From assembly GCA_012719175.1 (NCBI GenBank), contig JAAYAX010000004.1, positions 372,001 through 436,000 of the forward strand: a stretch of DNA of 64,000 nt. The letters are read 5' to 3'. Shown here piece after piece: positions 1 through 64,000 of this stretch (position 1 is its first letter; each line of letters starts with the position of its first letter). The position numbers and the translations under genes were made by a program. This DNA is from Methanomassiliicoccus sp. (GTDB taxonomy: Archaea > Thermoplasmatota > Thermoplasmata > Methanomassiliicoccales > Methanomassiliicoccaceae). The notes below the pieces were generated by a model. The model did no database searches, had not been told where the DNA came from, and worked only from the letters and a program-made list of their open reading frames with translations.

Positions 1-1
1 G

Positions 2-220
2 TCAAAAACTATCAACCTTCCGGCATCTGCGACCTGGCAGGATATTCTTCATGCCTTCACCTATGCTCATTCCCGCCGATGCAAGGGCGTGACAGTCTAT
101 CGTGAGGGCTCCAAGCCCGGCCAGGTCCTGACCACCATCAGAGATAGCAGGCACTGTCCAGAATGCGGGAGACTGATGAGAGGCGAGGAGGGGGCGATGC
201 AGTGTGATAGCTGTGGATAA
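2..220 (+). CDS. nrdJ: Adenosylcobalamin-dependent (class II) ribonucleotide reductase, C-terminal fragment
   Basis: Only the last 72 codons lie in the window; the gene begins upstream and ends with TAA. The enzyme reduces ribonucleotides to deoxyribonucleotides using B12. The visible part has the family's C-terminal pattern: SKTINLPASAT, then CKGVTVYREGS, then a short zinc-ribbon tail with two Cys pairs (CPECG and CDSCG). That tail is typical of class II enzymes, whose C-terminal cysteines help re-reduce the active site. The assignment rests on this C-terminus only. B12 dependence fits an organism with many corrinoid proteins. Confidence 0.85.
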   Translation, partial: SKTINLPASATWQDILHAFTYAHSRRCKGVTVYREGSKPGQVLTTIRDSRHCPECGRLMRGEEGAMQCDSCG

Positions 221-252
221 TGGACATAAACATACATTATTACACAATAGTG

Positions 253-260
253 TTAAATAT
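253..260 (+). promoter_or_regulatory. TATA box of trpB2-like gene
   Basis: The sequence TTAAATAT is centred about 27 bases before the ATG at 283. At that spacing transcription would begin at or next to the start codon, giving a leaderless mRNA, which is common in archaea. This also explains why no ribosome binding site precedes the gene. Confidence 0.5.
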
Positions 261-282
261 TCCATAGAGATTCTGGGTCTTC

Positions 283-1605
283 ATGTCCATACGCCCCGAC
301 GACCGGGTCAGCTTAACCAGCGAAGAAATACCCAAGAACTGGTACAATATTTCGGCCGATCTGCCCGAGCCCATACCTCCTCACCTTCACCCGGGCACCA
401 AGGAGCCCGTTACGTTAGATGATTGGAAGGGGATATTCTCCAAGGCCTCCTGGTATCAGGAAACGACCAATGACCGTTGCATCCCCATTCCTGAGGAGGT
501 GCGCGATGCATACATGATGCTCGGACGGCCCTCGCCCTTGCAGAGGGCAAAGAGGCTGGAGGCCTTTCTGAAGACCCCGGCCAAGATATACTTCAAGCGC
601 GAGGACCTCTCGCCTGCAGGCTCCCATAAGCCCAACTCCGCCATCCCTCAAGCCTACTATAACATGAAGGAAGGGGTGGAAAACCTGACAACGGAGACAG
701 GTGCCGGACAGTGGGGTTCCGCCCTTGCACTTGCCTGTGCCCATTTCGACATGAACTGCACCGTCTTCATGGTGCGGGTCTCCTTCGACCAGAAGCCCTT
801 CCGCCGCCTCATCATGGAGACATATGGCTCCAAGGTGTACGCCTCTCCGAGCAAGGAGACGGAGTACGGACGCTCGGTCCTCCAGAAGAACCCTGAACAC
901 CCGGGCACCCTGGGCATAGCAATATCCGAGGCCATCGAGACGTGCGTGCACCAGCCTAATACCAAGTACTCCCTCGGAAGCGTTCTGAATCACGTCATGC
1001 TGCACCAGACGGTGGTAGGCCAGGAAGTCATGCAGCAGATGAAGAAGATAGATATTACCCCTGACTACATGATCGGTTGCGTCGGTGGCGGCAGCAACTT
1101 CGCTGGCTTCTCCTTCCCCATGATCGGTGAGAAGATAAAGGGGAAGAACGAGACCGAGTTCATCGCCGTGGAGCCAACGTCGGTGCCTTCCCTCACCAAG
1201 GGGGAGAACCGCTATGACTTCGGGGACACTGCAGGTATGACCCCACTGGTGAAGATGTACACCTTGGGCTGTGATTTCGTTCCATCGCCGATCCATGCAG
1301 GAGGACTTCGTTACCATGGCATGGCCCCGGCCGTGTCTCAGGTGACAAAGCTGGGCCTGGTTACCCCTGTTTCCTACGAGCAGAACCAGACCTTCGAGGC
1401 CGCTATAACCTTCGCCAAGACGGAGGGTATCATCCCTGCACCCGAGTCCTCCCATGCCATCAAGGCAGCCATTGACAAGGCCCTGGAGGCGAAGAGGAAC
1501 AACGAGGAGAAGGTCATCGTGTTCAACCTCTCTGGCCATGGGTTGTTGGATATGGTGGGGTATGGCAGGTACCTCCATGGGGATCTGAAGAACTCCTCCT
1601 CATAA
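283..1605 (+). CDS. trpB2: TrpB2-type tryptophan synthase beta chain
   Basis: A 440-aa PLP enzyme that joins indole and serine to make tryptophan. The long N-terminus (about 100 residues before the PLP site) and total length match the TrpB2 subfamily, not the shorter TrpB1 of classic trp operons. The PLP lysine lies in GSHKPNSA (about residue 110); [21 protein letters not shown] (phosphate-binding) and the C-terminal NLSGHG also match the family. It stands alone, with no trpA or other trp genes nearby, as is usual for TrpB2. TrpB2 may act as a stand-alone indole-salvage enzyme. It ends with TAA. Confidence 0.92.
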
Positions 1606-2071
1606 ACCATTTTCAGATCTCTTTTTTTCCCTACCATCCTCATTTTCATACTCCAATCTTTTACTACCTAAGCGAAGTCCTTCTTTCATCGCAAGCGCGA
1701 GCATTTAGCTCTCCGAAGACCTTTGAAACGTTGGACAGGTCCTATGAGGTCGGCCTCTTCCAAGGACGAAAATGATCTGATTGATGCCTGGAATGACCCA
1801 TACCGGTGATCGAGGTTAGATATTATTTCGATACACAATGTGATAATTTTACGTTCTCAAAAATGAACATAGTGTGATTATTATCACTTCTAGAATAAAT
1901 CGAAATGTTGTATTCAGGAAACTTGCTACAATCATTTATTTTCATTCCTTAATACGGGAATGACTGATTGATATTTTTCGATAATATCCTAGATGGGTTT
2001 TTTATATTGATAAAACGATGATGAAGACGCTCCAGTATCTGCAATGAGCTGAAAGGGGTTGACCACTCAAC
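1606..2071. other. Gene-free AT-rich stretch with GTGAT palindromes and a promoter
   Basis: No convincing gene is visible. A TATA-like TTTATATT at 2001-2008 probably serves the DUF835 gene at 2072. At 1874-1887 there is a perfect GTGAT-TATT-ATCAC palindrome, and a further GTGATAAT half-site at 1840-1847. These could be an operator. The rest shows nothing recognisable. Confidence 0.4.
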
Positions 2072-2593
2072 TTGTCTGGCTTGACTAAGATCGAAACAAG
2101 GAACGAGGTTTCTCTCGGGATTGGCATTGAGAACGGGATTCCCCTCATCGACCGTGGTCGAGTATATCTGGTTCGTGAAAAAAGGATGGAGAAGACCATT
2201 CGATTGCTCCAAGATTTCGACTACTCCGGAGCAGCTACTTTGTGCGTGAGCAGGACCCATCCCGATCTACTAAGGGAAAGGCTCCCGGGAAGCAAGATCG
2301 AAGCTTTTTGGTTGAGCGAGCGCAGCGGAGACAACAATATTTCGCCGGATCAGCTACACAAGATACTGCACAGAATAAATCATTTCCTTATGGACACCGA
2401 GAATGCGGTGATCATGTTCGACGGCATAGAGTATCTCACCTTGTTCAACGATTTCCAAAAGGTGCAGATGTTCGTGGAGGAGGTCAATGATATGATCATG
2501 ACCTCCGAGTCCATCTTGCTTATGCCTGTTGACCCAGAGGCCCTTGACGGCCGCTCGATCGCACGTATAAGCCGATACACGGAGATCATATAA
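2072..2593 (+). CDS. Soluble DUF835 domain protein
   Basis: A 173-aa protein made almost only of a DUF835 domain, starting at TTG. Landmarks seen in all four DUF835 proteins of the window are a CVSRTHPD segment (about residue 55), FWLSERSGDNNISP, a hydrophobic strand ending in FDGIEYL (about residue 115) and LLMPVDP near the C-terminus. The function of DUF835 is unknown; it is abundant in Thermoplasmata and often attached to sensory domains. The hydrophobic strand plus DG-EYL resembles a Walker B strand, but there is no Walker A motif. No membrane segment is present. It is convergent with a second DUF835 gene at 2946. The stop is TAA. Confidence 0.8.
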   Translation: MSGLTKIETRNEVSLGIGIENGIPLIDRGRVYLVREKRMEKTIRLLQDFDYSGAATLCVSRTHPDLLRERLPGSKIEAFWLSERSGDNNISPDQLHKILHRINHFLMDTENAVIMFDGIEYLTLFNDFQKVQMFVEEVNDMIMTSESILLMPVDPEALDGRSIARISRYTEII

Positions 2594-2945
2594 CCTCTAC
2601 ATCGGGGACCCTTACATTCCAAGGATCGTTTTTCGATCATTTTGGTGAAGGTAATTATTGCATTCCCTTTAGTAACACTTTCAACTTCTGTAGTGGAAAG
2701 CTGGGGGATGAAATGCGAGAGAGGCTAATCATTGAGATCTGATGGTCCTTAAACGATGACCGCCCTTGGAAAACCGCTGTAAACAACTGGGTCCCGATGC
2801 CTGAGCATCACAATAATTCGGAAAAAAATAGTTTTGGGCGACCACGCATTGGCGGACACATGGTCGCCCGGCCCGTCCAACGGACCCTCCGCCGGCGGAC
2901 CTAACAGCTCGGATGCCAGGGTTTGTGCCCCTCTCACTTCCTTTC
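2594..2945. other. Intergenic region between two convergent DUF835 genes
   Basis: No gene is recognised. Near 2620-2634 a short GATCG-TTTTT-CGATC hairpin lies after the plus-strand gene. The second half holds a cluster of GC-rich inverted repeats that I read as the terminator of the minus-strand gene. Confidence 0.5.
2822..2869 (-). terminator. Intrinsic-type terminator after the minus-strand DUF835 gene
   Basis: On the minus strand a perfect 9-bp stem (GGGCGACCA at 2836-2844 pairing with TGGTCGCCC at 2861-2869, 16-base loop) is followed closely by a run of seven T residues (2822-2828). It lies about 77 bases past the stop codon of the DUF835 gene at 2946. Two more inverted repeats sit just before it (2875-2885 and the 12-bp palindrome 2888-2899). 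Confidence 0.6.
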
Positions 2946-3497
2946 CTATATCTTCAGACCAGAGGACTCTTGTCCGACCGCCATGGGCGCAACGGTCGGA
3001 ATGTGCTGTGCGTTGGATACGAAATGCTTACAGAGCAATTCTTCGCCCGTATAGCGTGGGAAGGAGGTCCACAGCTTCTCTAGGTCCTTCTGCTCGAAGG
3101 TGAGGGGATCGACCGAAATTATCAGTTCCACATTGGAGGCCTTCAAGAGGTCATCGATCTCTTCAAGCGCCGACATCACCTTGCTCAGATCATTGAATAT
3201 CAATAGGTACTCCAGCCCATCCATGAAGATCGTTCCACCGGACCTGTCCCTGAGCTCGATGCGCAGGGTCTTGACCAGCTGATGCAGGGACTTGGGCGTT
3301 ATGGAATCGTCCCCCCTCTGGTTGCTTAGCCAGTACCTCTTCGCTTCATCTAGGCTGTACTTGTGAGCGACATATCCAGGATGGAGCCGGGATATGCACA
3401 GGCCCCTTTTGGACCCTCTGACGATCCTTGAGTACGTCTGGTAACCATTACGAGGGTAGCCTTCAATGAGCATGGATATCTTTGAATCGATTTTCAT
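2946..3497 (-). CDS. Soluble DUF835 domain protein (second copy)
   Basis: A 183-aa protein starting at ATG 3497, preceded by an AGGTGA ribosome binding site. It carries the DUF835 landmarks: CISRLHPG, YWLSNQRGDDSITP, the hydrophobic strand ending FMDGLEYL, and LIISVDP. It is clearly paralogous to the protein at 2072 but divergent in sequence. It is divergent from the large ATPase regulator at 3614, with a shared promoter region, so co-regulation is possible (inference). The stop is TAG, followed three sense codons later by TGA, so amber read-through would add only four residues. Function unknown. Confidence 0.78.
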   Translation of the reverse strand: MKIDSKISMLIEGYPRNGYQTYSRIVRGSKRGLCISRLHPGYVAHKYSLDEAKRYWLSNQRGDDSITPKSLHQLVKTLRIELRDRSGGTIFMDGLEYLLIFNDLSKVMSALEEIDDLLKASNVELIISVDPLTFEQKDLEKLWTSFPRYTGEELLCKHFVSNAQHIPTVAPMAVGQESSGLKI

Positions 3498-3539
3498 CGG
3501 CTTTCACCTTATATTAACATGCCCTTTTCGGTTTGCGCG

Positions 3540-3547
3540 ATATAAAT
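3540..3547 (+). promoter_or_regulatory. TATA box upstream of STAND ATPase gene
   Basis: The sequence ATATAAAT lies about 70 bases before the chosen GTG start at 3614. It rules out the more upstream TTG at 3533, which would lie before the promoter. Confidence 0.45.
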
Positions 3548-3613
3548 AATCGATTTGAGCATGCTCATTTTTTCCTCGAAAAATATTTTGTCTTATACTC
3601 TTATGTTCTCCCG

Positions 3614-6304
3614 GTGAACCGGTCATCTAAGAAGACTCTGCTTACTGTCAGGGAGAGAGTCATCCTTCACCTCCTCAGCTATCAGAGATACCAGCAGGAC
3701 TCTGATGCTCCTGCGATGATCACACAGGAAGGCATAGCTGATGCCATAGATATCGGCCGAAACAATGTTTCCAAGGTCGTCAACTCTTTGGCCGAGGAGT
3801 CGGTGATAGAGGTTCACACCAAACATGTAAAGGGCTACGCCAGCGTCAAGAAGGTCTATTTTTTAACACCTGGTGGTTATCAGAAAGCACTGGAACTGAA
3901 GGCGGAGATCGAGCGGACGCCTATCACCATCATTGACTTCGATGGGATGGTGCACGAGGACAACATGGGTAAGCTTTCCCTGTACCTCCCTAAACGGTAC
4001 GCGTTCTTGGACCTTGCACTAGGTGTATCCAGAGGACGCTTCGACTGTTCAGCCTTCCACGAAGGGAAGGTGAAAGCGGACCGCCGGTTCGTGGACTACA
4101 CCGACCGAAAGCCTACTGTAAGGGTTTTTTTCGGCAGACAAAAAGAGCTCCAGAGCTTGGCAGAGCTCCTGGATTCCCCCAACGCGCGTCTGATGGCAGT
4201 GTGCGGTATCCCCGGAATAGGAAAGACCACCCTTCTAGCTAAGTTCGTGCAGGATATCCGCGACCAGAGGAACGTGTTCTGGTACCGGGTCCACGAATGG
4301 GTGAACCTCAGGATCCTACTGACCCCTATCGCCGAGTTCCTCTCTCAGCTTGGCAAGAAGGGATTGGAACGTTACCTGTCGCGTACCGAGAATCCCGCAA
4401 TCGGCGAGGTCTCGACCATCCTGGACATGGAGCTGCGGGACGTGCCCACGGTGTTCATTATCGATGATGTTCACAAGGCAGACCGGTCGGTACAGGATTT
4501 CCTTACAGCTATGACCGGAGTGCTGGAGAGCCTGGAGCATGTTTCACTGATATGTACGTCCCGGGAGATCCCCTCCTTCTATTCCCGGAGCCTGGTCTTC
4601 AAAGGCCTAGTGGTGGAGATGATGATGGAGGGGCTCGACATGGACAGCTCCCTCCGCCTCATGCGCAATCGCGAGCTTCCCGAGGCCGACCTCCTTGATA
4701 TATATCGGGCAACGCGGGGACATCCTCTGTTCCTGGAGCTCGTGGACAGTCCCAAGAGCGCGTTGGGCAAGAACGTACGCATGTTCATCGAACAGGAGGT
4801 CTACTCCAAGCTGGACATAACTGAGAGGAGGATCCTGGACATCGCCTCAGTGTTCCGATATCCGGTCCTGGTGGACGCCTTCTACACCATGGAGGAGGAG
4901 ATCGCCAAGGACCTTGGTGTGGTCCAGAAGGAGATGGAGTACAAAGATTACCTCGTCGACTATGACACCATAGATGTCCTGCTGTCAAAATCTCTATTGC
5001 ACGAATCGGTAGGCCGCATGATAGGCATGCACGACCTGCTGCGTGAGTTCTTCTACTCACGTCTGTCCCCCCGGCAAAGGATAACCTACCACAAGGCCGC
5101 TTCCCGTTATTATCTGCAGGACACCTCGGCCCCGGCCCACGTGGAAGCGCTGTACCACTGCCTCATGGCCAAGGAGTACAGCACGGCCATACGCATAGCC
5201 GCCGGAAACGGGCGGGACATAATCTCCAAGGGATACGGCCTGCCGTTCGCCCCCTTGCTGACCTCCCTGCAATCGCAATGCGACAACATAGATCGCAGCG
5301 AGAAGATGGAGCTTCTTCTCCTGGAAGGGGACATCCTGGAGGTCAGAGGGGAGTGGGATAGGGCAATAAATAGGTTCGAGGAGATCGTTAGGCTGTGCGA
5401 GCCGGACCAAGACCGCCGTCTGCTGGCCGAGGTCAATCGTCGGATAGGGGTCATACATCTGCGGCGTTCGGAGTTCGAGAAGGCCGAGGATTATCTCGTG
5501 AGGAGCCTGGGGCTCGCGGAAGAGGTCAAGGACCCCCATACGCTGGTAGAAACGTACTATGATCTGGGCGGGGTGCTTCAGAGCCGCGGCCGACACCAGG
5601 ATGCCATGGCTGCGTTCAAGAGGTCCATGGAGCTGGCCCAGAGGAGCCTTGATGACATCGGGCTGGGCATGGCGTTGTATGGGATAGGGAGGGTGCTCTC
5701 CACGACCCTGGACCACCACCAGGCGATCAAGTACAAGAAGGAGGCGCTGGAGGTCCTGGAGCGCACAGGCGATGTGGATAACATCGCCAGGATCTGTATA
5801 GGTGTGGGGACAAGCCTGGCCGAGGTGTTCAACTTCTCGGAGGCGGCCAAGTATCATGAGAGGGCAGTGGAGATGGGGCGGACCTCCGGCAACCTGGAGC
5901 TGCAGGGCTATGCCCTACGAAACGCCGTCGTCGTCTACGTGGAGATGGACGAGCTGGAGAAGGCAAAAGAATACATAAGCCAGGCAACCAAGATCTTTGA
6001 GAAGCTGGACAACCCCATCCTGATCGCCGATATGCACTTGATGCAGGGCTACATCTACAACAAGAAGATGGAGTGGGAATGGGCGAAGGAGGAGTTCGCC
6101 GATGCTCTTGGTACCATAAGACGCATGGATGCGCCGCTCCTACTTGGCAGGTGGCTGTATGAGATCGCACAGCAGTTCATAAAGAGCGGGGACAAGAACG
6201 GTGCTAAGGGTCTGCTGCAGGAGGCTCTGGAGATCTCCACGACAGGGGCAGCGGAGAACCTTAAAAAAGAGGTCGAGCTTGCCCTTGCTAACATCACCGT
6301 TTGA
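3614..6304 (+). CDS. HTH-STAND ATPase-TPR transcriptional regulator
   Basis: An 896-aa three-part protein when started at GTG 3614. Residues about 15-95 form a MarR-like winged helix (TQEGIADAIDIGRNNVSK). Residues about 170-460 form a STAND/NB-ARC-type ATPase with Walker A GIPGIGKTT (about 198-206) and Walker B VFIIDD (about 285). From about 550 to the end there are TPR-like helical repeats. This architecture is like MalT or AfsR-type regulators that oligomerise on ligand binding. The ligand and targets are unknown. It is divergent from a DUF835 gene and convergent with the octapeptide-repeat protein at 6359. The stop is TGA. Confidence 0.82.
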   Translation: MNRSSKKTLLTVRERVILHLLSYQRYQQDSDAPAMITQEGIADAIDIGRNNVSKVVNSLAEESVIEVHTKHVKGYASVKKVYFLTPGGYQKALELKAEIERTPITIIDFDGMVHEDNMGKLSLYLPKRYAFLDLALGVSRGRFDCSAFHEGKVKADRRFVDYTDRKPTVRVFFGRQKELQSLAELLDSPNARLMAVCGIPGIGKTTLLAKFVQDIRDQRNVFWYRVHEWVNLRILLTPIAEFLSQLGKKGLERYLSRTENPAIGEVSTILDMELRDVPTVFIIDDVHKADRSVQDFLTAMTGVLESLEHVSLICTSREIPSFYSRSLVFKGLVVEMMMEGLDMDSSLRLMRNRELPEADLLDIYRATRGHPLFLELVDSPKSALGKNVRMFIEQEVYSKLDITERRILDIASVFRYPVLVDAFYTMEEEIAKDLGVVQKEMEYKDYLVDYDTIDVLLSKSLLHESVGRMIGMHDLLREFFYSRLSPRQRITYHKAASRYYLQDTSAPAHVEALYHCLMAKEYSTAIRIAAGNGRDIISKGYGLPFAPLLTSLQSQCDNIDRSEKMELLLLEGDILEVRGEWDRAINRFEEIVRLCEPDQDRRLLAEVNRRIGVIHLRRSEFEKAEDYLVRSLGLAEEVKDPHTLVETYYDLGGVLQSRGRHQDAMAAFKRSMELAQRSLDDIGLGMALYGIGRVLSTTLDHHQAIKYKKEALEVLERTGDVDNIARICIGVGTSLAEVFNFSEAAKYHERAVEMGRTSGNLELQGYALRNAVVVYVEMDELEKAKEYISQATKIFEKLDNPILIADMHLMQGYIYNKKMEWEWAKEEFADALGTIRRMDAPLLLGRWLYEIAQQFIKSGDKNGAKGLLQEALEISTTGAAENLKKEVELALANITV

Positions 6305-6358
6305 CCATCAAGTTAGGGAAAAGGGATGGCCGGGCTCAGAAAGCCAGGCTAACGGTTC

Positions 6359-6580
6359 TTAATGCGGGTCGATACCAGGTATGATGTGGGGATCGATACC
6401 GGGGATGATGTGCGGGTCGATACCAGGTATGATGTGGGGATCGATACCGGGGATGATGTGCGGGTCGATACCAGGTATGATGAAAGGTCCCACCGCCAGA
6501 TTGGTCACGATCACGGTCACTCCGAACGCCGCAATTAAAAGGGCGGCCAAGCCGAACATGATTAATGTCTTCGTTTTCAT
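6359..6580 (-). CDS. Small membrane-anchored protein with five IIPGIDPH repeats
   Basis: A 73-aa protein starting at ATG 6580, chosen because AGGTGA lies a few bases upstream. Residues 2-31 form a basic start plus a hydrophobic segment (membrane anchor or signal peptide). The rest is the octapeptide IIPGIDPH repeated five times without any amino-acid change, ending directly at TAA. If the anchor exports it, the Asp-Pro-His tail would be outside the cell, where clustered His and Asp could bind metal (inference). I recognise no family. The neighbours give no clear role. Confidence 0.65.
   Translation of the reverse strand: MKTKTLIMFGLAALLIAAFGVTVIVTNLAVGPFIIPGIDPHIIPGIDPHIIPGIDPHIIPGIDPHIIPGIDPH
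6362..6481. repeat. 5 x 24-bp tandem repeat with 48-bp higher-order unit
   Basis: Five 24-bp units at 6362-6385, 6386-6409, 6410-6433, 6434-6457 and 6458-6481. Units 1, 3 and 5 are one version and units 2 and 4 another. The two versions differ only at synonymous third positions (ATA/ATC, CCT/CCC, GAC/GAT, CCG/CCC on the coding strand). So a 48-bp pair was duplicated after silent divergence. Confidence 0.92.
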
Positions 6581-6785
6581 TTCTTCACCTAATCCGAGTG
6601 TACATCCCTTTGGCCCAGTAAATATAAAAAAAGTAGTTGAGCATGCTACCAATAGTTTTAAATTTCCGATTTTTAATGATAAATAATAATATTGTGCCAT
6701 CCTGTAGAAAGTATTGATTTTGATAATATTAGATTCCTACGGTCTAAATAGAAGGAAGTATTTCGCGCTGAGAGACGGTAAAAAC

Positions 6786-7493
6786 ATGGGGAAAGTGGCC
6801 ATTAGAGGGGCAATCTTCGATCTCGATGGAACCCTTGTCCATACTACGGTCGACTTCCGACTCATGAAAAGGAAGCTCTTCGATGTGCTTGTCGAGGAGG
6901 GGGTACCTTCATACCTACTCGACGAGGCGTCGACCATGTCCAGCAGCCTCGCTCTGGTACGTCATTATATTATTAGGAACGGTACCACCGAGGATATGGA
7001 GCGCATAAGTGGGGCGGTCACACGGTCCATGAACATGACGGAGTTGGAGGGAGTGGCCAGAACGACCGCCGTAGAAGGTGCTGTAAGGTGCCTGCGGTCA
7101 CTGCAGGACGATGGCATCAGTATAGGTCTCCTCACCCGCGGTTCCCGCGCTTATACAGAGGCGGCATTGCATCATGCGGGGATCACCGTCCCCTTCCAGG
7201 CCATGGTGTGCCGCGACGATCATCCCGAGGAAGAGGCCAAGCCCAACGGGAAGGCATTGAAGCGCATCATGGCCCTGATGGAGGTTCAGCCCCAGGATTG
7301 CATTCTGGTAGGGGATCATGCCATGGACATGGAGTGCGCGGCCTCGGCCTCGGTCCGCTTCCTGGGGGTCCTCACCGGCAGCTTTACGAGGGCGGATTGG
7401 GAAAGGTGTAGGTGCAGAGCAATGATCGACAGTGTGGGAGAGCTTCTCAGATACCTTGACGAAGAAAACCTCTATTTGCCGGGGAGGGATTGA
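6786..7493 (+). CDS. HAD-superfamily hydrolase (phosphoglycolate phosphatase-like)
   Basis: A 235-aa HAD phosphatase when started at ATG 6786, directly before the catalytic segment. Motif I is FDLDGTLVHT (Asp nucleophile). Motif II is LLTRGS, and the motif IV region is ILVGDHAMDMECA. An alpha-helical cap lies between motifs I and II, as in phosphoglycolate phosphatase or Gph-like enzymes. The substrate cannot be told from sequence. It ends with TGA directly before the RidA gene, with which it probably forms an operon, so it may act in metabolite damage control (inference). Confidence 0.82.
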   Translation: MGKVAIRGAIFDLDGTLVHTTVDFRLMKRKLFDVLVEEGVPSYLLDEASTMSSSLALVRHYIIRNGTTEDMERISGAVTRSMNMTELEGVARTTAVEGAVRCLRSLQDDGISIGLLTRGSRAYTEAALHHAGITVPFQAMVCRDDHPEEEAKPNGKALKRIMALMEVQPQDCILVGDHAMDMECAASASVRFLGVLTGSFTRADWERCRCRAMIDSVGELLRYLDEENLYLPGRD

Positions 7494-7880
7494 GTGAGCA
7501 TGAAAAAGGTCGTCCGTTCCGATGGGGCACCGGCAGCTATTGGTCCATACTCGCAGGCGATCTCCTGCGGGAACATGGTGTTCTGCTCTGGTCAATTAGG
7601 TTTGGACCCCGCCACCGGGTTACTGGCGGGAGGGAGCGCCAGCGAGCAGGTGAAGAGATGCCTACTGAACCTGGAGGCCGTTCTCTCCGTTGCCGGGCTC
7701 TCCATGTCCGATGTGGTCAAGACCACGCTATACCTGGTGGACATGGGGGAGTTCAAGGAAGTTAACGAGAGCTATGCTGCGTTCTTCGAGGAAAGCCCGC
7801 CTGCCCGCAGCACCGTTGGCGTTTCCGCTCTTCCGCTGGGGGCCAAAGTCGAGGTGGAGGCGATCGCGTCCCGCCGATGA
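7494..7880 (+). CDS. ridA: RidA family reactive enamine/imine deaminase
   Basis: A 128-aa protein of normal RidA length. It has the family features GPYSQAI (about residue 17), SGQLGLDPATG, a central DVVKTTLYL and the C-terminal ARSTVGVSALPLGAKVEVE with the conserved Arg that binds the substrate carboxylate. RidA proteins hydrolyse 2-aminoacrylate and related imines released by PLP enzymes. GTG 7494 follows the upstream stop directly; ATG 7500 is an alternative start, and GGGGAGGGA lies upstream. It is co-directional with the HAD gene and convergent with the Lrp/TRASH regulator. Confidence 0.93.
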   Translation: MSMKKVVRSDGAPAAIGPYSQAISCGNMVFCSGQLGLDPATGLLAGGSASEQVKRCLLNLEAVLSVAGLSMSDVVKTTLYLVDMGEFKEVNESYAAFFEESPPARSTVGVSALPLGAKVEVEAIASRR

Positions 7881-8474
7881 TCACTTTGCATTGTCTCCGT
7901 TGATCGAACGGAACGTGGAAAGGCATTGAGGGCAGCAGAGGTAGGCCGTTATTCCGTTGACCTTCACTCGCAGCGGGTCGCTCCTGATCTCCTTGCCGCA
8001 CTGGGAGCATGATACGATTATACTGAGGCCAGGGGCGACCACAGCACGGTCGAGCTCCTTGCTCACACTGATCACGTTGGCGATATCGTACTCCTGGATC
8101 TCAGGCACGGATGCCAAGCGCATAACGAAATCGTTGATGAGGTGTGAGCCCATAAAAGTGCAGACCAGGATAAGTTTCCCGCTGCTCATGTGGTACAGCT
8201 GACGCACCTGATCGTCGGACTTGAATCGTTCGGCGATCAATGACAGGTCGGCCGGCTTGGCCTTGATAGTTACGAGGGCGCTTGTCTGACCCATTCTTTC
8301 TGGATCCAGCTCGGCATGATACCCTCTTATGACACCGAGCCTCTCCAGGTTACCTACCTTGTTGCTCACCGTAGGTACTGAGACCTTCACCTTTTCTGAG
8401 ACCTGGCGAAACGATAATCGGCCGTTCCATTGGAGGACCTTGAGGATGTTCACATCATTATCGTCCAAGCTCAC
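7881..8474 (-). CDS. Lrp/AsnC-type regulator with C-terminal TRASH metal-sensing domain
   Basis: A 197-aa protein when started at GTG 8474, where the usual Lrp N-terminus (DDNDVNILKVLQWNGR) begins. Residues 1-60 are the helix-turn-helix with SFRQVSEKVKVSVPTVSNKV. The middle is an Lrp-like effector region. The last about 40 residues form a TRASH-type finger (CSQCGKEI, then YLCCPQCLSTF) expected to bind copper or a similar metal. It is divergent from copA, the arrangement known for archaeal copper regulators of the CopT/CopR kind. It probably controls the copA promoter and its own. Confidence 0.88.
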   Translation of the reverse strand: MSLDDNDVNILKVLQWNGRLSFRQVSEKVKVSVPTVSNKVGNLERLGVIRGYHAELDPERMGQTSALVTIKAKPADLSLIAERFKSDDQVRQLYHMSSGKLILVCTFMGSHLINDFVMRLASVPEIQEYDIANVISVSKELDRAVVAPGLSIIVSCSQCGKEIRSDPLRVKVNGITAYLCCPQCLSTFRSINGDNAK

Positions 8475-8614
8475 ATATTCAATCTTGGAACAGCACCTAA
8501 TAAAAGGTTTCCATTGAGAAAAAAATAGGGACATTTTCTGACATATGACCAATAACTCGGCACTTTACTTATCATGATGTCTGGTCCCTCAGGGCAAAAC
8601 TACTAGAACGAATT

Positions 8615-11143
8615 ATGATAATAGCAAGCTCAATGAGCGAGCAGTGCCCTGACGACACATGCCCCAAGGATGAAACTGGTACCTCCAAGAGAACTGCGTC
8701 CTTTGGGGTTTCCGGGATGACCTGCGCCTCTTGCGCGGGGACCGTCGAGGGTGCTATCGGAGAGCTTCCAGGAGTAGAAAAGGCCTCGGTGAACCTGGTT
8801 ACGGAGAAGGCGCGGGTGGTCTACGATCCCTTCAAGGTCACCCCTGAAGATATCCGGAAGGCTGTTAGAGAGGCAGGCTACGACGTGGTCGTGGAGCAGG
8901 CCACCATAGGGATCAAGGGCATGACCTGCGCTTCCTGTGCCGGGATCATCGAAGATGCCCTGAGGGATGTGCAAGGCGTTTTAACCGCCAGCGTTAACCT
9001 GGCCACCGAGAAGGCCTTCGTTACGTTCGATCCCAGCGTGGCAACGCTCGCTGCCTTGAAGGCGGCCATATTGGACGCAGGCTACGAGGTCATCGAGGGG
9101 GAGGAGACGGAGAGCGCCGAGCGGGAGGTGGCGCACCGCAAGCAGCTGTATCTACTGGTGTTCTCCCTTTCCCTCAGCATACCCATCATGCTGCTGATGA
9201 TAGGCTTCGATTTCTTCGGGCTCGCCGGCACCCTGGGCATCGAAGGCTGGGAGGGCTATTTGCTGTTCGTGCTGGCCACTCCGGTGCAGTTCATCGCCGG
9301 TTACCAGTTCTACGTGGGAACGTACTACGCCCTGCGCAACCGCCGGGCCAATATGGACACCCTCATCGCCCTGGGCTCCTCAGCCGCGTACTTCTACTCT
9401 GTGGTAGTGGTGTTCCTCCCGCAGCTCATCCCCTTCCACCACCATACTTACTTCGACACCTCGGCCATGATCATTTCGCTGATCCTCTTCGGCAAGTATC
9501 TGGAGGCTAAGGCGAAGGGCAGAACGTCACAGGCCATACGCGCCCTCATCGGGCTACAGGCGAGGACCGCCAGAGTGCTCCGGGATGGGGAGGAGGTGGA
9601 GGTCCCGGTGGAACTGATCAAGGTCGATGACCTGTTCCTGGTGCGGCCGGGTGAGAAGATCGCCACCGACGGTGAGGTGACGGATGGTGGCTCCGCCGTG
9701 GATGAGAGCATGATAACCGGGGAATCGATACCGGTGGAGAAAAGCATAGGGTCTACGGTCATCGGCGGGTCCATAAACAAGAACGGCGTCCTCACGGTCA
9801 AGGCCACAAGGATAGGCAAGGATACCGCGCTCGCCCAGATCATTAAACTAGTGGAGGATGCACAGGCATCCAAGGCGCCGATCCAGCGCTATGCGGACAA
9901 TGTCTCGGCGTGGTTCGTTCCAGTCGTCATCGCCATCGCTCTGGTCAGCTTCCTGGTGTGGTACCTTGTCGCTTACGACACGTTCGTAGGCGGAGAGGAA
10001 GGGTTCGTGTTCTCCCTCATCATATTCATCTCTGTCCTGGTCATCTCCTGCCCCTGCGCCCTGGGACTGGCCACACCAACGGCGATAATGGTGGGCTCGG
10101 GCAAGGGGGCGGAGAACGGGATACTCATAAAAAGCGCGGAGGCCTTGGAGACCGCGGGCAAGGTGCAGACCGTGGTGCTGGATAAGACCGGGACCATCAC
10201 CAAGGGGGAGCCGGAGGTGACCGCTGTGGTCGAGGCCGGCCGGCCTGCTTCAGAGGTTCTGCGGTTCGCGGCGTCGGCCGAGAGGGGGTCCGAACATCCC
10301 CTGGCTGAGGCCATAGTCCGGAAGGCTCAGGGCGATGGTGTCCCCATCCCCGATGCCGAGAACTTTGAGGCCATCCCCGGGAAGGGGGTCAGGGCTACCG
10401 TGGAGGGGCATGATGTGCTTATCGGCAACCGCCAGCTCCTCATCGGGAACGGCATACTCATCGATGCTGCGGAGGACGACCTCAAGAGGATGGAAGAGGA
10501 GGGACGCACCGCCATGCTGATCTCGGTGGACGGCCGCATGGCAGGTCTGATCGGCGTGGCCGATGTGGTCAAGGAGACATCGAAGGAGGCCATAGCCGAG
10601 CTGAAGAGGATGGGGATCGAGGTCATCATGCTCACCGGGGACAACCCCCGTACCGCCAAGGTGATCGCCTCCCAGGTGGGCATCGATAACTACATCGCCG
10701 AGGTCCTGCCGGAGAACAAGGCCAAGGAGGTAGCTAGGATCCAGGGCCTGGGGCGCAAAGTGGCCATGGTGGGTGACGGCGTCAACGACGCACCCGCTCT
10801 GGCCCAGGCCGATGTGGGAATCGCCATCGGAAGCGGCACCGACGTGGCCATGGAGACCGGGGACATCGTCCTCATCCGCAGCGATCTGACCGATGTGGTG
10901 GCCGCCATTCAGCTGTCGAAGAGGACCATGACCAAGATCAGGCAGAACCTCTTTTGGGCTTTAGGTTATAACTCGGCCGGCATCCCCATCGCCGCCGGGG
11001 TCCTGTACCCGTTCTTCGGGATCCTGCTGAACCCCATAGTGGCCGCGGCGGCCATGGCCCTGAGCTCCGTGTCCGTGGTCTCCAACGCCGCGCTGCTGAG
11101 AAGATATACTCCAGAGATCAAGAGGAAGGAGGTGAAGAAATAA
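8615..11143 (+). CDS. copA: Copper-transporting P-type ATPase
   Basis: An 842-aa P1B-type ATPase that exports Cu(I) using ATP. Two N-terminal heavy-metal domains each carry GMTCASCAG (about residues 33 and 104). These are followed by membrane helices, the transport motif SCPCALGLATP (CPC), the phosphorylation motif DKTGTITKGEP, and GDGVNDAPALAQADVG. The CPC motif and YN in the last helices indicate copper or silver. It is divergent from the TRASH regulator and overlaps the following YHS gene by one base (TAATG), so the two are translationally coupled. ATG 8633 is an alternative start. Confidence 0.96.
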   Translation: MIIASSMSEQCPDDTCPKDETGTSKRTASFGVSGMTCASCAGTVEGAIGELPGVEKASVNLVTEKARVVYDPFKVTPEDIRKAVREAGYDVVVEQATIGIKGMTCASCAGIIEDALRDVQGVLTASVNLATEKAFVTFDPSVATLAALKAAILDAGYEVIEGEETESAEREVAHRKQLYLLVFSLSLSIPIMLLMIGFDFFGLAGTLGIEGWEGYLLFVLATPVQFIAGYQFYVGTYYALRNRRANMDTLIALGSSAAYFYSVVVVFLPQLIPFHHHTYFDTSAMIISLILFGKYLEAKAKGRTSQAIRALIGLQARTARVLRDGEEVEVPVELIKVDDLFLVRPGEKIATDGEVTDGGSAVDESMITGESIPVEKSIGSTVIGGSINKNGVLTVKATRIGKDTALAQIIKLVEDAQASKAPIQRYADNVSAWFVPVVIAIALVSFLVWYLVAYDTFVGGEEGFVFSLIIFISVLVISCPCALGLATPTAIMVGSGKGAENGILIKSAEALETAGKVQTVVLDKTGTITKGEPEVTAVVEAGRPASEVLRFAASAERGSEHPLAEAIVRKAQGDGVPIPDAENFEAIPGKGVRATVEGHDVLIGNRQLLIGNGILIDAAEDDLKRMEEEGRTAMLISVDGRMAGLIGVADVVKETSKEAIAELKRMGIEVIMLTGDNPRTAKVIASQVGIDNYIAEVLPENKAKEVARIQGLGRKVAMVGDGVNDAPALAQADVGIAIGSGTDVAMETGDIVLIRSDLTDVVAAIQLSKRTMTKIRQNLFWALGYNSAGIPIAAGVLYPFFGILLNPIVAAAAMALSSVSVVSNAALLRRYTPEIKRKEVKK

Positions 11144-11289
11144 TGGCCATAGATCCAGTATGCAAGATGACCGTGGACGAGAAGTCTGCGAAGTGGAAGT
11201 CCGAGCACAAGGGCACCACCTACTACTTCTGCGCCCCCGGCTGCAAGAAAGTGTTCGACAAGGACCCGGAAAAGTACCTCAAGAAGTAG
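11143..11289 (+). CDS. Small YHS-domain metal-binding protein
   Basis: A 48-aa protein consisting of one YHS domain: DPVCKMTVDE near the N-terminus, YYFCAPGCKKVF in the middle and DPEKYL at the end. Cys pairs of this kind bind metals. Its ATG shares one base with the copA TAA and a GGAGGTGA site lies inside the end of copA, so it is translated with the exporter. A likely role is copper delivery to CopA or buffering (inference). The stop codon is TAG; read-through would add 17 residues before TGA. Confidence 0.88.
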   Translation: MAIDPVCKMTVDEKSAKWKSEHKGTTYYFCAPGCKKVFDKDPEKYLKK

Positions 11290-11408
11290 GCCCCTGCTCG
11301 CCTGATATGCTCGAAGATGATCGGAGAGGCGGTATGCTGAACGAACCACTGCTCATGCGATGATGATTACGGAAAGAATGATAGAAAGGAAGAGGGTTGG
11401 GAAGGAAC

Positions 11409-13004
11409 TCACTTCTTCAGTGGGTCATTCTTGTGCTGCTCGAACCTCTCGTTCTCCAGCTCCTCTCGGGCCAGCTCCTCGGCCTTCGCATCGATCATCT
11501 TGTCCGCGGGAAGGACCTTCTTGGCGACCGACATTGCGGTCATCCCCACGCCGAACAGGCCTGCCCCCACCGGGAGCTTGAAGCGGGTCTTCATCCCCAG
11601 GAGCTTTCCGGGGTTCATTATCTCCTTCGGATCGATGGCGTTCTTGATGGCCACCTGGATATCATAGCCCTCACCGCGCAGGGGCTTCAGCTGAGAGCTC
11701 ATGAACAGCCCGAAGCCGCCCATAAGCCTTCCACCGAGCTTCTTGGCCACATCCCCGGCCTTGAAGGCGAAGGATAGGGAGGTCATCGACTTGGACATGG
11801 ACTCCTTATCGAAGAGATAGTAGGGCATCAGCATGGTGGAGTTACGGTCTACCCCGACCCCGATGATCGCCCCCTCCATCTTCATGCTGTCCATGAGCTC
11901 GTAGAGGCCCTTAACCGCTTCCGCGTAAGCGCTTACGGGCACCAGTATCTCCGAGGCGGAGGTCCCTAGCCCCAGCATCGAGGTGCGGTACTCGTAGGAG
12001 CGCTCGTCCCACTCGTGCTGGGCTAGCTCGTAGCTCTCCTTCTTCCCGCCGTGCTTGGCCACGATCTCATCCACGATCTTCTCTTCGTACTCGACCATGG
12101 CCTTGTCCCCCTCCAGGGTGACGAGCCAGAGGCAACCTACCTCGGGAGCGTGATGCCCGATCTTGCGCAGGTACTTGAAGTGGTTCCCGTCGGACCAGGC
12201 GACGTGCAGAGGAGTTACCTTGGTGCGGGTAAGGTCCTTCATGGGGGCGCCTACTTTGTCCAGGCTCTCGAAGGAGTAGGCAAGGGGCCTAAGAACCTCC
12301 GGCCTGGGGAACAGCTTCAGGGTCACCTCGCATATGATGCCTAGGGTCCCTTCGGTGCCCACGAACAACCGGTTTAGGTTGTATCCGGCCATGTTGTCGG
12401 CCAAGGTCTCGAAGCCGGTGTTGATGGCCGCTCCACTGGGAACGACTACCACCATGTTGCGTATGTTGTCCCCGGCCGAGCCGTACTTGTAGTTGCCCAT
12501 GCCCACGCCGCTCATGGCGATCCACCCTGCCACCGAGGCGTTGGGGAAACTGCTGGGGTAGGACCCGAGGAGGAAACCCTTCTCCCACGCCGCATCATAC
12601 ACGGCCTTCCAAGAAGCGCCGGCCTGACAGGTGATGGTCATGTTATCCTCGTCGATCTTGAGGACCTTGCTCATTCGACCGACCATATCGATGGATATCC
12701 CTCCAGCTGCAGGGACACCCGCGGCGACGTAACCGGTGGCCGCTCCCCTGGGGGTTATCGGCATGCCTGCCTCGGCTGCGATCTTTACTATCTCCTGGAC
12801 CTCCTTAACGGAGGAAGGACGCACCACGATGTCAGGGACGACCTTGAAGCCAAGGTCCACTTCCTTCGGCAGGCCGGTTGAGTCATGGCTGTATAGCAGC
12901 CTCTCCATCTTGCTGGTCTTTACGTTCTCCGCTCCGATGGCGGCTTCAAGCTTTTTTACTATCGGATCTTGAAATTTCTCAGAAGTGTCGGCTGTCGCTT
13001 CCAT
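11409..13004 (-). CDS. FAD-linked oxidase, GlcD / D-lactate dehydrogenase family
   Basis: A 531-aa flavoprotein starting at ATG 13004 with a GGAG site. The N-terminal half is the FAD-binding fold (about residues 40-225) with VVRPSSVKEVQEIVKIA and TPRGAATGY. The C-terminal half is the FAD-oxidase C domain. The family oxidises D-2-hydroxy acids such as D-lactate or glycolate. No iron-sulfur partner (GlcF-like) is adjacent, so the electron acceptor is unknown. The last 40 residues are charged and unusual. It stands alone between the copper cassette and the marker operon. The substrate is uncertain. Confidence 0.85.
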   Translation of the reverse strand: MEATADTSEKFQDPIVKKLEAAIGAENVKTSKMERLLYSHDSTGLPKEVDLGFKVVPDIVVRPSSVKEVQEIVKIAAEAGMPITPRGAATGYVAAGVPAAGGISIDMVGRMSKVLKIDEDNMTITCQAGASWKAVYDAAWEKGFLLGSYPSSFPNASVAGWIAMSGVGMGNYKYGSAGDNIRNMVVVVPSGAAINTGFETLADNMAGYNLNRLFVGTEGTLGIICEVTLKLFPRPEVLRPLAYSFESLDKVGAPMKDLTRTKVTPLHVAWSDGNHFKYLRKIGHHAPEVGCLWLVTLEGDKAMVEYEEKIVDEIVAKHGGKKESYELAQHEWDERSYEYRTSMLGLGTSASEILVPVSAYAEAVKGLYELMDSMKMEGAIIGVGVDRNSTMLMPYYLFDKESMSKSMTSLSFAFKAGDVAKKLGGRLMGGFGLFMSSQLKPLRGEGYDIQVAIKNAIDPKEIMNPGKLLGMKTRFKLPVGAGLFGVGMTAMSVAKKVLPADKMIDAKAEELAREELENERFEQHKNDPLKK

Positions 13005-13320
13005 ATAAAGGCTCCTGGATTGTATAGGGATTCTGACCTGATAGTCGCATTGGTGTATAAGAACCCTACTCCCGATGGGGGCTCTCCATCGGCACATCCG
13101 CAACGTGTGCCAGTAGTATAAAATTTACCTTGAGCTGTTAGCGCGTCACTATCGCCCTGGTTCCGCCTATCTGAGGTCCCGGATTTCCCTGATAAGCGCT
13201 TTTTCTCACCGCTCTTTTGTACCTTGATCTATTGGGTGGTTAGGGGATGAGTGGGGAGATCAAGTCGTATGAAGATCACGTTCAAGGAGCGGCTTGGTAG
13301 GGACCATGACATCGAGCGCA

Positions 13321-13800
13321 TTAGCTGTGAGGAAGGGGGCAGATCTCATGCTCGAGAGGACCAACGATGAGGACCTCCTTCTCTCCCAGGCAAGACGAGA
13401 GCCGGTGGGCAAGATGCTGCGTCCCGTCCTCGCTCAGGCAGAAGAGGTGGGAGAGGCAGTGGCAGTCAGAGCTCCCGAAGCCTTTGATGGGCATGCTCGT
13501 TCCCTCCCAACCCTGAACGACCTCAGCGACCCTGCACTCGATGTCCTCCTTAGAGGGGACCAGGAGGGCCGTCCGCTCCGAGGACAAAGGCAGGAGGTGA
13601 TCAATGTGCCAGTGTTTCCTCTCTCCTCCGCGGAGATGACGGTCGGTCCTCGCTCCCAGGCCGTTCATGGCCGAACCGACATAGGCATACAGACCGGCCT
13701 CCAGAACGAAAGAGCCCAGTCGTCCCACGGTGACCTGGGTGCGGTCGCCCAGCCTGAACAGGATGACATAGGCTCCGGTATCAGTGTGCCCGTTGTCCAT
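13321..13800 (-). CDS. DUF123 (GIY-YIG-like) domain protein
   Basis: A 159-aa protein started at ATG 13800, with GAGGGGA just upstream. It has the family pattern GAYVILFRL, AGLYAYVGSAMNGLGAR, then RHLR, HWHIDHLLPL and the C-terminal GFGSSDCHCLSHLF. DUF123 is related to GIY-YIG nucleases and in some archaea is joined to endonuclease III, so a role in DNA processing is suspected, not proven. It is the last gene of the marker-protein operon, 13 bases beyond the stop of marker protein 7. The link to methanogenesis may be only positional. Confidence 0.85.
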   Translation of the reverse strand: MDNGHTDTGAYVILFRLGDRTQVTVGRLGSFVLEAGLYAYVGSAMNGLGARTDRHLRGGERKHWHIDHLLPLSSERTALLVPSKEDIECRVAEVVQGWEGTSMPIKGFGSSDCHCLSHLFCLSEDGTQHLAHRLSSCLGEKEVLIVGPLEHEICPLPHS

Positions 13801-13813
13801 TCCCCTCGGGCGC

Positions 13814-14752
13814 TCACCTCTTCCCTTTTTCCCTCTGGGCATCGTGATAATCGACCTCGGCGCGGGTCATGATCTTTATCAGGGTGCTTCCTCCCAAACG
13901 GGAGTCGGAAAGCGTGGCGATGTCCCCCAGCCTGCGGCCGTACACATCCACGGCACTTAGCTGTTCCTTCCACTCCCTGTAGGGTATCTTGACCCTGAGG
14001 CCGTCGAGGTGCAGGACCACCGGCGCGGGCCGGAGGCTCCTCTGCACTACCTCCAGCTCGCTTATTCTCTCCTTGACCTCGGCCGGATGGACGAAGAGGG
14101 GGTCCTCCTCCAGCTCCCTCCTCTTGACCTGTATGACCTTCTCCATGGCCTCGGAGATCATATCCAGCTGCCTGATCTCCTCCTCGCGCCGCATCCTCTC
14201 CACCTTGCGGCCGATCCCGCAGACCACCGCCTCGCAGTTGGGGAGGGAGTCCAGCTGGGGGCCGATGGCGGCGACCACTGGTATCTGGATGTCCTCGAAC
14301 AGGTGGACCTTGTGCTCCAGGATGCAGTCCTTGAAGTTGCCCAGCACGAACACCGCGGCATCGTACTCCTCGATTATGGCCTTCTCATCGGCATTGATCT
14401 GGGAGGTCCTGCGCCCCTTGCCCCGGGCCAGCCCCATGACCACGGTGATGGCTCCCAACCGCCGCAGCTGCTCTGCTATGTCACAGGTGGGGTGCGGCAT
14501 GTGATGTCGTCCCAGCGTAGGGGCCACCACGGCGATCTCCGTGCCCGCCAGAGGAACGTGCACTATCTTCCCTCCCAGCTCCCGGGTCTTGGCCTCGATC
14601 ACGGGGCGCTCCTCCTCGGGGATGGCCATGGTTACGGTGATCTGCACCTGTATCTGCGTCTTTTGAAGAACGAAGCCCCCGACATCCTCGACCAGCTCGT
14701 AGAGCTCGTTGACCTTGTACACGCCCCCGTCGTACATCAGGACCTCGTACAT
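13814..14752 (-). CDS. Methanogenesis marker protein 7
   Basis: A 312-aa protein matching the marker 7 family, found in essentially all methanogens: YEVLMYDGGVYK at the start, then GRHHMPHPTCDIAEQLRR with conserved His and Cys, and later EYDAAVFVLGNFKDC and VVCGIGRK. Marker 7 belongs to the set of proteins linked to ATP-dependent reductive activation of methyl-coenzyme M reductase. Its ATG overlaps the stop of marker 17 (TGATG), and it is the sixth gene of a tightly coupled six-marker run (3-6-5-15-17-7). Confidence 0.9.
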   Translation of the reverse strand: MYEVLMYDGGVYKVNELYELVEDVGGFVLQKTQIQVQITVTMAIPEEERPVIEAKTRELGGKIVHVPLAGTEIAVVAPTLGRHHMPHPTCDIAEQLRRLGAITVVMGLARGKGRRTSQINADEKAIIEEYDAAVFVLGNFKDCILEHKVHLFEDIQIPVVAAIGPQLDSLPNCEAVVCGIGRKVERMRREEEIRQLDMISEAMEKVIQVKRRELEEDPLFVHPAEVKERISELEVVQRSLRPAPVVLHLDGLRVKIPYREWKEQLSAVDVYGRRLGDIATLSDSRLGGSTLIKIMTRAEVDYHDAQREKGKR

Positions 14753-15309
14753 CACGCGCCCCCTTTTCCTCTGACGTCCTCATGTACCATCTTGGCGACC
14801 TTGATCCATTCGGGCTTCAGGTCGTGCTCGGTGCCGATGATGGTCATGGCCTTGTCGTCGACGATGTCGTAGCGCACGGTGAAGCCTTCCGGGAACATCC
14901 GCCAGACGGCGTCCAATAGCTTGGTCTTAAGCTCCTCTCCGGGGTCCAGCTCCATCGACTCCAGCTCCTCGATGGTGGCGCCGTGGATAAGTATCTCGAA
15001 CCGGGTCAGCTGCTCCACTCGGTCCCGTCCGTAGCGCTGCCACAGCTTGCTCAGGAGCGCCGGCGCCCAGCTCTCATCGGTGATGGTCAGGGCCGTTCCG
15101 CCGGTATGGACGTTGAGCTGCGACATGTCCGTGACCTTCACCGCGGACCGCGCCCGACCGAACTTCAGGGATATTAGGAAGTAGGGGGCCCCGGGATTGG
15201 CGATGATTCGGTAACTTTCCACGCTCCTGTTGACCCCCAGGTCCTGGAGTATCTGCTTGAATATGGTCTCGAAGTTCTGGTATGCGAAGGACTCGTCCGT
15301 CAACGTCAT
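14752..15309 (-). CDS. Methanogenesis marker protein 17
   Basis: A 185-aa protein matching the marker 17 family in length and in segments such as SYRIIANPGAPYFLISLKFGR and VHTGGTALTITDE. No catalytic motif is evident. Like markers 3 and 7 it is a component linked with McrC and component A2 in MCR activation. Its ATG 15309 shares the A of the marker 15 stop codon (TGATG). A TTG one codon earlier is the alternative start. Confidence 0.9.
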   Translation of the reverse strand: MTLTDESFAYQNFETIFKQILQDLGVNRSVESYRIIANPGAPYFLISLKFGRARSAVKVTDMSQLNVHTGGTALTITDESWAPALLSKLWQRYGRDRVEQLTRFEILIHGATIEELESMELDPGEELKTKLLDAVWRMFPEGFTVRYDIVDDKAMTIIGTEHDLKPEWIKVAKMVHEDVRGKGGA

Positions 15310-16541
15310 CAAATGCCCTCGAGGAAGCCCGAGGCCAGCAGTGCAGCGCCAGCCGAGCCTATGTACTGTGAATGATTGGGTATGATGGGCTTGGAGCCGA
15401 CCATGTCGCCCACCGCCTTGACCAGCCCGCTGATGAGGGAGGTCCCTCCCACCTGGATGACCGGCTGGCGCACATCGATCTCCTGCAGCTGCTGCATGTA
15501 CACCTGCTCCGCCACGGAATGGCAGGCGGCCGCGGCCACGTCCTCGATGGTGTTACCGGCGGCGAGGGAGGTGACGAGGTCCTGTATGCCGAACACCGAG
15601 CAATAGGAGTTCATGTTCACCTTCTTCCAGTCGCCCTTATCGGCGAGCGCGCCCAGCTCCTCTATGGGTACCCTCAGGCGCTTGGTGACCATCTCCAGGA
15701 ACCTTCCGGATGCCCCGGCGCAGATCCCCCCCATGGTGAAGTTATCCGGTATTCCGTCCCTGACGGTGATGGCCTTGTTGTCCATCCCGCCAATGTCGAT
15801 TATGGTGGCCTCCCCCTTCTGCCTATCGGCGAGCCATACCGCACCCTTGCTGTTAACGGTCAGCTCCTCCTGAACGAGCTTCGCCCCCAACTTCTTACCG
15901 ATCAGGAAGCGACCATAACCGGTCACTCCGATCCCGTCCAGCTCGCTCTGCTTGACCCCGGCCTCGGCCAGAGCCTTTTCCAGAACCTCGAGACCGGTCT
16001 CCAGGACCGGACCGGTGGGCGTCCAGTATTTGCCGATGATCTCGTTGTCCTTGAGGATCATGGCCTTGGTGGTCGATGAGCCGGAGTCGATCCCGGCGGT
16101 GAGGCCCACCTGCCTCTCCCTGGCCAACAGTTCTTTCTTTTCCACGATGGTGACCAGTGCCTCCATCCTCGTCAGAAGCTGCGCGGCCTTCAACCGCTCG
16201 GTGAAGGAGTAAGTGACCACCGGGAGCTTGGTGTGCTCCTGGATGTACCTCCGGACCTCGTTCCTTACCAGCGCCCCTTCGGCACAGCGGAAGCACGTGG
16301 CTATGAACACTGCATCGGCATCGTAATGGCCATCGGCCAGAGACTTGGCGCGTGCGATCATCAACTGCAGCTGGGGCGATGCGGGATCGAAACCGAACTC
16401 GTCCACCGAGCGCCTTATATCGTCGAAGGCCACGTCGGGATACACCATCTTACCCCCTACGGTATCAGCGGCATGATCGATCTCCGACTGGATTCCTGAG
16501 TATTCCGTCCCGCAGGACAGTTGTGCGATCTTTATGGTCAT
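15309..16541 (-). CDS. Methanogenesis marker protein 15 (ASKHA-type activase)
   Basis: A 410-aa protein of the BadF/BadG/BcrA/BcrD activase type. The N-terminal about 145 residues carry conserved Cys positions ([22 protein letters not shown]). The ASKHA ATPase core begins with [20 protein letters not shown] and has [18 protein letters not shown] and [12 protein letters not shown]; the Cys in GICAG matches the 4Fe-4S ligand of activases such as HgdC. Such activases drive low-potential electrons by ATP hydrolysis. It starts at ATG 16541, overlapping the marker 5 stop by ATGA. Confidence 0.92.
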
Positions 16542-16972
16542 TTCAACCCCTCCAGGAACGCCTTGATCTTGGTGACCATTACCTTGGCCTCCTCATCGGT
16601 CTTAGGATAATGGACCTCCAGGATCGGTATCTTCTTCCGTCGGACCATGTAGGTTAGCATGAGGTTGGTACGGTGGCAGCCCACGCATCCAAAGGTGTAG
16701 GGCATGTCATGCATGATGATCGCCGCTTCCGCCTCATCCACCATAGGCCCCCATATCCCCAGGCGGCCCCGGACCCCGGAAGGGACCTCGATGCCAGCAT
16801 ATTTCAGACCGTTCATGATATCTTCCTGGGACAGGTTTAGCGGTGGTGACTCTATCTCCGGCTTCACCACGTGCTCGCGGAGCTCTCCCATGAGGGACAG
16901 GGGCTGGTGGCCGAAACGCTCGACCAGATCGTACAGGATAAGGCTGTTGGGGGGGATCATGAAGATCTTCAT
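16538..16972 (-). CDS. Methanogenesis marker protein 5
   Basis: A 144-aa protein that matches marker 5 from [20 protein letters not shown] onward, which fixes the start at ATG 16972. It has a cysteine pair in [11 protein letters not shown] that could bind metal or a cluster. Function is unknown apart from strict co-occurrence with methanogenesis. Both ends overlap neighbours by ATGA (marker 6 before, marker 15 after), so translation is coupled. Confidence 0.9.
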
Positions 16973-17370
16973 TTCGTCACCTCGTCTACTATCTCTCGAA
17001 GCCTCTTCACCGGAAGCTTCTCGGGCGGGGGAGGCAGCTCGCATATCTCGCCTCGGTCAGCGGCGCACAGGCCCACATCGATCATGGAGAGGTCCTTCCA
17101 CTCCTTCTCCACCTGGTTGAAACCAGGTCGGGAGCCGTGATGTGCGCGGCACCTCCTCTCGTCCCCGATGGGGTACGCCCGGATCTTAGAGAATATGCGA
17201 TTGGGATCGAGCTTTCTGACCTCGGCAAGGGCCTTCCGCACCTGGTCCTTGGGCCCCTCGATATTGGCCCCGTAGCACGTCTCCTTGATATTGATATCCA
17301 ATCCCAGTGAATGTATGAACCTGGCCACCTGGTCCGGCGTGAGGTCGGAGCTGGGCGCGATCACGATCAT
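16969..17370 (-). CDS. Methanogenesis marker protein 6
   Basis: A 133-aa protein matching marker 6: VIAPSSDLTPDQVARFIHSL, ETCYGANIEGP, GDERRCRAHHGSRPGF with clustered Cys and His, and the C-terminal DVGLCAAD. The start is ATG 17370, overlapping the stop of marker 3 (ATGA). The C-terminus is Pro-rich, then basic. The biochemical role is not established; it is inherited with markers 3, 5, 15, 17 and 7. Confidence 0.9.
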   Translation of the reverse strand: MIVIAPSSDLTPDQVARFIHSLGLDINIKETCYGANIEGPKDQVRKALAEVRKLDPNRIFSKIRAYPIGDERRCRAHHGSRPGFNQVEKEWKDLSMIDVGLCAADRGEICELPPPPEKLPVKRLREIVDEVTK

Positions 17371-19121
17371 TCTGGTTTCGGTCTCTTCGCTCGTGGTCTT
17401 CCCCCCTTCTTCGCTGTCTCCTTCTTAGCTGTTCCCTTCTCCGCGCCGGTCTTCTTCCGCGAGCTCTCCGCTGACCCACCCTGGAACGGTCCCGGTGGGG
17501 GAGCATGCTGGGCGAACTCCGCCTGTCGCGCGATCTCTGCGATCTCGTCAAGGTCGAACGCAGGCTTGGGAGCGGGGGCGGCGGCTGTCTTGATCTCCTC
17601 CCCCTCCTTTCTCTCCCTGAGGTAGATGATGTCCCCGTCATGCACGTCCTTGAGCATATGGCTCAGGTCAGATAGGATATTGCCGAAGACGTTGGAGCCG
17701 TATCTCTCCTCCCCCGTGGGGCCGAACTCCGCGCTGCGCTCCAGCCTGATGCCTATAGTGCCCCGGTTGGGCCTGGACATGTTGGTCACTGCCACCTGCC
17801 CGCGAGGGGACTCCTCGCCGAAGGGGTTCTCCGGCATGAGAACCGATGCTTCCTTAACGTTGCCGAAGAAGGTTATCATGGGCATCTCCGGGTGGGCGAA
17901 GAACACCTTCATGGTCCCCACGGGCTTGTGGTCCAGACCCGTCATCTTCCTCACATAGTGGGCCGTGCGGGGCGCGTTGACGTCGTCCAGCTCCCAGACC
18001 GAGATCTTGTCTGCTCGTACCCCGAAGGTTTCCACCTCATCCCCCGGCCTGATCTCCATGGTGAGCTCCGGCTCCTGCTCGGCCACCACATCGTCATCGC
18101 CGGTGAGGCCCGTACGCTTTTGCCTCAGGCCCCGGGACTCGAGAAATTTGCCTGCCTCGCCCTGGGTCATCCCCACGGACATTATCCTGGAGGGAGTGGT
18201 GAGGATGGTGACGAAAGTGCCCTGGGGTGCCAACCGCAGAAGTTCCAGCCCCAGTGTCACCTTGCCCGTATGATTATGGAACGGGGACAGCTGCCGCCGG
18301 CGGCGATAGAAATATACCCGGCCCGTGAAAGAGCCCTCGGAACGGACGGTGACATCGCCCTCTTCCCTTACAGCCACGTGCTCGTGTACTAGGGAGACGT
18401 CCATGCGCTTGGAGTTGGCGGAATAAGTAGAGGTGCGGTCGGTGATGTCCAGCCTCTGCTCCCCAGATATCACCAGAAGCTGCTCGCAGCTTACTGGGGA
18501 GAGGGGGTCCAGGTCAACATGGACGTAGGTGTCCACCGCCATCCCCTCCTCCAGCTTGAGGTCCAGGTCGGTGGTGGCGATGGCGTCCTTCTCCGATAGC
18601 TCCAACACCACAGGGCGGATGTCCTTGATGACCTCGCCCTCATCAATCTCCTTGATCAGATGACGGCCTCTGGTCACCCGTCCGAAGCGGCCGTCCTTCG
18701 TTCCGTAGCTCCCCTCATGATCGATCTTGGATATCATCACATAGGTGGTGCGGTTGTCGAAGCCACCCAATGAGAAATAGCAATCGTGCTTGGAGTAGCG
18801 GTATCTCTCCCGGTCAACCTCCAGGTCGGTGGGGAACGATCCCATGGCCATGACCTTGGTGCTTTGCCACCGAACGCTGCTTCCCACGATCTGGCCTATG
18901 TTCTGTCGCCATACCTCGGCGAACCTCGAGTCGTTCAGCCGGATGACGAAGGAACCCTTGGAAAGTACCACCTCGAACTCGCTGGTCTCCTTCTGGATGG
19001 AGCTGGTCGACCTTGTGACCGCGATCACTGCTCCTGGCGTGTACGGCTCACCGGCTATGGCCTCAGATAAGCGGGCCTCCTCTCCTACCTGCTTATCCTT
19101 TCCATTTACTTTCAACAACAT
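17367..19121 (-). CDS. Methanogenesis marker protein 3 (cyclophilin-like domain)
   Basis: A 584-aa protein, first gene of the six-marker operon. It starts MLLKVNGKDKQVGEEARL, followed by a segment around VDTYVHVDLDPLSPVSCEQ (about residues 220-240) and a region around GTMKVFFAHPEMPMITFFGN. Marker 3 is linked to the MCR activation machinery. The last about 75 residues are an Ala/Lys/Pro-rich tail with repeated KK and AKK, which I do not expect in the conserved core and which could bind nucleic acid or be disordered. A divergent gene of unknown family begins at 19290. Confidence 0.9.
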   Translation of the reverse strand: MLLKVNGKDKQVGEEARLSEAIAGEPYTPGAVIAVTRSTSSIQKETSEFEVVLSKGSFVIRLNDSRFAEVWRQNIGQIVGSSVRWQSTKVMAMGSFPTDLEVDRERYRYSKHDCYFSLGGFDNRTTYVMISKIDHEGSYGTKDGRFGRVTRGRHLIKEIDEGEVIKDIRPVVLELSEKDAIATTDLDLKLEEGMAVDTYVHVDLDPLSPVSCEQLLVISGEQRLDITDRTSTYSANSKRMDVSLVHEHVAVREEGDVTVRSEGSFTGRVYFYRRRRQLSPFHNHTGKVTLGLELLRLAPQGTFVTILTTPSRIMSVGMTQGEAGKFLESRGLRQKRTGLTGDDDVVAEQEPELTMEIRPGDEVETFGVRADKISVWELDDVNAPRTAHYVRKMTGLDHKPVGTMKVFFAHPEMPMITFFGNVKEASVLMPENPFGEESPRGQVAVTNMSRPNRGTIGIRLERSAEFGPTGEERYGSNVFGNILSDLSHMLKDVHDGDIIYLRERKEGEEIKTAAAPAPKPAFDLDEIAEIARQAEFAQHAPPPGPFQGGSAESSRKKTGAEKGTAKKETAKKGGRPRAKRPKPE

Positions 19122-19289
19122 CTGGTCTTGTCGTAGAATACGCTAGGGGTTATTATCGTTTCTCCCGCTGAGACCTTTACATCCCTGGGTAATGGCTGTA
19201 TCGTCCAGCAAGATCCCCGACCGGACGTATTGTTCTTGTGCGGAAATATTAATGAAGGGTGTCCATAATCATGTTTGGTGAGAGAAGTC

Positions 19290-19856
19290 ATGGACCGAGA
19301 TCAAGTGCTGTCGAACGTGGAATCGAAGATCAAGGCCATTCCCGGGGTCTTGGACATGAGATTTCTGGACGCGGAGCTGAAGAAGCAAGTGGTGGAGTCG
19401 GAGCAGCAGGCGGAGAAGAACGGGGCCTGCGGGGGGCTGATGCCTTTCATCAACAAAGGTGTGTGGGCGGCCCTTGACCGGGAGGTCAGTTTGGTCCTGG
19501 TGGGCAGTGTGGACCTCCTCGTGGACGACAGGGGCCTGCTATACATGATGGACCAGAAAGGGCAGGTGCTGGGCGAGTACGTTACACCCACGCAGCGAGA
19601 GAAGCTGCTAAAGGAGAAGCCTGAGACCAGGTTCCTGTCCGAGGACTTCATTCTTCACGGGGACATCGACATCGCGGGGGAGCCGTACTTCCTGATCAAC
19701 GAGACCCATTTCGAGCACCTTAAGGATGTGGAAGGCATCGAGAGGGTCACTTCAGGCAGCCTGTCCACTTTGACGGATGACCTGGTCAGAGAGATCATGG
19801 GTTTCACCGGACCTAAGATGTGGACGCACCTCGTGGGCTTCGACCTCATAAAGTGA
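19290..19856 (+). CDS. Uncharacterised protein, distant member of a three-paralogue family
   Basis: A 188-aa soluble protein; ATG 19290 is chosen because GGTGA lies 7-8 bases upstream (TTG 19275 and GTG 19278 are alternatives). I do not recognise a named family. It shares an order of motifs with the proteins at 23112 and 35666: PFINKGV, a G-VLGE strand, FLSEDFIL, and a C-terminal HLVGFD (compare INMGVEECL, TVLGEE, WLSEEFVL and SILIGFD). It lacks their GMxNVVSCSPSAPSD segment. It sits alone on the plus strand between the marker operon and mcrC-atwA, which suggests a role near MCR activation (inference). Confidence 0.7.
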   Translation: MDRDQVLSNVESKIKAIPGVLDMRFLDAELKKQVVESEQQAEKNGACGGLMPFINKGVWAALDREVSLVLVGSVDLLVDDRGLLYMMDQKGQVLGEYVTPTQREKLLKEKPETRFLSEDFILHGDIDIAGEPYFLINETHFEHLKDVEGIERVTSGSLSTLTDDLVREIMGFTGPKMWTHLVGFDLIK

Positions 19857-19857
19857 C

Positions 19858-20460
19858 CTAAAGGTACTTGCGGACCTTGGACACGATCTCATCGAGCTTG
19901 TTCTGAGGAGAGGTCGTGCCCCTCACCACACCGGTGACGATGTCCATGATCGTACCCTTGCTGGCGATGTTCTCCGGGCGTGGCATCACCGTGCGGGTCT
20001 TTATGCCGATGCGGGCGAAGTCCTCGAAGTCGACCGGTGCCTGGCACACGATGATGGTCGGGAGGTCGACGTTCCTCAGGATCAGCCTGGCCTTGTAGAT
20101 TATGTGATTGCGGACATTGCCCAGGTGTATCAAGGCGATCTTGAACTGCTGTATCCTGTCGATCTCTATCTGGTCCAGTCCGAAGATGGAGCCCGTGCTC
20201 ACGTCCGGGGCGTCCGAGGGTACGCCCGAACCGGCATTGACCACCAGGACGCTGGTATCGATCCCCTCCTCCCTCAGGGCATAGGTGATCTCGCATACTG
20301 GTTTGGTGATGTGCCTCTTGCCCGGGCCCATGGCCACGGCTACCACGTCCCTGCCGCTCTCCGAGATGGTGGCGCGCTGGGCCAGACCTCCGCCAACGCC
20401 CAAGCCCCGGGACTCCCGGCATTCCACGAAGCTGAGATGCCTTCCAATGCGTCCCTTCAC
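19858..20460 (-). CDS. mcrC: Methyl-coenzyme M reductase operon protein C
   Basis: A 200-aa Mcr[36 protein letters not shown] and [20 protein letters not shown] are the family's signature segments, with conserved Cys residues. McrC is a component of the ATP-dependent MCR activation complex with component A2. In many methanogens mcrC lies inside mcrBDCGA; here it is absent from that operon (39-41 kb) and follows atwA with a GTGA overlap. Start GTG 20460. The stop is TAG, with a TGA after three sense codons. Confidence 0.93.
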
Positions 20461-22082
20461 CTGGAAGCACTCTCCACCAGCATCTCCTCGGTCTCGCTCT
20501 CCGTAAGATGATCGACGATTATCTTGGGCTCACCGGCGACGACGATCTTTCCATCTTTCATCAGAACAGCGCGGTCGCAGCAGTTCATCACGAAGTCCAT
20601 GTCATGGGAGACGATGAGGAAGGTCTCCCCCAGCTCCTTCCTAGCGTTGAGAACGGACCTGGCAACGGCCAGCTTGGTGATGGGGTCCATGGTCCCCGTG
20701 GGCTCGTCCAGGATGACCAAACGAGGTTCTCGTATCAGCACCTGGGCCAGAGCCACCCTCTGCTTCTCCCCCACGGACAGGGTATCCGGATATGCATACA
20801 GGAAGCGCTCCACCTCCTGCCTCGTGAATCCTACGCCCAGGAGCACCTGGATAACCTTCATCTTTGCGAGCTCCGCCGGAAGGTTCATCCCGATGCACAC
20901 TGTGAGGTTCTGTAGAATGGTATCGAAAGGATACAGCGAGAACTCCTGGTGCAGGAACCCGATATACTGGGTCGCCCTACCCTTTCCCTCCGGACCCGGC
21001 TCCGCCATGTTGACCCAATCGTCACCGATGCGCACCAGTACCTTCCCTCCTGAGGGTTCGCATATTCCTCCGATCATTCGGGACAAAGTGGTCTTGCCAG
21101 CGCCGGATAGCCCTACCAGGCCTACGATCTCCTTCTCGTTGACCTCCAAGGACACATCGTCCACCGCCTTGACCACACCCCTAGTGTAGGAGTAGAAATA
21201 ACGCTTCGCGTTCTCAATCTTGATCAGAGGCTGTCCGATCTGGACACGGTCCTCGGTGCGGAGGTCGAAGCCAACGGTGAACTCGGAGGTCACATCCTCC
21301 GGCTGACCGATCTTCATCATCTCCCCCGATTCCAGCCATATGGCCTTGTCCGCCATGGCGTTGATGGCCTTGGGCCAGTGCGAGGTCACCACCATGGCCA
21401 TGCCCTTGGTATTGACAGCATTTACGAGGACCTGATGCACTATATCGGCCGTATGGGGATCCAGCGTTCCCGTGGGCTCGTCCGCGAGGAACAGGATGGG
21501 ATCCCGTGCGAGCTGACGGGCGAGGACGCAGCGCTGCTTCTCCCCTCCAGACAGATCCCGAGCTATGTGAGTGATACGATGGTCCAGCTTGACCATCTTC
21601 AGGAGGTCGAGGGCCCTCTCCACCTTTTCCTTTTCGAGCATATCCTCTCCCAGGGCCTCGAAGATGTTCTCGATGACCGTCATGTCCCCGAACAGGGCAA
21701 ATGTCCTCTGCAGCATGATGGCGATCCGCTTGCGAACCTGGGAGCGCAGGGGATCGTCCTCTTTGAGATCCCAGAAATCAATCTCCTGAATCTCTGTGGT
21801 GCCCCCACAGAAGGGACATGGGCGACCTTTGGATGGAAGGTCCACCTTACCGCAGGAGGTGCAGACGTTGACACGGTAAATGACCTTGCCGGCATCCGGC
21901 TGATAATCAGGGGTCCCCCGCAACATGTTGATGAGAACGGACTTTCCAGCGCCGCTCCTGCCGATGAGGCCGAGGATCTCGCCGGCCCCGAGGACAGCGC
22001 TCACATCTCTTAGTACGTAGGAGCCTCCGAATTGCTTGCTGACGTTCTTGATTAGCACAAAGGATTCAGATGACTTGGCCAT
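20457..22082 (-). CDS. atwA: MCR activation component A2 (tandem ABC ATPase)
   Basis: A 541-aa soluble protein with two ABC ATPase halves and no membrane segment. The first Walker A is [10 protein letters not shown] (about residue 39) and the second is [10 protein letters not shown] (about residue 320). The signature motifs are LSGGEKQR and LSVGEKQR. A Cys4 zinc motif (CTSCGKVD, then CPFCGG) is inserted in the first half. This matches component A2, which binds ATP for reductive activation of Ni in MCR. Start ATG 22082, before the conserved first strand. It overlaps mcrC by GTGA. Confidence 0.93.
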
Positions 22083-22367
22083 TTCCAACCGACAACCCCT
22101 CTTAACACTATAAAGTCTTTTATTTCCTTGCAGGAACTGCGGCAAAGAAGGAATCTCCCTTTATTACTTTTCACCCGGTATTTCCTCGAAAAACCGATGA
22201 TGGACTATTATCCAGGATCCTCGATGATGAAATCGCCGCCGTAGGCTGCCCAAGCCGGAGGAGGTCGATCCGTCCTTGAAGAACATACGGTCATGCCATG
22301 AAGGATCGCTGCTTGGATCTCTTTAAGGGCAAATGATTATGTGCGGGCGAGGTTCTTCTTCAACAAT

Positions 22368-22691
22368 ATGTCCCCTAGCGTTAGCATGTGCGTCGACCCA
22401 GGCGTATGCAAGTTCAAGACCAAGATCACCACAACTTACGAAGATGGAGTGATAGTGTTCGAGATGGTCACCGATTGCCCCTATGTTAAGAAGTTGCCTG
22501 AGGTGATGAAGGATGGACTGGATCCCTTCGAGGCCTTGAAGATGCCGTTCTCCTCTAACCCTGTGTACGATGCCTGCGGAAAGGTACTGGCCCACTCTGC
22601 ATGCCCCATACCGTCGGCCATGATAAAAACCGTTGAGGCGGCCGCAGGACTGGGATTGAAGAGACCGGTCAGGTTCGATTTTGACTGTTGA
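22368..22691 (+). CDS. Small cysteine-rich conserved-looking protein, function unknown
   Basis: A 107-aa soluble protein with Cys in five places: MCVDPGVC, DCPYVKK, DACGK, SACP and the C-terminal DFDC. Codon use is normal and the sequence looks like a real folded domain, but I cannot give a confident family name. ATG 22368 is chosen; GTG 22341 is in frame upstream. It is divergent from atwA (285-bp gap) and its 3' end overlaps the convergent CMD gene by 23 bases. The cysteines could bind a metal or take part in redox chemistry (inference). Confidence 0.7.
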   Translation: MSPSVSMCVDPGVCKFKTKITTTYEDGVIVFEMVTDCPYVKKLPEVMKDGLDPFEALKMPFSSNPVYDACGKVLAHSACPIPSAMIKTVEAAAGLGLKRPVRFDFDC

Positions 22692-23031
22692 GGGGCTCGT
22701 CCTCTGACAGTATCTTATCGATCATGGGGCTCCATATCACCGCAGAGGGCCCGGTCAGGTACATGGTGACCAGCATAGCTTCCCTCAGCTCGTCACGGGT
22801 GGCGCCCAGTTCTATTGCGGCAAGAGCATGCGTCTCCAAGCATGTATCGCATTTCAGGATGCAGGACACGGAAACGGCGATGAGCTCCTTCTCCTTAGCG
22901 GTCAGTGCACCCTCTTTGAAGACCTCTTGCTTCAGCTTATACAATTTGCTGATAGCCTGAGGCTGCTGCTTAGCGATCAAAGCTAGGCTCATGGGGAGTT
23001 GAGCACCGCAGGCGGTATTATAAACTTCCAT
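22669..23031 (-). CDS. Carboxymuconolactone decarboxylase / AhpD-like protein
   Basis: A 120-aa CMD-fold protein with the redox motif CDTCLETHA (CxxC...H), preceded by LTAKEKELIAVSVSCILK and followed by GATRDELREAMLVT, the usual order. Members are alkylhydroperoxidase-like or decarboxylases; a CxxCxxxH motif favours redox function. ATG 23031 is preferred because a TATA sequence lies about 50 bases upstream; TTG 23067 is the alternative. It shares a short two-way promoter region with the gene at 23112, so co-expression is possible. Confidence 0.85.
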   Translation of the reverse strand: MEVYNTACGAQLPMSLALIAKQQPQAISKLYKLKQEVFKEGALTAKEKELIAVSVSCILKCDTCLETHALAAIELGATRDELREAMLVTMYLTGPSAVIWSPMIDKILSEDEPLNSQNRT

Positions 23032-23080
23032 CAGCGGTACGTTCCAAGTGTTGGATGAATAATCCAATCCTTAGAGTAGG

Positions 23081-23088
23081 TTTATAAT
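23081..23088 (+). promoter_or_regulatory. TATA box, apparently serving genes on both strands
   Basis: TTTATAAT is 27-31 bases before ATG 23112, predicting a leaderless mRNA. The complement (ATTATAAA) is also suitably placed for the CMD gene on the other strand. Confidence 0.5.
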
Positions 23089-23111
23089 ATCCTAAATCTT
23101 GCAGCCCTCAT

Positions 23112-23672
23112 ATGGTCGGTACGGACGATATTATCAAACGGCTTTCGGAGATGAAGGGTACCGTTCACGTCTTTCGCCTCGATGATAACTGCCGCGATAG
23201 GATCCTGGAGATCGAGAAGGATATCAAGGCGGCGATGTTGATACCCTGCATCAACATGGGTGTGGAAGAGTGCCTGAAACGTCAGCATGTTTTCGCCATA
23301 ATCAAGAACAGAGCTTTCCGACCGCCACCGGAGGCAACGGTGGTCCTCTATTCCGATGATGGTACCGTCCTGGGTGAGGAGATACTACCCTACAAGAAAA
23401 AGCAGTTCCTGGAAGAGAACAAGGAGGAGATCATCTGGCTTTCTGAGGAGTTCGTTCTTTATCCTGAGAGAAAAGGCAAGGCCATGGAGTTCTTCGTCAT
23501 GCCGCCTGTTTCTTTCCCAGAGATCACGGAGATGGGCATGACGAACGTGGTATCGTGCTCTCCTTCAGCCCCTTCCGATATGATGCTGAGGAAGAACCAT
23601 GGCTTCGAGGACGATCCAAAGCTGGCCTCGATCCTGATCGGCTTCGATTCCGAAGAGCCTCTAGGACCTTAA
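23112..23672 (+). CDS. Uncharacterised protein, three-paralogue family member
   Basis: A 186-aa soluble protein, about half identical to the protein at 35666 and distantly related to that at 19290. Shared blocks are the N-terminal KGTVHVFRLDD, INMGVEECLKR, FRPPPEATV, GTVLGEE, IWLSEEFVLYP, MPPVSFPE, then GMTNVVSCSPSAPSD and GFEDDPKLASILIGFD. The SCSPSAPSD block with its single Cys is fully conserved between the two close copies and could be an active or binding site. I do not recognise the family. It is leaderless and convergent with mtmB1. Confidence 0.78.
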   Translation: MVGTDDIIKRLSEMKGTVHVFRLDDNCRDRILEIEKDIKAAMLIPCINMGVEECLKRQHVFAIIKNRAFRPPPEATVVLYSDDGTVLGEEILPYKKKQFLEENKEEIIWLSEEFVLYPERKGKAMEFFVMPPVSFPEITEMGMTNVVSCSPSAPSDMMLRKNHGFEDDPKLASILIGFDSEEPLGP

Positions 23673-23788
23673 GCCTCCATTTTTCTCCTTTCCTTTTTCA
23701 ATCCATAATATCTGGCTTAGCTCGAATTGCGATCGGGCTTGGTCAAGACCTTTTTTACTTTTTGAACAGAGGACAGCACCCCAGCTAA

Positions 23789-25174
23789 CTAACTTGGCAG
23801 GTCTAGGCCGAGATCTCTCAGGGTCTCGCTGGCACTGTCATAGGTACGAAGGTACTCCTTGGTAGGGACCACCTTCCGAACGTTATAGCACTCCTGGAAG
23901 GAACGACCCAGGGGAGCGGTAAGGTATTGCCTCTCATAGCTTCTGACAATCTTTTTAATGAGGCGGTTGACGTCATCTACATCCATGCCCGCTGCCGCTG
24001 CCGATACCTCCCCTAGCATGCGCGCCTCCATGCCGGTGGTATAATCCTCGGAGACCCCTTTTGCCGTCGCGCATCCGGAGACCAGCTCCCTTCCGCTGGC
24101 GGTGTCCAGCAGCGCCTGGGCGGCGATCTCGTGGAGGCACATCTCAGTGCAAGGGCCGGCGATGGTGTAGAATTGATTAGCCACTAGAAGTTCGGTGTTG
24201 GCATCGATGGCTGCGGCTACGTGACCGGCGACCTGCAGGGTCTCTCGCGACGTAGTCATCCCCCAACGGACGTGGATCGGGCCGTCCAGGTGGTAATGGG
24301 CGTTCAGAAGGGTGAAGGAGGTCAGGGTGGTGGCGATATCACATATTGCCGTTTCCTCTATCCCTCCGATGTAGCCTCCCAGGATGGGCATCTGCTCGAC
24401 CATGATCACATCGCCGTTGTGCTTCCAACCGGAGATCATGGCCAAGCTCATGTTGTCGATCTTCAGCTCGTTCAGCTGGGAGACCTCATGACTATCGGTC
24501 GGCTTGAGACCGTCCTTGCCATCACAGGCGAGACGCCCCGCTGCGGACAGCGGTGTCTCCGGACCCTATATGGCCATGTATGGTCTTCCGGCCCGAATGC
24601 ACGCCTCCCGGACCGCCCTGATCTCTGCCAGGGTCCCTAGGATCTCGAAAGGTGTGTTAGTGGTGGACGGTACACCTCCCACGGTGGCCATGACCCCATC
24701 GACGATGGTGTCCACAATGGGCTCCTGGGCATAGCTCTGTATCATGGGTATGAACATATCCTCGGAGACGGTAGCGCCGGTCGGCCCACCCTGTATCACA
24801 GGCTTTCTTGACGAGTTACCCTTGCGAGGCTCGATTGTGACCTTGTCACCATATTCGCCGAGCTGCACGCGCTTGGGGGCTGCCCTGATGCCCGCCCTGA
24901 CCTCATCCTCCGTCACTCTGATGATGCGCTCAGTATCGACGTTGTAAATGCCAACGGAAATAAGCAGCTCCATCCCTGCCTGGAACAGACGCTTCTTCAG
25001 GTCGGGATCGGTGGGGATGAACTCATCGCCGAATGATATTTCGTACTTTTCCTTGAGAGATGTAACGGCATTGGGGACTATCTTGTTGTCCCAGACGTTC
25101 TCGGTAACCTTCGCACCGCGCTCCGAACGGAGATAGGTCTCGTAGACCGTCAAAGCCTTTTCGATCGACGCCAA
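23789..25174 (-). CDS. mtmB: Monomethylamine:corrinoid methyltransferase, copy 1 (pyrrolysine protein)
   Basis: A 461-residue MtmB read through an in-frame TAG at codon 203 (24566-24568), encoding pyrrolysine. Both parts are in the same frame and match MtmB along the full length: VIQGGPTGATVSED, AGRPYMAI-[Pyl]-GPETPLSA, SHEVSQLNELKID, QMPILGGYIGG, HLDGPIHVRWG and AGPCTEMCLHE. It moves the methyl group of monomethylamine to MtmC. Start TTG 25174 with GGAGAGAGG upstream, 12 bases after mtmC. Unusually, the terminal stop is also TAG; read-through there would add 23 residues before TAA. Confidence 0.96.
24530..24559 (-). promoter_or_regulatory. PYLIS-like stem-loop after the mtmB1 amber codon
   Basis: Starting 9 bases from the first base of TAG, GAGAC and CCGCTG pair with CAGCGG and GTCTC around a TCCG loop, 11 pairs with one asymmetric internal loop. 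The surrounding 44 nt are identical to copy 2 (33385-33428). The position matches the PYLIS element proposed for Methanosarcina mtmB. Confidence 0.65.
24566..24568 (-). other. Amber codon read as pyrrolysine (mtmB1 residue 203)
   Basis: In-frame TAG (CTA on the plus strand) between AGRPYMAI and GPETPLSA, the known position of pyrrolysine in MtmB. Conserved sequence continues in frame on both sides, and the decoding system is encoded nearby. Confidence 0.96.
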
Positions 25175-25186
25175 TGCCTCTCTCCG

Positions 25187-25849
25187 TCATTCTAGTAGTA
25201 ACTCGTCGAGCTTGTTGGCGACCTCGGCTCCGCATGCGCAGTACGCATCCCCCCCGATGTCCCTTACCCACCTGTGGGTGCAACAAGCACCGCCAAATAT
25301 CGTTTTTATTCTAAAAAGTTTCTCTTCGTTCAGCTGCTCGATTATTCTCCTCTGGCCCACCAGGGTCGTTGTCATCAGCGCGGAGGCCCCGATCACATCT
25401 GCCCCTTTCTCCCTGGCAGCTAGCAGGAACTCATCTGGGGAAATATCCTTTCCTAGGTCAAAGACCGCATACCCTGCTCCTCTGAGAAAGGCGGTGACCA
25501 CGTTCTTCCCTATCTCATGGATATCGCCTTGGACCGTACCTATCACTACCACTCCCTTGTACGGTAAGAATTTTCCAGCGAGCGCGGGTTCGAAGATGGC
25601 GATGGCCGACTCCATGGCCTCCGAGGCTGCCAGGACTTGAGGCAGGTATATCTTGCCCTCGTTGAAGGCATCGCTGATTCCCATCATCCCTTTGCAGAGG
25701 CCTTCCTCAATGGCCTCGTAAGGATCGATCCCCATATCCAGAGCCCTCTTCGCGGTTTCTACGGCAAGGGCTTTGTTCCAGGTCTCGACCGATATCTTCA
25801 ACAAGGCTAACACCTCGTTCTCTTGTTTTCTCTCAACTCCCAGCATCAT
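25187..25849 (-). CDS. mtmC: Monomethylamine corrinoid protein, copy 1
   Basis: A 220-aa corrinoid protein. The N-terminal four-helix domain (residues about 10-95) has IYLPQVLAASEAM. The B12-binding domain has GDIHEIGKN (DxHxxG, the lower-ligand His), SALMTTT and TIFGGA. It carries the methyl group from MtmB to the methyl-CoM forming enzyme. Start ATG 25849 is preferred: AAGGGGG lies upstream, it aligns with copy 2, and a TATA sequence near 25900 puts transcription start after the earlier ATG 25879. mtmB1 follows after 12 bases. Confidence 0.94.
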   Translation of the reverse strand: MMLGVERKQENEVLALLKISVETWNKALAVETAKRALDMGIDPYEAIEEGLCKGMMGISDAFNEGKIYLPQVLAASEAMESAIAIFEPALAGKFLPYKGVVVIGTVQGDIHEIGKNVVTAFLRGAGYAVFDLGKDISPDEFLLAAREKGADVIGASALMTTTLVGQRRIIEQLNEEKLFRIKTIFGGACCTHRWVRDIGGDAYCACGAEVANKLDELLLE

Positions 25850-25895
25850 TCGGACGTTCCCCCTTTCCTCATCCCGCATAAATTATTGGTAGCGG

Positions 25896-25904
25896 AATTA
25901 TATG
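25896..25904 (-). promoter_or_regulatory. TATA box of mtmC1-mtmB1
   Basis: CATATAATT on the minus strand predicts transcription start near 25873, inside the 175-bp gap after ramA. So mtmCB1 probably has its own promoter in addition to read-through from pyl-ramA. Confidence 0.4.
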
Positions 25905-26054
25905 AAATAGTTTGTTTTCTATCCAAGAATCAGTTGGAGTATGAACGTCAGCACGCTTATACTTATCTGATATCATTGCCCCAGGCCGTTTCCCGGATTC
26001 CAAATCCCTTGCGCCATCGAGGAGATCGACGCTGATATCTCCTCTTTCTCATGA

Positions 26055-27686
26055 TCATCTGGAGACCTTCAGTGACCTTATCTTCATGACATGCTCAGGG
26101 CAGACCAGCTCACATCGCTTGCATGCTGTTCCCAGGCATAGGTCCGAGCGGACGGCGGCCCTCGGGTGTGGTTCTTCGTCCAAGATGGCCAGGGCATCTT
26201 CCGGGCAGGACTCCACGCACTTTCCGCACTGTATGCAGCCGTCCAGCTCTGCGCTTAGGATCGTCCCGGGATCATGCAGGACGGAAATTCCCATGGAGCC
26301 TAGGTCGGGTATGTCCCTTCTGACCTTCCTCACTATCGTGGCCTTTACCGGCTCGAGACGGAGGTGGGGGAGGCCGTAGATGTCCAGCATGTCGTTATAT
26401 GATGTCAGAGGCATGCCGTAGGACCACAGGGAGAGCTCGATGGAGTAGAGGTTCTTGAAAGTCTCCGAGGTGGCGAACATGCAGTGGGTGGCCCTGAGCT
26501 TCTGAGCGAACTGCCTCAGGTCGTCCAGCTCTATCCTACCCATGGTGAGCTCCCTTGCCAACGCCAGTGAGGTATTTCCATACTGGATGATCCGTGTGGA
26601 CCCGGGGGACACCATGCCCACCCTCTGGGCCTTAACGGCGTCCACGTACAGCCCGGACGCACCAGACATGAAGGATATGGGAACATCGTCTATCCACAGG
26701 CCTGCCTCTCTCATCAGTGTGAGGTAACCCGCTCGAAGTGCACCTATGGCCTTTCCCGCCTCATCGACGTCTCTCTCGGTGATATGGACTCCGTCCTGGA
26801 GGTGGACCTTGGTGTCCTCTGTCAATATCTTGGGCAGCTTGATGAGGCCGGCGCTCATCCCGCAGTCAAGAGCGGCCACCACTCCGGTGCCCGTGATGCC
26901 TTTGGCCTGACCATGCATTTCGCCCTTACCTTTGATAGTGCCGCTGCGAGGGTCGATCAGGTCTCCCTTCTTGGCGACATATCCCTCATCTAGAACCCAG
27001 CACTCCCAGCCGTTCTCCATCACGTTTGTGTCGGAGATGGTGCCGGGGGCTGCCAGCATCCCCATCTCGATCTGTTGCCCTTCCAGGGCTGGCCCTGCAG
27101 CTGCTGAACCTGAGAAAATGTTCCCATCCCTGATGAGGGCCATCTCCGCGTTGGTCCCGTAGTCGATTACCAGACAGGGCTCGTCCTGTTCCAGCGCACC
27201 GGTCATGAGCAGCATTGCCAGGGCATCCGCTCCGATCTCGTGACCCACCGCAGGCGGTATGATCACCATGGCCCCCGGTATAGTTTCAAGTCCCAGCTCG
27301 GAGGCAGGCAGGATATCCCCGTCCCTCTTGGGTGGGACCACCTTCAGCGTTTCTAGCATCTTCTGGCCAGCGTAGGCCAGGTCCCGGATCTCGATCTTCT
27401 GGAAAAGAGAGAGTTGGAAGGGGTTTCCGCACACTGCCATCTTGGTCACTTTTCCCAGATCTACCTTCAACAGGGGCAGCAGCTTCTCGATCGTATCCAC
27501 TATCAAGCGATTCGCTTCGTTCTCTCCCGCGTCTATCGCGAAGTTGATGTGGTCGATGACGTTCGAACCGGGGATGGGGTGTCGTGTGGTGATGGCGGTC
27601 GATAACGTCTTGTTTTCCTTCAGGTCGATGGCCTGTGCCCTGAATCCGCTGGTACCTATGTCCAATGCTATACCGAGATCGACCAT
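26055..27686 (-). CDS. ramA: Corrinoid protein reductive activator RamA
   Basis: A 543-aa ATP-dependent activator that reduces inactive Co(II) corrinoid in methylamine proteins to Co(I). The N-terminal ASKHA-type region begins LGIALDIGTSGFRAQ, with VCGNPFQLS, GADALAMLLM and DYGTNAEM. The C-terminal about 65 residues hold two 4Fe-4S motifs, CIQCGKCVESCPE and the modified CLGTACKRCELVCPE. Start ATG 27686 shares one base with the pylD stop (TGATG), so activator and pyrrolysine synthesis are translated together. mtmC1 follows 205 bases later. Confidence 0.95.
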   Translation of the reverse strand: MVDLGIALDIGTSGFRAQAIDLKENKTLSTAITTRHPIPGSNVIDHINFAIDAGENEANRLIVDTIEKLLPLLKVDLGKVTKMAVCGNPFQLSLFQKIEIRDLAYAGQKMLETLKVVPPKRDGDILPASELGLETIPGAMVIIPPAVGHEIGADALAMLLMTGALEQDEPCLVIDYGTNAEMALIRDGNIFSGSAAAGPALEGQQIEMGMLAAPGTISDTNVMENGWECWVLDEGYVAKKGDLIDPRSGTIKGKGEMHGQAKGITGTGVVAALDCGMSAGLIKLPKILTEDTKVHLQDGVHITERDVDEAGKAIGALRAGYLTLMREAGLWIDDVPISFMSGASGLYVDAVKAQRVGMVSPGSTRIIQYGNTSLALARELTMGRIELDDLRQFAQKLRATHCMFATSETFKNLYSIELSLWSYGMPLTSYNDMLDIYGLPHLRLEPVKATIVRKVRRDIPDLGSMGISVLHDPGTILSAELDGCIQCGKCVESCPEDALAILDEEPHPRAAVRSDLCLGTACKRCELVCPEHVMKIRSLKVSR

Positions 27687-28543
27687 CAGATGGCCTCCAT
27701 CTTGATCTCCCGACCCTCTGGAATTGATATCTGTGAAAGGCTCTTGCCTGCGCTCCACACCGCCATGACCGATACCCCTATCTGAAGTGGATCATGGATC
27801 AATGTACCGACCCTGCGGAGGCCTTCATCATCGAAGGAGAATGGCATCCCTGGCGAGGATATTATCGCACCTTCGCGGATCCATTCCCCTGGGACCCTTG
27901 CTGGGGAGGCGTTGAATATCAGGCCGCTCTCCATGACCGCATCCATGAGGTCATACTTCACCCTGAAATTATCGTGGGCTTTCTTCAAAGCTTCCGCCCT
28001 AGACCGGTCCATGTCCACCACGGTCACCTTCGCCCTTTCCCTGTCCAGCAGCTCAGCGGCATATGTTCCGACCCTCCCCGCGCCTATCAGGAGCACCTCC
28101 CTACCCCTCAGACCGTCAGCCGCTACCCTGAGGGCGGTGAAGTAACCCAGAGCAGTTGATCGCGTGTTGTTGGAGAAGGTCCGTGTCCGACAGTTGAAGG
28201 CCACGAACTCATCGTCATCGGCCATGAACACTATGTCGGCTCCGGCCGATATGGCTTCGCTGAATCCTGCTACATCGCTCCTATCAGTAACGAAGGCGCT
28301 CATTCCCAGGTGCTCGACTATGGCGCAGACCGAGTCGGAGAAACCCTCAGTGGTCCCCATACCCGATGTTACGGGAACGGCGGCGGCGGTGTAATCCTCC
28401 ATCCTCAGCTGACGGAGGTCGATCCCCACGGCCTCATATGCAAGACCCTTCAGGGTCATTCCCAGCGTCCTGATTAGCTCCGAGTCCCTCTCTGCAGAGC
28501 TGAAAGGAACGTCCCTGATCATATGCGGTGTCAATCGTGTCAT
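27686..28543 (-). CDS. pylD: Pyrrolysine biosynthesis dehydrogenase PylD
   Basis: A 285-aa enzyme that oxidises the lysine-ornithine dipeptide so that it cyclises to pyrrolysine. The Rossmann nucleotide site is VLLIGAGRVGTYAAE (about residue 165), with VTVVDMD following. Start ATG 28543, chosen by a GGAGGT site 9 bases upstream; it overlaps the pylC stop by ATGA. It ends overlapping ramA. Length is near the family norm. Confidence 0.94.
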   Translation of the reverse strand: MTRLTPHMIRDVPFSSAERDSELIRTLGMTLKGLAYEAVGIDLRQLRMEDYTAAAVPVTSGMGTTEGFSDSVCAIVEHLGMSAFVTDRSDVAGFSEAISAGADIVFMADDDEFVAFNCRTRTFSNNTRSTALGYFTALRVAADGLRGREVLLIGAGRVGTYAAELLDRERAKVTVVDMDRSRAEALKKAHDNFRVKYDLMDAVMESGLIFNASPARVPGEWIREGAIISSPGMPFSFDDEGLRRVGTLIHDPLQIGVSVMAVWSAGKSLSQISIPEGREIKMEAI

Positions 28544-29709
28544 GGGTGTACCTCCGATGTCCAATCCTGGAAAAATGCCATATCGCTCTGTTCCCGGATG
28601 CCTTCCAGGCATCGCATCCTCTTGGCCCATGCCTCCTCAGAGGTGTGGCCCGAGCAGATGATCGTGGCTCTCCATACCGCCTTGCCCGGGCGGTAATCTG
28701 TTATCATCTCGTCCGAACCGAACAGGCCGGCCTCTATCCTCGGCTCACGGACCTGCGAGAACGAACCTTCCCCGCAAGAGGTGATGATCCCTTTGTCGAC
28801 CAGAACATGCTCATAGATGGCCGCTCCCCGGTGAAGCACGGGGACCTCATCTAGCTTGCCGAGGACCAACGCTCCCACCAGTTTCTCGAGGAGGTTCGTT
28901 CCGGTGGCATGATAGACCGCCGCGGGGGTCTGGCTGGGGATCCGGGCATCGATCTCCAGGATCTTGGGGACCCCGTCCCTCACGATGGCCTCAACATCCA
29001 TTATCCCCCTGAGGGAAATGCCCTCAGCTATGCTCTTGGCGTATCCACCCAAGATGCTCTCCAGCTCTGGTGATGCTCCCTCCACGGGGCAACGCACCAT
29101 CCTGCAATCGTAGGACTCGTCCAACAGCACCTCGGTGAGGACCATGGGTGTAGCTTTCGTGCCGTCCCCGATAACCTCTATGGAGATGTTAGGTCCCTCG
29201 ACGAACTCCTGAACGATGGGGTCATCTTTCATCTCCCGGATCGCCGAGATGCTCTTTTCGAGCTCAGCATCGCTGGTGACCCTGTGCACTCCCACGCTCC
29301 CGCTCTGACCAGAGGGTTTCACCACCACAGGGTATCCACACTCAGGCCAGGGCGTGGGAAGCGGCAGCTCTAGTTCCTTCAGGTACTTATTGGAGCAGGC
29401 CTTTGATGACGACAGCTCATAAGCGCTCATGTCGAACAGGAGGGGTACCTCCAGGTCCCTGAACATCCTATCAAGATTTCTCAGGGTCACGAGGTTCTCG
29501 TTCGCGGGGATCACGGCATCGCAATCTGTGAAGACCTTCTTCGCTCCGACCTGGTCCTTGACCACATCCAGAACGATGGCCTCGTCGGCCAGTGACATTG
29601 CGGGGGCCTTGTCCCAACGATCGATCACCACTGTCTCATAGCCTGCCTTGCCCGCAAGATAGACGGCCTCCATTCCCTGAAGTACGCCGCCAACTATTCC
29701 CAGCCTCAT
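28540..29709 (-). CDS. pylC: Pyrrolysine biosynthesis ligase PylC
   Basis: A 389-aa ATP-grasp ligase that joins 3-methylornithine to the epsilon amino group of lysine. It opens with RLGIVGGVLQGMEAVYLAGK, and the ATP-grasp core shows YPVVVKPSGQSGSVGV (about residue 125), VQEFVEGP and MDVEAIV with a later EIDARIPSQTP. It overlaps pylB (stop 29706) and pylD by a few bases at each end, so the biosynthetic genes are translationally coupled. Confidence 0.94.
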   Translation of the reverse strand: MRLGIVGGVLQGMEAVYLAGKAGYETVVIDRWDKAPAMSLADEAIVLDVVKDQVGAKKVFTDCDAVIPANENLVTLRNLDRMFRDLEVPLLFDMSAYELSSSKACSNKYLKELELPLPTPWPECGYPVVVKPSGQSGSVGVHRVTSDAELEKSISAIREMKDDPIVQEFVEGPNISIEVIGDGTKATPMVLTEVLLDESYDCRMVRCPVEGASPELESILGGYAKSIAEGISLRGIMDVEAIVRDGVPKILEIDARIPSQTPAAVYHATGTNLLEKLVGALVLGKLDEVPVLHRGAAIYEHVLVDKGIITSCGEGSFSQVREPRIEAGLFGSDEMITDYRPGKAVWRATIICSGHTSEEAWAKRMRCLEGIREQSDMAFFQDWTSEVHP

Positions 29710-30791
29710 GGCCTTGCCCCCGATAGCCTATGTTCCCGACCCCATCCTGCGATCAATGATGCGTATTCAGCAGGTGTGGCCAGATGCACGTCCGTCTCGT
29801 CGAGAACGTTCTCTATCTGCGCCACTGTCCTACCACCACCCTCAATGTCGAGATCATGTTGAGCGACACCGGCAAGGCCCGTGCTTGGTGGGATGATTGA
29901 TGTTATGACGTTGGCTCCCGCATCCAGTCTGGACCTGAGCCCCTTGATGCCTTCAATGTCCAGACTCGCCGGGATTAATCGGTCGGGGTGCAGAAGGCGC
30001 ATCACGGCGATCGTCACCAGTTCCTCAAGGAACATAGCGGGGTCCCTGCACTCCATGGGGGTGTTGCACTGGGGGATGAAGCTCATCGCCCGCACCTGAC
30101 GGACCCCTAGCTCGTTCATTATCTGGATGGAGCGGGCCCGGTCGGCTATGGACTCACCCACGCCGATCATTATCCCTTCCTCGGCCAGCATTCCCGAGCT
30201 CATCGCCCATTTCTTCTGGGACAGCCTCACATCGAAGTCCTGGTCCGGCCTCAGCTTGGCGAACAGTCCACGGTTATGGGTCTCCTGGTAGCATGCGAAC
30301 CAGTCCGCCCCAGCTTCCTTCAGACCACGGAAGGCATCCATAGGAATGACGCCGGGGGAGATCATGAGGGGGACCTTTACCTCCCTATTGACCCTATCGA
30401 CCAGGTCGATGAGATTCTGGCAATCCTTACCATTATGGAGCAGCGGGTCTTCACCCATGGTCAGATCGACCAGATGAACACCGGAGTCCTCCAATGAAGT
30501 GGATAGGTCAATTATGTCATCTTGTGATTTTCGGTACCTCGAGATCTCCTTGTTGGATCTCCGGTAGTAGCAGAAGGAGCAATTATTTCGGCAGTGGGTG
30601 GAAAAGTAAACGAAACCGTAGCAATACACTGAATCCCCGAAGTTACTCTTCCTGACCGCTCTCGCTGATTCGAAAAGCTCATCCAGGGATACAGGGTCCC
30701 TGAGGGAGAGAAGGGAGCAGATGTCCTCTAGGGACAGTACGTCTCCGTCCATTGCCTTCTCGAGGGCTCGCCCAGACCTGTGGACTGCCAA
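29706..30791 (-). CDS. pylB: Methylornithine synthase PylB (radical SAM)
   Basis: A 361-aa radical SAM mutase that converts lysine to 3-methylornithine. The cluster motif is CRNNCSFCYY (CxxxCxxC), followed by DLTMGEDPLLH, MISPGVIP, YQETHNR and ASLDIEGI, all typical of PylB. TTG 30791 is preferred: a perfect AGGAGG lies 9 bases upstream and the protein then begins like other PylB proteins. An in-frame TTG at 30815 is the alternative. The AGGAGG overlaps the pylS stop codon. Confidence 0.93.
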   Translation of the reverse strand: MAVHRSGRALEKAMDGDVLSLEDICSLLSLRDPVSLDELFESARAVRKSNFGDSVYCYGFVYFSTHCRNNCSFCYYRRSNKEISRYRKSQDDIIDLSTSLEDSGVHLVDLTMGEDPLLHNGKDCQNLIDLVDRVNREVKVPLMISPGVIPMDAFRGLKEAGADWFACYQETHNRGLFAKLRPDQDFDVRLSQKKWAMSSGMLAEEGIMIGVGESIADRARSIQIMNELGVRQVRAMSFIPQCNTPMECRDPAMFLEELVTIAVMRLLHPDRLIPASLDIEGIKGLRSRLDAGANVITSIIPPSTGLAGVAQHDLDIEGGGRTVAQIENVLDETDVHLATPAEYASLIAGWGREHRLSGARP

Positions 30792-30804
30792 CGGGCTCTG
30801 CCTC

Positions 30805-31632
30805 CTATATGTCAAGCCTGGTACCTCCCAAGTAAATCAGGCTCCTGCCGACCTTCTTGATGTTATTCTCGTTGTTCTTAATCATCAGAAGCCGCTCCAG
30901 ACCAAAACCTGCACCTGACCACGAATCAGTGATACCGTGTGCCGGGTCCAACTTGTGAGGGCCCAGAGCGGCCGAGGCCACCTCCACGCCGTTCACCTCG
31001 ACATCGATCGTCCTTCCGTAAACATCGGACTCGCATTCGCACAGCTCGTATTGCAGACCAATGGCGTCCATAACGGTCTGTATGTGATGACGAAGGCGAA
31101 CCAACGGATCCTCCTTCGTACCCATCTCCACTAGGTTTAGCATGGTGAACTCTTCGAGATGATTGGAGCCGTGTGATTCCTTCCGGTAGCATGGACCGAT
31201 CTCGAACATCTGAAGTGGCATCCTGACATTTCTTTTCAGGTGACGCATAAGGAAATAAAGGTTAGGAGCCAGCATCGGCCTTAGGCACCTTGAACCATCC
31301 AGCCAGAAGACCTGATCATGAAGGGGATGTTTTTGGTCGATGCCCATCTTGGCCAGCGCGTTGCCGGAGATGATGGTCGGGGTCCTGACCTCGAAGAAGT
31401 CATCGGCGATCAGTGCTTCGGCGATCCTCCCCTCTATATCCGCGAGAAGATGACGCTCACGTCTATCCTGTAAATCCCTGATCTCCTTACGATTCAGGGA
31501 TTGATAGTAAGCTACCTCTTTAGTGAAGGCCGCGTCCCGTTCCCCCACTGTTTCAAACTTCATCTCCCCATTGTCCGCTCTACCCAGCTCTCGGAGACGC
31601 TGTTTCTGTGAAGGGCTCCATTCAACGGCCAT
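30805..31632 (-). CDS. pylS: Pyrrolysyl-tRNA synthetase, catalytic domain only
   Basis: A 275-aa class II synthetase equivalent to the C-terminal half of Methanosarcina PylS. No N-terminal tRNA-binding domain (PylSn) is fused or present in the window, the Methanomassiliicoccales type. Motif 2 is MFEIGPCYRKES; motif 3 is GAGFGLERLL. The amino-acid pocket shows APNLYFLM, MLNLVEMG (Asn kept, Val where Methanosarcina has Cys) and DVYGRTIDV. Start ATG 31632 with GGAGGAG upstream. The stop codon is TAG itself, so amber suppression could extend it by 42 residues to TGA. Confidence 0.96.
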   Translation of the reverse strand: MAVEWSPSQKQRLRELGRADNGEMKFETVGERDAAFTKEVAYYQSLNRKEIRDLQDRRERHLLADIEGRIAEALIADDFFEVRTPTIISGNALAKMGIDQKHPLHDQVFWLDGSRCLRPMLAPNLYFLMRHLKRNVRMPLQMFEIGPCYRKESHGSNHLEEFTMLNLVEMGTKEDPLVRLRHHIQTVMDAIGLQYELCECESDVYGRTIDVEVNGVEVASAALGPHKLDPAHGITDSWSGAGFGLERLLMIKNNENNIKKVGRSLIYLGGTRLDI

Positions 31633-31668
31633 AGAAGTCTCCTCCGTTGAGTTCGTATCGACTAATAA

Positions 31669-31739
31669 TGGCGAAGGGCCCGGGAGTTGAACCCGGCTGC
31701 CTTAGCTGTAGAGGCCAGGTGGTCCCGGACCAACCCTCC
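31669..31739 (-). tRNA. pylT: tRNA-Pyl (anticodon CUA)
   Basis: A 71-nt tRNA including encoded CCA. The acceptor stem pairs GGAGGGT with GCCCTTC. The D arm is very small (GGTC/GACC with a 3-base loop). The 6-bp anticodon stem contains a C-A mismatch, the anticodon CTA is at 31709-31711, and the T arm is CCGGG-TTCAACT-CCCGG with discriminator G. The minimal D loop and CTA anticodon identify tRNA-Pyl. It lies 36 bases upstream of pylS on the same strand. Confidence 0.95.
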
Positions 31740-31764
31740 AAGGCTGCGCTAAACGCACTCACCG

Positions 31765-31772
31765 CTTTTATA
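31765..31772 (-). promoter_or_regulatory. TATA box of pylT (and pyl operon)
   Basis: TATAAAAG on the minus strand lies 26-33 bases before the first base of pylT, the canonical archaeal spacing. Transcription would begin at or next to the tRNA 5' end. Confidence 0.7.
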
Positions 31773-31778
31773 TTAGTT

Positions 31779-31795
31779 AAAAGGAACTTCCTTTT
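31779..31795. promoter_or_regulatory. 17-bp palindrome next to the pylT TATA box
   Basis: AAAAGGAA-C-TTCCTTTT is a perfect inverted repeat lying 6 bases upstream of the pylT TATA box, where activators or repressors usually bind in archaea. No protein is known to bind it. Confidence 0.5.
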
Positions 31796-32141
31796 CTTAT
31801 AGAGTTCTATCGCATCTAGGGGGGCCTTAACGACAGCATGCCTAGGCGAATGATTATCGAGACCGTGATTTTTATATAAGCCTTTTCCTCCGCTCAGCTT
31901 CATATAACTCTCCCTAACGCCTTCTCGATCTCCTCAACCCCATAACTCCATTATACAGTATATAAACATTTTCACTTAAAAAAAATAAAAAATAAAGATG
32001 TATAAGAAACTATGCTTCTAACTATAAAACCTAAACTTTATTAATATATAAGTTTATCTGTTCAACAGTATTAGTTTTTATACTAGAAAAACCATTGAGA
32101 CACAAACTATTTCAACCATAGATTAAACAGGAGGTAAATGT
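31796..32141. other. AT-rich divergent control region between pylT and mtmC2
   Basis: No gene is recognised. It contains several TATA-like sequences: TTTATATAAG near 31872-31881, TATATAAG near 32045-32052 and TTTTTATACT near 32075-32084; the last two face mtmC2. A near-palindrome (AAACTTTA...ATAAGTTT) overlaps the 32045 box. Regulation of methylamine genes probably acts here. Confidence 0.5.
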
Positions 32142-32780
32142 GTGAGTGACAAAGCTGCAATAATGGGACGTCTCAAGAAATCCATAGAGACTTGGGACAA
32201 AAATCTCGCCGAATCTGCGGCAAAGGAGGCTTTGGCAGCGGGAATCGCACCGGGCGATGCTGTCGAGAATGGCCTGGGAAAGGGGATGGAGGTCATCAGT
32301 CAACAGTTCGACGATGCTAAGATCTACCTGCCTCAGGTCCTGGCCGCCTCTGTGGCCATGGAGACCGCGCTGAAGGTGTTCGAGCCATCAATGACCAAGG
32401 GTCAGACGGCGCAGAAGGGCACCGTTGTAATCGCGACGGTCCTTGGTGACATCCACGAGATCGGCAAGAATGTGGTAGCGGCCATGTTGAAGGGCGGAGG
32501 ATACAACGTCATCGACCTTGGAAGGGATGTGGCTCCCGAGAAGTTCATCGAGGCGGCCAAGGAGCACAAGGCCGGCGTGGTTGGCGCATCCGCTCTCATG
32601 ACAACTACGGTCGTCGTTCAGAAGGACATCGTTGACCTTCTGAAGGAAGAGAAGATGAAAGCAAAGACCATATTCGGTGGCGCACCCGCGAACGAGGAGT
32701 GGGTAGAGAGCATCGGCGGTGATATGTACTGCCCGTCCGGGGCCCAGGCCGTAGAGATGGTCAACACTCTGATGGGGTGA
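32142..32780 (+). CDS. mtmC: Monomethylamine corrinoid protein, copy 2
   Basis: A 212-aa corrinoid protein starting at GTG 32142, six bases after a perfect AGGAGGT. The four-helix cap has IYLPQVLAASVAME and the B12 domain has GDIHEIGKN, SALMTTT and TIFGGAPANEEW. It aligns along its length with copy 1 at 25187 (both have KISVETW/KSIETW near the start). It is followed at once by mtmB2, whose ATG lies four bases past its TGA. Together with copy 1 it flanks the pyl genes in divergent orientation. Confidence 0.95.
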   Translation: MSDKAAIMGRLKKSIETWDKNLAESAAKEALAAGIAPGDAVENGLGKGMEVISQQFDDAKIYLPQVLAASVAMETALKVFEPSMTKGQTAQKGTVVIATVLGDIHEIGKNVVAAMLKGGGYNVIDLGRDVAPEKFIEAAKEHKAGVVGASALMTTTVVVQKDIVDLLKEEKMKAKTIFGGAPANEEWVESIGGDMYCPSGAQAVEMVNTLMG

Positions 32781-32784
32781 AAAA

Positions 32785-34164
32785 ATGGCACCAGCACGAG
32801 CATTGACAATCTTCGACGTGTACGAGCGGTTCACTAAGGGAAAGAAAGTGACCGAGGCCGAGTGGGACTACCAGATAATCCCCACAAATGCCGCCGCCAT
32901 GAAGGACAAGTACAAGATCAAGTTCGGCAAGGAGATGATCCCTGAGGACAAGGATATGAAGAACCGGCTGTTCCAGGCTGGTATGGATATGCTTGTCACT
33001 ACTGGTTTCTACAACTGCGACCTTGGTCGTGTGATGAACGTAACCGAGGAAGAGGTATGGGACGGCATCAAGAAGACCCCCAAGTGGTTGCTACTTGGAG
33101 AGGGCAAGGATGCAGCGCGTTTCGATCCCCGGCACGGGAACGATGCCAGAAAGCCCATTATCCAGGGTGGACCGACCGGAGCCCCGGTCTCTGAGGAAGT
33201 GTTCGTTCAAGTCATGCAGAGCTATGCACAGGAGGCCGTGGTGGACACTCTGGTCAACGGAGTTATGGCCACCATCGAGGGTCACAGTGCCAAGACCAAC
33301 ACTCCTTGGGAGATAAAGGCAGAGCTCGCAGAGCTTAGAGCGGTGAGGGAGGCCAGGATCAGGGCCGGACGACCGAATATGGCTATATAGGGTCCGGAGA
33401 CACCGCTGTCCGCAGCGGGGCGTCTCGCTTCGAACCTTATGGGCGGCCTCAGGCCTTGCGATTCTCACGAATGCTCTCAGCTGAACGAGCTGAAGATCGA
33501 CATGGCGGCCCTCAATATGCTTTCGGGATGGAGCCAGAACGGTGACACCATCATGATAGAGCAGATGCCCATCTTCGGTGGGTACTGCGGAGGAGTGGAG
33601 GAGACCACCATATGTGACATCGCCACCACTCTAGCGTCGTTCACCATGTTCCAGGGCAACTTCCATCTAGATGGACCGATCCACATCAGGTGGGGTATCA
33701 CGACCGCGAGGGAGACCCTCCAGATCGCCGGTCATGCCGCTGCGGCAATTGATGCCAACACCGACCTGCTGATCGCCAACCAGTACTACCCCATCGCCGG
33801 CCCATGCACGGAGATGTGTCTGCTCGAGACGGCCGCTCAGGCCATCGTGGACACTGCTTCCGGCCGTGAGATGCTGTCCGGTTCCGCCGCCGCCAAGGGC
33901 GTTGCCATGGACAAGACCACGGGTATGGAAGCCAGGATCATGGGAGAGGCGGCCATCGCCACATGCGGGAAAAAGATCTCGGAGATCAACGGCATCCTCG
34001 AAAAGCTCATCAGCAGCTACGAGAAGAACTATCACAAGCCTCCTGCTGGAAAGCGCTTCCAGGAGTGCTACGATGTGAAGACCGTGATGCCCACGGACGA
34101 GTACCTGCAGATCTACGACAAAGCTGTCGAGACCCTAAATGGCTTTGGCCTTGCGATAAAGTAA
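32785..34164 (+). CDS. mtmB: Monomethylamine:corrinoid methyltransferase, copy 2 (pyrrolysine protein)
   Basis: A 459-residue MtmB read through one TAG at codon 202 (33388-33390), the same position as Pyl202 of Methanosarcina MtmB. It shares all family blocks with copy 1 (PIIQGGPTGAPVSEE, AGRPNMAI-[Pyl]-GPETPLSA, QMPIFGGYCGG, HLDGPIHIRWG, AGPCTEMCLLE, FQECYDVKTVMPT) and is clearly closer to Methanosarcina MtmB at several of them. The terminal stop is TAA, unlike copy 1. It is in an operon with mtmC2 and probably with the Rh-type transporter downstream. Confidence 0.97.
33388..33390 (+). other. Amber codon read as pyrrolysine (mtmB2 residue 202)
   Basis: In-frame TAG within otherwise continuous MtmB coding sequence, at the position of pyrrolysine in known MtmB proteins. 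Confidence 0.97.
33397..33426 (+). promoter_or_regulatory. PYLIS-like stem-loop after the mtmB2 amber codon
   Basis: GAGAC (33397-33401) and CCGCTG (33403-33408) pair with CAGCGG (33413-33418) and GTCTC (33422-33426). It is identical to the element in copy 1, although flanking codons differ between the genes. Confidence 0.65.
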
Positions 34165-34237
34165 GCCTGGCTAAATCCCTTAAACCCTCTTTTTTTTATT
34201 TTTTTAAACTCGAGGAGGAGCGATAGGAGGAGAAAAA

Positions 34238-35452
34238 ATGAGAGTGGAAACGAAAAGACTGCTGACGTTGGTGTTAGTTGTTTCATGTCTCCTAATGGTC
34301 ATGCTGCCAATGGGTTCGGCATCGGCGGCGGGGGAGGAGCTGATAACGCCCTCGGGGCAACCAGGCACCACTTCCGATACATCCCTGATAGATGATGAGA
34401 GCGATAGATGGACCAAGAACATGGATGTCTGGTTCATGCTCATGTTAGTGGCGTTCTTGATGATGTTCATCCGGAAGTTCGAATGGGCTGTTGCCCTGGC
34501 CGTACTTCTCGTGACCGTCACTAGCTTCCTGACGTATATGGCAGTTCAGGAGTTCTATTTCGACCGGTCATGGGACATGTCATTGATGCTGATGGGAGTG
34601 ATATGCTCGATAACCGTGGTGATCGCCATCGGGATGTTCCTCGGAACCGTGAAGATGTGGCAGTACCTATTGGTAGGTGCCATCTTCGGTCCGGTGTTCG
34701 CCCTTGTGGAGTGGTTCATGTTCTCATATCTTGATGGTGTGGTCGATCCCGGTGGGTCTATACTTGTGCACATGTGCGCCGCGTACTTCGGTATGGGTGC
34801 AATCTTGACCATCAGAGAAAAACGAGCGTTCAATGAACCGATGTACTATTCCACACACAGCATAAGCTTCGTGTGGTTGGCGTCGATGCTACTCTGGATA
34901 TTATGGCCATCTTTCGTCACGTGTCTGCTTCCCGCAGATCAGCAATCGTGGGGTATGATCACGTGCTACATGGCTGGCATAGGGTCCATCTTAACCACCT
35001 ATATCGTCTGCGTGGCCGCACAGAAGAAGGTGAACCCGACGGTCTTCACCTACGCGATGCTTGCTGGACCCGTGGCCATCGGTTCCCCGTTGCTTTCGGT
35101 GAACCAGTGGGGCGCTCTGGTCATCGGCCTGATCGCAGGTACTCTGTCCGCCCTTTCGTTCATCTATCTGCAGCCATGGCTGTGCAAGAAGATAGGTGCA
35201 CTGGATGTCATGGGTGTGCACAACCTGCATGGCGTCGGGGGCTGGATAGGCGCCCTTACTGCTGCCATTATCGTCGGGAGCGGGACCAATGTCATAGCTG
35301 CTGTCGGTGTCGTCGCTATAACCATGGTCACTGGTGGAATCACCGGTGCGATACTGAGGGCGACACGGGGTAAGATCGCTGATGAGGACATGTTCGAGGA
35401 CAAGGCCGACTTCATCCTGAACGAGGCGCCTTCGACGGAGGCTAGCCAATAA
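34238..35452 (+). CDS. Rh/Amt-family ammonium (possibly methylammonium) transporter
   Basis: A 404-aa integral membrane protein with an N-terminal signal-like segment (residues 1-31), then an acidic linker and about 11 membrane helices. It is of the Rh type: DPGGSILVHMCAAYFGMG carries the first pore His, and GVHNLHGVGGWIGAL carries the second (twin-His). GGAGGAG precedes ATG 34238. It starts 73 bases after mtmB2 on the same strand, so uptake of methylammonium is a reasonable guess; ammonium transport or release of the ammonia made by MtmB are alternatives. The C-terminus is acidic and cytoplasmic. Confidence 0.88.
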   Translation: MRVETKRLLTLVLVVSCLLMVMLPMGSASAAGEELITPSGQPGTTSDTSLIDDESDRWTKNMDVWFMLMLVAFLMMFIRKFEWAVALAVLLVTVTSFLTYMAVQEFYFDRSWDMSLMLMGVICSITVVIAIGMFLGTVKMWQYLLVGAIFGPVFALVEWFMFSYLDGVVDPGGSILVHMCAAYFGMGAILTIREKRAFNEPMYYSTHSISFVWLASMLLWILWPSFVTCLLPADQQSWGMITCYMAGIGSILTTYIVCVAAQKKVNPTVFTYAMLAGPVAIGSPLLSVNQWGALVIGLIAGTLSALSFIYLQPWLCKKIGALDVMGVHNLHGVGGWIGALTAAIIVGSGTNVIAAVGVVAITMVTGGITGAILRATRGKIADEDMFEDKADFILNEAPSTEASQ

Positions 35453-35520
35453 GATGGACGCGTTGGCCAAAACAGGAGGTGGTCCTAAGAAGGGTTGTCA
35501 GGATCAAGCAAGTTCGTTTA

Positions 35521-35541
35521 GCATCGGTCCCTTTCCGATGC
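35521..35541 (+). terminator. Stem-loop downstream of the Rh-type transporter gene
   Basis: GCATCGG (35521-35527) pairs perfectly with CCGATGC (35535-35541) around a 7-base loop, 69 bases past the stop codon. No clean T tract follows, so it may be an RNA-processing or stability hairpin instead of a terminator. Confidence 0.35.
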
Positions 35542-35665
35542 CTGGAGTCTGCCACCTCCAAAACCTCTACAAACCCTTTCCCATATTTTTTTCCACACCA
35601 TCCCTCATTCACGCAAGCATTTTATCGTCCCGGAATAGTCTGTTTACGGTCAAGGTAGATCCGAT

Positions 35666-36223
35666 ATGAAAACGAAGACATTGAACGATATTCTCGATAT
35701 GCTGAGGAGCATGAGAGGCACGGTCGAAGCCTTCGTCCTCGATGATGGATGCAGGGAGAGGATCATCAACATCGAGAGGAGCATCAAAAGCACCATGGGC
35801 ATCCCCATCATCAATAAGGGAGTCGAAGAGTGCCTTCAACGTAAGTATGTAGTTTGCATAATAAAGAGGGTGGGTTTTAGACCTCCCCCCGAGCCCACAG
35901 TCATGTTGCTAACAGATACCGGAGTGGTCCTGGGAGAAGAGGTTCTTCTGCCATACAGGAAGAGGTTTCTGGAGAATATCAACGAGAACTTCATTTGGCT
36001 CGCGGATGACTTCGTAGTCTATCCTGATAGAAGAGGTGGTACGAGGGAATTCTTCATCATGCCTCCGGTCTCGTTCCCGGAAGTGTCACAAATGGGAATG
36101 AGGAACGTGGTGTCCTGCTCACCCTCCGCTCCTTCCGACGCGATGTTGAGGAAAGAACATGGTTTCGAGGACAATCCCAAGCTAGCCTCGATCCTCATCG
36201 GATTCGATCCCGATGAGGAGTAG
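35666..36223 (+). CDS. Uncharacterised protein, three-paralogue family member
   Basis: A 185-aa soluble protein, close paralogue of the one at 23112 (RGTVEAFVLDD, INKGVEECLQR, GFRPPPEPTV, GVVLGEE, FIWLADDFVVYP, EFFIMPPVSFPE, GMRNVVSCSPSAPSD, GFEDNPKLASILIGFD). It follows the Rh-type gene by 213 bases and is convergent with the DUF2098-mcr operon. The stop is TAG with a TAA two codons later. I cannot name the family or predict a reaction; the nearly unchanged SCSPSAPSD block and the repeated location next to methanogenesis loci are the main clues. Confidence 0.78.
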   Translation: MKTKTLNDILDMLRSMRGTVEAFVLDDGCRERIINIERSIKSTMGIPIINKGVEECLQRKYVVCIIKRVGFRPPPEPTVMLLTDTGVVLGEEVLLPYRKRFLENINENFIWLADDFVVYPDRRGGTREFFIMPPVSFPEVSQMGMRNVVSCSPSAPSDAMLRKEHGFEDNPKLASILIGFDPDEE

Positions 36224-36360
36224 GAATTATAACGACCATCTTTAGATCGAGGCCTCCATGTTTTTAAAAAATATTCCACTTGTTGGTGGTGTATAGAGCT
36301 TCGCCTAAGCGGTAGATATCAGAAAAATGTGAAGGGAAGGGGTTTGGGTTGGGTCGAAGC

Positions 36361-36639
36361 TCAACCCGCGCCAGAGGGAGTGATCCGCTGGGCCTTCTCA
36401 GCAGCCTCCGCCATTTCCTGACGGAGCCTCTCGAGGTCCTGCAGCTGGTCCCTCTTGCCGAAATCACGCTCGGTGGCCGCCTTGTACTCGTCCTCGGTGG
36501 CAGGGTCGAGCGCGGACATATCATAGTAGAGGTCCGTGGTGTCCAGGAGAGCCCAGTTCACCTTTTCCTCTTCCATGATGTCCACTATCTTCCCTACTGT
36601 TCCGGTGTTCCGATACTTGGCAAGGTCACCTACGATCAT
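36361..36639 (-). CDS. DUF2098 family protein
   Basis: A 92-aa protein matching the small archaeal DUF2098 family: VGDLAKYRNTGTVGKIVDI, then VNWALLDTTDLYYDMSAL. The core looks like a small beta barrel (SH3-like) followed here by a charged helical C-terminus rich in Glu, Arg and Gln. It starts at ATG 36639, five bases past the mcrA stop, so it is the last gene of the mcr operon. Function is unknown; co-transcription with mcrA suggests a link with MCR or its expression (inference). Confidence 0.85.
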   Translation of the reverse strand: MIVGDLAKYRNTGTVGKIVDIMEEEKVNWALLDTTDLYYDMSALDPATEDEYKAATERDFGKRDQLQDLERLRQEMAEAAEKAQRITPSGAG

Positions 36640-36644
36640 TCAGC

Positions 36645-38309
36645 TCACTGCGCGGGGATGATGGTGCTTCTCTCGCCGGCGGGCATGAACTCCCGCAGTG
36701 CGCCACGGCCGAACTCCTTCGTGATGTTGGCGAAGTCGAACGGCATGCTCTTGTCGGCGAAGGCGACCTTGATCAGCGGGTTGCAGGCGAAGGCATCGCC
36801 GCGGGCTGCGTGAGCAGCAGCCGCGATACCGCCGTATCCGGACAGGTGACCGACGTTCATGGCGTAGTTGGGGTAGTTCGGGCCCCTCAGCTCGAAGGGC
36901 AGGCCTTCGTCGCTCCTGTAGGACAGAGAGTTGCAAGAACCGCACTGGTCCTGCAGGTCGTACCCATAGAAGCCGAGACGTCCGTGCCTTTCCTTGTGCT
37001 GGAGCATGGAGAGGTACCAGCCGTTGACACCGAAGTCAGCGTTACCAGTGGCCATCGCGCAAGCGATACCGGTGGCAGCAGCAGCGACGGTCGCACGCTG
37101 GGATCCACCGAAGTGGGTTTCCATGGCGGCGGGGTACTTCTCGTACATCTCGAGGGCGTAGGTGTTGACCTCAGAGCCTAGCTTCTCCATCAGGTCCATG
37201 GAGGGCTTGCTCTTGCAAAGCCCGCCGTACTTGGACTTGACGAGATCAAGGGCCCAGTAGGTGTAGTCCTCGAGGATGTTGTCGGTGTAGGCGGCGGTAG
37301 CGTACTGGGTGAACCCGACACCACCGGACATGTAGGACCCGAGGTATATCTGGTCGAACACGACTGCGCCCAGGGCGACGGTCTCCAGAGCCTGGCGGCC
37401 GGGGTCGTCGGGGTGCACACGGAGCGACTGGACCATATCGGCAAGGAACCCGAAGGGTATTCCACCGGGCTCGTTGGGTCCACGGGCACGCCTGGCGGGC
37501 ATCATGGTACCCATCTCCACGACGGACGCGTGCTTCGCGGCGAAGGCGAAGTCGGCGATGGCGGCCTCACCGGCGGCCAGTCTGTAGGCGCTGATGAAGG
37601 ACATCGAGATCTGCATGGCGCTCCAGCGGGACATGGTACCGCCGTCGCAAACACGGCCGACGATGGTCGGGCAAGCGACCTTCTGCCACATGGACTTGCC
37701 AATGGCCTCCTTCAGCTGCTTGGCCTGGTCCTTGGGGAACTCCTTGTTGATGTCGATGACGAACCGCTTGTCGATCTGGCTGATGAGCTCGTCGTCGCCC
37801 GAGAAGACCTTGACGTAACAGTCGGAGGTAAGGGCGGGGCTGCACTCGGCCATGTGCTCCTGCACAACGGCGCCACCGGGCATCGCGTGGTTCACGGTCT
37901 CGAGGTAGTGGTTAATGGTCTCAGGAGTGACCTCCTTGCCCAGCCTCTTCTCGATGACAGCGTGCGCGGTGTCCAGGCCGGAGATGACGGTCCTGCGGAT
38001 ATCGTCCCACGCCTGCTGCATAGCGGCGTTGTTGACGAAGTGCAGGTCATCGCCCTCGGCGTATATGTCGGTGTGGGACAGCTGGTAGGGCATCAGGACA
38101 CGCTGGCCGAGAGGAACACCGATGTCGGGGTTCATCATCGGGATGCCACGGGCCTTGGCGACCTTGTTAGCCTGCTCGACCCACTCCCTCTTCCTCTTGG
38201 ACTGCTTCCAGCCACCGTAGGTGTAGTAATGGGTGCTTACTTCCGTCGGGGCCTCCTTGAACTTCTTCTTCATCGAATCCAAGAATAACTTTTCCTTTTC
38301 CTTAGCCAT
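36645..38309 (-). CDS. mcrA: Methyl-coenzyme M reductase subunit alpha
   Basis: The 554-aa alpha subunit of the enzyme that forms methane from methyl-CoM and CoB; it helps hold the nickel cofactor F430. The regions of modified residues are all visible: [11 protein letters not shown] (methyl-His), [13 protein letters not shown] (CoB site and methyl-Arg) and [15 protein letters not shown] (thioglycine at the Gly after FY, dehydro-Asp and methyl-Cys positions). GCGGA order follows mcrB-mcrD-mcrG. A second Cys after QCGS, where many methanogens have Ala, is worth noting. TfuA and YcaO genes upstream support the thioglycine. Confidence 0.98.
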
Positions 38310-38312
38310 TGT

Positions 38313-39086
38313 TTACTCCCCCTTAAGGGCGTAGGCCTGGAATCCGCAAAGGGTCCTCAGCCTGTGGATCCTCAGGTTCACAGCGGTTACCTCGGGGTCG
38401 TCCCTCATGTCCACGCCGTCCACCCTGAAGATGGTGGTCATCTTCTTCAGCTCGGCATCGGGCAGGGGCTTGCCCACGGATATGGGCTTGTCCAGCGGGA
38501 TGGCGACCTGGTCCTTCGTGTACTCGATCTCACCCTTCTTGGCGTTCCAGCGGTACCTCTGCCAGGCATCGAACATCAGGCCGTTCTCGTCCAGCCTGCA
38601 GGCGTGCCCGTGCACAGTGGCGCCTCTGATACCGGTCTTTGCGGGGTCAAAGGTCTCGTTGTCGATGAGCTCCTTGGCGACCTTCTCAAGGTCCCTCTCC
38701 CTCATCTCAATGATCTGTCTGCCAGAAAGGGTACCGGTGTCGAAACCGCGCATCCTGGTGAAGTACATCCAAGCCCTCAGGTATGGAACCATAGGGGCGA
38801 AGTACACCGAGTCGGTGAACTGAATGTACCTGATCCTGTCTCCCTTCTTGGCACCCTCAATAGGGGTGACCAGCTTTCTGATGAGGTCATCCGGCTCGTT
38901 GCCCTCCTCGAGTGGGGGGTGGATGGACTTGTACTCCTCACCAGGGGCCCTGTGGCCCATGATCCTCACAACATCGTCCATGGACACATCCCTCAGCTTC
39001 TTCAACTTCTGGGAGGGGTCCATGTAGCGGCGCCTGTTCTTGGCGACCTGGCTGGTCCCGGGATAGAACTGTCTCTGGTATGCCAT
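38313..39086 (-). CDS. mcrG: Methyl-coenzyme M reductase subunit gamma
   Basis: The 257-aa gamma subunit of MCR. Start ATG 39086 is fixed by a GAGGTAA site and by the normal N-terminus [18 protein letters not shown]. Other family segments are [56 protein letters not shown] and [13 protein letters not shown]. It lies between mcrD and mcrA with short gaps (5 and 3 bases). No mcrC is present between mcrD and mcrG. Confidence 0.97.
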
Positions 39087-39091
39087 AATAA

Positions 39092-39517
39092 TTACCTCTT
39101 GCATCCTTTTGCGTAATCGGTCACTGTTGGCTTGTACTTGGAGTACCTTCCGACCTCCAGATTGAACCCGAAGGGCATGAGATCGGTGCATATCGCATCG
39201 ATCTCTTCCAATGCCTGCTGGACATTGTCGATATCGTCGATCTCGACGAACACCCTGCCCACTAGCAGGCGCAGCTCCACTTCCTTACCCTTCACGTTGA
39301 TCACTTTTCGCTCAGGATGCTCATTGGCCAGGCCTTTTCCTGGTCCAGAGCCTAGCACAGCCGGTAGACTTTCACCAGATATGTTTACCTGTCTAACGTG
39401 AGGGACTTCGTAGAGCTTGTTCAGGAGCTTTTCGGTCGTTTCCGCTTTTAAGAGCCTGGTCGGAAAGATCAGGATCTCAGGCAACGGGACCGCTTCGGAG
39501 GAGTTGGTACTTTTCAT
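39092..39517 (-). CDS. mcrD: Methyl-coenzyme M reductase operon protein D
   Basis: A 141-aa McrD, a non-subunit chaperone-like protein of the mcr operon thought to help assembly or F430 insertion. It shows [20 protein letters not shown], a central [20 protein letters not shown] and the acidic [16 protein letters not shown], ending with [18 protein letters not shown]. Start ATG 39517 (TTG one codon earlier is possible). It is 17 bases after mcrB. Confidence 0.95.
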
Positions 39518-39534
39518 CAAGCCACACCAACCGT

Positions 39535-40860
39535 TTACTTCAGCTTCTTTGCCTCCTTACCGATAGCCTTCAGCGGTGCCTTGAACTCAGGAATGTCACC
39601 GAACACGTCCCTCACGAGGGAGGAAGTGCTCTCAGGCGAGAAGTACTGAGTACCAGCATCGAGCGAGCAAGCGGCGGCGATGCACGGGATGACAAAGCCC
39701 TTGGAGTGCTTGGTCACGACGTGGTTACCATGGAACAGACCGGGTCCTCCGCCACCGTAGATGGAGTGGCTGAAGAAGGACATACCAACGGAAACACCCA
39801 TGGCACGGCCGAAGTCGACACCGGGAAGTCCGGTCTCATGCTCTAGCAGATCGTTGTAGTACAGGATGGTCGCAGGCACGGCCTGAGAAGCCCTAGCAGC
39901 ACCGATGTTGACCATGTTGGCGGCCAGCATACCGGCGGCGGCGTACGCGTTCCATAGCGGGAAGTCGTTGGTGGTGTACACCTTGTATCCAGAAGGCAGC
40001 TTCTCCTTCACCTTGATGACCTTGTCCTCGATGGCGCGTCCGACGATGGACTCGATAACGGTACCGACGGTTCCGGTCTTGCCGTTCTCCTTGACCATCT
40101 CCACAACGAGGTTGTTCGCGTTCAGACCCTGGTAGGCCAGACCTAGCAGGTGGTACCTCTCGAAGGGTCCAATGGCGTCACCGAGCTCGAACATTGCGGT
40201 CTGCTCGAAGATCGAGGACAGCGCCGCGGCGTTCATCGAGTTCTTTCCGGACAGAGCGACCAGGTGGTTGGCCATGATGTTCCTCAAAGCGTAACCAGCA
40301 CCCTCGTTGTTCTGCGGGACTTCCAGGATGGACTTCAGGTTCGATCCCAGGAAGTTCAGGGACTGAGGATATCTGCCCCATACTGCTCCCTTGACCATGT
40401 TCGCACGGAACATGTCAACGTTGAATTCATCTATGACGGCCTGGGTGACCGCAGCAGCTGCAGCGGTGAAACCAGTGGTGTACTCAACACCGGCGTCGAC
40501 CCTGTTGGTGGGGACCTGGATGATCATTCTCTTCCCACCCATGATGACCTTTACTTCAGTGTCATCGTCCTTGTCGACCTTCAGGATGTCCTTGACCCTC
40601 TTGGCGATCTTGTCAGCGCTGCCAACTATGTCCGCGTTGATCTCCTTGCCCTTGATGACTCCGCCGCCGACACGTCCGGTCTTGAGGCTCTTCTCAAGTC
40701 CAGGAAGGTCTACCGCGATGGTTCTCTTGGCCAAGGAGGCGATCCTCTTTACAGCGGGGTTGTTCAACGGGCTGATCGCATCGAGGGGCACATCCTTCTC
40801 GATGAGCTTACCCCTGTCGTCATACAAGTCTATCTTGTCCTTGTATTTCGCCAATTTCAT
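39535..40860 (-). CDS. mcrB: Methyl-coenzyme M reductase subunit beta
   Basis: The 441-aa beta subunit of MCR and first gene of mcrBDGA-DUF2098. Start ATG 40860 follows a GGAGGT site. Typical segments are [17 protein letters not shown] at the start, [39 protein letters not shown] and [20 protein letters not shown] near the C-terminus (F430 and CoB contacts). The operon promoter appears about 140 bases upstream. Confidence 0.98.
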
Positions 40861-40999
40861 ACCTCCATTCCATGTTTTCCTGCACCCGGAAGAGTCGCCC
40901 CGACCGGGCTAAAATAATTAGTGATCTTCATCGCTTGAGCAATGTTACCCTTGGATGAAAATCGAATCCCCTTGTTGAGCCCCTGTAAGCATGGAGAGG

Positions 41000-41007
41000 C
41001 ATATAAA
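41000..41007 (-). promoter_or_regulatory. Probable TATA box of the mcr operon
   Basis: TTTATATG on the minus strand. Transcription would start near 40974, giving mcrB a leader of about 110 nt, unusually long for an archaeon. A GCCC-GGTCG-GGGC hairpin can form in the leader near 40898-40910. Confidence 0.5.
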
Positions 41008-41100
41008 CATGATGTTAGTTGGATGTATTTTTCACTTTATTTCTTGCATTTTTTTACCATTAGCCAGCTAAGGATCGCTTTTCTTAACGGAACAAAATTT

Positions 41101-41754
41101 TCAATTTTTTTCGATAACTGCTTTAACGGCGTTAATTAACAAAATCGCATCATTTCGTTTGAAATCGATTTTGTTCTTTCGCAAGTGTTCCTCTAAGACC
41201 TGCGCATCCTTGTTTAATAATATATTATTTGCTATATAAAATAGTTTTTCGTATGAACGCCAAGGGTAGAACTCCTTCTTTAATTCTCTTATTAATGCAC
41301 ACACATCTGACGGGGTTATGATCCCCCTCTCACAGGCATCAATGAGGTTGAGACGCAGGTTGATCAACGGCTCTGAGAGAGCTGCCTGGGTGAAGGGATC
41401 GAAGGATAGGACCACCTCATCATCCCCTTCCACGCGTCCAGAGCTGTATTCCTCGAATATCCTTCCCACACCGACCATACCCATATCCGCAAGCTCGGCT
41501 GCGCGCAGGGCGCCCATGCTTCCACCGCCGAAGACCGATACACCCCGATCGAGCAGGCTGAGGATCTCGCGGTGGCCGACCGCTGCATCCGTCAACATCA
41601 ACCCGTCCACTATCCCCACGACCTCAACCTCTTGGGGTATCTGGAGCAGATCACCTCGCTTCACTGGAGGCTTGTAGTCAGCATCCAAGATGGATATCGC
41701 CTCATTAATGTCAAGGCTCGGCCCGAGGAATATCACTGGTCTCAGCTCAACCAC
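41101..41754 (-). CDS. tfuA: TfuA-like protein
   Basis: A 217-aa TfuA-domain protein: VIFLGPSLDINEA at the start, PQEVEVVGIVDGLM, then VFGGGSMGALRAAELADMGM. TfuA partners YcaO to deliver sulfide or activate it for thioamidation, here of the McrA glycine. Start GTG 41754 lies inside the end of ycaO (8-base overlap), so the two are co-translated. The last 65 codons are clearly more AT-rich than the rest. It lies upstream of mcrB on the same strand, with a separate mcr promoter between them. Confidence 0.92.
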   Translation of the reverse strand: MVELRPVIFLGPSLDINEAISILDADYKPPVKRGDLLQIPQEVEVVGIVDGLMLTDAAVGHREILSLLDRGVSVFGGGSMGALRAAELADMGMVGVGRIFEEYSSGRVEGDDEVVLSFDPFTQAALSEPLINLRLNLIDACERGIITPSDVCALIRELKKEFYPWRSYEKLFYIANNILLNKDAQVLEEHLRKNKIDFKRNDAILLINAVKAVIEKN

Positions 41755-42943
41755 CCAACATCCTACGACCTACACGGTCCTCGTCTATGGCGAAGATCTC
41801 CAATCCCGGCACTATCACCCTCACCACCGGAATGTCCAGTTCCCTCCTGGTCAGGTTCACCACCACCGTGCTGTTCAGCCCCCTGGAGTTCAGCTGGGTC
41901 CGTACCACCTGCAGATCATCAAATATGTCGTCAGTCTCCCGGTTTGGCAGGTCGGAGAGCCTCATACTATCACCTTCCTCGGTCAACCACATGGCATTGA
42001 TACGCTTCATGCGCTCGTAGCCAAGCTTCCTGGTGTGCTCCCCCCTCACCGTATCCTCGCGAGCTCCATGGATCTGGGTGAGACGACTTTGAGCGACCTC
42101 AAGGAGAGCCTTCACCGCTGCCACCTCCGGGTTCAGATGGCAACCGATGCCCAGGGTAAGGAGGGCAGGGTCCTGCATCTCCATGTCGTCGGTGGCCGCA
42201 GCTATGACAGGTACTCCGATATCAGATGTGAGGTTCTTTAGATGGACCTCGATGCCCTTGGATGTGAAACGGTCGTATAGATCCCGGACCCTCCCGTTCT
42301 CCGGTACCTCCACATTCCCGTTGAGCTTCCTACGCCCCTCTGCCAGGGACCAGGCATCCCGCTCGATGACCTCGCACATGCCATGGAGTATGGCCTCCTC
42401 GAGGTTGTTTCCCGAGGCCAACCCGTTGGTGTTCGTTCTGAACAGGGCCAGGTCCGATTTCGCGACATAGGGGTGGAAGACCCCGCTGGCAGGGACCCAT
42501 GTCTCGTCCATGGAGTTGAGTTCCACGCCCTTCACCCAGGCCACGGACATACCTGCCAGGTGATATGCGGCCACGGGCGTGATGATGAGGTCCAATGGGT
42601 GAACGGCGTTGTGAGATGCCATGAACTCCTCTACCCCTTGGCGGATGATGTTGTACCCCCTCACTTCGGCGCTGTACCTCTCCACACCCTCCATGATGGC
42701 AGAGACCTTGGCCTCCTCATTGGTGAAACCCTTCCCGTTGTAGACGGAGATGGCCCCCGTCTCCGCCGATGGCCTTATGGCCGAGAACACAGGGATGCCC
42801 ACGCGGTCCAGGTCGGTGATGTCCGCCACCCTGGTTATTCCAGCCTTCTTCATCACTGGCTCTATACGGGCCAGGGTATCATTGATATCTACTGTTCTCT
42901 GCCCATCTGTCGTGGACCTCTTGGGAGAGGGGGCGAGCTTCAT
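41747..42943 (-). CDS. ycaO: YcaO-domain protein, McrA-glycine thioamidation (methanogenesis marker 1)
   Basis: A 398-aa YcaO protein that phosphorylates the backbone amide to allow sulfur exchange; with TfuA it makes thioglycine in McrA. ATP-binding positions lie in EEAKVSAIMEGVERYSAEV and in SGNNLEEAILHGMCEVIERDAW. It also shows LTLGIGCHLNPEVAAVKALLE and a C-terminal VVRVIVPGLE. It is the first gene of a two-gene unit with tfuA, next to mcrBDGA, and is divergent from a methyltransferase gene. Length and order match methanogen marker 1. Confidence 0.94.
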   Translation of the reverse strand: MKLAPSPKRSTTDGQRTVDINDTLARIEPVMKKAGITRVADITDLDRVGIPVFSAIRPSAETGAISVYNGKGFTNEEAKVSAIMEGVERYSAEVRGYNIIRQGVEEFMASHNAVHPLDLIITPVAAYHLAGMSVAWVKGVELNSMDETWVPASGVFHPYVAKSDLALFRTNTNGLASGNNLEEAILHGMCEVIERDAWSLAEGRRKLNGNVEVPENGRVRDLYDRFTSKGIEVHLKNLTSDIGVPVIAAATDDMEMQDPALLTLGIGCHLNPEVAAVKALLEVAQSRLTQIHGAREDTVRGEHTRKLGYERMKRINAMWLTEEGDSMRLSDLPNRETDDIFDDLQVVRTQLNSRGLNSTVVVNLTRRELDIPVVRVIVPGLEIFAIDEDRVGRRMLGG

Positions 42944-43005
42944 GGTTCTGCCAATATTATCTATCTGTAATAAACCTCGCGAACCTCGAACTGCCTTTCA
43001 AGCAA

Positions 43006-43893
43006 GTGTATGAGCTGAAATATAGGGGGTCCGCGTTCTTATCCCGGCCGGGGTTCCGCATGAAGCTTTTCGATATCATTGGTTTGCCGAAGTTAGATTT
43101 TTTAGAGCCTGCTTTCAACGTGCTGCCTGACGAGGCGTACACGGACAGTTTGCTGATGTTGTCGGCGGACAAGGCCTTAATGGTCGTGGATGAGGAAGAA
43201 TGGCCGGTCGCCCTTGCAGTAAGAACGGAGCATGGTTGGAAAGGTGCGAACTTCATACTGCGGGGACCGACGGTGGAGGTGGTGGAGAGGTATGGGGAAC
43301 TGGGCGGGGAAGTGATGGAGACCACTCAGGAGGCTTGGATGAGGGGGACCAGGGAGATGTACTCGCTCGCCCTACAGCGGCTGACGCCCCCTTCCATGGA
43401 GGACTTCTCACCAGAAAGGGCATCTCTCGTCAAGAAGCTGATAGAGGACAATTGGGGAGAGGGTAATGGAGAGGTGTGCCTCGACTGCGGGTGCGGCTCA
43501 GGGATGGGCGCAGCGGTCCTAAGGGGCCTGGGGTTCAGCTCACTTGCCTACGATAACGATCCATCCCTGCTGAGCCTGGGCCTCGCCAAGGGGCGGCTCC
43601 TCCCCGAAGAGACCATGCTCATCGACGCATCACTGGCCACCCATTATTTGCGCCCTTCGGAATATGGTCTGGCACTAATGGCCGGCACCATTAACGAGTA
43701 CACCGCACTGGTGTGGAAGGGCATATTGAAGGAGCTCATGGACCTATGCCAGGAGACCATGGTGACCGTGGAAAGCCAGAAGGAGGCCGACCTGGTGCGC
43801 CTGTGGGCGCTGGGAGCGGGCAGAAGGGCACGTATCGTTGAGAACCTGAACGATGCGTTCTACGACCGCTGGATTTGCCTCATCGAGGATTGA
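43006..43893 (+). CDS. Class I SAM-dependent methyltransferase
   Basis: A 295-aa protein (277 aa if ATG 43060 is used). The SAM-binding Rossmann motif is CLDCGCGSGMGAAVLRGLG (about residue 158), followed by the acidic strand end AYDNDPSL. The N-terminal about 140 residues are a separate domain without recognised motifs. It is divergent from ycaO-tfuA, which install thioglycine in McrA. By position it is a candidate for one of the McrA methylations, such as S-methylcysteine, but this is inference; its substrate could also be unrelated. The stop is TGA. Confidence 0.82.
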   Translation: MYELKYRGSAFLSRPGFRMKLFDIIGLPKLDFLEPAFNVLPDEAYTDSLLMLSADKALMVVDEEEWPVALAVRTEHGWKGANFILRGPTVEVVERYGELGGEVMETTQEAWMRGTREMYSLALQRLTPPSMEDFSPERASLVKKLIEDNWGEGNGEVCLDCGCGSGMGAAVLRGLGFSSLAYDNDPSLLSLGLAKGRLLPEETMLIDASLATHYLRPSEYGLALMAGTINEYTALVWKGILKELMDLCQETMVTVESQKEADLVRLWALGAGRRARIVENLNDAFYDRWICLIED

Positions 43894-43935
43894 TGCCCCG
43901 ATCGCGCCCTGACACGAGCTGATATCCGGTAAGGA

Positions 43936-45576
43936 TCAGGAGCGATCGGTTATCTTGAGGTCGCTGAACATATACACGCCCTGAGGACATATCTCTTCGC
44001 AGTGCTTGCATGCCGTTCCCAGACAGTGTTCCGTGGCGACCCTTATGAGATAACGTCCCGGCCCTGCATCCAGTACCTCCAAGGCATTCTCGGGGCACTC
44101 TTGGGCGCAGGTCCCGCATCCGACGCAGCCCGCGAAGCTCCCGGTCAGGTACACTCCGATGTTGTCCAGTACCCTGAGACCATTATCGCCGAGCACGGGT
44201 ATGTCCGAGCTGACGATGCGTGTGCTAGAGCGTGGGCGAACGATGGCGGGGAGCTGCCTGAGGCCGGCGTTCCTGAGGGAGGTGTTGTACATCTCTATCG
44301 GCATCCCCTCTCCCCAGTAGGCGATCTCGTTCACGTACATCTCTTCGAACACCTTGCTCATTGCGAACATCACATGCTTGGAGGCGAGGGAGTCCGCCAC
44401 CTGCTGCATCTCGTCCAGAGTCTCGTCCTTGACCAGCAGATCATAGGCCATCATCAGCGAGGTGTTGCCCACCTGGACGGTCCTCTCCACCACCCTAGGG
44501 ACCATTCCCACGGTCTGGGCCTTTATGGGGTCGACATATGTGCCCGAGGCCCCCGCCAGGTACATGGTACTGACCTCCTCGTCATCGATACCTACCTCCT
44601 CGATGAGGGTACGGTGGCCAGCCCGGATGGCCCCCATGGCCTTGCCGGCCTCTCCCAGGTCCTTCTCGCTGAAGGTCAGGCCGCCCTGGAAATGAAGCAT
44701 GTTATCTCGCGTCATTATGTGAGGCAGCTTGATGAGCCCGGACTCCAGGCCCAGGGCCACGGCCGCGACCACTCCTGTTCCGGTTATTCCCCTGGCTTGG
44801 CATCTGCTGCTTTCCAGGACCGTACCGTTGGAGGGATCTACCCTGGAGGCCAGAACAGGTTTGAGGGTCTCATCGAGTACCATGTTGTCCCACAGGCCGT
44901 CCTCTCCGATGTTGAGGTCGGAGATCGCGAAGGGCGCCGCCAGCATCCCATGCTTTATGGCCTGCCCCTCCATCGCCGGCCCGGCCGCGGCCGATCCGGT
45001 GAACAGCTCCCCATCGTGGAACAATCCCATCTCGGCGTTGGTGCCATAGTCTGTCACCATGCACGTCTCTTTAGAATCAAGGAGCCCCGATTTCATCACC
45101 ATGGCCAGAGCATCGGCGCCGATCTCATGACGTATGGCCGGGGGTATGACCACTTCCGATTCGGGCCTCAGGGCCGTCAGGCCTATGTCCCCTGCGGTCA
45201 CGGTCTTACCCCTCCTGTCCGGCACATTGACGTTCAACCGCTTCAGCATGGACGGGCCAGCATATGTCAGGTCCCTGACCTCGATGCCTTCGAACATTGA
45301 CACCTGAGCCGGGTTGCCGCATACGGCGAGACGGGAAATGCTCTCGATCTCGGCCCCATGCGTGCGGATGAGGTTGCCGACCGTATCCATTATTATCTTG
45401 TGGCCCACTTCGGCGCCGTTCTCCAACCAGAAGTGCAGGTGGTCCATGATGTTGGCCCCGGGTAGGGGGTGCCTCATGGTGATCGCTGTGGAGATTATCT
45501 TACCGTTCCTGGAGAGATCGACCAGCTGAGACCTATACCCGCTGGTGCCTACGTCGAGAGCTATGCCATAGGACAA
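43936..45576 (-). CDS. RamA-type corrinoid activator, second copy
   Basis: A 546-aa paralogue of RamA at 26055. It has YGIALDVGTSGYRSQLVDL, VCGNPAQVS, GADALAMVMK, DYGTNAEM and GASGTYVDPIKAQTVG. The C-terminus has two cluster motifs, CVGCGTCAQECPE and CLGTACKHCEEICPQ. It should reductively reactivate a corrinoid protein. It is downstream of a methyl-CoM methyltransferase and a corrinoid protein gene on the same strand, not beside methylamine genes, so it may serve that system. The start is TTG 45576, with no strong ribosome binding site. Confidence 0.93.
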   Translation of the reverse strand: MSYGIALDVGTSGYRSQLVDLSRNGKIISTAITMRHPLPGANIMDHLHFWLENGAEVGHKIIMDTVGNLIRTHGAEIESISRLAVCGNPAQVSMFEGIEVRDLTYAGPSMLKRLNVNVPDRRGKTVTAGDIGLTALRPESEVVIPPAIRHEIGADALAMVMKSGLLDSKETCMVTDYGTNAEMGLFHDGELFTGSAAAGPAMEGQAIKHGMLAAPFAISDLNIGEDGLWDNMVLDETLKPVLASRVDPSNGTVLESSRCQARGITGTGVVAAVALGLESGLIKLPHIMTRDNMLHFQGGLTFSEKDLGEAGKAMGAIRAGHRTLIEEVGIDDEEVSTMYLAGASGTYVDPIKAQTVGMVPRVVERTVQVGNTSLMMAYDLLVKDETLDEMQQVADSLASKHVMFAMSKVFEEMYVNEIAYWGEGMPIEMYNTSLRNAGLRQLPAIVRPRSSTRIVSSDIPVLGDNGLRVLDNIGVYLTGSFAGCVGCGTCAQECPENALEVLDAGPGRYLIRVATEHCLGTACKHCEEICPQGVYMFSDLKITDRS

Positions 45577-45805
45577 GGAAGTTTCCCGACCGGAAATGTC
45601 TTGAGGTAATAATAATCTGCTCGGTTCCTAGGCCTGAGATCAAAGGCCAGGTCATGCGATATGCAGCATCGTCAGGCGTAATCAAACTTGACATGGGCCT
45701 CATGACCATAAAAGATCGACCGTTCGCAAATAAATAATATAAAAAACGGGACAAAAAATGAAGGTTGAAGGGGTTTGATCTACCAGATCCGGTATCGGGA
45801 CCTGT

Positions 45806-46798
45806 TCAGCCCTTGACGGCCTTGACCATGGCCTCGAGGTTGGCCTTGGGGACCTTGGCGGCGAGGCCGCAGCCGGGAGCTACAAGGTTGAAGCCTGCAT
45901 CCACGACCTTCTTGGTCTCCTCGAAGGACTGCTCAGCGTTGCCCATGAAGAGGGGCTTGACGACGCCGACATTTCCGACCAGGGCAACTCTCCCTGCGAC
46001 GATGTCCACTGCGGAAGAGGGCGAGACCTTCTCCTCGATGCTGACGGCGCTGGTGCCGGTAGCGATCATGTTCTCGAGCAGAGGGGTAGTGTTCCCACAA
46101 ATGTGCAGGATGTTCTTGGTGCTGCCGCAAGCCTCGACGATCTGCTTGATGTAGGGAGCAGCGAAGACGTTGAACATGTCAGGGTGCATCATGTCGGTGG
46201 AGGCAGAGGGATCGACGATGACGATGACGTCAGCTCCAGCCTCGATCAGGGCCTTCACGTACTTGACCTCGAAGTCGGTGGCCGCCTGAACGAACTTCTT
46301 CACGGTGTCCGGCTCGGTTATGCACCAGAGCAGCAGGTTGCCGGTCTCAACGAGGTGACCAGCGAGGGTGAAGGGTCCTGCGATACCAACGACAATGGGG
46401 TACTCCTTGCCGTACTGCTCCTTCAGTATCTTGGTGGCCTCGATGACAACGCCAGGCCTTCCCTGGTGGGGGTCCTCGGGGATAACAGGCTCGGACTCGG
46501 AATCGAAGGGGTGGGCCTTCAGCATCGGGGTCCTGTCTACCTTTCCCAGATCGACGGTGGCGCCGAAAAGCTCAGCCTCAGCGGTAAGGTCGAAGGGGAT
46601 CCTGATGGTCTCCAGACCCAGGTCGGTGGCGGCAGCAGCGAGCTTGGCCATGAGCTGGGGGTCGCTGTGGGCCTCGGGCCAAGATACACCTACTGCGTTC
46701 ATCTGGTCAATGGTTGCGCTCTGAGTGACTATGCCTACTGGAGGCCTGTCCAACTTCTCAAGGTTAAGGGCTGCCAATACTCTCTCTCTTGGAGTCAC
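45806..46798 (-). CDS. Methylcobamide:CoM methyltransferase, MtaA/MtbA/MtsA family
   Basis: A 330-aa uroporphyrinogen decarboxylase-fold methyltransferase that moves methyl from a corrinoid to coenzyme M. The zinc ligands are in HICGN (about residue 235) and APGCG near the C-terminus. GTG 46798 is chosen: AAGGAG lies 9 bases upstream, whereas ATG 46807 would directly abut it, and the protein then begins TPRERVLAAL as MtbA does. MtaA, MtbA and MtsA cannot be separated by eye. A corrinoid protein gene lies 350 bases upstream with no substrate-specific methyltransferase, as in MtsA/MtsB systems. Confidence 0.88.
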   Translation of the reverse strand: MTPRERVLAALNLEKLDRPPVGIVTQSATIDQMNAVGVSWPEAHSDPQLMAKLAAAATDLGLETIRIPFDLTAEAELFGATVDLGKVDRTPMLKAHPFDSESEPVIPEDPHQGRPGVVIEATKILKEQYGKEYPIVVGIAGPFTLAGHLVETGNLLLWCITEPDTVKKFVQAATDFEVKYVKALIEAGADVIVIVDPSASTDMMHPDMFNVFAAPYIKQIVEACGSTKNILHICGNTTPLLENMIATGTSAVSIEEKVSPSSAVDIVAGRVALVGNVGVVKPLFMGNAEQSFEETKKVVDAGFNLVAPGCGLAAKVPKANLEAMVKAVKG

Positions 46799-46807
46799 AA
46801 AATTCAT

Positions 46808-47157
46808 CTCCTTCTTGTGCTACCTAATCAAAGGTACGTTATTTCCGAATGAAACCACCGTATAAATTAATTTTGCATCTTTGAAGATGTTAACATATGT
46901 CCTCTGGCTGAGCATATTGCGACTCATTCCTCCATCCATACCATGGTGACATTTATCAGTCCTGGGATCAGCCGGCCGCTCATCTCTCTGATCCCGTAAA
47001 CTAGCTCACCCATCGTCGGAGAAATGAGGTCAAAAGACAATGAGATGGAGCTGTTACGTACGAAGAGGTGTTGAGTTGGAAGTAAAGAACGAAAAAGGAG
47101 AAGTTGTTTGATGCAAATTATTTGAGATGTATGGGAATGGTATCTCCACACCGTCCC
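46808..47157. other. Gap between corrinoid protein and methyltransferase genes
   Basis: A TATA-like AATTTATA on the minus strand near 46862-46869 could give the methyltransferase its own transcript. A minus-strand run ending at 46924 has a plausible 29-codon tail, but with no ribosome binding site or homology I do not call it. Nothing else is seen. Confidence 0.4.
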
Positions 47158-47802
47158 TTACTCAGCAAGCATGCCGTCCACGACCTCAACGGCTTCTACG
47201 GCATCGTACGCCCACGCATCGCAACCGATCTGGGCTGCGAACTCTTTTGTGGTCGCCCCTCCGCCGATGATGGTCTTTACCTTTCCCTTGAGGTTCTCTT
47301 CCTTTAGCACCTTTTCGATCTCCTTCATGACCGCCAGAGTTGGTGTCATAAGAGTAGAGGTGGCCAGCACTTCAGCGCTCTCCGCCTTGCACTTGTCAAT
47401 GATGTTCTTCACGGGCACATCTCGTCCCATGTCAAATATGGTCAGGCCCGCCCCGGTCAGCATGGCCTTGACGATGTTCTTGCCGATGTCATGAACATCT
47501 CCCTCGACGACCGCTAGCACGACCTTCCCCGGCATCTTGGCCTTGGTGTCCACCTTCATCTTGGGGAGCACCACGTCCAGGGCCTGATACATGGTCTGGG
47601 CGGCGAGGAGAACCTGGGGAAGGAAGTACTGCTTGGTCTCGTACTTCTGCCCTACCGAAGCCATGGCCTTGCTCAAACTATCAAAGATTATCACCTTGGG
47701 GTCGACCCCGGCCGCCAAAGCCTGCTCCGCCAGAGGCTTCGCTTCCTTGATCTTACCCTTTACAACGACATCCGCCAACTTGTCAAGTATCTCGTTGCTC
47801 AA
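47158..47802 (-). CDS. Corrinoid protein, possibly MtsB-like
   Basis: A 214-aa methyltransferase corrinoid protein: N-terminal helical cap with YFLPQVLLAAQTMYQALD and B12 domain with GDVHDIGKNIV (His ligand), STLMTPTL and TIIGGGATTKEF. TTG 47802 is chosen because GGAGGG lies 6 bases upstream. It differs clearly from both MtmC copies. The neighbours are a methyl-CoM methyltransferase and a RamA paralogue, with no MtaB, MtmB, MtbB or MttB. That pattern fits methyl-sulfide (MtsB) chemistry, but other methylated substrates are possible. Confidence 0.9.
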   Translation of the reverse strand: MSNEILDKLADVVVKGKIKEAKPLAEQALAAGVDPKVIIFDSLSKAMASVGQKYETKQYFLPQVLLAAQTMYQALDVVLPKMKVDTKAKMPGKVVLAVVEGDVHDIGKNIVKAMLTGAGLTIFDMGRDVPVKNIIDKCKAESAEVLATSTLMTPTLAVMKEIEKVLKEENLKGKVKTIIGGGATTKEFAAQIGCDAWAYDAVEAVEVVDGMLAE

Positions 47803-48027
47803 ATGAATCCCTCCAATGATGGGAATTGCGATTTTACAGTGGTAATACAGCATGATTATATAGTCTTTTATAACCCCTATGTCTACAAAAAGAAACCGCC
47901 TTTTAAGCCCCATCTAATATGATATTATCACGCTGGCTCTGAAAATTTTATCGTCGTAATCAATTATTCAATATAAAAGTAAATATAGTATAATATGAAT
48001 AATAACATCTATTCATAGCCTCCTGCA

Positions 48028-48759
48028 TCACAACCTTAGGTCGCCAAGAGACGCCACCTTTCCAAGGGGCAGGATGCCGATGTCGCTGCAGGCGAAGACC
48101 TCTCCGTTGTTGATGTCAACGTTGCTCAGGATAGGGGACAGATAGTCCGATGATGGGACCCCGGTTATGTCCGTTCCTGAGGCCAATGGACTGAATGCCG
48201 GTAGAACCAGTACCTTCTCGTCCCTCAGGAACATGTGGCAGGGAAGCTTGATGTAAGCCCCCACCCGGTCCACTATCTTCACCGAAGGGTGCTCATGGCC
48301 AATGACCAGGGGTCTAGAATCACAGGGCTGGTGCCCATGGACGAAGGTTATGCCGCCCAGGGAGTACCTGTCGACCACGGGTATCTGGATGCGTGAGACT
48401 ATGTTCTCGATGAAGTTGTCATGGTTGCCCTTCACTATCACGATGTCCACCATCTCAGATATGCTGTCCAGGACCGAGCGGACGTCCCTGACCTCCTGCC
48501 CCAGGTTCCTAGAGAACTCATGCTTCACATCGCCCAGGAGGACCACCCTCTCCGCCTCATGCCTCTCGATCAATCGGACCAGGGCTTCCTTCACGGTCTT
48601 TGTCTGGACCCTCGGGATGTGTATGCCCTCCGCCTCCAAAGCCGATTCGTAACCCAGGTGAAGGTCTGCCACCACTATCGTTCGTTCGTCTGGTAGATGA
48701 AGGCACAGGTCCGAGGTTATGCGCGCGCCATAGAAGACCTCTATCTCGTCCATATACAT
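48028..48759 (-). CDS. Metallophosphoesterase
   Basis: A 243-aa calcineurin-like phosphoesterase. The metal-site motifs are visible in order: VVADLHLGYE (D-x-H), VVLLGDVKHEF (GD), VKGNHDNF (GNHD), VHGHQP and VIGHEHPS (GH-x-H). The archaeal subgroup with this length is often annotated as an ICC-like or YbbF-type phosphoesterase with unknown substrate; some have nuclease activity. ATG 48753 is an alternative start. It stands alone; the next gene at 48876 is on the other strand. Confidence 0.9.
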   Translation of the reverse strand: MYMDEIEVFYGARITSDLCLHLPDERTIVVADLHLGYESALEAEGIHIPRVQTKTVKEALVRLIERHEAERVVLLGDVKHEFSRNLGQEVRDVRSVLDSISEMVDIVIVKGNHDNFIENIVSRIQIPVVDRYSLGGITFVHGHQPCDSRPLVIGHEHPSVKIVDRVGAYIKLPCHMFLRDEKVLVLPAFSPLASGTDITGVPSSDYLSPILSNVDINNGEVFACSDIGILPLGKVASLGDLRL

Positions 48760-48875
48760 CCGCCGTCTGGTAGGTTTCCAAACATGGTGCCCTATTTCAA
48801 CTTACTCCCGGCCATCCGACCAGGTTCAGGCCGGCTCCCGAAAATTGTTTGAACCCGAACGATTGTTGGTGGTTC

Positions 48876-49640
48876 GTGATAAGGAGGACCTTTCAGATAC
48901 TCCCATCTGTTGGACGCGGAAAGGAGAGGAATCTCTGGAAGAGCGGAGTATCCACCTGGGAGGACTTCATGTCCGTCAGTAAGGTCCGGGGCATCTCCGT
49001 CGAGCGGAAGGCAGGCCTGGACAGGCACATCGAGCGGGCCGAGAATTTCCTGGCGAGGAGGAATACTGAATATTTCTGCAAGATCCTGCCTTCGGTGGAG
49101 CACTGGCGCCTGTACGATAAGTTCCGTTCGGACACGGCCTTCCTGGACATAGAGACCGATGGACGCTCCGCATATTCCAACGTCACCGTGGTGGGCATCC
49201 ACCGTATGGACGGAAGGGATCGGACGCTGGTGAGGGGGCAGGACCTTAGCGCGGCCAGTCTAAGGGAGGCGCTGGAAGGAGTCAAGATGCTGGTCTCCTT
49301 TAACGGAAGCTCCTTCGACCTCCCCATCCTGGAATATCATTTTCCCCTGACCGTGCCCCGTGTGCCTCACTTCGACCTTCTTCACGGCTGCCGCCGGGTA
49401 GGCCTCCGTGGGGGCCTGAAGTCGGTGGAGAAGCAGATGGGGATTGCCCGAGCGAGGGAGGTGGAATACATGACCGGAGAGGAGGCGGTCTACCTCTGGC
49501 GAGCATGGGAGAGGTCAGGTAGGGAGAACGCCCTCAGAATGCTGAAGAGGTATAACGAGGAGGATACCGTCAACCTCGAGCCCATCGCAGAGCATGTCTA
49601 CACGACCCTCCAGGAAAGGACCTTGGACCTTACCAAATGA
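48876..49640 (+). CDS. RNase H-like exonuclease with N-terminal helix-hairpin region
   Basis: A 254-aa protein of the YprB-type RNase H-like family. The first about 35 residues (FQILPSVGRGKERNLWKSG) look like a helix-hairpin-helix. The exonuclease core has FLDIETDG (first acidic pair), VSFNGSSFDLPIL, HFDLLHGCRR, GLKSVEKQMG and YNEEDTVNLEPI, the DEDD-type pattern. Start GTG 48876 is preferred over TTG 48849. The RecJ-like gene follows 10 bases later, so the two are probably co-expressed in DNA repair or RNA processing. Confidence 0.85.
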   Translation: MIRRTFQILPSVGRGKERNLWKSGVSTWEDFMSVSKVRGISVERKAGLDRHIERAENFLARRNTEYFCKILPSVEHWRLYDKFRSDTAFLDIETDGRSAYSNVTVVGIHRMDGRDRTLVRGQDLSAASLREALEGVKMLVSFNGSSFDLPILEYHFPLTVPRVPHFDLLHGCRRVGLRGGLKSVEKQMGIARAREVEYMTGEEAVYLWRAWERSGRENALRMLKRYNEEDTVNLEPIAEHVYTTLQERTLDLTK

Positions 49641-49650
49641 GGTGAACGGA

Positions 49651-51237
49651 ATGATCAGGGATGTCGACGGTTTCGAGCGGGCCAGCAGGGTGGCGGCAGA
49701 GAGGTTGAAGCGAGTAGGCTCCGCCCTCATCGTAGGCCACATCGATGCCGATGGCATCACTGCCTCTTCCATCGCCACCATGTCCCTCAGACGGGCAGGC
49801 ATCGCCAACAGAGTGCAGTTCGTGAAGAAACTGGATGAGGCTGCAATCTCCAAGGCCCACGCAGATCCTGCCGAGGTCCTGTGGTTCGTCGATCTGGGCT
49901 CGGCCGCACTATCGAAGCTGGATGTGGACAGGTGCATCATAACCGACCATCACCGTCCTGAGCCCTCGAAGGATGAGGTGCTTTACAGGGAGGGTCATGT
50001 CAACCCCCATCTCTTCGGCATCGACGGCTCCACCGAGGTCTCGGGCTCGGGGGTGACGTACACGGTCGCTAAGTGCATGGACACCCGGAATCAGGACCTC
50101 TCCGCACTTGCCATGGTAGGGGCCGTGGGGGACTTTCAGGAGGCCGCGGAGGGGCGGCTGGTCGGATACAACAGGAGGATCTTGGACGATGCCTTGGTCC
50201 TGGGATTGATCAGGGCGGAGAAGGACGTGCGGTTGTTCGGCCGGCAGACGCGGTCCATTCCCGCTCTTCTGCAATATTCCAGCGACCCTGCCCTGCTGCC
50301 GTTCATCACCCACCGTCGGCGCGTGTCCATCGCGGACGTGATCGACGAGGACCGAACCGCTCACGACGAGGACCATATGGAATGCATAGACCTGGTACGG
50401 AAGGCGGGTGTGGAGATCATGGAGGACGGTGGCATGAGGACCTGGAGCCAGCTCACCCGGGACGAGAAAAGGCGTATCGTAAGCGCCGTGGTCGACCGCA
50501 TCATCGAGGCCGGCAAGGGGGTGGCGACGGTGAGGCGCCTCATCGGAGAGGTGTATTCCCTATCCCCGGACCTTCCCGGTTCACCACCAGGCTGGCTTAA
50601 GACAGTCAGTGTTGATAGTTCTGGGAAGGTGGGCGAGGGGGCGTTCCCACTTGCCATGAGGGCGGTCCTGGACGCCAAGGAGTTCGCCACATTGCTGAAC
50701 GCCTGTGGCCGTCATGATCGCCCCGAGGTAGGTCTGGCCGTTTGCCTGGGAGACAGAGGGGAAGGGCTCGAGGAAGCCGTACGGCAGCAGGAGGACCATC
50801 GCCAGAGCTTGAGGAAGGCCATCGAGCTGGTCCAGTACGATGCGGCGTTCGGCCTTGCCACCGTGACCGGCGGAGGTACGGCCCTGACCTCGGTGCGTTA
50901 TTTCAATGCGCGAGACCGTATCGAGGACACCATTCTGGGAACGGTCGTGGGCATCCTCATCGGGAGCGCGGGCACTCCGGCGGACCGCCCCCTCATAGGG
51001 TTCACTCAGTCCAGCGATGGTACCTGCACCTTAAAGGTCTCTGGCAGGGGCACGCCAGGTCTGACCGCCTTGGGGCTGGACCTGGCAACAGCGATGCGGG
51101 AGGCCTCGGCCTCCGTAGGCGGTGCCGGGGGCGGCCACAACGTGGCCGCAGGTGCCACCATCCCCGAAGGGAGGGAGGAGGAGTTCCTCCTCGCCATCGA
51201 CAGGTTGGTCAAGGGACAGCTCAGCCCATCAGCTTGA
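49651..51237 (+). CDS. DHH-family single-strand exonuclease (archaeal RecJ-like)
   Basis: A 528-aa DHH phosphoesterase started at ATG 49651 after a GAGGTGA site. DHH motifs: VGHIDADGITASS (motif I), VDLGSAA (II), ITDHHRPE (III, the DHH) and AMVGAVGDF (IV). The C-terminal DHHA1-like part ends with GGAGGGHNVAAGATIP. Archaeal RecJ/GAN relatives degrade single-stranded DNA at repair or replication sites. It pairs with the RNase H-like gene, and its last 17 bases overlap the convergent argF. Confidence 0.9.
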   Translation: MIRDVDGFERASRVAAERLKRVGSALIVGHIDADGITASSIATMSLRRAGIANRVQFVKKLDEAAISKAHADPAEVLWFVDLGSAALSKLDVDRCIITDHHRPEPSKDEVLYREGHVNPHLFGIDGSTEVSGSGVTYTVAKCMDTRNQDLSALAMVGAVGDFQEAAEGRLVGYNRRILDDALVLGLIRAEKDVRLFGRQTRSIPALLQYSSDPALLPFITHRRRVSIADVIDEDRTAHDEDHMECIDLVRKAGVEIMEDGGMRTWSQLTRDEKRRIVSAVVDRIIEAGKGVATVRRLIGEVYSLSPDLPGSPPGWLKTVSVDSSGKVGEGAFPLAMRAVLDAKEFATLLNACGRHDRPEVGLAVCLGDRGEGLEEAVRQQEDHRQSLRKAIELVQYDAAFGLATVTGGGTALTSVRYFNARDRIEDTILGTVVGILIGSAGTPADRPLIGFTQSSDGTCTLKVSGRGTPGLTALGLDLATAMREASASVGGAGGGHNVAAGATIPEGREEEFLLAIDRLVKGQLSPSA

Positions 51238-52129
51238 TCAATATGGCCTTCTGGGCGTGCAGCCTGTTCTCCGCTTGGTCGAAGACCACACTGTGCTTGC
51301 CCTCGATGACCTCCTCGGTCACCTCGTGGCCGCGGTGCGCCGGCAGGCAATGCATGAACAAACTGTCCTTTCTTGCCAGGGACATAAGGGAGTCGTTGAT
51401 CTGGTAAGGCCTCATCACCTGTTCCTTGCGGTGCGCCTCACGCTCCTGGCCCATGGACACCCAGGTATCCGTATAGATAACATCGGCATCCTTGGCGGCA
51501 ATTTGGGGATCGGTGATGCACTCGCAGGTATGCCCCTTAGTTCGCGCGATCGAAGCCGCCTTATCCATGATGGAAGCGTTCGGGGCATACTCCTTCGGGG
51601 TAGCGGCCACGAAGTCCATCCCCATGAGGGCAGCTCCCAGGGCCAGGGAGTTGCATACGTTGTTGCCATCCCCCACGTAGGCCAGCTTCAGTCCCTCCAG
51701 CCTCCCCTTCTTTTCCTTTATGGTGAGCAGGTCGGCCATTACCTGGCAGGGATGCTCGAGGTTGTCAAGAGCGTTGATCACGGGCACCGTGGAATGTTTG
51801 GCCAGTTCCACCATGTTCTTGTGGTCGAAAGCCCGGTAGATCATGCCGTCCACATACCGACTGAGGACCCTGGCGGTGTCGGCCACGGTCTCTCCCCTTC
51901 CCAACTGAGAATCATGCTGACTTAGGTAGATGGTGTTTCCACCGAGCTGGAACATACCGGTCTCGAACGATACCCTTGTGCGCGTGCTCGACTTCTCGAA
52001 TATCATCGCCAGGGTCTGCCCCTGAAGTTGCCGGCCGTTCTTCTTGTTCCTCTTTAGCTCTTCGGCTAAGGAAAGGAGGTCGAAGATATCGTCCCGTACG
52101 TCCAGCAAAGAGATTAGGTCCTTCTTCAT
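51221..52129 (-). CDS. argF: Ornithine carbamoyltransferase
   Basis: A 302-aa enzyme making citrulline from ornithine and carbamoyl phosphate in arginine synthesis. Carbamoyl phosphate site: EKSSTRTRVSFETGM (STRTR). Others: HPCQVMADLLT, YVGDGNNVCNSL, and the ornithine-site MHCLPAHRG (HCLP). ATG 52129 matches the usual N-terminus (KKDLISLLDVRDD). No other arg genes are adjacent. Confidence 0.97.
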   Translation of the reverse strand: MKKDLISLLDVRDDIFDLLSLAEELKRNKKNGRQLQGQTLAMIFEKSSTRTRVSFETGMFQLGGNTIYLSQHDSQLGRGETVADTARVLSRYVDGMIYRAFDHKNMVELAKHSTVPVINALDNLEHPCQVMADLLTIKEKKGRLEGLKLAYVGDGNNVCNSLALGAALMGMDFVAATPKEYAPNASIMDKAASIARTKGHTCECITDPQIAAKDADVIYTDTWVSMGQEREAHRKEQVMRPYQINDSLMSLARKDSLFMHCLPAHRGHEVTEEVIEGKHSVVFDQAENRLHAQKAILIKLMG

Positions 52130-52413
52130 GTTTTCGAGGTGTGAAGATGGGGGCTTATTATAACGGTTATGTAGTGAATTGTACACCTGTACAGTTTTTT
52201 GTCTCAAGATGGTCGCCTTCATGGCCTCTCTCGTTGACCCGAGGATGTGATCCGACGAGATAACAGGGCGAAGGCCGCCCACGGGTCTAGATGCACTCCA
52301 TTGGACGGCCCACTCTGTTGCTCACGCTCTCCACCATGGTCTTAAAATGTTCCGCACCATACAATCTCAAAGAAAGATTTAATTAGATTAAGGCATTGAG
52401 GAGATGCCATTAT

Positions 52414-52487
52414 GGCCGGGTTGGGGTAGCCTGGCATCCTGTGGGACTGTGGATCCCTAGACTCGAGTTCAAATCTCGGACCCGGCC
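52414..52487 (+). tRNA. tRNA-His (anticodon GUG)
   Basis: Acceptor GCCGGGT (52415-52421) pairs with ACCCGGC; the extra G at -1 (52414) faces discriminator C at 52487, the identity mark of tRNA-His. Anticodon loop CTGTGGA has GTG at 52449-52451. T arm: TCGAG-TTCAAAT-CTCGG. CCA is not encoded. The top pair of the anticodon stem appears to be U-U, so the lower stem is four pairs. Confidence 0.92.
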
Positions 52488-52659
52488 CCCTACATTGTTC
52501 TGAAGATCTTCGAACGGCTAGACCGCTTCGGGGTCAAATTCTAACACCTGTTGGAACTGTGTCTTGGTCGGGAGGATAGATCTGAGGCCTTGTCCGCTTT
52601 GGACTCCATCATCCATAATCTCGACCCCCTCAGAAATTTGGTGGTCTCCATCTCAGAGA

Positions 52660-53865
52660 TCATTCCATTTTGGGTAAGGCATCCTCGATGACGAAGAACT
52701 CCCTCTCGAAGAAAGCCATGTCCTTGGTGGACATAATGTTGGGATCGATAGGCACTATGAGCTTGGAGCCTGTGATCACCACTGCATCATGCACCGAGTA
52801 GATGAGCCTCAGGACCTTGTCCACCTGGTTCTCCGTGGCCAGGTACTCCAGTCCGTCCAGCAGTATGACGGACTGGGGGCTCTTCTGGAGGAAGTCGATC
52901 ATGGTGTGCTGTACGATGGAGAGTGAGGCCGGGTCCAGGCGATCGGGGCCCGGCTGTCCCGACAGCCACATTATCGGTGTCTTAACGAGACCGTACTTCT
53001 CCCTGATCTGATCAGGATGCACCCTGGTGATGAGGAGACCTTTATTGCCTGCAGCGATCTCCGAAACGAACATGCGGTATGATAGGTCCACCTTCTTGCT
53101 CTTGACCAGATCGCAGCGTCCCGGGACCAGCTTGATATTTACCTCCTTTGTCGGTTCGCTCTCGTCCATGGTTTCCAAGGGCTTGGAGAGGCTGCGGGGG
53201 TTGGAGCGTATCTCGAAGGCGAACAGTAATGCTGACAACAGCATGCCCAGGGGAGTTAGGTGAACTATCTCGATGCCGGACCATACCATGAACATATCGA
53301 AGCATACGAGGAGGAACGGAACAATGGTCCCCAGTGTGACCACCGAAGCCCTCTGCTGTATGATGTTGTCATCTGACCTGTTGTTAAGACCGAGGACCAT
53401 CACCAGGGGGATCACCGCCAGGACCCCCAGCATCACCAGCCATGCCAAGAGCGAGTAGCTGGGCTCGGGCCAGTAGCCGAAGGTTCCCGATGCGAAGGGA
53501 CCGGCGATGATGGCAGATGTCAACGCCATGACCAAGATGATCGCATAGGAGTGATACCTCTTCTCCAGTAAGCGCTGCTTTTTTGTATCGAACACCAAGT
53601 CCAGGGCCAGGTACAGGAAGGAGACGAAGACGAGTACACCAGTGAAGTACATCACCCGGCCGAAGGATTGGGCCGACTGCGCATCCGGGGCATTAGCGAG
53701 AAGGAACAGGGCAGCACAGTTCATGAGGACCATGCACATGGATATCATGTACGCCTGGGAGATGCGCTGGTCACCTTTTTTTGTTAGAACGTAGACGCCT
53801 AGACACAGACACACTAGCCCTATCGATAGGGGGATCAGTGAATAAGTTAAGGCTGGGTCTACCAT
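52660..53865 (-). CDS. Membrane protein: N-terminal 7TM sensor region + C-terminal DUF835
   Basis: A 401-aa protein. Residues about 5-215 hold seven hydrophobic segments in the pattern of the 7TM region found at the N-terminus of some histidine kinases. Residues about 245-400 are a DUF835 domain (GLLITRVHPDQ, IMWLSGQPG, VILLDGLEYLATENQ, LIVPIDPN). So DUF835 replaces a kinase as the cytoplasmic output. It is the downstream member of a tandem pair with the gene at 53917. Ligand and output are unknown. The stop is TGA. Confidence 0.82.
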   Translation of the reverse strand: MVDPALTYSLIPLSIGLVCLCLGVYVLTKKGDQRISQAYMISMCMVLMNCAALFLLANAPDAQSAQSFGRVMYFTGVLVFVSFLYLALDLVFDTKKQRLLEKRYHSYAIILVMALTSAIIAGPFASGTFGYWPEPSYSLLAWLVMLGVLAVIPLVMVLGLNNRSDDNIIQQRASVVTLGTIVPFLLVCFDMFMVWSGIEIVHLTPLGMLLSALLFAFEIRSNPRSLSKPLETMDESEPTKEVNIKLVPGRCDLVKSKKVDLSYRMFVSEIAAGNKGLLITRVHPDQIREKYGLVKTPIMWLSGQPGPDRLDPASLSIVQHTMIDFLQKSPQSVILLDGLEYLATENQVDKVLRLIYSVHDAVVITGSKLIVPIDPNIMSTKDMAFFEREFFVIEDALPKME

Positions 53866-53916
53866 GAACGCGTCAATATATTCATCTATGTAAAAAAATT
53901 AACGCATCCAATGATA

Positions 53917-55116
53917 CTAATCTGAAACGGAGAAACCAGTCATTACGGTGAACTCCCTCTCGATCAAGGCCTGGTCCTTTATCGACAGCGTGCTCGTGTC
54001 CAGGGGCATTATCAGTTTCGCCCCGGAAATGACCGCGGCGTCCCTGAGGGTGTATATAAGGCGCAGCACCTTGTCGATGCTGTTCTCCGAGACCAGGTAT
54101 TCCACGCCCTCCAACAGTATGACGCCGTTCTTGTTGTCCCTCATATGCTCCAGGAGGATGTTCTGAAGAATGGAGAGGCCTAGGGGGTCCACCCTGTCCG
54201 CACCCGGTTGGCTGCACAGCCACAAGGTGCGGGAGCTTCCGATCTCGTACGTTTCCCGCACCTGGTCGGGATGGGTCCGGGTCACGATCATCCCCTCCTT
54301 ACCTTTGGATAGCTCCTGGATGAACATCTCGTACGCCGGTCTGGTGTCCTTGCTTTCGATGAGCAGAGTGGAACCGGTGAGCGCAGGATCGATGATGTCG
54401 CCATCGGCCTGCATGCCCCGGCCATCCATATCGGGAAGCTGGAACAACTTGTGGACGACCACCAGGTGTATGAGGACGCCTTCAGTGGCCAGAAAGCATA
54501 TGGCAGAAAACGTTATCAGGCCTCCCAGGCCAAGCCCCATGTATATCGATTCCACACCCGCGAGGGTGATGATTAGCCCGCCGGACAGGATCACGCACTG
54601 GGATCGAAAGGTCTCGTCAGTGGAGGAGGCCCTCGCCTGGAAATAGCTCTTTATGGATGCACCGGCGAGAAGGGAGATCGATGATATAAGGACCATCACG
54701 CTCAGGCCGCCGGTGGTTCCGAACCCGGACCAGCTCTGCGGCCTCCCATCCATCATAAGTGCGATGATAACGCCGGCGGTGGACACGCCCACGAGTATGG
54801 CCCTGCGCCCGTTCATCCTCCTGGTGGCGTCCATGCTGGTGTCCAGTTCCAAGGAGAGCGCGAGCATGGTACCGAAGCACATCATGCTCGCCAGTGCGTG
54901 CAGGCGGATGGCCAGGTTTATAACATCGGCCTGCGAGGTGTTCTCTATCAGCACCTCCAGCAATGTGATCGCCGCGAGGGAGAAGGCGGCTATGGCGAAG
55001 TACACGGAGGACTTCTGCCGATGGTTCTTGGAGAGCACGTAGATACCCAGAGACAAGAACAGGACCCCTGTGGTCCCGAGCACCACCGAATCGAACCCTA
55101 GCACGCCAGATACCAT
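53917..55116 (-). CDS. Membrane protein: N-terminal 7TM sensor region + C-terminal DUF835 (second of pair)
   Basis: A 399-aa paralogue of the protein at 52660 with the same layout: about seven hydrophobic segments (residues 5-225) and a DUF835 domain (GMIVTRTHPDQ, LWLCSQPGADRVDP, VILLEGVEYLVSENSIDKV, LIMPLDTS). In the Walker-B-like strand, Asp is replaced by Glu (LLEGVEYL). The two genes are separated by only 51 bases, consistent with tandem duplication. The stop is TAG; read-through would add six residues before TAA. Confidence 0.82.
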   Translation of the reverse strand: MVSGVLGFDSVVLGTTGVLFLSLGIYVLSKNHRQKSSVYFAIAAFSLAAITLLEVLIENTSQADVINLAIRLHALASMMCFGTMLALSLELDTSMDATRRMNGRRAILVGVSTAGVIIALMMDGRPQSWSGFGTTGGLSVMVLISSISLLAGASIKSYFQARASSTDETFRSQCVILSGGLIITLAGVESIYMGLGLGGLITFSAICFLATEGVLIHLVVVHKLFQLPDMDGRGMQADGDIIDPALTGSTLLIESKDTRPAYEMFIQELSKGKEGMIVTRTHPDQVRETYEIGSSRTLWLCSQPGADRVDPLGLSILQNILLEHMRDNKNGVILLEGVEYLVSENSIDKVLRLIYTLRDAAVISGAKLIMPLDTSTLSIKDQALIEREFTVMTGFSVSD

Positions 55117-55168
55117 CCATAGGCACTTCTTTTTCCTTTATAATATCATCTAGGACAATATCTTGAGC

Positions 55169-56293
55169 TCATACCCAGTCGGTGTCCCCGAGCATTATGT
55201 GGGCCCTCAGGTCCTTTTTCTTCATGATGTCCATTAGGGCGTGGCCTCCGCCCCTTTCCAGGGCGATCACGCTCATTGGTCGCTCCCCCGTGTACCGGAC
55301 CTCGGATCGGAAACCGGCCTCGGAGAGGCTCTTCTCATAGGGATGTCCTTGGGGAAGGCAGCAGAGGATGGTCTCTATTTTTAGGTCCTGGGCAAGGGAC
55401 TTGCAGTCGGAGATTAGCCTGGAGTGGAGGTGGGAATATTGGGGATCCATGAGATAGTCCACAATGTTCAGGAATCGCGTACCGTCACGCTCCTCCTCCT
55501 TGTGCACCATGTAGCCTGCCAGATCACCGTCGCTGCGTATGATACGTATAATGAAGCGGCCGGCACGAGGGTCCCCATAACGCCAGGCCAGGTGACCGCT
55601 GTCCCTGACGATCATCATGTCGAAGTCCCTGCTCGCGCTCTCATGGAGGCGATCGAACTCCGCCCCTATGGTCGTTGCCTCCTCCACCACTATGCCCTCC
55701 CCCAGGTCCACGGGCCTGCTCAACGACCTCCTGACAGCCTCCATGGAGCCGTAGCCCAGCTTCTTTATGGAGCCGAAGCGTACCTTGCTGAAGAACAGCT
55801 CGGAGTCGACGATGTAGCGGTGCTGCAGCATGGTGATGTTAAGGTCCTGGAACCCCTGCTTCACAAGGCTCAGCTGGTACGCCGCGTGGTTGGGAAATCC
55901 GAAGTCCAGTGCTACGGAATGATCGTCCTTTATCTTGTTGCGGCACTTCATGGTCTGTCCGATCAGACCATGGCCACGGAAGGCGGGATCGGTCACCAGG
56001 TCCACTCCCTGGGAGGCGATCACTATCCCCTGACCGACCTTCATTCGTGTGGGAAGCGATGCTGAGTGCGATATCATCTCGCCGTTGCGTTCGGCCACGC
56101 ATACCAGGTGGAACCCCAGGGGGTTTCCGAGGAACTTCCACCGCCAGTGGTCCAGATGGGGGACCGAGGATATCACGGAGGGCCATCCCATATACTTCTC
56201 CAGGAAGGGTACGATCCTGTTCTCGTCCCCATCCTCGTATCTATGGACGCGGGCGTCCCCGGTCGGGTCCCCCTCGGCAGTGGTTGATGACAA
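55169..56293 (-). CDS. GNAT-family N-acetyltransferase-like protein
   Basis: A 374-aa protein with an N-terminal GNAT fold: HWRWKFLGNPLG, then VCVAERNGEMISHSASLP and the acetyl-CoA loop LVTDPAFRGHGLIGQTM (R-x-x-G-x-G/A type). The C-terminal about 180 residues resemble a second, degenerate GNAT unit, as in FemAB-like or Eis-like two-domain enzymes. The substrate is unknown. The start is TTG 56293 with GGGGT upstream. It is divergent from rtcB. Confidence 0.78.
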   Translation of the reverse strand: MSSTTAEGDPTGDARVHRYEDGDENRIVPFLEKYMGWPSVISSVPHLDHWRWKFLGNPLGFHLVCVAERNGEMISHSASLPTRMKVGQGIVIASQGVDLVTDPAFRGHGLIGQTMKCRNKIKDDHSVALDFGFPNHAAYQLSLVKQGFQDLNITMLQHRYIVDSELFFSKVRFGSIKKLGYGSMEAVRRSLSRPVDLGEGIVVEEATTIGAEFDRLHESASRDFDMMIVRDSGHLAWRYGDPRAGRFIIRIIRSDGDLAGYMVHKEEERDGTRFLNIVDYLMDPQYSHLHSRLISDCKSLAQDLKIETILCCLPQGHPYEKSLSEAGFRSEVRYTGERPMSVIALERGGGHALMDIMKKKDLRAHIMLGDTDWV

Positions 56294-56429
56294 TGTCTTC
56301 GACCCCAGATGCCAGGTGAAAATGTAACGGGGATTAATAATCTTCCGCCCAGGAGGCCTAACGGTGCTAAGATGGCGTTTCTGGAAGGGATTATATCATA
56401 GTTTCCCATAGACAATGATGGAGAGCACT

Positions 56430-59288
56430 ATGGGCTACAACGGACCGCTGGAGAAGGTGGACGACTATCGCTGGAAGATTCCGAGGGAGTACAAGAGCGG
56501 GATGAGGACCGACGCCATAATCTATGCCAGCGAGAAGATGGTGCCCAGTCTGAGAGAGGACAACGCCCCCGAGCAGGCCGCCAACGTGGCCTTCTTGCCG
56601 GGTATCGTCGGCAACTCCCTGGCCATGCCTGACATCCACTGGGGCTACGGCTTCCCCATCGGTGGGGTGGCGGCAATGGACGCCGAGGAGGGAGTGATCT
56701 CTCCGGGCGGAATAGGTTTCGATATAAACTGCCTCTGCGAGGGCTCAAGGATCAGCACTGACCTTGGCGGATGGATGCGGATAGAGGACTTTGAGCAGGA
56801 GTTCAGGACGATCATCCAGGCGAGCGAATACTCGCTGGGCATTCAGGGTGGGAAGACATGGATAAAGACGCATGGTGCTGGCCTCATCGAGAAGAGGCCT
56901 TCCGCCTTCATGAAAAAGGCCAGCGACAAGAAGGTCTGCAGGATCAAGACTAGGACGGGCCTCGAGCTTCTGTGCTCAGAGGACCACCCCGTGCTCACAA
57001 GCATGGGGATGAGGGAAACAGGGTCCTTGAGCAGAGGGGACAGAGTGGCGGTGACCTACTTTCAGGGGGTAGAGCTTGACCCTTCAGCAGATAGGCGGGA
57101 GATCATTCTAGCCAAGATCTTAGGCTACCTCCTGGGCGATGGCTCTCTACATACGACGGGGAAAAGGATCCGAAGTTGTGCCTACGGTGAGCTAGCGGAT
57201 CTGGAGAGGATGCAGAAAGACCTCCATGAGCTCGGCTACAGCTCCAAGATCTATCAGAGAAAGAGGGATCATCACATACCAACACAGTATGGTCTGGTCG
57301 AGTTCAGCTCGACCAACTATGAACTTCACATACACTCAGCGGATTTCTCACGATTGCTTAAAGAGAGGGGGATGCCCGTCGGGGTGAAGACCGTCTCCGA
57401 CCACAGGGTTCCTGATTGGATAATGGCGGCAACGCCCGCAATAAAAAGGGCATTCCTGTCAGGCCTCTTCGGTGCCGAACTCACAGCTCCTCGCACCAAT
57501 ACTAAAAATGGTTTTTACTGCCCGATCATCGCCCAAAACAAGAACGATGATCACTTGGAGGCGGCAAGGTGGTTCTTCATCGATCTCATGCATCTGCTTC
57601 AGGAGCTGGGCATAGAGACGACCAAGATCAGCGAGCGGAAAGAGCATTTCAACAAGCATGGAAGCACTTCCAGGCTCAGGCTCCTGATTAGTTCGGAAGA
57701 AGAGAACTTGGTAAAACTTTATCGGACTATCGGTTACGAGTACTCCGGAAGGAAGAGCAGGATAGCGGAGATCGCTACCAGATACATCCTCCTCAAGAAA
57801 GAGCTCCACGCGAGAAGGGTCGCGGCCGCTAAGAGGACCAAGGACCTGAAGGAGAGGGGGCTGAAGCTGAAGGAGGTGCAGGAGCTCCTTAAGTGCGATG
57901 ACATCAACACGCGCTTCATTGAAAGGCACTACTCTGAGGATGCAGGACAGCGCATAACGCTGGACTTCGTCTCTTTCGAGGAGTTCCTTGATAGAGAGCT
58001 TAAGCAGATAGAATCAACTGGTTTCCTCTATGACGAAATCATCTCTAAGGAGAGTGTCCCGTACGAGGGTCAGGTCTACGATCTCACGGTTCCAGAGACC
58101 CATAATTTCATTGCCAACGGTTTGATAGTCTCTAACTGCGGCGTCCGCCTGGTGCGCACCGATCTGGAGGAGAAGGACGTTCGCCCGGGCATCAAGGACC
58201 TTATCGGCACGCTCTTCAAGAACGTCCCCGCCGGGGTGGGTTCCAAGGGCATCGTCGACGTGGTGTCCTCGCAGATAGAGGATATCCTCCTTCTGGGGGC
58301 GGAATGGGCCGTCGAGAGCGGTTACGGCTGGGATGAGGACCTGCAGAGCACGGAGGAAGGGGGCCGCATGAGGACCGCGGACCCCACCAAGGTCAGCTCC
58401 AAGGCCAAGCAGAGGGGGATCCCCCAGGTAGGCTCCCTGGGCTCGGGGAACCACTTCCTGGAGGTGGACGTGGTGGAGAAGATATTCGACCAGGAGGCAG
58501 CTGAGGCCTTCGGTCTGCGAGAAGGGCAGGTGACGGTGATGGTCCATTGCGGCTCTCGCGGCTGTGGGCACCAGATAGCCACCGATTACCTCCAGGTGAT
58601 GGAGCGGTCCATCAAGCAGAGCAACCTCGTACTTCCTGACCGGCAGCTGGCCTGCGCCCCGGTACAGTCCAAGGAGGGGCAGGACTATTTCCAGGCCATG
58701 TCCTGCGGGGCCAACTATGCCTGGGCCAACCGCCAGATGATACTCCATTGGATCCGAGAGTCCTTCGAGGAGCACTTCAAGCGTGAGGCTGAGAGCATGG
58801 GGATGCACCAGGTGTACGATGTGGCTCACAACATCGCCAAGCTCGAGGAGCACAACGTGGAAGGGAAGAGAAGAAAGGTCTATGTGCACCGCAAGGGCGC
58901 CACCCGGGCCTTCCCCCGCGACCATCCCGAGATACCTCAGCAGTATCGCTCGGTGGGGCAGCCAGTGCTGATCCCCGGGGACATGGGCCACGGCAGCTAC
59001 GTGCTGGTGGGCACGGACCGGGTCATGGAAGAGGCGTTCGGTTCCACCTGCCACGGGGCCGGAAGGGTCATGTCGCGGAACGAAGCGTTGCGCAAGTTCA
59101 CGGTCCAGGGGATCAAGGACGATCTTGCTGGCAAGGGCATTTTCCTCAAGTCCGCCACGAAGGACGGGATCCTTGAGGAGGCGCCCGAGGCCTATAAGAA
59201 CATCGAGTCCGTGATCGACGTGGTCGCCGGTGCCGACCTGTCCCAGAAGGTGGCCAAGCTCACCCCCATCGGGGTCATGAAGGGCTAG
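56430..59288 (+). CDS. rtcB: tRNA-splicing ligase RtcB, interrupted by an intein
   Basis: A 952-codon gene encoding RtcB (483 aa after splicing) with a 469-aa intein. RtcB joins 2',3'-cyclic phosphate and 5'-OH RNA ends using GTP and Mn. Extein landmarks are PDIHWGYGFPIGG, SPGGIGFDIN/CGVRLVRT (intein site, next to the metal-binding Cys), GSLGSGNHFLEV, HCGSRGCGHQ, NYAWANRQ, YDVAHNIAK and the guanylated His region GSTCHGAGRVMSR. ATG 56430 is preferred (GGAG upstream, usual N-terminus); ATG 56415 and 56418 are in frame. The stop is TAG, overlapping the TAG of the convergent HD gene. Confidence 0.95.
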   Translation: MGYNGPLEKVDDYRWKIPREYKSGMRTDAIIYASEKMVPSLREDNAPEQAANVAFLPGIVGNSLAMPDIHWGYGFPIGGVAAMDAEEGVISPGGIGFDINCLCEGSRISTDLGGWMRIEDFEQEFRTIIQASEYSLGIQGGKTWIKTHGAGLIEKRPSAFMKKASDKKVCRIKTRTGLELLCSEDHPVLTSMGMRETGSLSRGDRVAVTYFQGVELDPSADRREIILAKILGYLLGDGSLHTTGKRIRSCAYGELADLERMQKDLHELGYSSKIYQRKRDHHIPTQYGLVEFSSTNYELHIHSADFSRLLKERGMPVGVKTVSDHRVPDWIMAATPAIKRAFLSGLFGAELTAPRTNTKNGFYCPIIAQNKNDDHLEAARWFFIDLMHLLQELGIETTKISERKEHFNKHGSTSRLRLLISSEEENLVKLYRTIGYEYSGRKSRIAEIATRYILLKKELHARRVAAAKRTKDLKERGLKLKEVQELLKCDDINTRFIERHYSEDAGQRITLDFVSFEEFLDRELKQIESTGFLYDEIISKESVPYEGQVYDLTVPETHNFIANGLIVSNCGVRLVRTDLEEKDVRPGIKDLIGTLFKNVPAGVGSKGIVDVVSSQIEDILLLGAEWAVESGYGWDEDLQSTEEGGRMRTADPTKVSSKAKQRGIPQVGSLGSGNHFLEVDVVEKIFDQEAAEAFGLREGQVTVMVHCGSRGCGHQIATDYLQVMERSIKQSNLVLPDRQLACAPVQSKEGQDYFQAMSCGANYAWANRQMILHWIRESFEEHFKREAESMGMHQVYDVAHNIAKLEEHNVEGKRRKVYVHRKGATRAFPRDHPEIPQQYRSVGQPVLIPGDMGHGSYVLVGTDRVMEEAFGSTCHGAGRVMSRNEALRKFTVQGIKDDLAGKGIFLKSATKDGILEEAPEAYKNIESVIDVVAGADLSQKVAKLTPIGVMKG
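56730..58136 (+). mobile_element. Intein with LAGLIDADG homing endonuclease in rtcB
   Basis: A 469-aa in-frame insertion between GFDIN and CGVRLVRT. It begins CLCEGSRIS (Cys1, block A) and has a block B-like CSEDHPVLT. Two dodecapeptide motifs follow: ILGYLLGDGSLH (about intein residue 130) and FLSGLFGAELT (about 245). It ends ETHNFIANGLIVSN before Cys+1. The penultimate residue is Ser, not the usual His, which still can occur in active inteins. The inserted DNA is more AT-rich than the flanking exteins, in line with horizontal origin. Intact acidic residues suggest the endonuclease may be active. Confidence 0.92.
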
Positions 59289-60595
59289 TCGAACAGTACC
59301 TTCATGGTGGCCCTCTCCACTTCCTCGCGGTGCTCCGGGAGGGTGGAGACCATCACCGCCCAGTCATGGACCCCTCTTGCTTGGATGGCCTTGGCCAAGG
59401 GGCTGTAACGTGAGAGCGGTCTCACCCTGTCACCATCCAAAATGGGCACGTCGGTCTTGCCGATGCGAAGTTCGGATAGGAGAAGGGAACGGTCGGGGAT
59501 ATCCAACAGGACGGCGGTTTCAGGCACCCCGGCCCGCGACGCGATCTCCTTTTCCTTGACCTTCCGTTTCCGGTACTCAGAGAGATCGATGAGCAGGTCC
59601 AGCCTATCATCGGAGAGTGAGGATATGGGAAGCATCAGCGCCCTCTTGTACAGACGCCGGTAGTCGAGCTTGGTCATGAGGACCGAGGTAGGTCCGGGAC
59701 AGGAGCGCAGGAGGGATGCCAGCGAGCAGTCGGTCTCCAGATGCAGGTCCACCAGCAGCTCGGAGGGAGAGTTCTCCACCGACTTGCATAGCATCTGCTC
59801 TGCTATGCGCGCGGTCTTGTGGTAGTACACCGAGGTGTACATCAAGGCCCTGGCCACCATCAGGCCCTCGGCCGCCACCAGGCCTCCCTTGTTGATGACC
59901 AGGTCCCCGTGGAACAGCGCCACCGTCTGCAGGAGACGGTCCACATCTATGGTGCCATGGGCCACTCCGGTGTAGTAGGCGTCCCTCTTGAGGTAGTCCA
60001 TCTGGTCCACGTCCAGAGGCCCCGAGATCATCTGCCCCAGGTACCGCTTGGTCCCGAAATGGGCCTGCCCTTCCTCCACCAGAAGGGTCTGCCCCGAACG
60101 CAGGTCCTTCCTGGATGAGGCTATCAGCTCGCACACCTCTTCCACGTTGACATCGTTCTCCTCCAGGACCTCGCTGATGGGCTCCAGGGGGCCGAGGACC
60201 TCGGCCACATTGTCCTTCATCAACCGCGCCCTTCCCCGGATTATGTCCGTGGTCACGTCCATATGGTCCTTGCCGATGCGGTCCTGCAGGACCTCCTCCA
60301 GAGTGTGCGAGAAAGGGGGATGTCCGATATCGTGAAGGAGCGCGGCCACCAGCAGGGTCCTCCTTTCGTCATCAGGTAGCTGGAGGGATTGGCTCATGAG
60401 ATGGGCCATGTGGTAGGTGCCTAAGGAGTGCTCCAGGCGCGTGTGGTTGGCCCCCGGGAACACGTAATGTGCCAGGCCAAGCTGATGAACCCCATGGAGG
60501 CGTTGCATCTCCGGCCTCTCCAGCAGTTCCAGGATAAGGCCCTCGACCTTAACGCTGCCATGCACGCAATCATGGATTATCTTGGAACCAGGCAC
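59285..60595 (-). CDS. HD-superfamily phosphohydrolase (dNTPase/SAMHD1-like)
   Basis: A 436-aa HD-domain hydrolase. The motif series is ANHTRLEHSLGTYHMA (H...), LLVAALLHDIGHPPFSHTLEE (HD) and QMDYLKRDAYYTGVAHG (D), the order of dGTPase and SAMHD1-type enzymes, which remove triphosphate from dNTPs. The exact substrate is not shown. It starts at GTG 60595, placed to make a leaderless mRNA from the TATA box at 60614-60621. The stop TAG (59285-59287) overlaps that of rtcB. Confidence 0.88.
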   Translation of the reverse strand: MPGSKIIHDCVHGSVKVEGLILELLERPEMQRLHGVHQLGLAHYVFPGANHTRLEHSLGTYHMAHLMSQSLQLPDDERRTLLVAALLHDIGHPPFSHTLEEVLQDRIGKDHMDVTTDIIRGRARLMKDNVAEVLGPLEPISEVLEENDVNVEEVCELIASSRKDLRSGQTLLVEEGQAHFGTKRYLGQMISGPLDVDQMDYLKRDAYYTGVAHGTIDVDRLLQTVALFHGDLVINKGGLVAAEGLMVARALMYTSVYYHKTARIAEQMLCKSVENSPSELLVDLHLETDCSLASLLRSCPGPTSVLMTKLDYRRLYKRALMLPISSLSDDRLDLLIDLSEYRKRKVKEKEIASRAGVPETAVLLDIPDRSLLLSELRIGKTDVPILDGDRVRPLSRYSPLAKAIQARGVHDWAVMVSTLPEHREEVERATMKVLFD

Positions 60596-60613
60596 GAACT
60601 ATAAAACGACCAG

Positions 60614-60621
60614 AAATATAA
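60614..60621 (-). promoter_or_regulatory. TATA box of the HD hydrolase gene
   Basis: TTATATTT on the minus strand about 23 bases before GTG 60595, supporting leaderless transcription from that start. Confidence 0.5.
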
Positions 60622-60673
60622 TAATCCTTGGCCCGACCAGTCAAGGGGGACAAAGGATGGAAAGAAGGGGCGA

Positions 60674-61057
60674 CTACTTGAATCCACCGCGGATCTTGTT
60701 ACGGTCGATCTTGTAACCCCTAGGCGTCACCACGATGAGATCGTGCCCGATGGCCGCAACATCCCCATTGGTGTCCCTGGCGACCGCCTTTAGCTCGCTG
60801 GTGATCCTTCTGAGCGTGTCGGTGTCGTTGGCGATGTTGGCATAATCAAGTATCAGCACGTTCCCGTCATATACAGGCTGGGTAAGATCGGAAAGGTCCT
60901 CATAACGATAGATCTCCGCGAGCTTGACCATTCCCTTTCCGGCCGTGGCGGCCTCCTCCTCGAAGTACATGGCCCCTAGGTCGATGTACTGGTCCGTCTC
61001 CACGGTTTGAACGTCCTCCTTCTTCGTAATAAAATTCCTTCTACCTAGCAAAGGCAT
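60674..61057 (-). CDS. sepF: Cell division protein SepF
   Basis: A 127-aa SepF homologue. The first about 15 residues could form the membrane-binding segment, followed by an acidic linker, then the core from VKLAEIYRYEDLSDLTQPVYDGNVLILDY to GHDLIVVTPRGYKIDRNKI. In archaea SepF anchors FtsZ to the membrane. The linker is unusually short. It stands alone; start ATG 61057. The stop is TAG, with TGA 12 codons later. Confidence 0.92.
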   Translation of the reverse strand: MPLLGRRNFITKKEDVQTVETDQYIDLGAMYFEEEAATAGKGMVKLAEIYRYEDLSDLTQPVYDGNVLILDYANIANDTDTLRRITSELKAVARDTNGDVAAIGHDLIVVTPRGYKIDRNKIRGGFK

Positions 61058-61102
61058 GGCATCCCTACTTTTTAGGAATAAGCGGGTGCCTATATATCTT
61101 TT

Positions 61103-62083
61103 TCACACACCGTCCGAAATATCAAGACTATCATATCTGGATAATATGCGGTGCACAGCGTAGGTCAGGATCCGGGAAGGCGCCTTCTTCTGCCCGAAGT
61201 CCCAATCCTTCCAAGGCAACCACACCGAACCCGGAGTGTACCGGCCGTCCTCATCGCCCTGCGCGGCGATCACTTTGACCATGTCCTGGAGGCGAGGGTC
61301 GTCGCGAGATCGGTCGGAGCGGGCCAGTACCTCGGCCACGTGCATTATGTCATACCACACCAGTGGGTACTTCAGCTTCCGGAAGTCTGTTCCCATGTGG
61401 AATATGTAGGGATGCTTGGTACGGCTGTGCTCCCACAGGTCCAGGAGGCATTCCCTCGCCCTCCCCGTTTCCTCCGATGCGGGGAAGACCAAGGACAGGA
61501 GTTTCAACATCAGCAGGGTGGCGTACGGGCAGGGGTCCTCCTTCCGGCCAGGGCCTCGGAAGCCTCCCAGCGACGATGAGGTCACGCAGCGGTACCCGTT
61601 GGGGCTGGCGAGGGAGGTCAACTGACGAGTGGCCGATTGGATGTCAGCATCGTCCCCTCTGCCTAGCTTGATGGCAGAGTAGACCAGGGTGGGAGCGTCG
61701 CACAGAGCCCAGGCGAGGGTCTCCTTGCCGGTACCGCCGTGCTGGGGTGTTATGACCATGGGGAGCCGGGGCACGCCCTCCTCATCCACCGAGGCGATGA
61801 TGCGGTCCAAGGCCTCCTCCACACCCAGCTCCTCGCCGCTCGCTCCCAGCTCTGCCAGGAAGGAGAGCTTGTGCAGCGGGTGGTGGGCGCTGCGATGGCT
61901 ATTGATCGGAGGCCAGGGATAGGTCGAGACGTCGTACACGAGGGCGCGGACCTCAGGGAGGGCGAGCATCCTCTTCATGCGTTTCTCCCGCCCCTTGCCG
62001 CTCATGCCGGAGTCGACGGCCATCAGGAAGTCCACCATCGGGTCCTTCTTCAGCCACCCCTCGTCGGCATGATTCGCCTTCAT
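61103..62083 (-). CDS. Prenyltransferase/squalene-cyclase-fold-like protein, function unknown
   Basis: A 326-aa soluble protein with helical repeats of the alpha/alpha-barrel type. It has HHPLHKLSFLAELG, then CPYATLLMLKLL, LKYPLVWYDIMHVAEVLAR and DGRYTPGSVWLPWKDWDFGQKK near the end. These resemble proteins annotated loosely as prenyltransferase or squalene-oxidase-repeat proteins, but no DxDD catalytic motif is seen, so cyclase activity is doubtful. Role unknown. It lies between sepF and a PUA-domain gene, all on the minus strand. Confidence 0.7.
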   Translation of the reverse strand: MKANHADEGWLKKDPMVDFLMAVDSGMSGKGREKRMKRMLALPEVRALVYDVSTYPWPPINSHRSAHHPLHKLSFLAELGASGEELGVEEALDRIIASVDEEGVPRLPMVITPQHGGTGKETLAWALCDAPTLVYSAIKLGRGDDADIQSATRQLTSLASPNGYRCVTSSSLGGFRGPGRKEDPCPYATLLMLKLLSLVFPASEETGRARECLLDLWEHSRTKHPYIFHMGTDFRKLKYPLVWYDIMHVAEVLARSDRSRDDPRLQDMVKVIAAQGDEDGRYTPGSVWLPWKDWDFGQKKAPSRILTYAVHRILSRYDSLDISDGV

Positions 62084-62123
62084 ATCACCATATCGCAGGG
62101 GCGGGTATTAATCCAAGGGGTCA

Positions 62124-62621
62124 TCACTGGTCCTCATCGACCTTCCATAGCTTATCAGCGACATGGTGTATGCTTTTAATGACCTTGCCCGGGGAACGCG
62201 TCCTCATCTCCTCTCCGGATATGAGCGCCTCGCCGATCGCCAGCGGACGGCCGTTCTTTACGTCCTTGATCCATACTATGTCCCCTGGGACGATGGCGGG
62301 ATCTGCGTCGACGATACCCGGCCCCATGACGTCCGCGCCCTTGGTGACGAAGGGGACCGCTCCCATGTCCACGACCACGTAGGCCTTGGGAGCGGGATGC
62401 TTCAAAAGCCCTCTTACCGTCAAGAATACCTTTCCTTGGTAGATCATCCCTTGGACTTGGTTGTCGATGAACAGGACATCGAACTCGGTGCTTTCCGCCC
62501 TATCTACCGCCTCCCCGGGGACGAACACGTCAACACCTAGGCGGGAGCGGAGCTCCTCGTCTAAGACCTTTATCTCCTTCTCCCGAAGACGATGGCGTTT
62601 CCTGATCCTGATATCGCTCAT
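62124..62621 (-). CDS. PUA-domain RNA-binding protein
   Basis: A 165-aa protein with a pre-PUA N-terminal part (RIRKRHRLREKEIKVLDEEL) and a C-terminal PUA domain from about residue 80 (KAYVVVDMGAVPFVTKGADVM-type strand, then GPGIVDADPAIVPGDIVWI and PLAIGEAL). It resembles archaeal relatives of MCT-1/Tma20, which act on ribosomes or tRNA. The neighbours give no further hint. Confidence 0.9.
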   Translation of the reverse strand: MSDIRIRKRHRLREKEIKVLDEELRSRLGVDVFVPGEAVDRAESTEFDVLFIDNQVQGMIYQGKVFLTVRGLLKHPAPKAYVVVDMGAVPFVTKGADVMGPGIVDADPAIVPGDIVWIKDVKNGRPLAIGEALISGEEMRTRSPGKVIKSIHHVADKLWKVDEDQ

Positions 62622-62665
62622 CGGGCGCTCATTCCCCTACCAGGTAATAACCTTTTCAAGCCGCC

Positions 62666-62947
62666 CTACCGCTTCTTCTTGAAAAACTTACCTAACAGGC
62701 TATCTTTGCGTTTCTCCTCCCCGGCCGATTCTGGAGAAGAAGTGGCTACAGGCACCGGGTCTACGACCTCCTCGGTCGCAGTGACCACTGCCTCGGCCTC
62801 CTGCACATTGATATCCTGGGCGACCTTCTGCAGCTCCTCCACGCCGGAGAAGGAGAACTCCGCCCCGCAGTTGGGGCACTGGGTCGCATCCGAAGGTACC
62901 TTGTGATCGCATACCGGACATTCGACCTCTAATTTATCTGATACCAT
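62666..62947 (-). CDS. Zinc-ribbon protein with charged tail
   Basis: A 93-aa protein with an N-terminal zinc ribbon (CPVCDHKV, then CPNCGAEF), an acidic, disordered-looking middle rich in Glu, Val and Thr, and a strongly basic end (GKFFKKKR). No enzyme domain is present. The basic end might contact membrane or nucleic acid (inference). It lies upstream of the PUA gene with a 44-base gap and may share its transcript. The stop is TAG. Confidence 0.8.
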   Translation of the reverse strand: MVSDKLEVECPVCDHKVPSDATQCPNCGAEFSFSGVEELQKVAQDINVQEAEAVVTATEEVVDPVPVATSSPESAGEEKRKDSLLGKFFKKKR

Positions 62948-63091
62948 CTCTTAACCCGACGTTCCTATCCTGAGCGCCGATATAAAATTACTGGTCTACC
63001 TTGACGATGTCGATATCATGACCTACTGATCATTCTCAAATCGTGTCCCTAATGTCGCAAAGATGAAAATACCTGAAGGGTACGCACCATC

Positions 63092-63907
63092 ATGCGTTGG
63101 AGCCTTTGGGCGGTCAGATCGGCCATCATCGCGGTCGACCTGATCATCGTAGCCATCATAGTGCTTAGCATCCTCCCCCTGGCCACCGGGGACCTCAGTG
63201 TCAGCATCCCCGATGACCAGGAGAACGAACCCATCATGGAAGGCGACAAGATCACCATGTCCCTGCCCATCGACGTCACCAACTACGGCTACTTCAGCAT
63301 CGACGACCTGACGCTCATGCTTAAATTGAGCAACGGGGACCTGGTGTTAACGGACCAGAGGTCCCAGCCGGTGGACATTCCCACCGGTGGTACCACCCGG
63401 GTGAACCTCGCCCTGAGCATGGACCTGGACTCCATCTCCGATGAGGCCCTGAAGGACATGGTCTTCAATAGCACGGAGCTCCTGATGAAGCTGGGGGTGG
63501 AGGCTGGTTACTCCCTGAGCCTTGTCAAGGCGACGGTCAACATTGAGGAGAGCATGGATTGGGACCCCCTGATAAGCAACTACAACGTGGACACCAACAA
63601 TGTGCAGGTCGTTGCCAACGGCTCCAACTACGACATGTCCGTTCCTTACACCTTCAGTGCTTCCGAGCTTATTCAAGGACGGACCCTGGACATACATTCA
63701 CAGCTGGTCAACAGCACAGGGGTGATGAGTACGGCCGTGAACACCGTGGCGATAGGGCAGAACAATAACGGGCTTATCACACTGGCGATACCCCAAGAGG
63801 CCGCCATATGGTTCATGGAGCATCCCGAAGAGCTCCGCCTGCTGATGGACCTGGACTTCGAGGGCGCCACCATGCACCAAGAGGCCGCGATTGTCTGGGC
63901 GGGTTGA
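63092..63907 (+). CDS. Membrane-anchored extracytoplasmic protein, function unknown
   Basis: A 271-aa protein with one N-terminal membrane helix (about residues 8-32). The rest is rich in beta-strand pattern, with alternating hydrophobic residues and many Asn, Ser and Asp, probably outside the cell. Segments such as PIDVTNYGYFSIDDLTL followed by a second related half (NYDMSVPYTFSASEL) suggest two similar beta domains, like LEA14 or water-stress type modules. I recognise no specific family. The next gene starts one base after its TGA. Confidence 0.7.
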   Translation: MRWSLWAVRSAIIAVDLIIVAIIVLSILPLATGDLSVSIPDDQENEPIMEGDKITMSLPIDVTNYGYFSIDDLTLMLKLSNGDLVLTDQRSQPVDIPTGGTTRVNLALSMDLDSISDEALKDMVFNSTELLMKLGVEAGYSLSLVKATVNIEESMDWDPLISNYNVDTNNVQVVANGSNYDMSVPYTFSASELIQGRTLDIHSQLVNSTGVMSTAVNTVAIGQNNNGLITLAIPQEAAIWFMEHPEELRLLMDLDFEGATMHQEAAIVWAG

Positions 63908-63908
63908 T

Positions 63909-64000
63909 ATGAACGAGTTCTCTTTGAATGAAGGCAATGTCGGAAAGGGTATTGCGGCATCCATCATCTCGGCCGTGAAGTACCTGATATTTCCACTGCT
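63909..64000 (+). CDS. Start of a further gene, truncated by the window end
   Basis: An open frame from ATG 63909 continues to the window edge (30 codons): a short polar start, then a hydrophobic stretch (AASIISAVKYLIFPL), suggesting a membrane protein. It begins one base after the TGA of the preceding gene, so it is probably in the same operon and may have a related extracytoplasmic role. Nothing more can be said from the fragment. Confidence 0.6.
   Translation, partial: MNEFSLNEGNVGKGIAASIISAVKYLIFPL

Follow-up and report, generated by a model that had tools for sequence, protein, structure and literature searches.

MCR makes nearly all biological methane, and we know of no MCR activation complex that has been purified from Methanomassiliicoccales so far. 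The activation complex purified in 2025 includes McrC, Mmp7, Mmp17, Mmp3, A2 and DUF2098, and in the solved complex the DUF2098 product binds McrC (PMC12176620). Methanogenesis markers are defined as proteins found in all methanogens and in no other archaea, and the marker gene cluster was described by Borrel et al. in 2014 (PMC4153887).

The window analyzed here, a stretch of 64,000 nucleotides from Methanomassiliicoccus sp. (contig JAAYAX010000004.1), carries three related genes, P1, P2 and P3. Their products lie in the same gene cluster as the markers (Mmp3, 5, 6, 7, 15 and 17) and McrC/DUF2098 and, like these, are small, mostly uncharacterised proteins encoded near mcr. However, they have no sequence similarity to them and, unlike the markers, which are methanogen-only by definition, they occur in MCR-less archaea and, among the matches listed, only in Thermoplasmatota. 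P1, P2 and P3 represent a real family, new and uncharacterised, whose members are soluble and about 185 residues long. In one order it is closely associated with the MCR cluster, yet it is not specific to MCR.

The sequence-only reading of this DNA knew no family name for them, and the databases agree. P1, P2 and P3 had no match in Pfam, NCBIfam or PHROGs, and no family match was found among PDB sequences. Family-library searches with 72 members gave nothing significant, nor did 29 divergent members against Pfam, and the viral contigs scanned held no relatives.

Three family members and their surroundings in the window

All three open reading frames are present and have the neighbours that the sequence-only reading described. 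P3 (19290-19856, + strand, 188 aa, with a possible alternative TTG start at 19275) lies between two units of the - strand. One is the marker operon Mmp7-17-15-5-6-3 (13814-19121), named here from the known gene order and the literature, with not every gene scanned, whose Mmp3 gene is divergent from P3; the other is mcrC and atwA (A2 component) of the MCR activation complex (19858-22145), whose mcrC is convergent with P3 and 1-2 bp away. P1 (23112-23672, + strand, 186 aa) has as same-strand upstream neighbour the gene of a DUF6951 protein (PF22263; 22341-22691, + strand). It is divergent from the gene of a carboxymuconolactone-decarboxylase (CMD)/AhpD-like protein (PF02627; 22669-23067, - strand), 44 bp off, and convergent with mtmB1. 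P2 (35666-36223, + strand, 185 aa) is located between the Amt gene, earlier called Rh, and the DUF2098-mcrA-mcrG-mcrD-mcrB operon (36361-40860, - strand), with which it is convergent, a placement typical of the order. Each copy lies on the strand opposite to its methanogenesis neighbours, and therefore none belongs to one operon with mcr or mtmB1 genes.

P1 and P2 are close paralogues (62-65% identity), as had been claimed, and differ in the block GMxNVVSCSPSAPSD solely at x. The more distant kinship proposed for P3 also held: it shares 26% identity with P1 over 175 aa (pairwise blastp, E=2e-17), was recovered by tblastn in its own genome (E=7e-12), and its AlphaFold2 model has the main strands and helices in the same predicted order as that of P1. 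By tblastn these are the sole family copies in the source genome. The P1 and P3 genes are under purifying selection, as follows from the low dN relative to dS against orthologues of the same genus (0.05 and 0.71 for P1 versus G004; 0.06 and 0.70 for P3 versus G003).

Between P1 and P2 the window contains a 12-kb methylamine/pyrrolysine island (mtmB1C1, ramA, pylDCBS, mtmC2B2 and Amt; 23789-35452). In L124, a close relative, the block of CMD gene, family gene and mcrA is compact and uninterrupted, and in other genomes of the family (L129/L130 and L137) the same island is sited instead between atwA and the DUF4443-DUF2111 gene. Because of these two arrangements, P1 and P2 appear from gene order and the tree to be duplicates flanking the island, and the pattern of one copy beside each methanogenesis block would be local. 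The proposed link to mtm or corrinoid function is not supported by this comparison: no more than 4 of the 48 P1/P2-type copies have mtmB within 6 kb, and the link is rejected as an arrangement local to the source lineage.

Several other features of the window deserve mention. In most of the order an HTH-DUF4443-DUF2111 gene lies between atwA and DUF6951 (for example L062:10466-11452; window equivalent 22145-22341); DUF2111 had no match anywhere in the source genome, and the gene was probably lost in the source lineage. Two RamA-like corrinoid-activator paralogues were seen at 26055-27758 and 43936-45576, the second adjoining a methyltransferase (45806) and a corrinoid protein (47158). The 957-aa RtcB-like RNA ligase frame at 56415-59288 has an apparent intein, the insert ending in a VSNCGVR-like junction. 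Proteins at 52660-55116, 2072-2593 and 2946-3497 have in common a DUF835-like C-terminal region; two of them are in tandem, with membrane N-termini.

Occurrence and gene neighbourhoods of the family

The family was found, with 1-5 copies each, in 60 of 61 genomes, a set made up of the source and relatives ranging from its own genus out to its order. Phylum-wide samples gave matches in 39/293 and 57/389 genomes, solely in Methanomassiliicoccales and one other order of Thermoplasmata. In a collection of 84,980 genomes, 140 stretches encode a relative; the titles of the best 80 of these 140 matches all fit Thermoplasmatota, some reading only "Euryarchaeota archaeon".

The other order has a P1/P2-type gene in 18 of 21 genomes, the remaining three being 55-84% complete. 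Neither McrA nor McrC was detected in any of the 21 genomes by searches in which control methanogens were positive and which also found both families in the source genome. Zinke et al. 2021 reportedly speak of "non-methanogenic clades basal to the Methanomassiliicoccales", and the MCR-less order may correspond to these. With 18 of 21 genomes of this order having the gene, the family is not a methanogenesis marker, a class that has to be absent from non-methanogens.

A tree of 109 sequences, some on long branches, separates group A (P1/P2 type together with the MCR-less order), group B (P3 type) and group C (Methanomethylophilaceae-type paralogues). The groups are homologous (A versus C plus B-outliers, hhalign 100%, E=8e-49). 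In group A, whose members are about 40-50% identical, 46/48 loci have some mcr-cluster gene at most 6 kb away; mcrA is downstream and convergent in 41/48, and the typical site is tail-to-tail with DUF2098-mcrAGDB. In group B, Mmp3 lies upstream in divergent orientation in 26 of 34 loci, and 25 of 34 have a convergent mcrC downstream, at a median gap of 3 bp. Thus 46/48 group-A and most group-B loci are clustered with mcr, mcrC, Mmp3 or atwA, as are genes of the MCR activation complex, and this placement, mapped also in 80 named loci, is strongly conserved across Methanomassiliicoccales. In the accession series of Borrel et al. 2014, the gap from mcrC to the next marker is where a P3 orthologue would be expected to fall. 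Group C had no mcr genes nearby (0/23), save one atwA-like ABC match, and in Methanomethylophilaceae-type genomes the Mmp3-mcrC gap is without group B.

The context in the MCR-less order is a different one. An OsmC-like gene precedes the family gene in all 15 loci read, with a thioredoxin-like gene between them in 9, and a glutamate dehydrogenase (GDH) gene then follows in 14, the other ending at the contig end. In G280 the thioredoxin-like protein has two CxxC motifs. In methanogens the family gene is often flanked by a divergent AhpD-like CMD gene. OsmC and AhpD/CMD peroxidase-related proteins are thus recurrent gene neighbours of the family; however, they have no homology to it, and the family is without a conserved cysteine. 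The DUF6951 gene, which lies next to the group-A gene, upstream and on the same strand, in 37/48 loci, and the HTH-DUF4443-DUF2111 gene both recur often as neighbours. However, a search of 11 MCR-less genomes found neither, and the source genome has no DUF2111, so that neither is a fixed partner.

The suggestion of an MCR role therefore stands in one part and not in another: the gene-cluster link is real and order-wide (46/48 group A), but an MCR-exclusive role does not agree with 18/21 genomes of the MCR-less order keeping the gene. Homologues in non-methanogens with no link to mcr or mtm genes, which would speak against such a role, exist to the extent of this order, in its OsmC/thioredoxin/GDH context.

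Two lineages have group-A copies next to topoisomerase VI genes (L131:9516-10073, L209:5998-6825, L141), and in the MCR-less G280 topoisomerase VI B is within about 10 kb of the family gene; this neighbourhood is possibly the ancestral location of the gene. Group-C paralogues (L085, L092, L096, L102, L108) are fast-evolving, some in tandem and some with in-frame stops, and often adjoin a gene for a protein of 750-820 aa (topoisomerase-like in L089).

Conserved residues, structure models and possible roles

Ten residues are invariant in 72 group A/B sequences (G16, E35, N48, G50, G88, F114, F135, S148, S150 and D156), and R57, K65, R70, P72-P73, E90, P131-P132 and E137 are nearly so. Across these 72 sequences neither Cys nor His reaches 80% conservation at any position, and this includes a redox Cys of the thiol peroxidase or thioredoxin type. 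The "Cys-Ser-Pro block" to which the sequence-only reading had drawn attention is conserved in another form, SxS...D: the Cys of SCSPSAPSD is replaced by Ser in the MCR-less order and by Gly in P3. A catalytic cysteine site at this block is ruled out, the Cys not being conserved. Since no Cys or His is conserved, the alignment suggests that thiol or Fe-S chemistry is unlikely and that ligand or protein binding is likelier.

Structure prediction, proposed as a check by the same reading, gave confident AlphaFold2 models of P1 (pLDDT 94.9, pTM 0.87) and P3 (pLDDT 93.9, pTM 0.87), and Foldseek found no significant match for P1 in PDB and BFVD or for P3 in PDB. About 17 of the top 50 PDB matches of the P3 model are of the nitroreductase fold, QueG included; they are non-significant and mutually related, hence not independent, the best is 3h4o (E=0.19, prob 0.47), and TM values are mostly 0.3-0.43. 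The family might accordingly have a degenerate nitroreductase/CblC-like core and a ligand-binding or catalytic function: it would bind flavin or a tetrapyrrole (corrinoid or F430) and sense or service the cofactor. The likeness lies in a C-terminal strand-helix-strand segment, and the best local hhalign stretch (residues 148-179) also aligns with the nitroreductase C-terminus. However, the top list of the P1 model is not rich in nitroreductase-fold proteins, and hhalign against nitroreductases from relatives gave overall probabilities of 0.6-1.8%, no better than 35 control families. PF00881 had no match at E<=0.5 in 72 + 29 = 101 members, and the N-terminal Arg-Arg-Ser motif, with its FMN-phosphate arginines, is missing. 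Nitroreductases also carry helices where the family models have beta hairpins. Membership of the nitroreductase family finds no support in the Pfam and hhalign results; we consider the broader cofactor-binding reading quite unlikely and the resemblance of the P3 model a weak lead only.

What else could hold these genes beside mcr? Their products might serve the MCR activation complex as order-specific subunits or assembly factors, binding directly to McrC, Mmp3 or DUF2098. The position of group B between Mmp3 and mcrC agrees with this, as do the near-universal presence in the order (60/61 genomes) and the adjacency of group A to DUF2098, whose product is the partner of McrC (PMC12176620). It is nevertheless doubtful, as group-A genes are kept by MCR-less genomes, one large family lacks group B in the Mmp3-mcrC gap, transcription is opposite to the mcr genes, and no such subunit is among the named co-purified proteins of the M. 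maripaludis complex (PMC12176620). The same opposite strand, shared by the copies with respect to all mcr neighbours, keeps alive a passive placement, in which a conserved gene block captured a housekeeping gene that is functionally unrelated to MCR. The different, equally conserved context in the MCR-less order and a few relocated copies (L131, L090) fit it as well. Yet two distinct subfamilies are each located at MCR-cluster genes across a deep divergence, while group C and the MCR-less-order copies sit elsewhere, and we regard passive placement as unlikely.

The family probably represents a redox-related helper that was borrowed, rather than a core methane protein. Its function is read from gene neighbours, and the redox part of the reading from these neighbours only. 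Our best explanation, offered tentatively as a quite possible one, is an ancestral redox or peroxide-stress accessory protein that was later fixed beside mcr as an optional, lineage-specific MCR helper. The ancestral protein would have worked through binding of a small ligand or a partner protein rather than through thiol or Fe-S chemistry. In Methanomassiliicoccales the gene may then have become fixed beside mcr, DUF2098, Mmp3 and mcrC and duplicated, with group A at the mcr operon end and group B between Mmp3 and mcrC, where it most likely would aid upkeep or reactivation of the oxygen-sensitive MCR/F430 system. In the source lineage, as gene order and the tree suggest, group A would have been duplicated again, and the island between the copies would give the apparent mtmB link. 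The explanation is supported by the neighbours of groups A and B that encode the MCR activation complex, by the order OsmC, (thioredoxin), family gene, GDH in the MCR-less order, by the CMD/AhpD-like neighbour in methanogens, by the presence of the family in 18 of 21 genomes that all lack McrA and McrC matches or belong to an order lacking them, and by the set of invariant residues without Cys or His. Against it count the orientation opposite to mcr, the absence from the M. maripaludis complex, the lack of group B in the Mmp3-mcrC gap of Methanomethylophilaceae-type genomes and the 23 unlinked group-C paralogues. A more specific version, rather doubtful, is that the family, which has no solved fold relative, originated as a partner of OsmC/thioredoxin in redox stress, and that two recruitments, those of groups A and B, made it a lineage-specific MCR maintenance factor.

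It was not until 2025 that the MCR activation machinery was solved, and this in a distantly related methanogen (PMC12176620). Occurring in organisms both with and without MCR, the family protein provides a clear test set. If that explanation is true, a family fixed in the MCR activation cluster of gut and wetland Methanomassiliicoccales and untied elsewhere would mean that MCR support differs between lineages, and it would show where extra MCR-support parts came from.
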